Source: Scylla paramamosain (lineage: Eukaryota > Arthropoda > Malacostraca > Decapoda > Portunidae). Taken from it: a stretch of DNA of 64,000 nucleotides. Positions 1 to 64,000 of this stretch are shown piece after piece (position 1 is the stretch's first letter; each line of letters begins with the position of its first letter). A program made the position numbers and the translations under genes. The DNA is taken from the NCBI RefSeq assembly GCF_035594125.1, contig NC_087151.1:23419079-23483078 (forward strand), in the 5' to 3' direction. The notes under the pieces are model-generated. The model was not told where the DNA came from. It did no database searches and saw nothing but the letters and a program-made list of their open reading frames with translations.

Positions 1-1212
1 CTGACACACAGGGAGTAGGCGAGGCCACCGTAGCGGGTAACCTCGGCACATGGAAGCCAAGATGGATTTGAGCGTGCGATGGAGTCGTTCGGTGATGGCG
101 TTCCCTTGCGGGTGGTAGGGAGTGGTGTAACAGAGGGTGATGAGGTGTTGCTGGCAGAATTGTTGGAAGATCTGGGAGGTGAACTCGCCCCCGTTGTCCA
201 GGACGATGGAGTGAGGAGTCCCGAAGTCGGTAATGTACTGCTGCAGCGCCTCTACAATTCCCTCTGATAGTTTGTTTTTGAATGGATAGAACTTCACAAA
301 TCGGCTAAAGTGATCTACGATAGTCAACACATTTCGGTAGCCACCACTGCCTGCAATTATATTCCTCAGGTCTATACCTATCCTATCTAAGGGCTTCTCT
401 ACTGAAGGTAATTCCTGATAAGGCTGCTGTAACCCTGGAGAGGTTTTAAATCTTTGACAGGTAAGGCAATTCTTTACGTACTGGGTTACGTCAAACTTGA
501 GATTACACCAGTAAAACAATTCTTCGGCCTTTTTAATTGTCTTTTTCTGACCCAGGTGGCCAGAAAGCTCATGTGCATGTTTTAAAGCTTTAGGAATCAG
601 AACCTGAGGAACTACCAATGAATAATGAATGCTGCCATCAATGTTTTCCTTAGCGTAGTAAAGCAACTCATCAATTATGGTGAACTGGTGCAATATACTC
701 TTATGATACTTTTTGGTAGGTATAGACCCTCCTTCCAGATACTCTATCATGTCTCTCCACTTAATTTCTTCCCTTTGTTGAATCTTGATTTGTTCTAAAG
801 TCAGGCCTAAATGGTTTGGAGTAGGACATCGCTGAATGATCCTCACTGGGCGAGAGAGCTGATCGGCCACGTAGTTATACTTTCCCTTCACATATTGGAT
901 GTTGTATTGGTATTCTCTCATCTCTAGTATCCAGCGGTTCATCCTGGCAGATTTGGTCTTTCTCTTAAAACTAGTAAGGGGCTGATGATCTGTGAATATA
1001 GTGAAGCTAGTTCCCCACAAGTAATGATGGAAGTGTCTACAAGAGAGAAGTACTGCCAAGGCTTCTTTATCTGTAGCTGAGTACCTATTCTCAGTGGAGT
1101 TTAATTTTTTTGAAAAATAGCCCAAAGGTCTGACGGACCCATCCTCCTGAGTTTGACTTAAGACGCCTCCTACGTGGGTATTACTGGCATCAGTTGTTAA
1201 AATGAACGGCTG
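1..1212 (-). CDS. RNase H-integrase part of Ty3/gypsy pol (partial)
   Basis: This frame is open from 1212 to the window edge (about 404 codons) with no stop. In translation order it starts with an RNase H domain (TDAS motif, then SATDKEALAVL, then FTDHQPL). A zinc-binding HHCC segment follows (HELSGH, then NCLTC). Last comes the DDE integrase core: first Asp in IGIDL (codon near 371), second Asp in VLDNGGEF (near 197), Glu in ITERLHRTLKS (near 89). The spacings are about 58 and 35 residues, as expected for Ty3/gypsy integrases. It would cut target DNA 3' ends and join element cDNA in the nucleus. The integrase C-terminus and the 3' LTR lie beyond base 1. It is one nucleotide out of frame with the upstream RT ORF, and the usual segment linking RT to RNase H is missing, so it is probably not expressed as part of pol in this copy. 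Confidence 0.9.
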
Positions 1213-1213
1213 G

Positions 1214-2857
1214 TTACTTTGCGCTCTTTGGGTCGGGTTGACTACCTTCTTGTGAAATTTTATGACCAAGAAACGTAACTTCAGTCTTTGCCATTTCGCA
1301 TTTAGATAAGTTAAGCTTGACTCCATTTTCTTTAAGTAAAGCGAAAGTTTCACTGAGTCTTTCGCTGAGTGTGGTGAAGTCTGAAGCCCAAATGATTAGG
1401 TCGTCTAAGTAATTTTTCATCCAACCCTTCTTCACGAGAGGAGCTAACAATGAGGCCATATGTCTAGTAAAAATAGCTGGAGAACAGCTTAATCCAAAAG
1501 GTAGCCTTTTAAACCTATAGAGAGTCACCCCATCACTGAAGGCTGTGAGGTCTCTGCTACCTTCCTCCAATAGAATTTGAAAATAAGCCTTCCTCATATC
1601 TAGCGTGGCATAGAACTGATGGCCAGCTGCTTGTTCAACTAATTCTTCTAGGCGGGGAAGCGGGTAAATGTCAGTAGTTAGGTGTTTGTTGACATGTCGG
1701 TAGTCAAGGCACATTCTTTTACTTCCATCCGGTTTATTGACTAATACTATAGGAGAGAGCCATGCAGATGTAGATTTTTCAATGATATCTCTGTTCTCCA
1801 TATCTGTTAACATGTCTGATATCAGGCTTTTTGCTTCCTCGGGGTATCGGTACCTAGGACCACGACTAGGCTCTGGATTAGAGATATTAATTTTAGCAGG
1901 AGGCCCTTTCATTAATCCAAGTTCGTTTTTGTCTACTATGAATAAATCATGGTGATTGAGAATGATATTTTTAAAGATTGTTTTCTGCTCTCTAGTAAGG
2001 TTACTCCATTTCTGTTGTCTTATCAACTCCTCGAGTCTTTGTGGCCTACTCTTTGACTCCTGACACCTTGTTTGGTCGTTGTGTGGCAACAGATCATTGT
2101 GGATTTCTAGGGAAGGAGTGGCTTGCTTTTGGTGGATGACTTTGATCGTCGGGGAGGAGATGTTTTCAAAAGTGCCTAATAGGGTTCCTGGTTTGATTGT
2201 TTTCCGGCCCTTAGTATCATTAATAAATGGGAGGGGGACCTTTTTATTCTCATCTACTGTCACAATCAAGGGGTGATGATTAGGCGTCAAACATGGCTGA
2301 GGCTGGACTAACAAAGTTTCTCCTGGGTTTTCTTTCACCGAGATAGGAAGAAACTGAGCTCGGTAGGGATCAAGTTTGATGGTATGAGTTAGACGGATGT
2401 GATCTGTTTGACTTGGAGTGGTAGGAAGAATAGGTACCTCGTGAACTCGTTCCACCTTGCCTTTCTGCCTTTTGATATGATTAACAAGGTATGTGGTTTT
2501 ACCCCACTTTACTGTATTTGTCTTACCATTCCATTGAAAAGGAGCTTGTGAAAGTATGTCTGTCCCGAGTAAGACGTCAGCGTCAAGGTAGCTATTCGGG
2601 ACTAAAGGGCACCATTGTTTGCGTATAGTCTCTTCACCTACTCCTATCTCTAGTAAGGTCATCCCCAAGATTCGTAAGGGTGAACCAGTTACCCCTTGTA
2701 GTATAGGTACTGCTCGCCTTTGTGATATAGCTCCTTCTAATTTCTCTACCGCAGCCTCTGTGATTAAAGTATAGCCGCTACCAGTGTCAATGACAGCTTT
2801 AAGAATTTTCTTGTTAACTATGAGATTGATAGTGGGGGATGTGAATCCCTGGGTGAG
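1214..2857 (-). CDS. Protease-reverse transcriptase of Ty3/gypsy pol
   Basis: Open from just after the gag stop to a stop at 1214 (548 codons including the stop). The N-terminal part has an aspartic-protease active site, DTGS, near 2778-2789, followed by an ADVLLGTDIL flap-like segment. The C-terminal half is a reverse transcriptase with LDYRHVN, FYATLDMRKAYFQI (motif A), LPFGLSCSPAIF, YLDDLIIWA (catalytic YxDD, near 1399-1413) and FLGHKIS. It copies the element RNA into cDNA in the Gag particle. It has the same frame as gag and is separated from it only by UGA at 2858-2860; no methionine is needed if translation passes that stop. The frame ends abruptly right after the RT thumb (QPDPKSAK), where family members continue through about 70-80 connection residues into RNase H. 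That points to an internal deletion plus frameshift. Confidence 0.9.
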   Translation of the reverse strand, partial: LTQGFTSPTINLIVNKKILKAVIDTGSGYTLITEAAVEKLEGAISQRRAVPILQGVTGSPLRILGMTLLEIGVGEETIRKQWCPLVPNSYLDADVLLGTDILSQAPFQWNGKTNTVKWGKTTYLVNHIKRQKGKVERVHEVPILPTTPSQTDHIRLTHTIKLDPYRAQFLPISVKENPGETLLVQPQPCLTPNHHPLIVTVDENKKVPLPFINDTKGRKTIKPGTLLGTFENISSPTIKVIHQKQATPSLEIHNDLLPHNDQTRCQESKSRPQRLEELIRQQKWSNLTREQKTIFKNIILNHHDLFIVDKNELGLMKGPPAKINISNPEPSRGPRYRYPEEAKSLISDMLTDMENRDIIEKSTSAWLSPIVLVNKPDGSKRMCLDYRHVNKHLTTDIYPLPRLEELVEQAAGHQFYATLDMRKAYFQILLEEGSRDLTAFSDGVTLYRFKRLPFGLSCSPAIFTRHMASLLAPLVKKGWMKNYLDDLIIWASDFTTLSERLSETFALLKENGVKLNLSKCEMAKTEVTFLGHKISQEGSQPDPKSAK

Positions 2858-3973
2858 TCATATATTCTGATTTGGTTTTCCGGGGCAGTTTTTATTTCCT
2901 CTCCAGCACCCATGCTGTCTACAGTCAAAGCATGATCCACGGGCAGGTTTTCTCCAGCACTCCCTCAGCGTGTGACTATAGGCTCGACAGTGTGAGCAAT
3001 ATTTAGCGGGTTGTGTTGGAGAGGGGGAGGTTCTCAACCTTCCTACTTGATCAGTGAGACTTTTAATCTGCTGCTTAAGTTCCCAAATTTCCTTTGATTC
3101 CTTGGATGTTGCATTTGTTAGGTCTGGGGGATTTTGAGTTATTGGGTCAGGGCTACCAATGAGTTTTGATTTAGATTTTCCCAGTTCAGGTTTAATTCTA
3201 GCAATGGGGGAAGTATGGGCAGCCTCGAGCAGTTGGCGCTCATGTTCTACCCTGTCAATAAATTTATCAAGAGGATAATCCTCATCCAGGAAACCTTCTA
3301 GTCTAGCCTTTGCTTCTTGGGTTAAGCCCTGCCACAACTTTCTTTTGATAATTTTCTTACATTTAGGGAGTTTCTCTCCTGGAAAGCTCGTCTCTAGAGT
3401 GGCATATTTGCAAGTGAATTTGTTGGCAAATGCTTGGGGAGATTCTACCCAATCATATGTCTGTGCGTCTATGTCTCTCCACGCCCCGTCAAAGTTAACC
3501 TCTTGGGAGAATTGTGATAGAAGCAATTGTTTAATACTATTCCAGGTGTGACAATGATGTAAGGTTTGATGGTTATGTATGAGAGCCGCGAGCTCGCTGC
3601 TGACCCTACTCTTTGCAATTTGCACTTTGCGGGTGTCCTCATTGCTACTTTGCTCCACCAGTTCAATGAAAATTTGCAATTGGGTAATTGAGTCAAGACC
3701 TTGTAGGTGGTGGAGTTCAAGAATTGGGATATCTCGGGGTTTGGTGGGAGTGCTAGGTGCTCTGTGTAAATTAGGGATGTTAGCCAAGCGCCCAATTACC
3801 TGATTTTGTTGATTTAAGATTTGCTTTAGTTCCTCTACTTCCTGTTCTAAAGTGTTCAAGTCTTTCCCTTTACTTTCATGTTTAACTGCTCCCAGGCTCT
3901 CTCTGGTGTTATAATCCATTAAGTCCTGCCACGGGTCTAATCCACCCCTTGGGAGGCGAACATTATCAGTCAT
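2858..3973 (-). CDS. gag: Gag-like structural polyprotein of Ty3/gypsy element
   Basis: 371-residue ORF starting at ATG 3973. Residues about 40-65 form a Leu/Glu/Gln-rich coiled coil. The middle holds a retrotransposon capsid-like helical region (WNSIKQLLLSQF through KLWQGLTQEAKARLEGF). Near the C-terminus is a canonical zinc knuckle, C-X2-C-X4-H-X4-C (CSHCRAYSHTLREC), followed by a second, irregular Cys/His cluster (CFDCRQHGC...C). It should assemble the particle and bind element RNA. It lies 119 bp downstream of the SGNH ORF and ends in UGA directly followed, in the same frame, by the protease-RT ORF. Its reading frame is fully intact, unlike most of this window. Confidence 0.88.
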   Translation of the reverse strand: MTDNVRLPRGGLDPWQDLMDYNTRESLGAVKHESKGKDLNTLEQEVEELKQILNQQNQVIGRLANIPNLHRAPSTPTKPRDIPILELHHLQGLDSITQLQIFIELVEQSSNEDTRKVQIAKSRVSSELAALIHNHQTLHHCHTWNSIKQLLLSQFSQEVNFDGAWRDIDAQTYDWVESPQAFANKFTCKYATLETSFPGEKLPKCKKIIKRKLWQGLTQEAKARLEGFLDEDYPLDKFIDRVEHERQLLEAAHTSPIARIKPELGKSKSKLIGSPDPITQNPPDLTNATSKESKEIWELKQQIKSLTDQVGRLRTSPSPTQPAKYCSHCRAYSHTLRECWRKPARGSCFDCRQHGCWRGNKNCPGKPNQNI

Positions 3974-4091
3974 CTTTGCTCACATGGAAGTTTAACGTAC
4001 TGGGTGTAGAACACAATCTCTCAGGGTGATTGTTAGGTGACCTGCGATACACAGTATGCGCTCAGGTTCTCGTCTTCCAGGACAATGTGTT

Positions 4092-4616
4092 CTACTCCAC
4101 TGCCTCTCTATTGCTACTGTGACCTTCAATAACTCTTTTGATCTTACTGATTACTTGAGCTTGGCCTCTCTCGTCCCAGTGAACACCATCCTCGCTCAGT
4201 TCTTGTACAAATTGAATATTATTAAAATGAATGTTTGGGGTCTTCAGGGCTCTCTATACTCTATTATTGATTCCTACTTGGAATTTCTTATATTTCTCCA
4301 CTGATATTCCCCTAGGGTTGGTCCTGGGTTCAATTTGGCAGACATGCACTAGTGATTGGCATTTGGCAGTGATTTCTTTGATGATGTTCTTAACATCGGA
4401 GAAAATCTTAGCGGGATTGGTAGATGTTTCTATGTCATTGCTGCCTATCCACAAGATGGTCAAGTCATGTTCCCACTCGAGTACTCGATTTAACCGATCA
4501 TCCTCAAAGAAAGTCCTAGCCTTTGCTCCAGTGGCTCTGAATATCCTAATTTGCACATTTGTTACCTCTAGATGCCGGGGAATCTGACTATGCCCTACAA
4601 GTGCCACCTTCAACAT
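4092..4616 (-). pseudogene. SGNH-hydrolase-like ORF upstream of gag, one in-frame stop
   Basis: A 174-codon frame starting at ATG 4616 and ending at a stop at 4092-4094, interrupted once by UAG at codon 121 (4254-4256). It shows the hallmark blocks of SGNH/GDSL hydrolases in order: block I as VALVGHSQIPR (candidate nucleophile Ser10), a Gly near residue 30 (block II position), block III as LWIGSNDIE (Gly58, Asn60), and block V as EDGVHWDERG (Asp143, His146). The family comprises esterases, lipases and acetyl-hydrolases; the substrate cannot be told here. It lies between the probable primer-binding site and gag on the same strand, so it looks like part of the LTR element. Replacing one sense codon with UAG explains the break, which suggests recent loss or occasional readthrough. 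It could instead be a captured non-catalytic fold. Confidence 0.75.
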
Positions 4617-4665
4617 TTACACTTATTTCCAGTCTCCACCTCTTTCGGTCAGTCGCGAAATAAAT

Positions 4666-4683
4666 GCCACCGCTGCTCACCAG
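4666..4683 (-). other. Candidate primer-binding site of the LTR element
   Basis: On the minus strand the sequence here starts TGGTGAGCAGCGGTGG. It begins with the TGG that pairs with the tRNA 3' CCA and lies about 50 bp ahead of the first ORF, where a primer-binding site is expected. The tRNA species is not identified. The exact LTR edge cannot be fixed because the 3' LTR is outside the window. Confidence 0.45.
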
Positions 4684-5837
4684 TTTAGTGCCCAAATGGG
4701 TGTGAGTTCCCTTGTGGCAGACGATAATTACAAATCCTATCACTGGATTAAAAGAAATACAAATATTGACACTTTTATAGATTTTTAATTGATAATGGAA
4801 TAATCCGAATAATAATAATAAAAAGAAAGGAATTCAGAAATACAAAATAAATGGTAGCGTACTCTTCAGTTACATAAAAACTGCGATGAAGATATTTTCG
4901 CGACTACTGAGTTGCGGGAGAGACCAGAGAATAAATAAATAAATAACAAATATACCCAAAAAGTATGTATAGACCTGAGGACAGTCTCACACGGTGATCT
5001 CGAACCAGGTGGTTACACTAGTCACGTGGAGAGAACCAACAAAAAAGAACGAAAAAATGCGAATATCTATCCACTCAGAACAATAGTTTATCAACAGGAA
5101 TGTCTGAGGAGAATCCGAGAGAGTCTGGCTTTAGTAAAATTATTGTTAAACAAACACTTACTTAATATTACAGGAAATGGAGGAGGAGATTATCAGACTG
5201 CATGCTCACCTGAGGAGAATCCGAGAGAGTCTGGCTTTGTTTGTGAGGAAATCGGCGGGAAACTAAGGATAAAGGTTTCCAATGGGGAAATTTATTAAGA
5301 GTTATAATTTTGTTTTTAGTGGGGGGGGGGGCGACTAGGTTGTGAGTTCAGGGATGAAAAATATGAATAATTAAATTACTGTTTACTTTATAGTTGTTAC
5401 TTTAAGAAGTTTAATTCAATGGACTTTTGAAATCAATTGGGGAATTAGTTAAAGTCTGGTATCTCTTCCCGGCTTGCGTAGCAACAGGGGTAAGAGGACG
5501 GCGAAGCAAAGAAGACTTATCTGATTCGTCAACCTCATTGGCGCGGCGTAATTATCTGGGATTTGTTTGAGCTGGTTTAAGACCTTACCATTATAGAATT
5601 AATTTTATCGTATTAAGGGCTCCCCATTCTCTGGAATTAGGTGAAAAATTCGCCTCTATAACCTGGCCAAGCAGGAGAAATTACGTTTATTCACGGGGTA
5701 AATTTACCATAAAAGTGGTCAACACAGTGACGCTGAGAGGGGGGGGGGGGAAAGCAAGGACAAAAGGACACTGAGGAGAGGAGGGGAAGGGGGGGGTTAG
5801 TCACATGGTACTGAGACTGTCTGGTCATCCCCGAACA
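4684..5837 (-). repeat. Probable 5' LTR of the Ty3/gypsy element
   Basis: Non-coding stretch between the candidate primer-binding site and the satellite. On the minus strand it could begin TGTTCGGGGATGACC at 5837, fitting the TG...CA rule for LTR ends. A TATAAAA-like box lies near 4770-4780 and several AATAAA-like strings are present. It also holds two G homopolymer runs (5320-5331 and 5740-5752). An exact 28-bp direct repeat occurs at 5105-5132 and 5211-5238. Boundaries are inferred because no second LTR is visible. The small ORF at 5026-5298 spans this direct repeat and shows nothing protein-like. Confidence 0.5.
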
Positions 5838-6050
5838 TTATTACATGGGCCTTAGCCTAAAAAAAAAGTAGAAATATACATAATTAATTTTCCAGCACTA
5901 CATAAGTAGCTGAAAACACTCAAAAGCCACGTTTTTTATAATGTATTATTTTCCAATATAGTGTGCTTTGCATGAATTTTGGCGGTTTGGTACCTAACAA
6001 GTTCAAGACATTCATAATACAGGTTTTTGGTAATGTAGTTAGGTTTCATA
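5838..6050 (+). repeat. Satellite remnant between LTR element and LINE copy 1
   Basis: The first 50 bases match nothing else I recognise. From about 5890 the sequence is the plus-orientation satellite (signature phrases agctgaaaacactcaaaagc, then ggtacctaacaagttcaa), so both the LTR element and the LINE lie in the satellite. Confidence 0.75.
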
Positions 6051-6119
6051 CTAATCTAATTTTTAATCTGTAAAACACCACCTTTTCTCTTTTAAACCTC
6101 ATCTTCTTTTCCTCACTGA

Positions 6120-6760
6120 ACTCAGGTGTCTGAGGCAACTGACAGTAGCCCCTTTTTTGTTCCCTCCTACTTTCCCTATCCTCATTTTCAATCTAAAGCT
6201 GGATGTTGCGTGTATGTGCGCAACGGTTCTCGTACCCACGCTCTTGAATCTTCTGAGTTTTCCACTATCTGGCTACGACTACAGAGTCACTCTCAAACTA
6301 AATTTATCTGTGCTGTATACCTCTCACCTAACTCCTCTGACAATAAGATATTCTTTGACTAAACTTCCAAAGTGAGCACATTCTGACTCTCTTCCCTTTT
6401 GCAGCGATCTCCATTCTTGGAGACTTCAATGTTCACCACCAGCTTGGGCTTTTCTCTCCCTTCACTGACCATCCTGGTGAACTAGCCTTCAACTTTGCTA
6501 TCCTCCACGACCTAGAGCAATTGGTGCAACACCCTACTTGTATTCCTGACCGTCTTGGAGATACTCCTAACATTCTTGACCTTTTCCTGACCTCTAATCC
6601 TGATTATGCTGTCACCCTTTCTTCTCCATTGGACTCCTCCGATCACAATCTCATATCTGTATCTTGTCCTCTCGCTCCAATCACTTCTCAGGATCCACCT
6701 GAGCGAAGATGCCTCTGTCGTTTTGCCCGTGATGGTTTGGGGGACCTGACTATTTAGCTG
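6120..6760 (+). pseudogene. LINE copy 1: apurinic-type endonuclease domain remnant
   Basis: Broken ORFs show the C-terminal half of a LINE AP-type endonuclease: a CCVYVRN strand, then a TIWLRLQSHSQTKFICAVYLSP block. A LGDFNVHH block follows (the DFN motif, in the frame near 6417-6440), and then SSDHNLISV with the conserved Asp-His pair near 6640. This enzyme nicks the target DNA to prime reverse transcription. A stop and frameshift near 6360 and another stop at 6757 break the frame. Confidence 0.8.
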
Positions 6761-6789
6761 ATTTTCCTTGGAATAACTACTGCTTCTGT

Positions 6790-7765
6790 GTCAGAAACCC
6801 TTTTTTGTGTGCCGAGCGCATAACAGAGATGATAGTGTCTGGCATAGAGGCGTACATTCTTCCCTCTTTTTCTCGACCTAAACCTTGCAAACCTTGGTTT
6901 AACACAGCTTGTTCTCGTGTTATATATGCTATATATGATAGAGACGTGGCCCACCATAGGTACTTAAGCCTTCCATCACCAGAATCTCATGCACTTTATA
7001 TTTCTTCCCGGAACCATGCAAAGTCTGTTCTCCAACTAGCCAAAAACTCCTTCTTTAACAGAAAGTGTCAAAATTTTTTTTTAAGATCTAACTCCCCTTG
7101 TGACTTCTGGCACCTAGCCAAAAATATCTCCAATAACTTTGCTTCTTCTTCTTTCCCTCCTTTATTTCAACCAGATGGCACCACTGCTATCACATCTATC
7201 TCTAAAGCTGAACTCTTCGCTTAAACCTTTGTTAAAAACTCTACCTTGGACGATTCAAGGCTTGTTCCTCCCTCTCCTCCACCCTTTGACTACTTCATGC
7301 TACCTATTAAAATTCTTCGCAATGATGCTTTCCATGCTGGCCTAAATGCTCTGAAGGCTTATGGACCTGATGGGGTCCCTCCTATTATTCTCCGAAACTG
7401 TGCCTATGTGCTTGCACCTTGCCTATTCAAACTCTTTCAGCTCGGTCTATCAACATTTACCTTTCCTTCTTGCTGGAAGTTTGCCTACATTCAACCTGTT
7501 CTTAAAAAGGGTGACCGTTCAAATCCCTCAGACTGCCGTCGTGCCTATCTAAAGATTTTGAATCTATCCTCAACAGGAAGAAACTTTTGCTGTTCTTCTA
7601 AATCTATTAACAGTGGTGTTCTTCAGGATACTTTCCTGTCACCCACTCTCTTCTTATCATTCATCAATGACCTTCTAGAACAAACTTCTTGTCCTATTTA
7701 CTTTTACGCTGATGATAACACCCTGCACTTTTCCATGTCTTTTCATAGACTTCAGAAGTAAACAT
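6790..7765 (+). pseudogene. LINE copy 1: linker and reverse transcriptase remnant with motif A deleted
   Basis: Fragments in two frames give the region between endonuclease and RT, including a FNTACSR-type block. The early RT follows (AYGPDGVPP, SCWKFAYIQPVLKKGDRSNPS). The frame then jumps from about 7570 straight to SINSGV...LSPTLFLSFINDLL and the catalytic YADD at about 7705. Compared with copy 4, roughly 300 bp that include the motif A region are absent. No functional RT is possible. Confidence 0.8.
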
Positions 7766-7779
7766 TTCATAGAGGGAAG

Positions 7780-8525
7780 CCACAGAACGCCTGACTTCTG
7801 ATCTTTCTAAAATTTCTGATTGGGGCAGAGCAAATTTGGTATTGTTCCGTGCCTCAAAATCCCAGTTCCTCCATTTATGAACTTGACACAACCTTCCAGA
7901 CAAATATCCCCTCTTCCTCAATGACACTCAACTGTTCCCTTTTTCTACACAGAGCAACCTCGGTCTGTCCTTTATTTATAATCTCAAGTGGAAACCTCAC
8001 ACCTCATCTCTAGCTAAGACAGCTTCTATAAAGTTAAGCGTTCTGAGACTTTTCCGCCAGTTTTTCTAACACCCCCCCCCCCTTGCTGCTAACTCTGTAC
8101 AAGGGCCTTATCCGTCCATGTATGAAGTATGCTTCACATGTCTGAGAGGGTTCCACTCATACTGCTCTTCTAGACAGGGTGGAATCAAAAGCTTTTCGTC
8201 TCATCACCTCTTCTTCTCCAGCTGATTGTCTTCAGCCTCTCTCTCATCGCTGCAATGTTGCATCTTTAACTATCTTCTACCGGTATTTTCATGCTAATTG
8301 CTCTTCTGATCTTGCTAACTGCGTGCCTCCGCTCCTCCCGCGGACTCACTGCAAAGGACTTTCTTCTTTCTCCCACCCCAATTCTGTCCATCTCTGTAAT
8401 GCATGAGTTAACCAGCATTCTCAGTCATTCATCCCTTTCTCTTGTAAATTCTGGAACTCCCTGCCTGCTTCTGCATTTCCATCTTCCTATGACGAATTCC
8501 TTCAAGGGTGAGGTTTAAGACACTT
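7780..8525 (+). pseudogene. LINE copy 1: RT thumb and C-terminal domain remnant
   Basis: Frame-broken homologue of the 260-codon intact C-terminal segment seen in copy 5 (39528-40279). Shared landmarks are LTSDLSKISDWGRANLVL, a MKYASHV-type Tyr/His block near 8125, and LSHRCNVASLTIFYRYFHANCSSDLAN split over frames at 8240-8330. Confidence 0.75.
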
Positions 8526-9704
8526 ATCCTTCAGTTTTTTACTACTGCTTTGGACCCTTTTCTGGGACTGGTATCTCAGTGGGCTTTTTTTTTTTTTTTT
8601 ATTGGATTTTTGTTGCCCTCGGCAAGTGTCTCTCCTACATAAAAAATAAATAAATAAAATTAAAAATAAAAATACAGGTTTCTTTGTATGCATTTTGGCG
8701 TTTTGGTACTTAAAATTGTGAAAGTCTCATAATACCCGTTTTTTGGTAATGGTGTTCTGTTTCTCAATTTAGAGTACTATTCACGTGTTTTAGCGTTTTC
8801 ATACCTAGGAACTTCAAAAACACTCATAATACACTTTTGTGATTATATCGTTTCGTTTTCCTGTATTGTCTAATTTCCACGTGTTTTGTCGTTTTGGTAC
8901 CAAATAAACTGAAAAAAAAAACACTTAAAACACAGATTTTTGGAAATATTCTCTTATTCCAGATTGTGTTCTTTGTATGTATTTTGCATTTTGGTAACTA
9001 ATATGGTGAATCATACTAATAATACATGTTTTTTGTTAATGATATTCTGTTACCTAACATAGATTAATATTCATATGTTTTAGCGTGTCTGCACCTAATA
9101 ATCTTAAAAAGACTCATAAGACGTTTGTGGTTTAGTTTCGTTATATTTTCTAAATTGTATGTGTTTTGCCGTTTTAGTACCTAAGAAACTGAAAAAAAAC
9201 ATCGAAGACACGTTTTGGGTAATGTTCCATGTATTTTAGAGTTTTGGTACATAAAAAGCTTAAAAAAAGTAAAAGACACAATTTTGATAACATTGTTTTA
9301 GTTTTCCAATACAGGGTTTTTTTTTCCTTTGTTTTTAGCGTTTTTATGCCTAATATGCTTAAAAAAAACGCAAATGAAACGTTTCTGATAATGTCATTTA
9401 ATATGCCCATATTGGGTGCTTTCCATGCATTTCGTCATTTTGGTAATTAACAGGCGCAAATAAACTAAAAATACACTTTTTTGGTGAAGTTGTTCAGTTT
9501 CTCCTAAAAGGACGTTTAGCATGCCTTTTAGCGTTTTTGGTACGTAGGAAGATGAAAACACTCAAAAATAACTTTTTGGTAATGTTTTCTTTTTTCAATA
9601 TAGTGTGTTATGAATGCACTTTGCCGTCTTGGCACCTAACAAATAAAAAAAAAAAAACATTCATAATACAGGTTTTTTTGTAATGTAGTTTTGTTTCTTC
9701 ATAG

Positions 9705-9846
<142 letters not shown>

Positions 9847-10559
9847 ATGTATTTTAGCTTTTTGGTACCTAAGATAGTAATTATTGTTGTTTTGTTCCTC
9901 AGTATAGATCTATTCATGTGCTTTAGCGTTCTGATAACTAAGAACATCAAAAACAATCATAACAAATGTTTCTGATTATACAATTTCTTTCTTTTCTTTA
10001 TATTGGCTAGTTTGCGATTTTGTATCTAATAAACTGAAAAACATGTAAAATATACATTTTTTGGAAATTATATTATGTTTCTCAATATGGAAATATTCAT
10101 AAGTTTCAGCATTTAAACACCTAAGAACCTCATAAGAACACCTAAGAACACTCATACGACACATTTGTGGTAATATTGTTTTATTTTCCCATATCAGCTA
10201 ATTTGCATTTGATTTGCGGTTTTGGTACCTAATAAACTCGAAAACACCCTAAACACAAGTTTTTTGGAAATATTGTTCTGTTCCTCCAGAAAATGGTGTT
10301 TTACATGTATTTTAGAGTTTTGGTACGTAAGAGGCTCAAAAACATTTAAAATACATGATTTGTTAGTAATGTTTTCCATGCTTTTAGCTTTTTGGTGCCT
10401 TGTATGCTCAAAACAAGAAAATGACAGGTTTCTGGGAATGTTGTTTCATTACCTGATATAGGATGCTTTCCATGCATTTTGTAGGTTTGGTATCTAACAA
10501 GACGAAAAAAAACACTCAAAATACACTCTTTTGATGAAGTTGTTCTGTTTTATCCATTT

Positions 10560-10610
10560 TATTTATTTATTTATTTATTTATTTATTTTTTTTTTTTTTT
10601 GCGCGCGCGT
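10560..10610. repeat. (TTTA)n and T/GC-rich simple repeat
   Basis: ATTT tetranucleotide repeats running into poly-T and a short GCGCGCGC run inside the satellite. The duplicate locus at 34553-34600 has a diverged version at the same place. Confidence 0.9.
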
Positions 10611-12611
10611 TTTAGTGTTTTGGTATTTCTTTCTTTTTTGTCGTTTTGGTGCCTAACACGGTAAATAAGACTCATAATGCACATTTTTGTTAATTACATT
10701 CTGTTACTAAACATAAAGTAATATTAACATGTTTTAGCGTTTCAGCACCACTGAACCTTAAAAACACCTGTCAAATACGTTTGTAATACTATCATTGTAT
10801 CCACATATTAGCATATTTCCATGTGTTTTGGCGTTTTGATAAACTCAAAGAGGCTCAAAACATCCATTTTTTGTAATGTTCTTTTTCACCAGGAAGTGTA
10901 TTTTTGCTTCCATTTTAGAGTTTTGGTATGTTACAAGCTTAATAACCGTCAAAATACACAATTTTGGTAATATTCTTTAATTTTCTTGTATCGGGTGTTT
11001 TCCATGCTTTTTAGTGTTTTCGTGGCTGATATGCTCAAAAACACGCAAATGACACGTTTCTGGACCTGTCATCTCATTATTGTATATAGAGTGTTTTGCT
11101 TGCATTTTGGTGTTTTGTTACCTAACAAACACAAAAATCACTAAAAATACATTTAAAATGAAGTTGTTCGATTTTTCCATAAATGAGTCATGTTTTGAAT
11201 GCGTTTTAGCGTTTCGGCACGTAAACAGTTGAAAACCATCAAAACCCACGTTTTTCGGTAATGTTATTTTATTTTCAAATATAGTGTGCTTTGCATGCAT
11301 TTTGACGTTTTAGTACCTAGGAAATTCAAAAACATTTATAATACATATTTTTGGTAAAGTAGTTCAGGTTCTTCATATAGGTTTCTTTTTTATGCATTTT
11401 GGCGTTTTGGTATCTAACATGGTGAATAAGACTTATAATACACGTTTTTTTGGTAATATTAATCTCTCTCCCAATATAGAGTACTATTCACGTGTTTTAG
11501 CGTTCTGATACATAAGAACATCAAAAACACTTATAACACACTTTTTGTGATTATATAATTTAATTTCCATACATTGGCTACTTTGCATGTGTTTCCGCAT
11601 TTTGGTACCTGAGAAACTGAAAAATATTTAAAGCACACGTTTTTGGAAATATTTCTCTGTTTCTTCAAAAAGGGTTACGTGTATGCATTTTGGCATTTTG
11701 TTATTTAACATGGTGAATCACACTCATAATACAAATTTTTGATAAAGATATTGTTTCTAAAATACAGAGTAATATTCATGTGTTTTAGTGTTTCAGCAAC
11801 TAAGAACCTTAAAAACACACATCGGAGACATTTGTGGTAATAACGTTTAGTTTCCTTATACTGTCTACTTTGCATTTATTTTCACGTGTTGTTACCTAAT
11901 AAAATAAAATAAAAATAACTCAAAACACATGTTTTAGGTAATGTCGTTTTGTTTCTTCAGAAAGGGTGTTTGGGTACCTAAAAAGCTCAAAAACACTCAA
12001 AAATACATTTTTTTTTTAATAAAGTGTTTACGTTTCTCCATAAAGGGTGTTGTGCTTGCGTTTTAGCGTTTTGATACCTCAAAAAACTCGTTGTTTGGTA
12101 AAGTTGTTTTCATTTCCAATATAGTCTGCTTTGCATGCACTTTAATAATGTAGTTTTGTTCTTTCACATAGGTATCTTTATATGCATTTTAGCGTTTTGG
12201 TACTTAAAATGGTGAATAAGACTCATAGTAAACGTTTTTGGTAATGTTGGTCTGTTTCTAAGTATAATGTATTATTAACGTGTTTTAGCTTTCTGATACC
12301 TTAGGACATCAAAAACACTCATATTACAAGTTTGTGATGGATGTCTTTTCGTTTCTTTATATAGGCTACTTTGTACGTTTTTTTTTTTTTTGTGTGTGTT
12401 TTGGTAGCTAAGAAACTTAAAAACACGTTTTTATGTAGGGACACAGGCCAAGGGCAACAAAAATCCCCCACCAACCAAAAAATAAATATAAAATAAATAA
12501 AAAATAAATAAATAAATAACCCACTGAGACAATGGTCCCTGAACAGGTTCCGAAGCGGCAGTCAAAAATGTATAAGTGTCTTAAATGATAAGTGTCTTGA
12601 AGGAATTCAAT

Positions 12612-13107
12612 TTATAGGAAGGTGGAAACATAATCAGGCATGGAGTTCCAAACTTTACCAGAGAAAGGAATTAATGATTGAGAATACTGGTTAACTCTTG
12701 CATTAGAGAGGTGGACAGAATAGGGGTGAGAGAGGGAAGAAAGTCTTGTGCAGAGAGGTCGCAGGCGGAGGGGAGGCATATAGTTAGCAACATCAGAAGA
12801 GCAGTTAGCATGAAAATAGCGGTAGAGGGTAGCTAAAGATTTAACATTTCGTCGGTGAGAAAGAAGCTGAAGCCAGTCAGTTAGATGAGAGTTGATGATA
12901 CGAAAATCTTTTGATTCCACTCTTTCTAAAATAGCCGTATGAGTGGAATCTCCCAAACATGTGAAGCATATTCCGTGCATGGACGGATAAGGACTTTGTA
13001 TAGGCTTAGCAGCTGGGGGGATAAAAAAATTGTCGTAGAAGTCTCAGAACACCTAACTTCAAAGAAGCGTTTTTAGCTGGAGATGAGTTTTGAAGTTTCT
13101 AGTTGGG

Positions 13108-13143
<36 letters not shown>

Positions 13144-13558
13144 ATGTTCAGTGTAGAAGAGATGAACAATTGATTGTCTTTATACAAGAGAGGATAGTTG
13201 TCTGGAAGGTTGTGTTGAGTTGATTGGTGGAGGAATTGAGTTTTTAAGGCATTAAACAATTAATGCAAACAATTAATCAGAAATTTTAGAGAGATCGAAA
13301 GTTAGGCATTATTGCATGAACTGTTTACTTCCGGAAGGGTTGAACGTCTATACAAAGAAGTGGAAAAATTCAGGGTGGTATCATCAGCGTTGGATTGGAT
13401 ATGATAATATGTTTGGTTTAGAAGATCGTTAATGAGTAATGGGATGACAGTGGGTGACAGGACAGTACACTTAGGAAGTACACTCGTAGAAGTCTCAGAA
13501 CACCTAACTTCAAAGAAGCGTTTTTAGCTGGAGATGAGTTTTGAAGTTTCTAGTTGGG

Positions 13559-13589
<31 letters not shown>

Positions 13590-14433
13590 CAGATGTTCAG
13601 TGTAGAAGAGATGAACAACTGATTCTCTTTATACAAGAGAGGATAGTTGTCTGGAAGGTTGTGTTGAGGTGATTGGTGGAGGAATTGAGTTTTTAAGGCA
13701 TTAAACAATTAATGCAAACAATTAATCAGAAATTTTAGAGAGATCGAAAGTTAGGCATCCTTGCGTGAACTGTTTACTTCCGGAAGGGTTGAACGTCTAT
13801 AGAAAGAAGTGGAAAAATTCAGGGTGGTATCATCAGCGTTGGATTGGATAGGATAATATGTTTGGTTTAGAAGATCGTTAATGAGTAATGAGATGACAGT
13901 GGGTGACATGACAGTACACTTAGGAACACCTCTGTTAATAGATTTAGAAGAAAAGTGACCATCTACCACAGGAGCAATAGAACGGTCAGAAAGGAAACTT
14001 GTGATGAAGATACAGAGAGAAGAAGAGAAACTGTAGGTGGGTAGTTTGGAAATCAAAGTTTTAGGCAAGACTCTATTAAAAAAGAAAATAATATGTATAA
14101 GGTAACAGCAAAAGTTTTACCAAAATCTCTCAAAGAGGATGACCGAGATTCAATAAGGAAAGCCAGATTACTAGTAGAGCGGCTTTGACGGAATCCAAAC
14201 TGGGGATTAGATAGAAGTTTGTCAAGTGATATATGTTTAATAATCTTCCTGTTGAAGGTAGATTCAAAAACTTTAGATAGGTAGGAAATTAAAGCAATAG
14301 GTCGGTAGTTTGAGGGATTAGAATGCCCACCATTTTTAGGAAAAGGCTGAATGTAGGTAAACTTCCAGCAAGAAGGAAAGGTAGATATTGAGAGGCAGAG
14401 TTGAAAGAGTTTCACTAGGCAAGGTGCCAGCAC
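12612..14433 (-). pseudogene. LINE copy 2: reverse transcriptase remnant
   Basis: Broken ORFs carry the RT. The N-terminal part is at 14053-14433 (FPSCWKFTYIQPFPKNGG, then NYRPIALISYLSKVFES, then PQFGFRQSRST). The palm with SINRGVPKCTVMSPTVISLLINDLL and a damaged YADD (NADD) is at 13751-14068. The C-terminal domain is at 12612-12980. The 451-bp duplication lies between palm and C-terminal domain. It is inactive. Confidence 0.8.
13033..13930. repeat. 451-bp tandem duplication inside LINE copy 2
   Basis: 13033-13483 and 13484-13930 are near-identical in sequence, each starting tcgtagaagtctcagaacac and each with a poly-A run (13110-13142 and 13563-13590). Differences are few, so the duplication is much younger than the LINE itself. 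Confidence 0.9.
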
Positions 14434-14489
14434 AGAGACACGATTCCGTAGAAGAGGGACCCCATCATGTTCATAAGCCTTCCGAGGTT

Positions 14490-15558
14490 TTAGGCCAACG
14501 AGGGCATGGAAAACTTCATTACGAAGAATTTTAATAGATTGAAAGAAGTAATCAGAGGGTGGAGGAGAGGCAGGATAGCAAAGGTTTGAGCGAAAAGTTC
14601 AGTTTTAGAAATAGATGTGATAGCAATGATGCCATCTGTTTGAAATAAAGGAGATAAAAAAAGAAGCAAAGCTATTGGAGATGTTTTTGGATAGATGCCA
14701 GAAGTCACGAGGGGAGTTAGATCTTGAAAGATTTTGACACTTCCTTTTAATGAAGGAAGTTTTGGCTACTTAGAGAACAGACTTGGCATGGTTCCGGGCA
14801 GACATATAAAGTTCATGAGATTATGATGTTGGAAGGCTTAAGTACTTTTTTGTGGGCCACCTCTCAATTATATACAGCATGAAAACAGGCTGTGTTAAAC
14901 AAAGGTTTGGAGGGTTTAGGTCGAGAAAAATAGTGAGGAATGTATGCCTGCCTCTATGCCAGACACTATCTCCTCTGCTATGCACTCGGCACACAGATAC
15001 GGGTCTCTGACACGGATGCAGTGGTCCTTCCAAGAAAAATCAGCAAAATATCTCCTCAGGTCCTTCCAACTATCAGAGGCAAAACGCCAGAGGCACCTCC
15101 GCCTAGGGTGATCCAAAAGAAGGATTGGAGCGACAGGACAAGATACAGATATGAGATTGTGATCGGAGGAGCCCAGTTGAGAAGAGATGGTAACAGCATA
15201 AGAAGAAGGATTAGAGGTAATGAAAATGTCAGGTAGGATGTTGCACCAATTACACTAGGTCATGGAGCATAATTGAAGGCTACTTCACCAGGATGGTCAG
15301 TGAAGTGAGAGGAAAGCCAAAGCTGGAGCTAACACTGAAGTCTCAAATAATGGTGATCTCTGTAAAAAGAAAGAAATAATGTGCTCCACTTCGAAAATAA
15401 AGCAGGCAAAGAATTTTCTTATTGTCAGAGGAGATAGGTGAGAGGAATACAGCACAGATGAATTTAGCTTGAGAGTGACTCTGTAGTCGTAGCCAGACAG
15501 TATAAAATTCTGAAGATTCGATAGCGTGGGCGCGAGAGCAGGTTAAGTCACTGTGCAC
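14490..15558 (-). pseudogene. LINE copy 2: endonuclease and linker remnant
   Basis: Minus-strand fragments match the linker (SKTELFAQTFA at 14490-14708) and the endonuclease C-terminus. RAHAIESSEFYTVWLRLQSHSQ near 15440-15540 is the same block as in copies 1 and 4. Frames are broken repeatedly. Confidence 0.75.
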
Positions 15559-15578
15559 ATAAAAACATCAAGATTTGG

Positions 15579-23590
<8,012 letters not shown>

Positions 23591-23639
23591 TGTTGTCTTT
23601 AACGTTCGAGAATAGAGTGTAAAAAAAGGTGTCTGCTCT

Positions 23640-25283
23640 AACCTCTTAAACTACTGCACTCTTGCTTTAATTTCCTGTATCTCTGAAGTTTTGAATATAT
23701 CCTGAATAGGAAGATTTTTAAACATCTATCATTTCACGACCATACATGTGATCGCCAGTATGGGTTCAGTCATGGCCGCTCTACTGGCCATCCTTACTGA
23801 GTCTTGGTCATCTTTTTTTTAAGGATTTTGTGAAATTTTCGCTGTTGCCTAAGAAATATCAAAAAGGTTTTGACAGAATATGGCACGATCTTTAATTTCC
23901 AAACTACCTTCCTACCTACTTACCTTCTATCCTTTTCTCTGTAATTTCACCTCAAATGTCCTTTCTGTCCGTTTTATTGTTGCTGTTGTAGGCGGAGACT
24001 ATTCTTCTCCTAAGTCTACGTATTAACAGTGGTGTTCCTATTATTCATTAATGATCTAAGACAAAATTCTTGTCATATCCACTCCTACGCTGATACCACT
24101 ATGTACTTTCTTACGTCTTTTCGTAGACGTCCAACCCTTTAGAAGCTAAACAGCTCACGTCGGGAAGCCACACTACGCCAGACTTCTAATTTCTTTAAAA
24201 TTTTTGTTTGGGGTAGAGTAATGCCTCAAAAACTCAATTCCTTCATATATCAACTTAACAGAGCGTTCCAGATAACTATCCTCTCTTTTTTATTGACACT
24301 CAGGTGTCCCCTGCTGCTACATTGAACTTCCTCTGTCTGTCTTTCATTAATAATCTAAGCTGGAAACTTCACATCTCATCTCTAGCTAAAACAGCTTATA
24401 TGAAGTTAGGCATTCAGAGTCGTCACCGCCAGTTTTTCTCACCCAACACAAACAAATTATGTTTGAGTTCCCCAAAAATGGTACTCAAACGAGCAATGGT
24501 ACTCAAACGAGTGGTCATATCCCTCACCTACTTTTGACATTCAGTACCGTTGTTGAATCTAGTTTTAACTTAAACGATCAGATAAAACTAGATTTAACTA
24601 GTTAAACTTTGATATTTCTAGTTATATCAAACACATTAAGGTATAACTAGTATTGCCTAGGTAATACTAGTTGTTCACCAACACATTGAAAATACCTAGT
24701 TAAAACTAGTTTTGACTGATTCCGGGTTTTGACTGTAACATATAATTTATATACTATCATAAGCTGCTGACCATGTACATATAGAGGGCCATTATCAATC
24801 CATGTAAGAAGTTCCAACCATGTATAGGATCCACTCATACCGCTCTTTTAGACAGGGTGAAATAAAAAGTTTCTCGTCCTATCAATTACTCTAACTGACT
24901 GTCTTCAGCCCTTCTCTCATCGCTGCAATGTTGCATCTCTTGATATCTTCTAATGCTATTTTCACGCTAACTGCTATTAAGATCTTACTGACTGCATGCC
25001 TCCTCTCCTCCCGCGGCCTTGCTGTACAAAACTTTATACTTTCTCTCACCCCTATTCTGTCCATCTCTCTAATGCAAGATTACCAGTATTCTGAGTCATT
25101 CATCACTGAAACTCTCTGCCTGCTTATGTATTTCCTTCCTCCTATGACTTGAACTCTTTCAAAGTAGGCTTTAAGACACTATCCTCCATTTTTTGGATGA
25201 TTCTTTTTGACCTCGGTTTGGGAACTGGCACTCAAGTGGGCGTTTTTCGAACTTTTGATTGCCCTTGACCAGTGTCACTCTTA

Positions 25284-25286
<3 letters not shown>
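23640..25286 (+). mobile_element. Jockey-like LINE, 5'-truncated copy 3
   Basis: Plus-strand 3' part of the same LINE family, starting within the RT (the QYGFSHGRSTG-like block near 23758) and ending in a poly-A tail at 25287. The YADD motif reads YADT near 24090. A palindromic insertion of about 300 bp splits it at roughly 24455-24770. The sequence between the last satellite monomer (about 23590) and 23640 is unassigned. Frames are heavily broken. Confidence 0.8.
24455..24770. mobile_element. Foldback/MITE-like palindromic insertion in LINE copy 3
   Basis: This stretch is absent from other LINE copies. It contains a 28-bp palindrome with one mismatched pair at 24645-24672, centred on CCTAGG. 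Flanking blocks related by inversion are ctagatttaactagttaaac at 24588-24607 against ctagttaaaactagttttga at 24695-24714. The phrase ggtactcaaacgag is directly repeated at 24480-24510. No coding capacity. The exact ends are uncertain. Confidence 0.6.
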
Positions 25287-25329
<43 letters not shown>

Positions 25330-25379
25330 ACGACAACATCAACAACAAAAACAACAACAACGACGACAACAACAACAGC

Positions 25380-25412
<33 letters not shown>

Positions 25413-25440
25413 AACAACAACAACAACAACAACAACAGTA
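25287..25440. repeat. Poly-A followed by (AAC)n
   Basis: A 40-base A run, the tail of LINE copy 3, grading into imperfect AAC/GAC trinucleotide repeats to about 25440. The tail probably seeded the microsatellite. Confidence 0.95.
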
Positions 25441-25735
25441 ATAGTATCAACAAAGAACGTCATCATTAACAACTACATTGTCATCATCAATGATAAAACA
25501 TAGTTAACGAAGAAAACAACAACAAACTTAAAATGACAATAACAACAAGAGTAAAAAGAAAAAAAACTGCAAACACAACACAATTCTTGCAATGAAACGA
25601 TTATTAAATCTTCCGTACCAAATAGCACACACACATACACACACACACATATTACTGATGATAATGACAATAATAATGCCGATAAGGTACTATAATAAAA
25701 TTGTAATTTAAAATTATTATTATCGTTATTACAAC
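25441..25735. other. Low-complexity A-rich spacer, no gene seen
   Basis: A-rich sequence with a short (CA)n run at about 25627-25650. No protein-like ORF and no recognised element. Confidence 0.7.
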
Positions 25736-25781
<46 letters not shown>

Positions 25782-25874
25782 GTAATAATAATAATAACAA
25801 CAAGAGGAACAACAACAACAATACTGCTACTACTAATAATAATAATAACGATAATAATAATAATAATAATAATG

Positions 25875-25948
<74 letters not shown>
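25736..25948. repeat. (TAA)n microsatellite
   Basis: Imperfect TAA/ATA trinucleotide repeats with a short AAC island at 25797-25830. Confidence 0.97.
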
Positions 25949-27116
<1,168 letters not shown>

Positions 27117-28254
27117 TTAAAAAAGCATGGAATCTATTTTATATTGGAATACAAAACAATACTGCCAAAAACGTATCTTTTCAGTGTTTGTGAGCTTTTT
27201 GCGTACTGAAACGCTAAATCGAATGCCAAAAAAAAAAATAAAATAAAATTATTGCGGAACAGAATAACATTACCAAAAACGTCTTTTTGAGATTCTTACC
27301 TACAACAGAAACGGCAAAATGCATGAAAAATACACGGTATGGGAAACGATACGATATTACAAGAAACATGTATTACAAGTGTTTCTGAATTTCTTAGATA
27401 CCAAAACGGTAAAACGCGTGAATAGCACTTTCTATTTACTAGAAAAGAACAGCATTGACAGATATATCTTTTTTATTTATTTATTTATTTATTCTTTACG
27501 TTGTTTTGTATCAAAACGACAAAATGGATGCAAAACACTCCTTATGGAAAAACAAAAGGGCATTACGAGAAACGTGTGTTTTTGAGCTATTTAACTACCA
27601 AAACTCTAAAATGTGTTAATAGTACCCTATATGGTGAAACAAAACTACATTATCAAAAACGCTTATTTTGAATGATTCTTTTTTCACATTGTTAGGTACC
27701 AAAGGGACAAAATGCATTTAAAGCACTCTGTATGGGGAAATGAAATGACATTACAAGAAACATTTCTTTAGAGTGTTTATGAGCTCGTTAGGCATCAAAA
27801 TGCTATAATGCATGGAAAGCACTCTATATTGGAATATAAAAGCACATTACGAAAAGCGTGCCTTTTGAGTGGTTTTGAGCTTCTTATGTATCAGATCGCT
27901 AAAATACATACTAAACATCCATTGTGGAGAAACAGAATAACATTACAAAAAATGTGTGTTTATATGGTGAAACAAAACGACATTACCTGAAACGTGTATT
28001 ATTGTTTTTGACATTCTCAGGTACTAATATCCTAAAACGCGTAAATAACAATCCATATGTAGAAACTGATCAACATTACCAAAAGCGTGTATTTAGGTAT
28101 TTTTCACGTTGTTAGGTACCAAAACTCCAAAATTCCTATATACCCCATATAAAGTGATTTCACTTTTTATGGGGAAAGGAAACGTTACCAGAAAAGTATC
28201 TGTTTTAGTGTTTTAGGCAACAAAACGCTAAAATGCTTAGAAAGCACCCTAGTA
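27117..28254 (-). repeat. Satellite array, 5-monomer type, inverted orientation
   Basis: The same monomer family read on the minus strand: ggtaccaaaacgc- and gcatgcaaagcaccctatat-like phrases on plus. The variant order fits the 5-monomer unit of 47.6-64 kb reversed, for example the attgttaggtacc marker near 27690 and 28108. Confidence 0.8.
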
Positions 28255-28493
28255 GCTGGGTGGGAAGAAAAAAAAAAAAACTGGCAGAGACGTCTCAGAA
28301 CACCTAACTTCATAGAAGCAGTTTTAGCTAGATATGAGATGTCAAGTTTCCACTTTAGATTATAAGGAAAGGACAGACCGAAAATGTTCAGTGTAGAAGG
28401 GGGAACAGTTAAGTGTCACTGAAGAAGAGGGTGTCGAGTTGATTGGAGGAATTTAGTTTTTGAGGCATTGAACAATACTAAGTTTGTTCTGCC

Positions 28494-29255
28494 CTAATCA
28501 GAAAAAAAAAAAAAAAAAAAAACTGTAGACAGGTGTTCTGTGGCTTCCCTGCGTGAAACGTTTATGTCCTGAAGTGTTGGACGTCTATGAAAAGATGTGG
28601 AAAAGTGCAGGGTGGTATCATCAGCGTAGGAGAGGATAGGACAAGAAGTTTGGTTTAGAAGGTCATTGATGAATAATAAGGAGAGAGTGGGTGATAGGAC
28701 AGAACCCTGAGGAACACCACTGTTAATAGATTTAGGAGAAGAACAGCCATCGTCTACCACAGCAGCAATAGAATGGTCAGAAAGGAAACTTGACATGAAG
28801 TTACAGAGAGAAGGATAGAAGCCATAGAAGGATAGTTTGGAAATAAAAGCTTTGTGCCAAATTCTATCAAAAGCTTTTCATATATCCAAGGCAACAGCAA
28901 GAGTTTCACCAAAATCTCTAAAAGAGGATGACCAAGACTCAGTAAAGAAAGCCAGATCACCAGTAGAGCGGCCTTGACTGAACCCATACTGGCGATCAGA
29001 CAGAAGGTTGTTTAAGAATCTTCATGTTCAGATAAAAGGTTGTGAAGTAATTGATGTTTAAGAATCTTCCTGTTGAGGATAGATTAGAAAAACTTTAGAT
29101 AGGCAGGAAATTAAAACAATAGGATGGCAGTTTGAGGGATTAGAACGGTCACCCTTTTTAAGAACAGGCTGAATGTAGGCAAATTTCCAGCAAGAAGGAA
29201 AGGTAGATGTTGACAGACAGAGCTGATAGAGTTTGACTAGGCAAGGTGCAAGCAC
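28494..29255 (-). pseudogene. LINE copy 4: reverse transcriptase remnant with intact YADD
   Basis: Three overlapping frames carry RT blocks in order: FPSCWKFAYIQPVLKKGDRS (29058-29255), the linker toward the palm (28754-28987), and SPKSINSGVPQGSVLSPTLS with YADD (28494-28796). This is the best-preserved palm in the window, but it is still frameshifted. Confidence 0.8.
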
Positions 29256-29716
29256 GGAGGCACAGTTTAGGAGAACAATAGGAGGGACCCCATCACGTCC
29301 ATAGGCCTTCTAAGGGTTTAGGCAAGCACGGAAAGCATCATTGCGAAGAATTTCAATGTGAAGCATGAAGTAGTCAGAGAATGGAGGAGAGGGAGGAACT
29401 AGCCATGTATCGTCCAAGGTATAGTTTTTAGCAAAGGTTTGAGCGAAGAGTTCAGCTTTAGAGATAGATGTGATAGCAGTGGTGCCATCCGGTTGAAATA
29501 AAGGAGGGAAAGAAGAGGAAGCAAAATTATTGGAGATATTTTGGGCTATATGGCAGAAGTCTCGAGGGAAGTTAGATTTTGAAAGATTTTGACACTTTCT
29601 GTTAATGAAGGAGTATTTTTGGGTAGTTGGAGAACAGACTTGGCATGGTTCCGGGCAGAAATATAAAGTGCATGAGATTTTGGTGATGGAAGGCTTAAGT
29701 ACCTTTTATGGGCCAA

Positions 29717-30728
29717 CTATCTATCATGTATAGCACGAGAACAAGCTGTGTTAAACCAAGGTTTGGAAAGTTTAGGTCGAGAAAAAGAGTGAGGAAGGTA
29801 TGTCTCCATGACAGACACTATCATCTCTGTTATGCGCTCGGCACATAAAGATGGGTCTCTGACACGGAAGCAGTAGTCATTCCAAGGAAAATCAGCAAAA
29901 TACCTCCTCATGTTCCTCAACTAGCAGAGGCAAAACGCCAGAGACACCTTCGCTTAGGGGGATCCTGAGGAGAGATTGGAGCGATAGGACAAGATACAGA
30001 TATGAGATTGTGATCGGAGGAGCCCAACGGAGAAGAGAGGGTGACAGCATATGGAGAAGGATTAGAGGAAAGAAGTTGAGGAAAAGATCAAGAATGTTAG
30101 GCGTATCTCCAAAACGGTCAGGAATACGAGTAGGGTGTTGCACCAATTGCTCTAGGTCGTGGAGGATAGCAGATTGAAGGCTAGTTCACCAGGATGGTCA
30201 GTGAAGGGAGAGGAAAGCCAAAGCTGGTGGTGAACATTGATGTGTCCAAGAATGGGGATCTCTGCAAAAGGGAAGAGAGTCAGAATATGCTTCACTTTGG
30301 AAGTTAAGTAGTCAAAGAATTTCTTGTAGTCAGAGGAGTTAGGTGAGATTTATACAGCACAGCTGAATTTAGTTTGAGAGTGACTCTGAAGTCGTAGCCA
30401 GATGGTAGAAAACTCAGAAGATTCAAGAGCGTGGGCACGAGAGCAGGTTATGTCGTTTCGCACATAAACGCAACATCCAGCTTTGAATTGAAAATGAGGA
30501 TAGAGAAAGTAGGAGGGAACAGAAAAAGGGCCTACTGTCACTTACCTCAGATTCCTGATTTTCATTGACGAAAAGAAGATGAGGTTTAGAAGAGGAGAGG
30601 TGGTGTTCTACAGATTGAAAATTAGATCTTAGACCGCGAATGTTGCAAAAGTTAATGAAGAAAAAGTTGAGGGGGGGTGTCAAGATATTTAGGGTCATTA
30701 TCAGAAGAGCAGTCCGCCCTGGGGACAT
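29717..30728 (-). pseudogene. LINE copy 4: endonuclease and linker remnant
   Basis: Broken frames include a NFCNIRGLRSNFQSVEHHL start-like endonuclease segment at 30423-30728. The CCVYVRNDITCSRAHALESS block follows at 30350-30541, then [20 protein letters not shown] at 29892-30146 and PKLSKPWFNTACSRA at 29717-29920. It is the longest 5' extent of the family in this window. Confidence 0.8.
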
Positions 30729-30735
30729 TTGTGGC

Positions 30736-34202
<3,467 letters not shown>

Positions 34203-34226
34203 AAACCACTCCATATGGAGTGGTTT
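34203..34226. repeat. Perfect 24-bp palindrome at satellite orientation switch
   Basis: Centre CCATATGG at 34211-34218; bases 34203-34226 are identical to their reverse complement. Left of it the satellite is inverted, right of it plus-oriented. Confidence 0.9.
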
Positions 34227-35492
34227 GGGTACCTAATAAACTCGAAAACACCCTAAACACAAGTTTTTTGGTAATATTGTTCTGTTCCTCCAGTAATGGT
34301 TTTTTACATGTATTTTAGAGTTTTGGTACGTAAGAGGCTCAAAATAATTTAAAATACATGATTTGTTAGTAATGTTTAGTTTTCCCAAATGAGATGTTTT
34401 CCATGCTTTTAGGTTTTTGGTGCCTTGTATGCTCAAAACAAGAAAATGACAGGTTTCTGGTAATGTTGTTTCATTACCCGATATAGGATGCTTTCCATGC
34501 ATTTTGTAGGTTTGGTATCTAACAAGACGAAAAAAAAAACACTTAAAATACACTCTTTATTTATTTTTTTTATTTTTATTTTTTTATTTTTTTTTTGCGT
34601 GCATTTTAGTGTTTTGGTACGTAACTAGTTTGAAAACACTAAAAAGACACTTTTTTGGTGATATTTTCTTTTCTAATTTCGTGTGCTTTGTATGCACTTT
34701 GGCGTTTTGGTACCTAACATTCATAATACAGGTTATTGGTATTGTAGTTCTGTTTCTTCATATAGATTTCTTTTTATGCATTTCGTCGTTTTGGTGCCTA
34801 ACACGGTAAATAAGACTCATAATGCACATTTTTGTTAATTACATTATGTTACAAAACATAAAGTAATATTAACATGTTTTAGCGTTTCAGCACCAGTGAA
34901 CTTTAAAAACACTTGTCAAATACGTTTGCAATACTATCATTGTATCCATATATTAGCATATTTCCATGTGCTTTGGCGTTTTGGTAAACTCAAACAGACT
35001 CAAAACATCCGTTTTTTGTAATGTTCTTTTTCACCAGGAAGTGTATTTTTGCTTCCATTTTAGAGTTTTGGTATATTACAAGCTTAATAACCGTCAAAAT
35101 ATTGGTAATATTCTTTAATTTTCTTATATCGGGTGTTTTCCATGCTTTTTAGTGTTTTCGTGGCTGATATGCTCAAAGACACACAAATGACACGTTTCTG
35201 GACCTGTCATCTCATTATTGTATATAGAGTGTTTTGCTTGCATTTTGGGGTTTTGTTACCTAACAAGCTCAAAAATCACTAAAAATATATTTAAAATTAA
35301 ATTGTTCGATTTCTCCATAAATGAGTCTTATGTTTTGAATGCGTTTTAGCGTTTCGGCACGTAAACAGTTGAAAACCATCAAAACCCACGTTTTTCGGTA
35401 ATGTTATTTTATTTTCAAATATAGTGTGCTTTGCATGCATTTTGACGTTTTATTACCTAGCAAATTCAAAAACATATATAATACATATTTTT
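34227..35492 (+). repeat. Satellite segment, plus orientation, duplicate of 10224-11352
   Basis: Base-for-base similarity to 10224-11352 with few substitutions and small indels. The copies share the aberrant phrases ctaataaactcgaaaacacc, aagaggctcaaaa and aacaagacgaaaa. It ends exactly where the Polinton-type element begins (after atacatattttt). Confidence 0.9.
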
Positions 35493-35493
35493 A

Positions 35494-38120
35494 CTAGGCG
35501 GAAGACATATGACTCTCATTAAAGATGGGGAGAAGCTGCACCAGAAATTGTCGAGTAGCTCTCCCACCCCAGAGGGTCATCAGTTTTGCAAAATATGTTT
35601 CAGCTCAGTTCCCAAGTCTGTCAGTTTGAGCGATTACGAGTGCCATTGCGACTTCACTCAAACTTTTCTTTTTCCAGGTGATGCTGAAAAAGTAAAATTC
35701 AAAAACTTTGCCTACACCTATCAGCCTGCCTACTTAGCATTTTTTTTATATTTTGAAACTATGATAAAACCTAAGGAGAATAGGAGTGTGATAGCTGTAC
35801 ATGAGCCAATTGGATACTCGTATCTCATCAACAATAGGCATGGAGATGCCGTGGTAAAGAGAAGTTATTTCGGCGAAGATCCCGTGAATAATTTCATTGA
35901 TAGTCTATCCGAAGCTTGCCGAATCATTAAGGAAAGTGTAGTTAGCTATCCAATTAGCATGTCTGCAGAGGATGAAGTCCACTTCTAACGTCAGCGCCAC
36001 TGCGAACTCTGCCGTCAACCCTTTAATGTGAAAACCCCACCTTATAAACATCACGACCACTCATTACCACAAAATAATTACAAGGGGGCATTGTGCGCAC
36101 GATGCAACCTCCAGTGTCGTGACATGAGGAAATATCTCATTTCTCTGGCGCATAATATGAGCTTTGACGTCTCCTTAATCATAAAAGACCTTCAGTTGCC
36201 AGAGTCACACGTGGACATCCTTGCCAAGTCAGAATCGCATTTATTGAAAGTAAGGATTAAGGAATTGCAGTTTCAGGACATGCTTTCCATTATGAATGCC
36301 GGCCTCAGTCATCTCGCTCAGAGTCACATGCAGGCGGGCTATGACACGCGTTACGCCCAGGAGATACTGAATTACCTCCCCGAGGATGTAAGACGTGTAA
36401 TTTGGACTCAAAAACAGTTTCTTTGTTATGAGTACATCACTGACTTTGCCCGCTTATAAGATCAGCAATTGCCACCCCGCGAAGCATTTTATGACACGCT
36501 CAAGGAAAAGGCTCTGTCACCTGGAGAATATGAACACGCTGAAAGCGTGTGGAGTATGGCATCCTGTCACACTTTAGGTGATTACATAAAACTGTATTGT
36601 GAGATTGATGTGGGGTTATTAGCCGACACATATCTCAAATATAGATCATACCTGCATGAATTTTATGGACTGAACGTGGCACATTATGTGTCACTGTCTT
36701 CTTATGCTTATGACGCTTTTTTTAAAGTCGACAGGCGTTCAATTTGATCCGCCTTACGATCCTAACATGTATCACCTGATCAAAAGAAATGTACGAGGAG
36801 GCTTTGTAACTTGTGTCAGACCACACCTGCAGTCAAACCACGAACCCAACGGTGGACCCGGCACCTATGTGTTCTATCTGGACTATATTTCATTATATGC
36901 AACCGTTATGTGTTCTCCCCTGCCTATGGGCAACATCAAAAAACTTTCTCAGTCAGAGATGGATGATTTTTTTGAAGTTGGCATCCAGAATCACGCGACA
37001 GATGGTGACATCGGTTACTGGCTGCATTTTGACGCCTGCGATGTTTCCCCCGACGTGGCCCGGGTCATGTACGAGTTCTCTCTGTGCCTCGCACACATGA
37101 CTATTACAGAAGATGACATCTTGCCATCCAGTAAAAGACTGTTAGAAGCTGAGGATCTTAAGCTGGAGAGGAAAAATCGTAAACTCGTGGCAAGTCATAA
37201 AGGGCTGAAAGATCATCTCATCAGTCTGGAATTGCTGCAACTTTTACTCTCACTTGGACTGCAAAATATAATGTGTCCATGCTATATATAGCTTTAGACA
37301 GGCTCCATACCTGAAACCTTTCATAGAAAGGAACGTTACTCAGCATAAAAATGAGACGTGCACCATTAAAAATCGCATTTGCAAACTGATGTCAAACGCA
37401 GTTTATGGCAGATCCATGTTATCTGAAGTGAAGTATGGTCTCTAACAGAAATTAGTGACAAAAAGAAAGTCTCTCCTGAAGTATGCAAGAAATCCATCCT
37501 TTAAAAGGGTACACCAATTAGGCGAGGACCAAGTCATATACGTCAACAGTAAGAATACGATTAAAATCAGTCCGCCAAATTACTTGGGACACCATATATT
37601 AGAAGTGGCAAAGAAGTACATATACAACATTTGGTATCGTGTCATCAAAGCCAATTATGGTGAGAGAGTTAAATTAGCTTGTGAAGATACTGACAGTTTC
37701 ATATTCAGTCTACACATACCTACAAACTTAAATGATAAACTGAAACATGGACCCATGACAAATTTTCTTGACACCAGTAACTTTACTTCAGATCACATGT
37801 GTTTTAATGGGGAGCGGAAGGGTCAACTAGGCTTGCTGAAATCTAAAACAGGATCCACGCTCATCAAAGAGGCAATCATATTAAAACCAAAGATGTATTC
37901 GCTGCTGTTGGAAGATGACAAGCAAGTATCTCGAGGTAAAGGCATTCCAACTCACCATCAGCAAAATATATTGCATCAGCAGTATAGGGAAACACTTAAT
38001 AATGTCGCATGTGGGATGATGAATTGCTATAATATCAGGAATGTGAAAGGGTAAATTTGTACCACTCACATGCGAAAGCGTACATTGTCACATTTTGACG
38101 ACAAACGCTTTCACGTATAA
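35494..38120 (+). pseudogene. polB: Protein-primed family-B DNA polymerase of Polinton (broken)
   Basis: A PolB replicating the element by protein priming. Visible in order: a Cys/His cluster (FCKICF...CHC, about 35580-35660), the exonuclease I region reading LYFETM where families have DFE (the Asp is lost), motif A as LDYISLYATVM (Asp codon near 36881), motif B as KLMSNAVYGRS (37385-37415) and motif C as EDTDSF (37683-37700). The N-terminus is cut off by the satellite junction at 35493. Damage: in-frame UAA at 35986, 36457, about 37444 and 38052; frameshifts near 36720 (in a T7 run) and 37240-37300. It ends near 38117 or, in another frame, runs into the GAG-repeat acidic stretch. Confidence 0.88.
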
Positions 38121-38194
38121 CCACCCCGACAATGATCAGCGGGAAAGAGATGTGGAGAATGATATGGATGAGGAGGTGGCAGAGGATGTGGAGT

Positions 38195-38262
38195 AGGAGG
38201 AGGAGGAGGAGGAGGAGGAGGAGGAGGAGGAGGAGGAGGAGGAGGAGGGGGAGGGGGAGGAT
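38195..38262. repeat. (GAG/GGA)n trinucleotide repeat
   Basis: About 20 GAG units ending in a G-rich stretch. In one frame it extends an Asp/Glu-rich stretch that follows PolB (NDMDEEVAEDVE just before), so it may be an expansion of an acidic tail. Confidence 0.95.
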
Positions 38263-38359
38263 GGGATAATGAGTGGACTGTGGCGTGATCGGGAGAGACT
38301 TTCCACGACATTATTCACATCATAATTAAGGGGTGGAGAGAGACCGCATTGGCTAGCAG

Positions 38360-38560
38360 CTGCCATTCATGTAATGTAAAAACATTAGTATTGACCACGT
38401 GGTTAAGGAGGGGGATGAGGGGGATTGTTCATGTAATGTAAGAACATTTGTACTGTCCACGTGGGATAAGGAGGAAGAAGAGGAAGACGAGGAAGAGGAG
38501 GAGAAGGAGGTAATGTAAGATCATTTGTACTTAGGTTAAGGAGAGGGAAGAGGAGGTTGA
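38360..38560 (+). repeat. Three degenerate direct repeats with CACGTG boxes between PolB and ATPase
   Basis: Copies begin at about 38369, 38430 and 38511. Each has atgtaatgtaaraacatt-like sequence (the first two) or atgtaagatcatttgtac (third), then in two copies a ccacgtgg palindrome, then taaggagg. The intergenic position suggests a regulatory or replication role; this is inference. The third copy has lost the CACGTG. Confidence 0.6.
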
Positions 38561-38661
38561 GGAAAAAGCGTGAGTCGGAAGAGATCCACGCCATAATTAG
38601 AGGGCAGGGATGAGGATGCAGCTAGGGAGGCTAGTTATGCTGTTACCTACATGACCATGTA

Positions 38662-38681
38662 AATAAAGGTTAAGCAATAAA
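38662..38681 (+). terminator. Two AATAAA poly(A) signals upstream of ATPase
   Basis: AATAAA at 38662-38667 and 38676-38681. They would end the PolB-side transcript about 50 bp ahead of the ATPase start. Confidence 0.5.
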
Positions 38682-38728
38682 TACTGTAAACATATCGAAG
38701 CTTCTTTTAGTGACCCTCTGAACTTAAC

Positions 38729-39383
38729 ATGGACAAGAAATTTAGCAAAAAGATGCTGATTCTCTTCAGATATCCTACACGCATAATTATCGAAGGTTAT
38801 ACAAATTCCGGCAAAACACACCTCTGCAATAAAATTATAGAGAAATATCAGCATGGATTTAACAGAATTATTTGTGGCGTCTCATTGCATTCGCTGAAGC
38901 AGAATTCTCCTTTTCAAGATAAGGTCAAAGTGCATGAGAAAATTATTGATCCCGTGATGGATGATGACAATCCATATGCCGATCCGCAAACGCACACGCT
39001 TTTGATATTAGATGACAATTTCCTCATGGCTGGCAATTCTCAAACGATAGCAGAGGCCTTTACCAAAGGGAGACATAAAAATTTGTCAGTTATAATGATA
39101 GCGCAGAATGTCTTTTTCCCCGGAAAGTATGCTAGAACGATAACTTTAAATGCCTCGCATTACATTTTTATGAAAAACAGATATATATCAAATTGAATGG
39201 CTGGGCAGGCAACTTTATGGAAAGTAGCACGCCAAACACTTTGTGGAATTTTATAAAAATGTCGTGCTTAGACGAGATCACGGTTATTTGTGGTGCGATT
39301 CATCCCCAAACGTACCCAAAGAAATTCAACTGCGCACAAATATTGTGGATGAGCCGCCCTGTGATAAAGTTTATCTGCTATGA
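38729..39383 (+). pseudogene. A32-like (FtsK/HerA) genome-packaging ATPase (broken)
   Basis: ATP-driven motor that would fill capsids with element DNA. The ORF from ATG 38729 has Walker A GYTNSGKTHL at about residues 23-32 and Walker B LLILDD at about residues 92-97, then a QNVFFPGKYARTITLNASH block typical of Polinton ATPases. The frame is lost near 39183, after MKNR, and the C-terminal part continues in another frame with one UAG to a TGA at 39381-39383. That TGA overlaps the integrase ATG (ATGA). Two AATAAA signals and an intergenic repeat lie upstream. Length without damage would be about 215 residues, normal for the family. Confidence 0.88.
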
Positions 39384-39527
39384 ACGCAGTTTTGGACGAA
39401 ATTTACCGGGATATGACGAATCCTGCGGCTTTAAGAGGTGTGCAAGCCCTCTAAAGAGAGGGGAAGAAAAGCGATAAGAATCTAACACTCCGCGATGTGA
39501 GGGCATTTTGCAGGGTGTCCGCACTTA
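39380..39527 (+). pseudogene. int: Polinton integrase, N-terminal part (interrupted by LINE)
   Basis: Starts at ATG 39380, overlapping the ATPase stop. It shows the N-terminal pattern of Polinton integrases, with LDEIYRDMTNPAALRGVQAL followed after a UAA (39452-39454) by KNLTLRDVRAF. A single-base loss shifts the frame before a VRTYT-like motif at the LINE insertion point, about 39527. The rest of the gene resumes at about 40373. Confidence 0.8.
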
Positions 39528-40372
39528 TACGCCTGACTTCTGATCTTCCTAAAATTTCTGATTGGGGCAGAGCAAACTTGGTATTATTCAATACCTCAAA
39601 AACTCAATTCCTCCATCTATCAACTCGACACAACCTTCCAGACAACTATCCCCTCTTCTTCAATGACAGTCAACTGTCTACCTCTTCTACACTGAACATC
39701 CTCGGTCTGTCCTTTACTTATAATCTGAACTGGAAACTTGACATCTCATCTCTAGCTAAAACAGCTTCTATGAAGTTAGGTGTTCTGAGACGTATCCGCC
39801 AGTTTTTCTCACCCCCCCAGCTGCTAACTCTGTACAAGGGCCTTATCCGTCCATGTATGGAGTATGCTTCACATGTCTGGGGGGGTTCCACTCATACTGC
39901 TCTTCTAGACAGGATGGAATCAAAAGCTTTTCGTCTCATCAACTCCTCTCCTCTAACTGACTGTCTTCAGCCCCTCTCTCACCGCCGCAATGTTGCATAT
40001 CTAGCTGTCTTCTACCGCTATTTTCATGCCAACTGCTCTTCTGATCTTGGTAACTGCATGCCTCCCCTCCTTCCACGGCCTCGCTGCACAAGACTTTCTT
40101 CTTTCTCTCACCCCTATTCTGTCTACCTCTCTAACGCAAGAGTTAACCAGTATTCTCAATCATTCAACCCTTTCTCTGGTAAACTCTGGAACTCCCTGCC
40201 TGTTTCTGTATTTCCACCTTCCTATGACTTGAATTCCTTCAAGAGAGAGGTTTCAAGACACTTATCCACCAATTTTTGACTACTGCTTTGACACTTTTAT
40301 GGCACTGGCATTTCAGTAGGCATTTTTTTGATTAGATTTTTGTTGCCCTTGGCCAGTATCCTTCCTAAGAAA
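39528..40372 (+). mobile_element. Jockey-like LINE 3' fragment (copy 5) inserted in Polinton integrase
   Basis: 5'-truncated LINE in plus orientation. Its codon run to the stop at 40277-40279 is uninterrupted (about 250 residues) and gives the RT thumb and C-terminal domain: SDLPKISDWGRANLVLF, then MEYASHVWGGSTHTALLDR, then FYRYFHANCSSDLGN. It ends with the family 3' phrase and a short A run at 40369-40376. As the only open fragment it is probably the youngest LINE copy here. The apparent ORF start at 39497 is chimeric, its first residues coming from integrase. No clear target-site duplication found. Confidence 0.88.
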
Positions 40373-41238
40373 AAAAATGCAATGAAAAATTCTCGCTCCT
40401 AAACCGTCCTTCATTTTAACTTGTGATTTGGCAGATTTTACAAAGCTGCACAGACACAGTGGCGGCATTCGATACATCATGTTTTGCCTGGACGTTTCCA
40501 GCAGGTACTTGAAAATAGCAACGCTGACAAGTAAATCTGGACGCAGTAGCCTGCAAGCGCTGAAAAATATTTTAGAGTCGGGAAGTTTTACAGGCGTGTC
40601 GCGTCTTTTTTACCGATCAGGGATCCGAATTTTATAATCAAGCAGTGAAAAAATATCTAACTTTGAAAGGTATTACCTTGTATTCTAATTACTCGCGCGA
40701 GACAAAGGCAAGTTTGGCAGAAAGGGTCATCCGAACCATAAAGGCGAAAATAAATAAATATCTCACACATAACAATACACTGATGTATATTAACGTCTTG
40801 CCCACCCTAATAAACACGTACAATCACACCCCACACCGCGGTTTGGATGATAACCAAACACCGGCCCAGGTTCACCACCTCCACCACCTGTCACCACCAC
40901 CTGGGAGACATTGTACACTTACAACCTGCTTCCCGAACGCAATTTAAATTCAATAAGGGTTATACCGTCAACAATATTGAGGAGGTTTTTAAGATAAGTC
41001 ATGTGGATTACTCACATAAATCCCTATTTATTACATAAGGGATTTGGTAGGTGAGGACATGACTGGTGCATTCTTCAAGGAAGAATTAATCAAGTCCTCT
41101 CTTCCGACACATTACCAGGTCGATATATTACGATCAAAGGTCGAGCGAGGTAAAAGAAAGTATTTCGTCCATTGGCGTGGATATCCAGATAAATTTGACA
41201 TTTGGATAGATGCGGACAACTTAGTAAGATATGAATGA
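40373..41238 (+). pseudogene. int: Polinton integrase, catalytic core and chromodomain (broken)
   Basis: Retroviral-type DDE integrase that would insert the element into host DNA. First acidic block as CDLADFTKLHRHSGGIRYIM near 40425-40480. The second reads in a shifted frame near 40615 (a TDQGSEF-type block), and the Glu is in LAERVIRTIKAKINKY near 40715. After another frameshift near 40880 come an SH3-like strand region (GDIVHL) and a C-terminal chromodomain at about 41107-41238 (YQVDILRSK, then YFVHWRGYPDKFDIWIDADNLV) with the aromatic-cage-type Tyr/Trp positions. The chromodomain would bind methylated histone to guide integration. Stops near 41038-41090 separate core and chromodomain frames. 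Confidence 0.88.
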
Positions 41239-41302
41239 GGAAAAAACATTGATATAGAAGTACAAGGATTTTGTTTTCCTCCTCTCTCACACCTCCCCTA
41301 AA

Positions 41303-41569
41303 TTGCAGAAGCAGGTCTTGGAGAGTTTGAATAAGCACGAAGTCATTTGCATCTTGGAAATATTCGCAAACTTTTTTAAGAAACGCCTGACGGACGATGA
41401 TTCCATCATTAACCGCCTGAAAAAATTCAAGAGTGATATTTGCACTATAGCCTTGAAGAAGACGCTCGTGTACAAGAAAAAAAGCCATTCTAATCTCCAA
41501 ACGAGGTGGCAGCATATTGGCTGCGTTACTCCCGATAGCCGTGTCGGCAATAACAAGTTTACTACAGAG
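41303..41569 (+). CDS. Small basic protein of Polinton, unknown function
   Basis: Open frame with no ATG; it starts after a pyrimidine-rich stretch ending AATTGCAG at 41301-41308. It encodes a helical, Lys/Arg-rich chain (LESLNKHEVICILEIF, then RLKKFKSDICTIALKKTLVYKKK). The layout of a Leu-rich helix followed by a Lys-rich hook resembles small ORFs found next to integrase in other Polintons, which are suspected core or capsid-associated proteins. That is inference from memory of the layout, not a motif match. The frame reads on into the next gene (to 41623), so the true end is unclear and a frameshift is likely. Confidence 0.45.
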
Positions 41570-42087
41570 ATGAAGGAATATTATTTAGTTCCCATCTTAG
41601 TTGCCGAGAGGTGTAAATTTTAACTGGCCGACGTTGCAACTCCGCACCGATTCACGTCAAAACAATTCAAGAAAAAAAAAAAGCTTCACCTCTGCCGCCG
41701 GCCACCGCTACCACTGTCGCCTCCACTGTGGCACTGCTGTCACGTGCGCCTGTCAATACGCCCTTGGATGATTTAATTCGAGTTGCTGTTCCACCTTCCT
41801 TTAGAGAATACGGTTTATCTCTCTTGAAATTATTGGAGGATTAACCTGGGATTTCATGGGATGATCATGGTAACTTACTTCTGCCATTTTCGGGGATAAG
41901 CATGTTTGATCTCATACGAGTACTTGGCAACAGAAAGGGGAACGTGAAAAGAATTTCAGCCGATGAGCGTCCATTATTATCAATGCTACTTCACTTGGCG
42001 CAACTCCCTGCGGGCGCCATCAGAAATACAGCTCAACGAAGTAAACTGATAGGCGGCGGGATCGGCCACATCTGGGAAGCATATTAA
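41570..42087 (+). pseudogene. Conserved Polinton protein with PGISWDD block (broken)
   Basis: The start is probably ATG 41570 (MKEYYLVPILVAER), in frame with the preceding ORF. After a frameshift the C-terminal part reads in one frame to the stop at 42085-42087. It holds an Ala/Pro-rich linker, VPPSFREYGLSLLKLLED, a UAA at about 41842, then PGISWDDHGNLLLPF and SMFDLIRVLGNRKGNVKR. The 'SWDD.G' plus 'DLI..' arrangement recurs in proteins of other Polinton/adintovirus elements whose role is unknown. Location between integrase and capsid genes suits a virion component. Confidence 0.5.
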
Positions 42088-42381
42088 AATGAAAGGCCCT
42101 GTGTTACTCTGTAAACGAGTAAGTAAATCAATAACGCATGAATCATTGACGTGCACGTGTTAGACGCATCAGGGGTGCAGACCTACGGATGGATAATTGA
42201 TAAGGGTTATGGTCAAAACGGTTCGTCCCATCACCCACATCCCCTAGTAAATAATATGTTCCCCACCCTCCATCCCTTTCCACCAACAAAGGAAAAAAAT
42301 AACACCTGCGTCAATTTGAACGAATAATTCTACTATGCAAGAGGTGTAATATCGACCAATACGTACAAATAAAGGTCCACG
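42088..42381 (+). other. Intergenic spacer of Polinton, no gene seen
   Basis: No ORF of note. It contains a short palindrome, ACGTGCACGT, near 42150-42161. It probably holds the promoter of the macro-domain gene, but no clear TATA box is visible. Confidence 0.5.
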
Positions 42382-43048
42382 ATGCCACATTTCCCCCTCA
42401 CTCCCCTCACAGAGGGTTTGACGTGTGGATCTACCCTCCAATTAGTCGTCAAGATGAAGGTGGTCGAGGGTAGGCTGACCGACAGCGCGTTCCATGATTG
42501 TCGCTGTTATATTGCTTACACATTAAATGCGGTCTCCACCGCATTGTGTGGGATTGCGCGGGACCTCAAAACGATTTATCCATACGAGAATACGCATGCA
42601 GCTAGAAAGAGACTATTCGCTTCATTGGGCCACAACGGACACGAGAGATGAACCAAGATGTATCATTATCCACTTGCCTCCCACAGGAAGCGTAAATCTC
42701 CCTCACCTGGTGGCCTGCGTGACTCAGTATGGTTGGGGTGAGGCCGTTGAGGGTAACGAGAAGGTGCAACAGGCAATTGCGACATCGAAGGATTTGCTTT
42801 ACGTGGAAGGACTCAAGATGGATACAAGCATGAACTGACGTCAACACTTCCAGAATTGCCTGAAAAAGATTGCCTTGCTAACCATGGCGAACACTGAAGT
42901 GGAGCAGATTATCATCCCAGAAGGAATGGGGTGCAGAGGTCGCTGCCAGGGTGAGTGGACGAATAATTACCTGCCTACGGTGGAAGGGCTGGCGAAGCGA
43001 TTTCAACCTTTTGGAGTTGAAACTATTCTCGTGAGCAAGTCTGAATAA
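42382..43048 (+). pseudogene. Macro-domain (ADP-ribose-binding/hydrolase type) protein (broken)
   Basis: Starts at ATG 42382. The N-terminal half reads CRCYIAYTLNAVSTALCGIAR, matching the first ligand loop of macro domains (GxGIA-type), then DLKTIYPYENTHAARK. After a frameshift near 42640 it continues as PTGSVNLPHLVACVTQYGWG, then DTSMN, a UGA at 42836-42838, RQHFQNCLKKIA, EQIIIPEGMGCRG (second glycine loop, GCG-type but altered), and EWTNNYLPTVEGLAKRF to the stop at 43046-43048. The order follows the macro-domain family that binds or removes ADP-ribose. A poly(A) signal AATAAA follows. Such a gene is not part of the standard Polinton core, so I treat it as cargo, perhaps countering host ADP-ribosylation (inference). 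Confidence 0.68.
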
Positions 43049-43070
43049 ACTATATCATGTAAAATTTTGA

Positions 43071-43076
43071 AATAAA
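43071..43076 (+). terminator. Poly(A) signal AATAAA after macro gene
   Basis: AATAAA 23 bp after the macro-domain stop; another AATAAA overlaps the stop at 43044-43049. Confidence 0.55.
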
Positions 43077-43101
43077 TTTGATGTGTGTTTGACAAATCGA
43101 G

Positions 43102-43108
43102 TATAAAT
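43102..43108 (+). promoter_or_regulatory. TATA box candidate for penton-like gene
   Basis: TATAAAT about 42 bp ahead of the ATG at 43150 and 26 bp after the previous poly(A) signal. Confidence 0.45.
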
Positions 43109-43149
43109 GTATTCCTTAATTGGGATGATCGTTATTCATTAATTTGATC

Positions 43150-43641
43150 ATGGCGGGAGCAGAGCATTATCTGTATTTGACGAGTCTGGGCAACTCCGAG
43201 CTCTACCCCCATAACCAGCCCCATCGCTTTGAAAATAGAATCACTCCCCTCATCCATCTTGATCCAAATAAGGAATATGAAGTAGGTCTGATAAACTGCT
43301 TTTATCCAAAACAGTTCTTGGGTCTAGTGGCGGGTGATTATACTTGCAGGATTGATATTTGGGCCATAACCCACACCGATGAAACACGCATGTATAAACT
43401 CCATACATACACACCTCGAACGAGCATGGAGGTGGGCGATACTGGGTATATGGTTGACGTCATTAATATCGAATTGGCCGCAGAAATAAAAATTATGCGT
43501 ACTGTGACACCCGAAGCACTCCAAATGGGAAAAGGTTTATTAACAGATGTTTTAGAGGGGAAACAACTTCGCAAATCATTAAGAAATAGAGGCGTCGCCG
43601 CCGTGAATTGTGTGGGTGAAAGGATAGTTCGAGGTGGATGA
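43150..43641 (+). CDS. Penton-like minor capsid protein, N-terminal region, apparently fused to another ORF tail
   Basis: ATG at 43150 behind a TATA box. The first ~105 residues match the N-terminus of Polinton minor capsid proteins (single jelly roll, fivefold vertices): EHYLYLTSLGNSELYPHNQP, then NRITPLIHLD, KEYEVGLINCFYPKQF and DYTCRIDIWAI. From about residue 125 the chain changes character (KGLLTDVLEGKQLRKSLRNRG, then GERIVRGG), like the small basic virion proteins of these elements. At 164 residues it is much shorter than a complete penton (about 250-350), so I infer an internal deletion that fused two ORFs in frame. No stop codon inside. Confidence 0.65.
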   Translation: MAGAEHYLYLTSLGNSELYPHNQPHRFENRITPLIHLDPNKEYEVGLINCFYPKQFLGLVAGDYTCRIDIWAITHTDETRMYKLHTYTPRTSMEVGDTGYMVDVINIELAAEIKIMRTVTPEALQMGKGLLTDVLEGKQLRKSLRNRGVAAVNCVGERIVRGG

Positions 43642-43751
43642 GTAATGAAATAGAGGAAAGTAGGAGTCGGAGGAAAGAAAAAAAGAGAAAACAGCCATTA
43701 AAGCAACTGAAAAGAAAGACATGCTATAGAGCAGATATCTTCAATATTTAG
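43638..43751 (+). pseudogene. Lys/Arg-rich C-terminal tail of a small virion protein
   Basis: A 37-codon frame ending TAG at 43749-43751: RSRRKEKKRKQPLKQLKRK, then a DIFNI end. It probably continues, after a frameshift, the DVLEGKQL...GERIVRGG part of the preceding ORF. The pattern resembles basic capsid-interior or membrane-active proteins of Polinton/adenovirus-type viruses; the assignment is tentative. Confidence 0.4.
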
Positions 43752-43799
43752 CTTAGTCGCGAAGATGACTCATTACAGGCTGGATGTGCAGGGTGGAGC

Positions 43800-45108
43800 G
43801 ACCTCCACCCCCTGAGCAATTATCTGACGGCTGTGAGTGAGAACTTCCCGCAGGTGAATCGCCTGCATACCATTGAATCGTCAGTCGCTGGGAGACGAAA
43901 GTCGGACGCATTACCCGTTAATTTAGACGCTAATGCTAATAATCATGCGGGGATTAACGACCCTTACATTGAATTTAGACTGCCTGGCATTCCAGGACAA
44001 TTTTTGGATCTATCAACACGGTCTCTAGAATTGCGAGTTAGCATAGCAAAGGCAGATGGCGTGCCACTAGACGACGACGATCACATCGCTTTTAGTAATG
44101 GCTTGAATAATACGATGTTTAAGTCTTGCACTTGTTGTTTGAACGAACAGCTTGTGGAGTCATCCTCTTTGTTCAACTATCACGCCTTCATTAAAATAAT
44201 TACAACAATCCCTCAGGATAAAATTATTATTAGATTATGGTGGATCAAAAGGCACAATCAATAAATTTGATGAAGACTCTTTCACGGGGGGGGGGATAAA
44301 GATGAGAAACAAATGATAAAAGATTGTAAAACGCACGACCTTTCAATGACTTCGCCTTTGTTTTCGAATATATCAAGTCTGGACGCTTACCTGCTTGACT
44401 CTGTCGATGTGAGAATTCAATTAGAATTGGCTAACAAAATATGGATTCTTAATTCACACCAAGACGCCAGCAGTTTCAAATTTAAGCTCGAGATGGTTAA
44501 GTTATGGGTTGACCACATCACGCTGCATCCACCCGCCTTAGAATCGTTAAATAACTCCTTGACTCTAAATCCAATGCAATACACTTTCAATAGGACACTC
44601 AGTAAGACGTATGTGTGAAACGCCAATCAAACATCTTTGATTGCCGAATTGCCTTATGCGCAAATTATACCTCAAAATTTGACCATGGCAATAGTTGATA
44701 TAGACAGCTTACAAGGCATAATTGATAAGAACGGTTTATAGTTTTCATCACGCTGATCTGTCACATGTACATATCACTGTGAATGGGGAGACCATTTATA
44801 TCGTTCGCAGCTCTTTCCTGCATCACGCGTCAAAATTATTTTACACGACCCTTGAGTCACTAGGATTGGACACGCGTAATTCCCTAGCATTTGATGCTTT
44901 CAATAAAAGTCGGACAGTATGTTTCCTTAACTTTGTGACAGAGGACGTGCACAATGCCATCCCTCTAGATAAATTAGGGAATCTAAGAATTAATCTGTCT
45001 TTTGCTAAGGAACGTAATCATAAACGCATCATCATGTTTTTCGCCGACACTACCGGTGTCATAGAAATTGATCATTATCGTCACGTTCACTGCATTGTCC
45101 ACGCATAA
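43800..45108 (+). pseudogene. mcp: Double-jelly-roll major capsid protein (broken)
   Basis: Builds the icosahedral shell as trimers. Jelly-roll 1: HPLSNYL near the start (about 43807), then YIEFRLPGIPGQFLDLSTRSLEL, KADGVPLDDDD and LNEQLVESSSLFNYHAFIK. After damage at 44220-44310 (including a G10 run) comes the middle section: DAYLLDSVDVRIQLELANKIW, then KLWVDHITLHPPALESLNNSL. A UGA at 44617-44619 and a frameshift near 44740 follow, then jelly-roll 2: FLHHASKLFYTTLESLGLD, TVCFLNFVTEDVHNAIPLDKL and RIIMFFADTTGVIEID to the stop at 45106-45108. The start codon is uncertain. Total of about 430 codons, in the family range. Confidence 0.88.
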
Positions 45109-45114
45109 GCTGTC

Positions 45115-45687
45115 ATGAATGCACGTGAAATACAAGCCGGTCTAGCAGGCATCTTGGGCAGTTGAGTTTATTTTTTAGGCTGTCACAACCAACACCGTGT
45201 GACAGAGCTGATAAATCTTGCCAGAAAACAGGAGAAGCCATGCGTTTTCATTCTAAATACATTGAGTGACTCGAAGACCATGGGCCACTGGATTACTGTT
45301 TATCTTAATTTTCAAAGTCAGACCATAGGCTATTACGATACCTGTAACATACATCCCAAATACAATTCTGCCGTCTTACATCATTTCATGCAAACTTGTC
45401 CACATATGAAAATTAGCATATTAAATTATCGACTTCAGGGGTTGAATTCCCTCGTGTGCGGCATTTATTGCATGTTCTTTTGCCTTATACTGAGTTGGCA
45501 TACATTAAAACGTGCAATGTGCATTATTCACACCATCTTCAAAAATCATCAATATCTATATAATGACAAAAAAATTACTCGTATGTCTTACGTAATATTT
45601 CGTAAAATGCCACATTGGATGCCTACGTTTTGCCCGGCCGGCAACCGAGCGAGATATCATAATATCTGTAAAGTGGTAATAAGGTAG
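45115..45687 (+). pseudogene. Adenovirus-type (C5) cysteine protease, one premature stop
   Basis: Maturation protease that would cleave capsid proteins. The frame from ATG 45115 to the stop at 45685-45687 (190 codons) is broken only by UGA at codon 17 (45163-45165). Catalytic residues are visible in order: His in TMGHWITVYLNF, Asp in IGYYDTC, the conserved Gln in NYRLQGLNS, and Cys in LVCGIYCMFF. The rest is C-terminal helix and Cys/His-rich end. It follows the major capsid gene by 6 bp, a spacing that implies tight packing or a shared transcript. Confidence 0.88.
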
Positions 45688-45805
45688 ATGAGGGAAAAGG
45701 GGCGGGGTGTGGGAAAGGGGTCAATATTGGGTAAATGCTGATGGATAAGTGTCACTTCGCCATCGCCTCTCAACCCAGTTGGACGTCGAGGACTCATCTC
45801 CAAGT

Positions 45806-46487
45806 ATGGAGCAAGCTGACAGGCATTTCATCTTGAGAACCTTGGGTAAGTATACCATTGCCTTGCATGCCATCACGCACCTTCGCCATTGTAAATTACA
45901 TGAATAAGAAGAGGAGGGGAGAAAAACAAACTTTTCCATTGTTTTCATCTTTTTTTTTTCTGTTACAGAACGTATCTCTTTCCGCTTTGATATCTACCTG
46001 GGTGATGTTGGGGGTAAGCTAAACCACGCCAACCATGAGGATGTCAATGTGGAGAGAATGTCAGAGCCTGCAAAGAAGAAATTGATCTTTAGGTATAACG
46101 ACATGTCACCGCTGCCAGCAAGCCCACCTCCTGATGTCCCATCAGGACAGGAGTCGCAGCAGTCGCAGCAGCAGCCACAACCACAGTGGCAGCCGCTGCA
46201 GCAATCGTGACCGCTACCTCCGGAGTCGCTGATGCTGCTGCCTGCCGAAACACAGCGCGGCAGTCGGATGAGTCAGCTGTAGGCGGCAATGAGGGTCAGG
46301 AGGTGAAGAAGAGGTCGCAGAAAAAACTAAAAAAAAAATATATATATATGGCCTCTAACATGAGGATGTCAGCACACCTAAACTCCTTAATGCCCCACCT
46401 GCCCCTCGTAAGAAGCTGATTCCTAGACGCCCCGTCATTGACAGCGATGATGATGATCTCTTTGCCTTCATTTTGCAAATGTTTTGA
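45806..46487 (+). pseudogene. Unknown right-end Polinton gene with a GT-AG intron and acidic tail
   Basis: Exon 1 from ATG 45806 (MEQADRHFILRTL) ends at 45845. The donor is GTAAGT. The 123-bp intron 45846-45968 ends in a T10 tract and CTGTTACAG. Joining keeps the frame into exon 2 (RISFRFDIYLGDVGGKLNHA, then KKKLIFRYNDMSPLPASPPPD, then a Gln/Ser/Pro-rich stretch). That frame stops at 46208-46210. Neighbouring frames carry on with Ala-rich then Lys-rich sequence (EGQEVKKRSQKKLKKK) and finally PRRPVIDSDDDDLFAFILQMF to TGA 46485-46487, followed by AATAAA at 46510. I infer two later frameshifts. No domain recognised. A charged, low-complexity protein could be a regulator or DNA-binding factor. 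Confidence 0.5.
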
Positions 46488-46509
46488 ATGAATGAGATGT
46501 ATTTGTCCT

Positions 46510-46548
46510 AATAAATCAATAAGCTGTATTTGCCTTAATAAAAATAAA
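46510..46548 (+). terminator. Poly(A) signals of the right-end gene
   Basis: AATAAA at 46510-46515 and again at 46537-46548, shortly after the last plausible stop codon. Confidence 0.55.
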
Positions 46549-46559
46549 ATGCCCCATCG

Positions 46560-47435
46560 ACTCTGCATAACCTTTCTAATAATAATGATGATGATAATAA
46601 TAATAATGATAATAATAATAATAAGGTGACCGTCCGTCATAAGTACTACGTCGGCGAAATCGCCCACACCACGGGCGGTCAGTGAAAGTGAAGGTGACAG
46701 CCGCCGTCCTCGCCGTCACAGATGCTTCGTCCAAGGTAAAGGGATCGCAGGTAACGAAACCACGTGGGTAGTCACGACGACCTTGGCCATCTGGAAGAGG
46801 CAGGACATTGGAATGTACTGAGATGTCAGAGGGAACACGTGATGGCAAGACTCGCCACCCAGGCCGTCCAGGACCCGCGTGTGCGACTAGTGCATGGCAG
46901 TTGCGTGGTGGCGTTGCCAACCACTTTCCTGACGCATTCAGACCTCCCCCACCCTCTTCCCTTCCGTCAACTTTGACCATTGAGTGGTGGAGACATTGGA
47001 ATGTACTGAGATATCGGAGGGAACATGTGATGGCAAGACTCAAACCACTCTGGCTGTCTAGGATCCACGCGAGGGAAAGGGAGGCCTCCATGGCAATGTC
47101 GTCAGAGTCTCCCAGACCACGCCTGTGATGGCGATCCTAACGTGTAGCTGTCAGTGATCCCAGCCGCCTGCCGTGCCTGATGCGTTCAGTCCCCCCACCC
47201 CTTTCCCATTCAATTATTTCCCACCCACCATCATTGATTGATTTAGTCACTCCATAGCCGCTGAAGGATAAGGACACACGCCCCCACTTCTCCCGTCAGT
47301 GCCGCCATCGCCTTCCCGCCCCCCCGCCCCTTAACATGGGCCCTGGTGACGTCGTCGTGAATGGTCCGCTCCTCTTCCCCGGGTTAATTTACAGCCAGGG
47401 TCGCAATTCTGAAATTGATTGCCACTGAGGCCTCC
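46560..47435. repeat. Right subterminal region with imperfect direct repeats
   Basis: GC-richer than its surroundings and non-coding. The block ggaatgtactgagatgtcag...catgatggcaagactc-like at about 46810-46855 recurs at 46998-47042. A later shared block (acgcattcagacctccccca-like) occurs at 46938 and about 47181. This gives two units of about 190 and 240 bp. A (TAA/TGA)n patch is at 46578-46622. No TIR partner exists at the truncated left end. Confidence 0.65.
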
Positions 47436-47550
47436 GGAAAACTGTCATGGGAGTCGCCCATCGTAATTTGGCATTGCCATGGGAGTCCCCATTCCATTGG
47501 GACTCCCATGGCATGCCAATTTAGGATGGGCAACTCCCATGGCAATTTCC
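47436..47550. repeat. Imperfect inverted repeat (hairpin) at right edge of Polinton
   Basis: Arms 47436-47491 and 47495-47550 pair with a few mismatches. Each arm contains catgggagt twice and a cccatc(g/c)taa-ttggca block. Satellite begins about 10 bp beyond the right arm. Confidence 0.8.
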
Positions 47551-48815
47551 CTACTACTTACTTTTTAGCGTTTTGTTACATAAGAAGCTCAAAAACACAA
47601 AACACCCAAAAATACACATTTTTTGTATTGTTCTTTTGTATCCCAGTATAGGGTGCTTTCTATGTAATTTAACGTTTTTGGTGCCTAAAACACTAAAAAC
47701 AGATGAAGTGCTATATACATATGAAGTGCTATTCACGCATTTTTAGCATTTTGTTACCTGAGAATGTCAAAAACACTTTTAATCCACGTTTCCGGTAATA
47801 TTACTTTGTTTCACCATATAAGGTTCTTTAAATGCATGTTTTTGTACCTAACAAACTAAAAAACACTGGAAATGCATACTTTTGGTAATGTTATTTTGTT
47901 TCTACAGAAGGGGTGTTTTCTATGCATTTAAGTGTTTTGGTACATACAAAACTGAAAAAAAACACTCCAAAGACACGCTTTTCTTTATGTTTTTGTGTCC
48001 AATATTGAGTGCTTTCCATGTATTTTAGCATTTTGGTGCCTAATAGGTTAATAAAGACTCAAAAGACATGTTTCAGGTATTGTCATTTTGTTTCCCCATA
48101 TAGAATGCTTTGCATACATTTTGTTGCTTTGGTAAATAACAATGTGAAAAACACTCAAAATAAACGTTTTTCGTAATGTTGTTTTCTTCCTTCATATAAA
48201 GTGCTATTGACGCATTTTAGACTTTTTGTACTTAAGAAGCTCAAAAAACTCACAATACATGTTCCTCATCATGTTCTTTCATTTCCCCATATAGAGTGTT
48301 TTGCATTCATTTTGGCGTTTTGGTACATAACAATGTAAAAAAACCCTCAAAACAGACGTTTTTGGCAATGTTGTTCTGTTTCTCCATATAAAGTGTTTTC
48401 ACGTGTTACCTAAGATGTTAAAAAACACACGTTTCTTGCTACATCGTTTCCTTTTCAATATAGGATACTTTACATGCATTTTATCGTATTTTTTACGTAA
48501 GGAGCTCAAAACACTGAACATACACATTTTTTTTTTTTTTGTAAAGTTATTCTGTTTCTTCTTAATGGGTGTTTTGCATGCGTGTTAGAGTTTTGGTACA
48601 TAAGAGCTCAAAAAATTAAAAAGGCACGGTTTTTGGTAATTTTTTGTCTTCCAATATGCAATGCTTTCCATCATGTTAGTGTTCTGATGCCTAAAACGCA
48701 GTAAATCAGTGAAAAAAGCACCTTTCAGTTAATTTTGTTTCCATTGTCTATAAAAAGAGCTTTGCATGCATTATGGTATTTTGGTACCTAACACTAAAAA
48801 AACACTCAAAACACA

Positions 48816-49037
<222 letters not shown>

Positions 49038-49330
49038 GTTCAGTTCCCACATATAGAGTGCTATTCACGCGTTTTTGCGTTTAGTTACTTAAGGTCAATA
49101 ACACTCATAAAACACGTTTGTGGCAATCAATATTTGTTTTACCAAATAGGGCACTATGCATACAGTTTGCTGTTATTGTACCTAACATGAGTGCTTTCAT
49201 GGATTTTGGCGTATTGGTAGCTAAGAATGTTAAAAGCAATCAAAATATACTTTTTTGGTGATGTTCTATTTCTCCTTAAAGAGTGCTTCTTCACTCGTTT
49301 TGGCGATTTGGTAACCAAGAAGATGAAAAA

Positions 49331-49476
<146 letters not shown>

Positions 49477-49629
49477 CTGTATAGTATGCGTTCCATGATT
49501 TTTTTCAGCGTTTTGACGCCTAGCACGCTCATAAATACTAAAAAGACACTTTTCTGTAAATCTCGTTTCCTTTCCCCCATATAGGGTGCTTTGCATGCAT
49601 TTTGACGTTTTGGTACCTAAGAAACTGAA

Positions 49630-49695
49630 ATATATAATATAGTATATAATATATATTATATAATATAGTAGATAATATTATATATAATATATAAT
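49630..49695. repeat. Imperfect TATAATATA repeat
   Basis: Short ATATAATATA-type repetitive patch in the satellite, self-complementary. Confidence 0.8.
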
Positions 49696-52600
49696 GATGT
49701 TATATTTATCCATATAGAGTGCTATTCATGCGTTTTAGCGTTTTAATACCAAAGAATCTCAAAAACACTCAAAATTATTGTTTTTGGTAATGTTATTTTT
49801 TTTTTTTCATAACGTGTGTTTTGCATTTATCCTAGCGTTTTAATACTTAAGTAGGTCAAAGACATAGAAAAGACACGTTTTTTTGTAAAGTTCTTTTATT
49901 CCTATATAGGGTACTTTCCATGCGTTTTAGCGTTTCGGTACCTAACACGCTCATAAATACCCAAGACACTTATCTGGAAATGTCGTTTCTTTTCCCTATA
50001 TAGGGTACTCTGCATTAATTTTTTGCGTTTTCGTACCTAGCAATGTGAAATAATCTGAAAATACACATTTTTGGTAACGTTATTTTTCTTTTCTTTTTCT
50101 GTTTCTCCATATAGAGTGCTATTCATGCGTTTTAGGAAATTGGTACCTAAGAACCTCAAAAAAAAACATATTACACTTCTATTTACGACTTTTTATTTCC
50201 GTATAGGGTATTTTCATGCATGCATTTTGGGATTTTTCTACGTACCAAGTAAAAAAAAAACTCTAAATTTTTGTTTCTGGTAATATTACTTGTCTTCTCC
50301 ATATAAAAAAAAAAAAAGGTGTTTTTGTTCACTTTCTCTCTGAAGTTTTTTTTTTGGGGGGGCATCCGTTTACCGTTTTCGAACGTAGGAAGCTGAAAAA
50401 AATACAAAAATTTAAAAAACGAGTCTTTTACACGTTTTTTTCTTTTTCCCATATAAAGTGCTTTCCTTGCTTTTTTTTTTTTTTTAGCGTTTTGGTTCCT
50501 AACACATTATAAACACTTAAAAGCTATGTTTCTGGAAATGTCGTTTGCATTTTAGGCGTTATGTTACCATTCAATACATTCAAGATGCAAAATCTTGTAT
50601 CTTAAAATACATTCAAGATACAAAGTTTTTGTATTTTTGTTATGTATTTCAATATAGAGTGATCTTATTGGGTTTTAGCTGTTTCGGTAACTAAGAAGCT
50701 CAAAAACACTCATAATACACGTTTCTCAATTTAATTTACTTTTCCCATGTAGGATATTTTCCATACATTTTGGTGTCTTTTTTCATAGCAAGCTCAAAAA
50801 CCCTCAAAATATTTGTTTTGATAATTTGATTCTGTTTCTCAATGTAGGGTGTTTTGATGTGTTTTTTTTTTTGGTACGCAAGAAGCTAAAAACAATCAAA
50901 AACACTCGCTTTTGGTAATTTTGTGTTTATTTCCCATATAGGGTGCTTTCCATGCCTATTTTGCGTTTTGGTGCCTAACATGCACAAAAACACTGAAAAC
51001 ATATGTTTTTTTGGAATGTCGTTTCGTTTCTCCATAAAGGAGGTTTTTTTTTTTTTTTATGCAATTTGCCGTTTTGATACCTAACAATGTGAGGAAAACT
51101 CAAAGTACAAGTTTTTGCTATTTTTTTTTTCTCCATACCACGTCCTATTCATGCGTATGAACGTTTTGGTATCTAAGAAACTCAAAGATACTTAAAATAC
51201 ACACCTCTGGCAAAGTCCTTTCTTTTGCATATATATAGTATTTTTTTTTTTTTTATGCATTTTGGCGTTTTTGTATGTAACAAGCTCAAAAACACTTAAA
51301 AGACTTGTTTTTGATAATGTTAATCTGTTTTTCCACAAAGGGTGTTTTGCATGCGTTTTAGCGTTTTGGTAAGCAAGAAATTGAAAAACACTCAAAACAC
51401 TCAAATGTAATGTTGTTTTGTTTTCCCATATAAGGAGCTTTCCTTGCTTCTGATCGTTTCGTGCCTTACACGCTCATAAACACTAAAAAGATTTTTTTTA
51501 TTTTTCTTATTTCGTTTCCTTACCCCATATAAGGTGGTTCGCATGGATTTTGCGTTTTGGAATTTAATAATGTGAAAAACAGTCAAAATACAGGTTTTCG
51601 GTAATGTTCTGTCTTTCCACATATAGTGCTATTGATGCGTTTTTAAGTTTTAGTACCTAATATATGGTGCTTCCTATGTATTTTAGCCTTTGGGGCGTAA
51701 AAAAAAAAATAATTAATTAATTAAATTAAAAGACACTTTTCTGGTAAAGTAGTTTCGCTTCGCCATATGCTTTTTGGCGTTTTGGTACCTAACATTGTGA
51801 AAATACTCGAAATACAAATTTTTGGTAATGTTCTTCACTACATATAGAATGCTATTCGTACCCTTTAAAGTTTTGGTACCTAAGAAGCTCAAATACACTT
51901 AAAATGCTCAATTCTCGTAATGTCTTTTCGTTTCCCCATATTGGGTACCTTCCATGCATTTTTTCGTTTTTGTACGAAAGAAGCTGAAAACACTCATAAT
52001 ACTTGTTTTTGATAAGGTTATTATCTTTCTCCTTAAAGTATGTTTTTTGCAAGAATGTTAGCATTTTAGTAAGGAAGTAGGTCAAAAAACGCGTTTTGTA
52101 AATTTCTTTGTTTCCCCATATAGAGAGTTTTCCATGCCTTAGAGCGTTTTGGTGCCTAACACGTTTATAAACACTCAAAAGACACATTTCTGGAACTGTC
52201 GTTTTTGTTCGCCATATAAGGTACTTTGCATGCATTTTGGCGTTTTGGTATCAAAACATGTGAAATACGCTGAAAATAAACGTTTTTAATAATATTATTT
52301 TAGTGTTTTGGTACCTAAGAAACTTAAAAACACTCATAATACACGTCTCTGGTAATGTCCTTTCATTTCCCTATATTGCCTGCATTTTGCGTTTTTCTAC
52401 GTTACATGCCAAAAAAAAAAAGAATAAATAAATAAATAAATAAACAAATAAATAAACATTAAAAACACTTGTTTTCGTAATGTTTTAATTTTGTTTTCCG
52501 CCACAGAGTTGATGCACGCGTTGCAGCGTTTGGTTTATTATAAGTTGAATAACGCTGAAATGAAAAGTAATGTTTCGTTTCCTCATATAGTGAGCTTTAC

Positions 52601-55600
52601 ATGGACTAATAATAATAATAATAATGATGTGAAAAAAAAGAGTCAAAATACACGTTTTTGGCAATGTTGTTCTGTTTCTCGATATAGATATGCTAGCCAT
52701 GCGTTTTGGCATTTAGTATCTAGAGGCTCAAGACTCCCATAATACACTATTCTCGTAATGTCTTTTAGTTTCCCCATATATTACTGTTTTGTTTTCCTTT
52801 ATAGGGGGTTTTCCATGCGTTTTGCCTAACACGCTCATAACCAGTCAAAAAGACTCATTTCTGGATATGTCGTTTTTTTTTCCATATTTTTTTTGTTATG
52901 TGGTTGTGTTTCTCCATATAGAGACATGTTAATGCGTTTTAGCGTCTGGGAACCTATAAAGTTGATAAACATTTATAATAAAAGTGTCTCGTAATGACCT
53001 TTCCTTTCCTCATAGGATACTTTACATGAATATAGTTTTTTTTTTTCGTAACAAGTCCTAAAACACTGAGAATACTTCTTTTTGGTAATGTTTTTTTTTT
53101 TTTTTTATTTATAAAGGGTTTTTTTCATGCGTTTTAGAGTTTTGGTACCAAAGCAGCTGAAAATCACTCAAAAGACACGTTTTTGTTAATGCTGTTTTCT
53201 ATTCCCATAAAAGGTGCTTTTAATACTTTTTAGCGCTTTGGTGCCTAGCACACTCATAAACACCCGAGACACGTTTTTGGAAATCTCATTCTCTTTTCCC
53301 ATGGAAGGTGCATTGCATGCAAATACACATTTTTGGCAATATTATTCTGTTTCTCTATATAGAGTGCTATTCATGTGTTTTAACGTTTTGAAACCTAAAA
53401 AAACACAAAAACACTCATAATACACGATTCATGTAATGTCTTTTCTTTTCCGCATTAAGTGTACTTTGCATTCTTTTTGACATTTTTCTACGTAACAAGC
53501 TGAAAAACTAAAAAAAAAAAATCTTGATTTTGGTAACATTATTTTGTTTCTCCATAACATATATTTTTGCATGCATTTAGCATTTTCGAACATAAGAATT
53601 TCTAAAACACTTGATAGACACGTTTTGCGTAATGCCGTTTTATATTCCCATAAAGGGTGATTTCCATGCTTTTTACCGCTTTGGTGTCTAACAATATCGA
53701 GTGTTTTGTATAATTTATAGTGTTTTGATGCCTATTACACTCATAAACACTCAAAAGACACATTTATTCTTTGGAAATCTTGTTTCCTTACCCCATATAT
53801 AATGCTTTGACTGCATTTTGGCGTTTTGGTAATATTATTCTATTTCTCCATATAGAGTGCTATTCATGAGTTTTAGGGTTTTGGTAGTTAAGAAGCTTAA
53901 ATAAACTCATAATACACGTTTTTCGTTTTTTTTTTCTATTCCTCATATAGGGTAGTTTGCAGTATTTTGGCGTATCTGTTCATAACAAGCTCAAAATCAC
54001 TCAATATACTTGTTTTTGTTAGTTATTCTCTTTCCCACATATTTTACATGTGTTTTAGCGTTTTGTTAAGAAAGTAGCTCAAAACACCTGAAAAAAAGTT
54101 TTTGGTAACGTTTTTTTTTTCCAGTATAGAGTGCTTTCCATGCTTTTTAGTGTTTTTGTGTCTAACAAGCTCATAAATACTCAAAAGAAACGTTTCTGTA
54201 AATTTCGTTTTGTTTCCCCATATTTTGGGCTCTACATGCATTTTGCCAATTTGGTACCTAACAATGTGAAAGACTCTCAAAATATACATTTTCGGTAATG
54301 TTCATTCGTATTCCAATATAGGTTGATTTCCATGCTTTTAAGCGTTTTGATAGCTAGAATGCACATAAATTCCCAAAAATCAACTTTCTGGAAATTTCGT
54401 TTCGTTTGCTCATATAGGGGATTTTGCATGCGTTTTTAGCTTTTTGGTACCTAAGAATGTGAGAAAAAAACATTCAAAATACACGTTTTTGGTAATGTTG
54501 TTCTGTTCCTTAACATAGAGGGATATTTAGGCGTTTTCGCGTTTTTTTTTTATCTAAGAATTTTAATAGCACTCATAGATTACGTTTCTGGTAATGTTCT
54601 TCCGTTACCCCATACAGGTTATTTTGCATGCATTTTGTCGTTTTCCTACGTTACAAACTCAGAACACTCAAAATACTTTTTCTATTTTTTTATAAGGGTA
54701 TTTTGCATGCGTTTTATCGTTTTGGTACGGAAGAGCTAAAAAAAAAAACACACAAAAGACAAGTTTCTCGTAATGTAGTTTTGTAGTCCATATAGGGTGA
54801 TTTCCACGCTCTTTAGCGTTTTTGTGCCTAGCACTCATACAAACACTGAAAAGACACGTTTCTGGGAATCTCGTTTCCTTTGCAAATATATCGTTTCGAT
54901 ACATAAATCGTTTATAAACACTCAAAAGAAAGGTTTCTGGAAATTTCCTTTGGTTTCCCATTATGAAGGGCTTTTGCATGCATTTTGACATTTTGGTACA
55001 TAACAATGTGAAATATACTGAAAAACACATTTTTGCTAATGTTCGTTACTTCATACTGTATGGTATTTATGCGTTTTAACGTTTTTTGTGCCTAAGATGC
55101 TTAAAAGCACTCATAATGATTCTCGTAATGTTCTTTCGTTACCCCATATAGAGTATTTTCAATGCATTTTGGCGTTTTGTGCGTGAAAAGCTCAAAAACA
55201 ATGAAAATACTTGATTTTGGTAATGTTATTCTGTTTCTCCATAAAGCGCGTTTTGTTTGCGTTTTAGAGTTTTGGTAGATAAGGATATCAAAAACACTGA
55301 AAAGAGATGCTTTGTTTTCTTTTCCCATATAGAGTGTTTTCTTTTTCTCTTTTTGCATTTTCGTGCCTAACACGCTCATAAACGCTAAGAGACACTTTTT
55401 TTTTGGGGGGGAAAACCTCGTTTCCTTATCCCAGATAGGGTGCTTTGCATGCATTTTGTCGTTTTGGTACCTAACAATGTGAAATATACTCAATATATAC
55501 GTTTTTGTTAATGTTGTTCTGTTTCTTCATATAGAGTGCTATTTATGCGTTTTAGCATTTTGACACCAATGAAGCTCAAAAACGCTCATAATACAAGATT

Positions 55601-58600
55601 CTCGTAATGTCTTTTATTTCCCCATACAGGGCACTTTCCAAGCATTTTGAGGTTTTAGTACATAACAAGTATGAAAACACTCAATATACTTTTTTTTTGT
55701 AATGTTATTGTTTCTCTATTTGTGTGTTTTGCATACGTGTTAGCGTTTTGATACGTAAATAGCTCCAAAAAACACTCAAATAACACATTTTTGGTAATAT
55801 TGTGCTCTTTTCAAATATAGCATATTTTTCATGGGTTTTAAGTTTTTTGTGCCTAACAACCTTACAAACACTCAAAAGGCACGCTACTGTAAATGCCGTT
55901 TTCTTTCATCTTATAGAGTGGTTTGCATGCATATTGGGTTATGGCAACTAAGAAAGTGAAATGCACTCAAAATGCACGTTTTCTGTATTTTTTTTTTTTT
56001 TTTCGTAAGGAATTCTGTTCATGTATTTTAGTGCTTTCGTACCTAATAATAAATATTTCTCGTAATATATATTTTTTTTTTCCGACATGTAAAGTTGTTC
56101 ACATCATTTTGCCTTTTTTTTACGTAACATCCTCAAAAACTCTCAAAATGCTTGTTTTATTGGTAGTTATTCTGCTTTCTATACAGGGTTGCATGCCTTT
56201 TAAGATTTTGTTACGTAAGTAGCTCAAAACACTGAAAAGAGGCGTTTTTAGTAATGTTTTTTTTTTTTCTCCATTTCCCATATAAGGTACTTTCCATGCT
56301 TTTTATCGTTTTCATGCCTAGCACGCTCACAAACATTCAAAAGACACATTTTTTGAAATCTCCTTTCGTTTTCTCATATAGAGAGGTTTGCATGTAGTTT
56401 CGCGTTATGGGAGCTAACAATGTGAAATACACCCAAAATACACATTTTTGGTAATATTGTTCATTTTCTTCATAAAGAGTTTTAGCATCTTTGTACCTAC
56501 GAAGCTCAAAAACACTCATACGACAAGTTCCTTATAATGGCGTTTTGTTTAGTAATATAAGGTATTTTGAATACATTATGGCGATTTTGTACATGATTTA
56601 TTACCTAAGAAACAAAAAAAAAAGAAAAAAAACACTCATAATACACATTCCTCGTAATGTGGTATCGCTTCCCTATATAGGGAACTTTGCATGCATTTTG
56701 GCGTTTTTTTAAGTAACAAGCTCAAAAATACTCAAAATAATTGTTCTTGGTAATATGATTCTTCTTCTCCATATAGAATGTTTTGCCTGCGTTTTAGCGT
56801 TTTGGTACGTAGGTAACCCAAAAACATTGAAAAAGAGACATTTTTGGCAATATCTTTGTTTTCTCATATACGGTGCTTTCCATGTTTTTTTTTTTTTTAT
56901 TGTTTTGATGCCTATCACTCTTATAAACACTAAAAAGACAAGTATCTGGAAATCTTGTTTCCTTTCCAATATAGTGTGCTTTGCTTTGAATTTGGCGTTT
57001 TGGTACCTAACAATGTGAAATACACTCTAAATACATCCTCTTGGTAATATTGTTCTGTTTCTCCATATAGAGTGCTATTTATGCGTTTTAGCGTTTTAGT
57101 ATCTAAGGAGCTCAAGACCACTGATAATACACATTTTTCGAAATTTTTTTTTTCTCCGTCTCCCCATACAGGGTACTTTTTATGTATTTTTTTGCGTTTA
57201 TGTACGCAATGAGCATAAAAAAAAAAATTCAAAATACTTGTTTTTGGTAATGTTATTCTGTTTCTCCATTATAGATGTTTTTGCATGCAACTTTGCGTTT
57301 TGGTGCGTAAGTAACTCAAAAACACTGAAAGGGTTATTGTAGGATCACTAATCCCGTGTTAAATTGCTTATGTTTTGTCCATGCCTTTTAGTGTTTTAGA
57401 ACCTAGCACGCTCATGAATACTAAAAAGACACGTTTATGGAAATCTCGCATCCTTTCCCCCATAAAGGGTGTTTTAAATTCAGTTTGGCGTTTTGGTACC
57501 TACCAAAGTGAAATACAATCAAAATACACATTCTTGTTAAAGTTGTACTGTTTCTCCAAATTGAGTGATATTTATGCGTTTTAGCATTTTGGTGTCCAAG
57601 AAGCTCAAAACCATTGCTAATACACGTTTCTGGTAACTTTTTTTTTACTTTTTCTCGTTTCTCCATAGAGGGTACTTTGCATGCATTTTGGCGTTTGTCT
57701 ACGTAACAAGCTCAAAAAAAAAAATCTAAACTCTTGTTTTTGATAATGTTATTCTGTTTCTACATAAAAGGTGTTTTGCATGTGTTATAGCGTTTTGGTA
57801 TGTAAGTAGGTCAAAAACACTCGAAAGAAACTAACAATGTGAAATACACGTAAAATACATGTTTTGGTAATATTTTTTCTGTTTCTCCAAATGGAGAAAC
57901 ATGCATGCATATGAATGTTTTGGTACCTAATAAGCTCAAAAACACTCGTATTACGCGTTTTTTTTTTTTTTTTTTCGTTTAAGCATTTAAAGTAGTTTGA
58001 AATATTTTGGCCTTTTCTAAGTAACATGCTAAAAAACATTCAAAAAATTGTTTTTGGTATTTATTTTGTTTTCCATAGAGATACATGCGTTTTAGCGTTT
58101 TCTTACGTAAATAACTCAAAACACTGGAAAGAGACGTTTTTAGTAATGTTCTTTTGTTTTCCCATATAGGGTGCTTTCCATGCTTTTTAGCGTTTCGATG
58201 CCTAGCACGCTTGCTAACACTCGAAAGACACGTTTCTGGAAATCTCGTTTTCTTTCTCCATATGGGATGCTTTCTATGCATTATGGCGTTTTGGTATCTA
58301 ACAATGTGAAACACATTCAAAATATACCTTTTTTTTTGTTGTTGCTTCTCCATGAAGAGTGCTATTCATGTTTTTTTAGCGTTTTGGTACCTGAGAAGCT
58401 CAAAAGCTCTCTTAACACAAGTTTCTCTTAATGTCTTCTCCTTTGGCATTTTTCTACGTAACAAGCTCAAAAACACTTCAAATACACGTTTTTAGTAGAA
58501 ATATACTGTTTTTCCATGAAGGGCGTTTTACATACGTTTTAGCGTTTTGATAAGTAGCTCAAAACACTTAAAAGAGACATTTTTGTTGAAGTTATTTTGT

Positions 58601-61538
58601 TTTTTCTTATAAGGTGTTTTCCATGCTTTTTAGTATTTCTCTCAAAAGAAAATCTCAAAAGAAATGTTTATGGAAATCTCATTTAGTATCTAAATATAAG
58701 CTGTTTTGTATGCTTTTTTGATGTTTTGGTACCTAACTAACAAAGTGAAAAACACTCAAAATACTTCTTTTTGGGTTACGTTGTTTTGTTTCACTATAAA
58801 AGGTGTTTTGCATGCGTTTTAGCGTTTTCGTACATAAGTGGTTCAAAAATACTCAAAAGACACGTTTTCCCTAACATTGTTTTATTTTTCCATACAGTGT
58901 GGTATCTATGCTTTTTAACGTTTATCGTGTCTAACACACTTAATAAAATCACAAAAGACACGTTTCTGTTAATGCCGTTTCCTTTCCCCATGTAGGTGAC
59001 TTTGCATGCATTTTGGAGTTTGGTAACTAACAATGGGAAAAACATTCAAAATACACGTCTTTGGTAATGAAGTTTTATTTCGCTATACAGAATGTTATTA
59101 ATGCCTTTTAACGTTTTGGTACCTAAGAAGCTTAATAATTCTCATTACACACGTTTCTCTTAATATTATTTTCTTTCCCCATATAGAGTACTCTCCATGC
59201 ATTTTAGAATTTTTGTACGTAACAAGCTCAAAACTTCTGAAAAAAAAACATTTTTTTTTTTGGTAAACATATACTGTTTTTCCATAAAGGGTGTTTTGCC
59301 TGCGTTTTAGCTTTTTGGTACGTAAGTAGCTTAAAAACATCGAAAAGAGAAGAATTTGATAATGATGTAGTGTTCTTCCACATAGGATACTTTCAATGCT
59401 ATCTGGCTTTTTGGTATCTAAACATGCCATAATCACTCACCAAACACGTTTCTTAAAATGTCGTTTCCTCTCCCCATATAAGGTGCTTTATATACATTTT
59501 GACATTTTGGTATATGACAATGGGAAATGCACTCAAAATACATGTTTTTTTGGTAGTGTTGCTCTATTTGTCCATGTAGAGAGCTATTCATGCTTTTTAG
59601 CGTTTTGGTACTTGAGAAGCTCAAAAATATTTTTAATATACGTTTCTCGTAATGTCATTTTGTCTCCCCATATAGGTTGTTTGCATGCATTTTGACGTTT
59701 ATATACGCAACAAGCTCAAAAACATTAAAAACACTTGTAATTTTTTCTTAAGTAAAAATACTTCGTAATGTTACTTTGTGTCTCCACAAAGGGTGTTTAC
59801 TGTGCGTTTTAGTATTTTCGTACATATGCAGCTCAAAAAAAAAAAAAAAAATCAAAAGACTTTTTTTCCATATAGGATGCTTTCCAAGATTTTTAGAGTT
59901 TTGCTGTGTAACATACAAAAAATACTCAAAAGATACGTTTCACTTAATGTCGTTCCTTTTTCTCATATAGGGCACATTGCATGCATTTTGGCGTTTTGGT
60001 ACTTAACAGTGTAAAAAATAACAAACAAAAAAAAACACTCAAAATACACGTTTTTTGGTAATATTTTTGTATCTCTATATGAAGAGTTATTCAATGCTTT
60101 TCTGCTTTTTTTTTTTTTTTGGTACTAAGAAGCTCAAAAACTCTCCTAAAACAAGTTATTTGTAGGGTCCTCTTGTTTCCCTATTCTTCCCCTGTTTCAT
60201 TTTTGTATTGTTATTCTGTTTCTCCGTATAGAGTGTTATTCGTGCGTTTCAGTGTTTTGGTACCTAAGCAGCTCAAAGATATTAAAAATACACGTTTCTC
60301 GTAATGTTCTTTAGTCTCGCGATGTAGTGTACTTTGCAAGTTGAAAACACTTAAAATACTTGTTTGTGGTAATGTTACTCTGTATCTCAATAAAGGGGTT
60401 TTGCATGCGTTTTAGGGTTTTGTTAGTTAAGTAGCCCAAAAACACTCAAAAGGAACGTTTTTTGGTAATGTTATTTTGTTTTCCCATATTGGGTGCTTTC
60501 GATGCTTTTTAGCGTTTTATTGTCAAACATGCACAAAAACACTTATAGGATACGTTTCCTGTAAAGTCATTTCATTTCACCGTAGAGGTTGCCTTGCATG
60601 CTTTTTGGCGTTTTGTTATCTAATGATGTAAAAAACACACAAAATACACTTTTTTTTTGTATTCTTAATCTGTTTCTCCATATTGAGTGTTATTCATGTG
60701 TTTCAGCGATTTGGTACATAGCTCAAAAAGAAGCTCAAAAACACTAAAAATACACGTCTCTCGTAATGTTCTTTATTTTCGCGATGAAGTGCACTTTTTA
60801 TATATATTTGCAGTTTTTTACGTAACAAGCAAAACAAAAAAAAAAACTGAAAATGCACGTTTTTATTAAAGTTGTTATTGTGTCCCTATAAAAGGTGTTT
60901 TGCAAGTGTTTTAGCGTTTCGGTACGTAAGTACCTAAAAAACACTCAAAAGACACGTTTTAGTTTTTTTTTTTTCCATATTGAGTTTTTTCCATGCTTTT
61001 TAGTGTTTTCGTGCCTTCAAAGGACATTCAAAAAGACATATTTATATAAACGAATTTTCAGTTCACAATTAAGGGTGCTTTGCATGCTTTTCGGCGTTTC
61101 GGTATTTAAGAATGTAAACAAAAAACATTTGATAATATTGTTCTCTATCCTAGATAGAGTGCTATTCATGCGTTTTAGCGTTTTAGTACCTGAGACGATC
61201 CAAAGCACTCATAATACATATCTCTAGCAATGATTTTTTCATTACCTCAAATAGAGTTTCCATGCATTTTATCGTTTTTGTTCGTAACAAGCTAAAAAGG
61301 TTCAAAACACTTATTTTTGGTAATGCTATTCTTTCTCCATAAAGTGTGTTTTGCATGCGTTTTAGCATTTCGCTACGTAAGAAGCTAAAAAACACTGAAA
61401 GGATACGTTTTTTGTAAAACTGTTTGGTATTCCCATTCAGAGTGATTTCTATGCATTTTAGCGTTTTGGTGCTTAACATGCTCATATACACTCAAAAGAG
61501 ATGCGTTTTGGAACCTAAAAAGCTCAAAAGCTCTCATA

Positions 61539-61723
<185 letters not shown>

Positions 61724-62974
61724 TTCGTAATGCCTTTTCGTTATTCCATATGAGACACTTTGCATGAATTTTCGCGTTTTTGTACATATCAATGCTACTA
61801 ACACTCATAACACACGTTTTTAGTAATGTTGTTATGTTTCTACATATAGAGTGTTGTTGAGAATTTTGTTAGCTAAGGTTTAATAATTCATAATACGTGT
61901 GTATTGATAATGCAATATTATTGTAATTAATATTGTTATCTTTCATCATATGAGGTCCATTGCATACATTTTGCTGTTTCTGTACCTAACGATCTGAAAA
62001 ATCATCGTAATACACCTTTTTGGTAATGGTATTCTGTTTCTCCATAATGAGTGTTTTGCATGAATTTTACCCTTTTGATACGTAAGAAGCTTAAAAACAC
62101 ACAAAAGACACCTTTTTTTGTAATGTTGTTTTGTAGGATACTTTCCAAGCATTTTTATTGTTTTGGTGCATAAAACGCTAAAAAGAAAAAAAACACGTTT
62201 CTGGTAATGTCGCTTCTTTTTCCTATATAGAGTGCTTTGCATGCGTTTTGTCAGTTTGGTATCTAACAATGTAAAAAACACTCAAAATACACGTTTTTGG
62301 TAATGTTCTAATTCTTCACATAGAGGGTTATTCAACGCATTCTCGCGTTTTGGTACCTAAGAATCTCAAAAACACTGCTTATACACGTTTCTCGTAATGT
62401 TCTTTCGTTTTCCCATACCGGGTACTTTGCATGCATGTTAGCGTATATGTACGTAATAAGCCCATAAACACCCAAAATACTTGTTTTTGGTAATGTTACT
62501 CTGTGTCTCAATGAAGAGGGTTTTACATCCGTATTAGCGTTTTGGTAGGTAAGTACCTCAAAAACATTGAAAAATAACGTTTTTGATAATGTTTTGTTTT
62601 CCAATATAACGTGCTTTCCATACTTTTTTCGCGTTTTGTTGTCTAACATGCACAAAAATATATATAAGATACGTTTCTTGTAATATCGTTTTATTTCAAC
62701 AGAGAGGGTGTTATGCTTGCATTTTGGCATTTTTTTTTTTTCTAGCTATGTGAAAAACACTAAAAAATACATATTTTTTGTAATGTTGTTCTGTTTCTCC
62801 ACATAGTGCTATTTACACGTTTTAGCGTTTTGGTGCCTAAGAAGCTCAAAAACACTCAAAATACACGTCACTCGTAATGTTCTTTTCTAGCGGTTTCGTA
62901 CGTAACAAGCTCATAAGCACTGAAAATACACGTTTTTGGTAAAGTTATTGTGTCCCTCTATAAAGGGTGTTTTG

Positions 62975-63375
62975 CAAAGCATCCTATAAGGTGTAAGGGT
63001 ACAAGATATCAAAGAAAAAAAAAAACGTATCTTTTGAGTGTTTATGAGCGTGTTGAAATGCTGAAATGATGAAAAAAACATAGAAAACACCCAATATAGG
63101 GGAAAAAATACCAAGAAAGTGTCTTTTTTTTTTTAACGCCTTACATATCAAAATGCTAAAATGCGTGTAAAACGCCCTTTATAAAAAAAAAAAGAATATT
63201 ATTCCTGTTGAGAATGTTACATAGATAAACGCCAAAATGCATAGAAAGTACCTTAGATAGGGCAACGAAAACACATCACGAGAAACGTTTATTTAGAGCT
63301 TTATAGGTATCAAAAGGCTAAAACGCATGAACAACACTCTATAAAAAGAAACAGAACATGACCAAAAAACGTGTT
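62975..63375 (-). repeat. Short inverted satellite patch
   Basis: About 400 bp reading as the minus-orientation satellite (tatcaaaatgctaaaatgcg, then caaaatgcatagaaagtacc) between plus-oriented arrays. The breakpoints are near 62975 (ttttgcaaagcatcctat) and 63375. Confidence 0.75.
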
Positions 63376-64000
63376 CTTTGAATGCATTTCGGCATTTTGG
63401 TATCTAACAAAGTGAAATACTCTTAAATTACACGGTTCTGGTAATGTTCTGTTTTCCTTTTATAATTTTTTTACATATAGAGTGTTACTCATGCGTTTTC
63501 GTGTTTTAGTACCTAAGAAGCTCAAAAACACTCATAATGGACGTTTCTTGTAATGTCTTTTCGGTTCCTCATATAGAAGTACGTTTTTGACGTTTTTGTA
63601 CATAACAAGCTTAAAAAAAAAAAAATACAAAATACCTGTTTTTGGTAATGTTATTGTCTTCCTCTATATAGAGTGATCTGCATGCATTTAAGCGGTTTGG
63701 TAGGTAAGTAGTTCAAAAACACTCAAAATACACTATTTTGGTAATTTTCTTCTTCTTTCCATATTGAGTGTTTTAGATGTTTTTTAGCGTTTTGGTGCCT
63801 TACACGCTTACACTCAAAAGACTCGTTTTTTTTAAATCTAGTTTCCTTTCCCCATAGAGGGTGCTTTGCATGCATTTTTTGCTTTTTAGTACCTAACAAT
63901 GTTAGATACAATCAAAATACACGTGTTTGGTAAAGTGGTTCTGTTTCTCAATATAACATACTATTCCTGCCTTTTAGCGTTTTGTTACATTAGAAGCTCA
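63376..64000 (+). repeat. Satellite array, 5-monomer type, plus orientation, continues past window
   Basis: Same variant order as 47561-62974 resumes (aacaaagtgaaatac, then acctaagaagctcaaaaaca, then acataacaagc). No gene is seen. Confidence 0.82.

Follow-up and report, generated by a model that had tools for sequence, protein, structure and literature searches.

A gene of predicted macro fold carried by an amplified Polinton family in the genome of Scylla paramamosain

Gene content of the locus

The window, a 64,000-nucleotide stretch of Scylla paramamosain contig NC_087151.1, contains a decayed Polinton/Maverick element. Its genes are listed below together with the three pieces of the gene studied here, which were compared with P0006, an intact relative of 222 aa.

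35989..38054, + strand: broken type-B DNA polymerase gene (DNA_pol_B_2, E 2e-4, below the Pfam cut-off)
38714..39196, + strand: packaging-type ATPase gene (Pox_A32, 28.6 bits, cut-off 22.8)
40386..41238, + strand: presumed integrase pieces with a chromodomain (Chromo, 32.6 bits, cut-off 25.1)
41258..42087, + strand: PGISWDD-type gene, broken, upstream of the macro-fold gene (from open frames and other copies)
42382..42651, + strand: 5' piece of the macro-fold gene, first frame, meeting a stop after a frame shift (78% identity to P0006 residues 1-80 at 42382-42621; relatives P0002-P0005)
42605..42838, + strand: middle piece, second frame, with the VACVTQYGWG block and an in-frame stop at its end (match to P0006)
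42839..43048, + strand: 3' piece, with IIIPEGMGC and a Gly/Trp loop, natural stop at 43046-43048 (match to P0006)
43071..43076, + strand: poly(A) signal AATAAA (conserved in position among genome copies)
43150..43494, + strand: presumed penton gene, N-terminal part, shortened (adjoins the macro gene in nine of 14 10-kb loci)
43495..43641, + strand: presumed remnant of a small pX-like gene (from other copies)
43752..45108, + strand: presumed major capsid protein gene in several frames (one 473-aa open frame spans both halves in copies L017 and L018)
45166..45687, + strand: adenain-type protease gene (Peptidase_C48, E 0.0098, below the cut-off; from other copies)

Within this gene set the ATPase and chromodomain score above the Pfam cut-off and the polymerase and protease below it, and the set recurs in other copies. 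Described Polinton/Maverick elements have the same PolB, A32-type ATPase, chromodomain integrase, protease and capsid genes. The pieces that we take to be integrase were placed by their order in other copies, and the integrase is one 371-aa frame in L017 and L018; the names penton, pX-like and major capsid are likewise our own assignments. The PGISWDD-type gene occupies two overlapping frames in the otherwise open L017 and L018 (L018:3503-4365). Between the ATPase and the integrase lies a 274-aa open frame (39455-40279) with a weak ALKBH8_N match (E 0.023), which to us resembles a LINE insertion; other copies have only about 0.4 kb between these two genes. Elsewhere in the window, two long open frames on the minus strand (547 and 373 aa; 1214-3979) look LTR-retrotransposon-like by eye, and the Polinton is embedded in diverged repeats, spaced near 95 nt and found in both orientations (7000-35500 and 47300-64000).

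The first-pass annotation of this DNA had described a broken ORF with macro-like sequence blocks, oriented like the core genes and situated between the PGISWDD-type and penton genes. Both its position and its blocks are as described. The blocks are present at 42382-43048 on the + strand in two frames: CGIAR sits in frame 42382-42651, the VACVTQYGWG and DT blocks in frame 42527-42838, and the CL..I helix and IIIPEGMGC lie 3' of the in-frame stop, from where the frame runs to the TAA at 43046-43048. Residues 76-222 of P0006 match 42605-43045 at 85% identity, and the window pieces match this intact protein overall with an E of about 1e-106. Because of this match, and because at least 150 similar places occur in the genome (see below), the blocks are far beyond chance. 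The window's stop, at codon 153 of P0006, recurs in L023, L033, L036, L041, L042 and L044-L048, which are eight fetched contig-1 copies plus copies on contigs 41 and 19. The window thus holds a dead copy of the gene. AATAAA is present twice, at 43044-43049 and 43071-43076, and the latter agrees with the poly(A) signal that the gene had been credited with: counted from the first stop-codon base, AATAAA starts at 23-25 nt in 14 of 15 rows (13 of 14 distinct copies, L009 and L018 being the same copy), and the remaining row has it at 66 nt.

Copies across the genome

We searched the 1.21-Gb assembly of the same genome with P0006 and found at least 150 scored places on 57 contigs, a lower bound, as 150 places were scored from 300 candidates. 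As counted by eye, the match is free of stops in 103 of the 150 places; in some of these it is partial. The same Polinton genes stand in the same order beside the macro gene in 8/8 3.7-kb loci and 14/14 10-kb loci, together 21 distinct copies (L018 repeats L009), all selected via the macro gene. Several of the 14 10-kb loci are incomplete or rearranged at some distance from the macro gene: L019 and L028 have no pX-like or capsid match, L024 has a short capsid match and L020 a split capsid gene, L022 has an upstream deletion, and L026 and L027 are rearranged.

The converse test started from capsid DNA, with 40 places scored out of 203 candidates. A macro-fold gene lies upstream in 39 of the 40 copies, namely 31 with a listed match no more than 4 kb away on the same strand, the window itself, and seven of eight that were fetched; the eighth, L084, has no macro match in 2.3 kb upstream. 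Half of the capsid places (20/40), 94-100% identical to the window's, cluster at 20.5-24.3 Mb of contig 1, where duplication of the local repeats may have carried a dead Polinton along. These results support the macro-fold gene as a near-constant component of this amplified Polinton family in this genome. Carriage by a Polinton is therefore better founded than first proposed, and the position of the gene, which the annotation had suggested comparing with that in Polintons of related crustaceans, is constant among the loci compared within this genome. A stray, one-copy acquisition does not fit a gene that is near-constant.

Profile searches and predicted fold

The predicted membership of Pfam PF01661 was not borne out, as no significant match was found for the three window pieces, P0001-P0005 or 10 further relatives. 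Indeed, neither the window pieces nor their natural relatives match a profile of Pfam, NCBIfam or PHROGs, and the separate pieces gave nothing noteworthy in Pfam, PHROGs or the PDB (the PDB search covering the middle and 3' pieces). In a large protein collection the middle piece retrieved a single protein, the 5' piece four and profile A3 20. Ten of the 20 A3 relatives are full length (197-238 aa) and 46-65% identical to P0006, and a precomputed Pfam domain is absent from all 20. No relatives were found in viral contigs (queried with two gene pieces, A3, the penton piece and the capsid piece), in phages (queried with P0006) or in plasmids (queried with window DNA). A DUF459 match in P0012 (E 3.7e-4, 20.4 bits, cut-off 27.2), confined to one member, was taken as chance, as were weak, partial matches to NifU_N and FGFR.

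Since no macro-family profile matches, the macro assignment rests on the predicted fold. Structure prediction, which the annotation had named as a check, yielded a macro fold. Two members, 54% identical to each other, gave confident models with the same best matches, from shallow alignments of 16 and 12 rows. Each model has a mixed six-stranded sheet with helices, and the macro fold is matched over most of the domain. These predictions support a single-domain protein of macro fold. A fold match produced by the modelling itself, in a protein of different function, would agree with the missing profile support, but the concordant models of two such divergent members make this very improbable. The first-pass reading as a macro domain is thus upheld by the predicted fold of two members and not supported by the sequence profiles.

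The solved structures nearest both models, with the highest Z, belong to the ALC1-like class (TARG1, DarG, SCO6735), a ranking taken from the top rows of both VIA lists within the 1000 chains ranked highest by Foldseek. The Foldseek PDB list also includes SPX-domain entries and designed serine hydrolases, the latter of which we take to be macro scaffolds. TARG1 (OARD1), DarG and SCO6735 share the motif order of the Polinton protein, although there is no profile-level similarity to this class. Macro domains of RNA viruses (alphavirus nsP3), which are parts of polyproteins, have a weaker Z than the ALC1-like structures. In the fold searches, Poa1p and phage Appr-1''-p-type macro proteins, from yeast and phages, appear at 11-20% identity. 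A Poa1p-type phosphatase or deacetylase acting on small ADP-ribose derivatives of host RNA or NAD metabolism, of indirect use to the element, is improbable, and no neighboring gene looks metabolic.

Among viral proteins, the best fold match of both models is the Wsv206-like protein A0A401IPE9 of endogenous nimaviruses (E 3e-9 and 2e-9; TM 0.65/0.71 and 0.74/0.73; 17-18% identity). Wsv059 of white spot syndrome virus (WSSV) ranks sixth (E 3e-6) and second (E 5e-8) at 12-17% identity, with an rmsd of 17.4 in the first search. Both are similar in length to the macro-fold protein (200 and 208 aa).

Putative active site

Conservation in alignment A4 was scored over the rows that have a residue at the given position, with P0006 numbering: N49 is kept in 17/17 rows, G57 in 18/18, Q116 in 18/19, G118 in 19/19, G182 and G184 each in 14/15, and G187 in 15/15. 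An hhalign comparison with eight phage TARG1-like proteins aligned nearly the whole length at a probability of only 1.5%; in it the T-Q of the family stands opposite T-Q or T-K of the phages. The Lys84/Asp125 pair of TARG1 is absent from the Polinton family, which has Q116 in 18/19 rows and no conserved Asp at the aligned place. We count the missing profile match, the 1.5% probability and the missing Lys/Asp pair against the explanation that we favor below. The stretch from N126 to R154, in which S136, D138, D148, T149 and R153 are kept in 18/18 rows, falls in a gap of the phage proteins in this low-probability alignment and marks this macro-fold family.

In SCO6735, Gln85 occupies the place of TARG1 Lys84 and DarG Lys80, and its change to Ala is reported to have abolished activity, with Asn27 and Gly128 mattering too (PMC9411070). 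The Polinton Q116 would correspond to this glutamine in an alignment that is weak. Given the conserved Asn/Gln/Gly set and the essential Gln85 of SCO6735, an SCO6735-like hydrolase site is plausible, with a residue correspondence that rests on the weak alignment (hhalign probability 1.5%). The same residues bear on a different proposal, a macro-fold reader that lacks catalysis and binds ADP-ribosylated chromatin or proteins, guiding integration or bringing the element to repair sites. The macro gene is two genes away from the chromodomain integrase, which suits a reader, but the conserved Asn and Gln fit an active site of the SCO6735 type, in which changing Gln85 abolished activity, and we consider the reader somewhat unlikely.

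Selection and loss of the penton gene

An earlier rate test used copies picked by protein identity and was biased; it was replaced by five intact lineages (L009, L019, L020, L021 and L030; ten pairs) and by a sample picked by non-coding DNA. Among the five lineages the sense-frame pN/pS is 0.19-0.63, and at or below 0.48 in nine of the ten pairs, while frames -1, +2, +3 and -3 give 0.54-2.20. Two results count against our favored explanation: antisense frame -2, whose third positions are shared, gives low values as well (0.26-0.98), and for L019/L020 the sense value of 0.63 is no lower than those of two other frames (0.58 and 0.54). Of 30 copies picked by adjacent non-coding DNA, 28 have full-length, gap-free genes, 27 of these without a stop. 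In this sample, too young for a good rate test and with few changes, the macro gene has a pN/pS of 0.52, above the integrase (0.134) and pX-like (0.085) segments, which likewise counts against that explanation. As judged from these substitution patterns, constraint on the macro gene is evident between lineages and not in the newest burst.

Using the 115-residue penton part left in the window as query, we found this part missing between the macro and pX-like genes in 12 distinct copies (L009-L017, L025, L029 and L030; L010 has a 17-residue remnant) and present in nine (L019-L024 and L026-L028). Eleven of the penton-less copies have an open macro gene, and the twelfth, L025, a broken one. In the penton-less L017 and L018 the ATPase, integrase, capsid and protease frames are open. 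Because the capsid and protease frames are open there, penton loss is no proof that particle production has ended, and particle assembly is possible despite it. The near-identical young copies fall among the penton-less ones, and this subfamily seems to have spread recently.

The gene might no longer matter in a recently amplified element, its intact copies being merely young. Many intact copies are about 99% identical, and the young-sample pN/pS above would agree with such a hitchhiker; however, the depressed non-synonymous change in nine of ten pairs of diverged lineages, the ten full-length relatives at 46-65% identity, and the retention of the macro gene where the penton gene is gone argue against it, and we regard it as quite unlikely.

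Discussion

The macro reading is partly supported: it is right by predicted fold and not by profile, and its biochemistry and target are inferred. Our best explanation, to which we assign a probability of roughly 0.58, is that a Polinton gene encoding a macro-fold protein, ALC1-like in shape, survives in the window as a dead copy, and that the intact protein would remove ADP-ribose from the DNA or proteins of the element. The parts of it documented here are the predicted fold, the fixed position and strand within the elements of this genome, many intact copies, the non-synonymous change depressed between most intact lineages and the conserved Asn/Gln/Gly. In the proposed mechanism, host transferases would put ADP-ribose on the linear DNA of the element or on its proteins during replication; the pocket of the predicted macro fold would bind this group, and the conserved Gln, which would stand where TARG1 and DarG have a lysine, may work as in SCO6735, so that the protein strips ADP-ribose from element DNA or proteins. 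Since penton-less copies keep the macro gene open, this role may be intracellular rather than in the particle.

The likeness to nimavirus proteins raises a further, tentative possibility: gene exchange in crustaceans might have given Polintons and nimaviruses, the latter large DNA viruses unlike Polintons, a single distinct macro-fold family in common, the protein serving in Polintons as a standing ADP-ribose remover kept even by penton-less, perhaps intracellular-parasite elements. A Wsv206-like protein has been reported with a macro domain (PMC7016691), and wsv206 is described as gained independently in two nimavirus lineages (PMC10871703). The main texts of four Polinton/adintovirus papers (PMC8097293, PMC4028283, PMC11071296 and PMC11071308) contain neither "macro domain" nor "ADP-rib". 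Full-text searching, with most subscription papers and supplements outside its scope, found no literature joining Polinton with a macro domain, and a wider full-text search found Polinton and "ADP-ribos" together in none of the 15 matches listed out of 197.

Most known cases of viruses counteracting ADP-ribosylation come from RNA viruses and phages. Here, a macro-fold gene is fixed in a multicopy animal Polinton, and intact and broken natural copies share one genome. With such copies one can test if animal hosts attach ADP-ribose as a mark to virus-like DNA elements and if the elements take it off again. Additionally, the structural resemblance to nimavirus proteins suggests that two groups of DNA viruses may draw on a common gene pool; white spot syndrome virus, a pathogen of shrimp, belongs to one of these groups.
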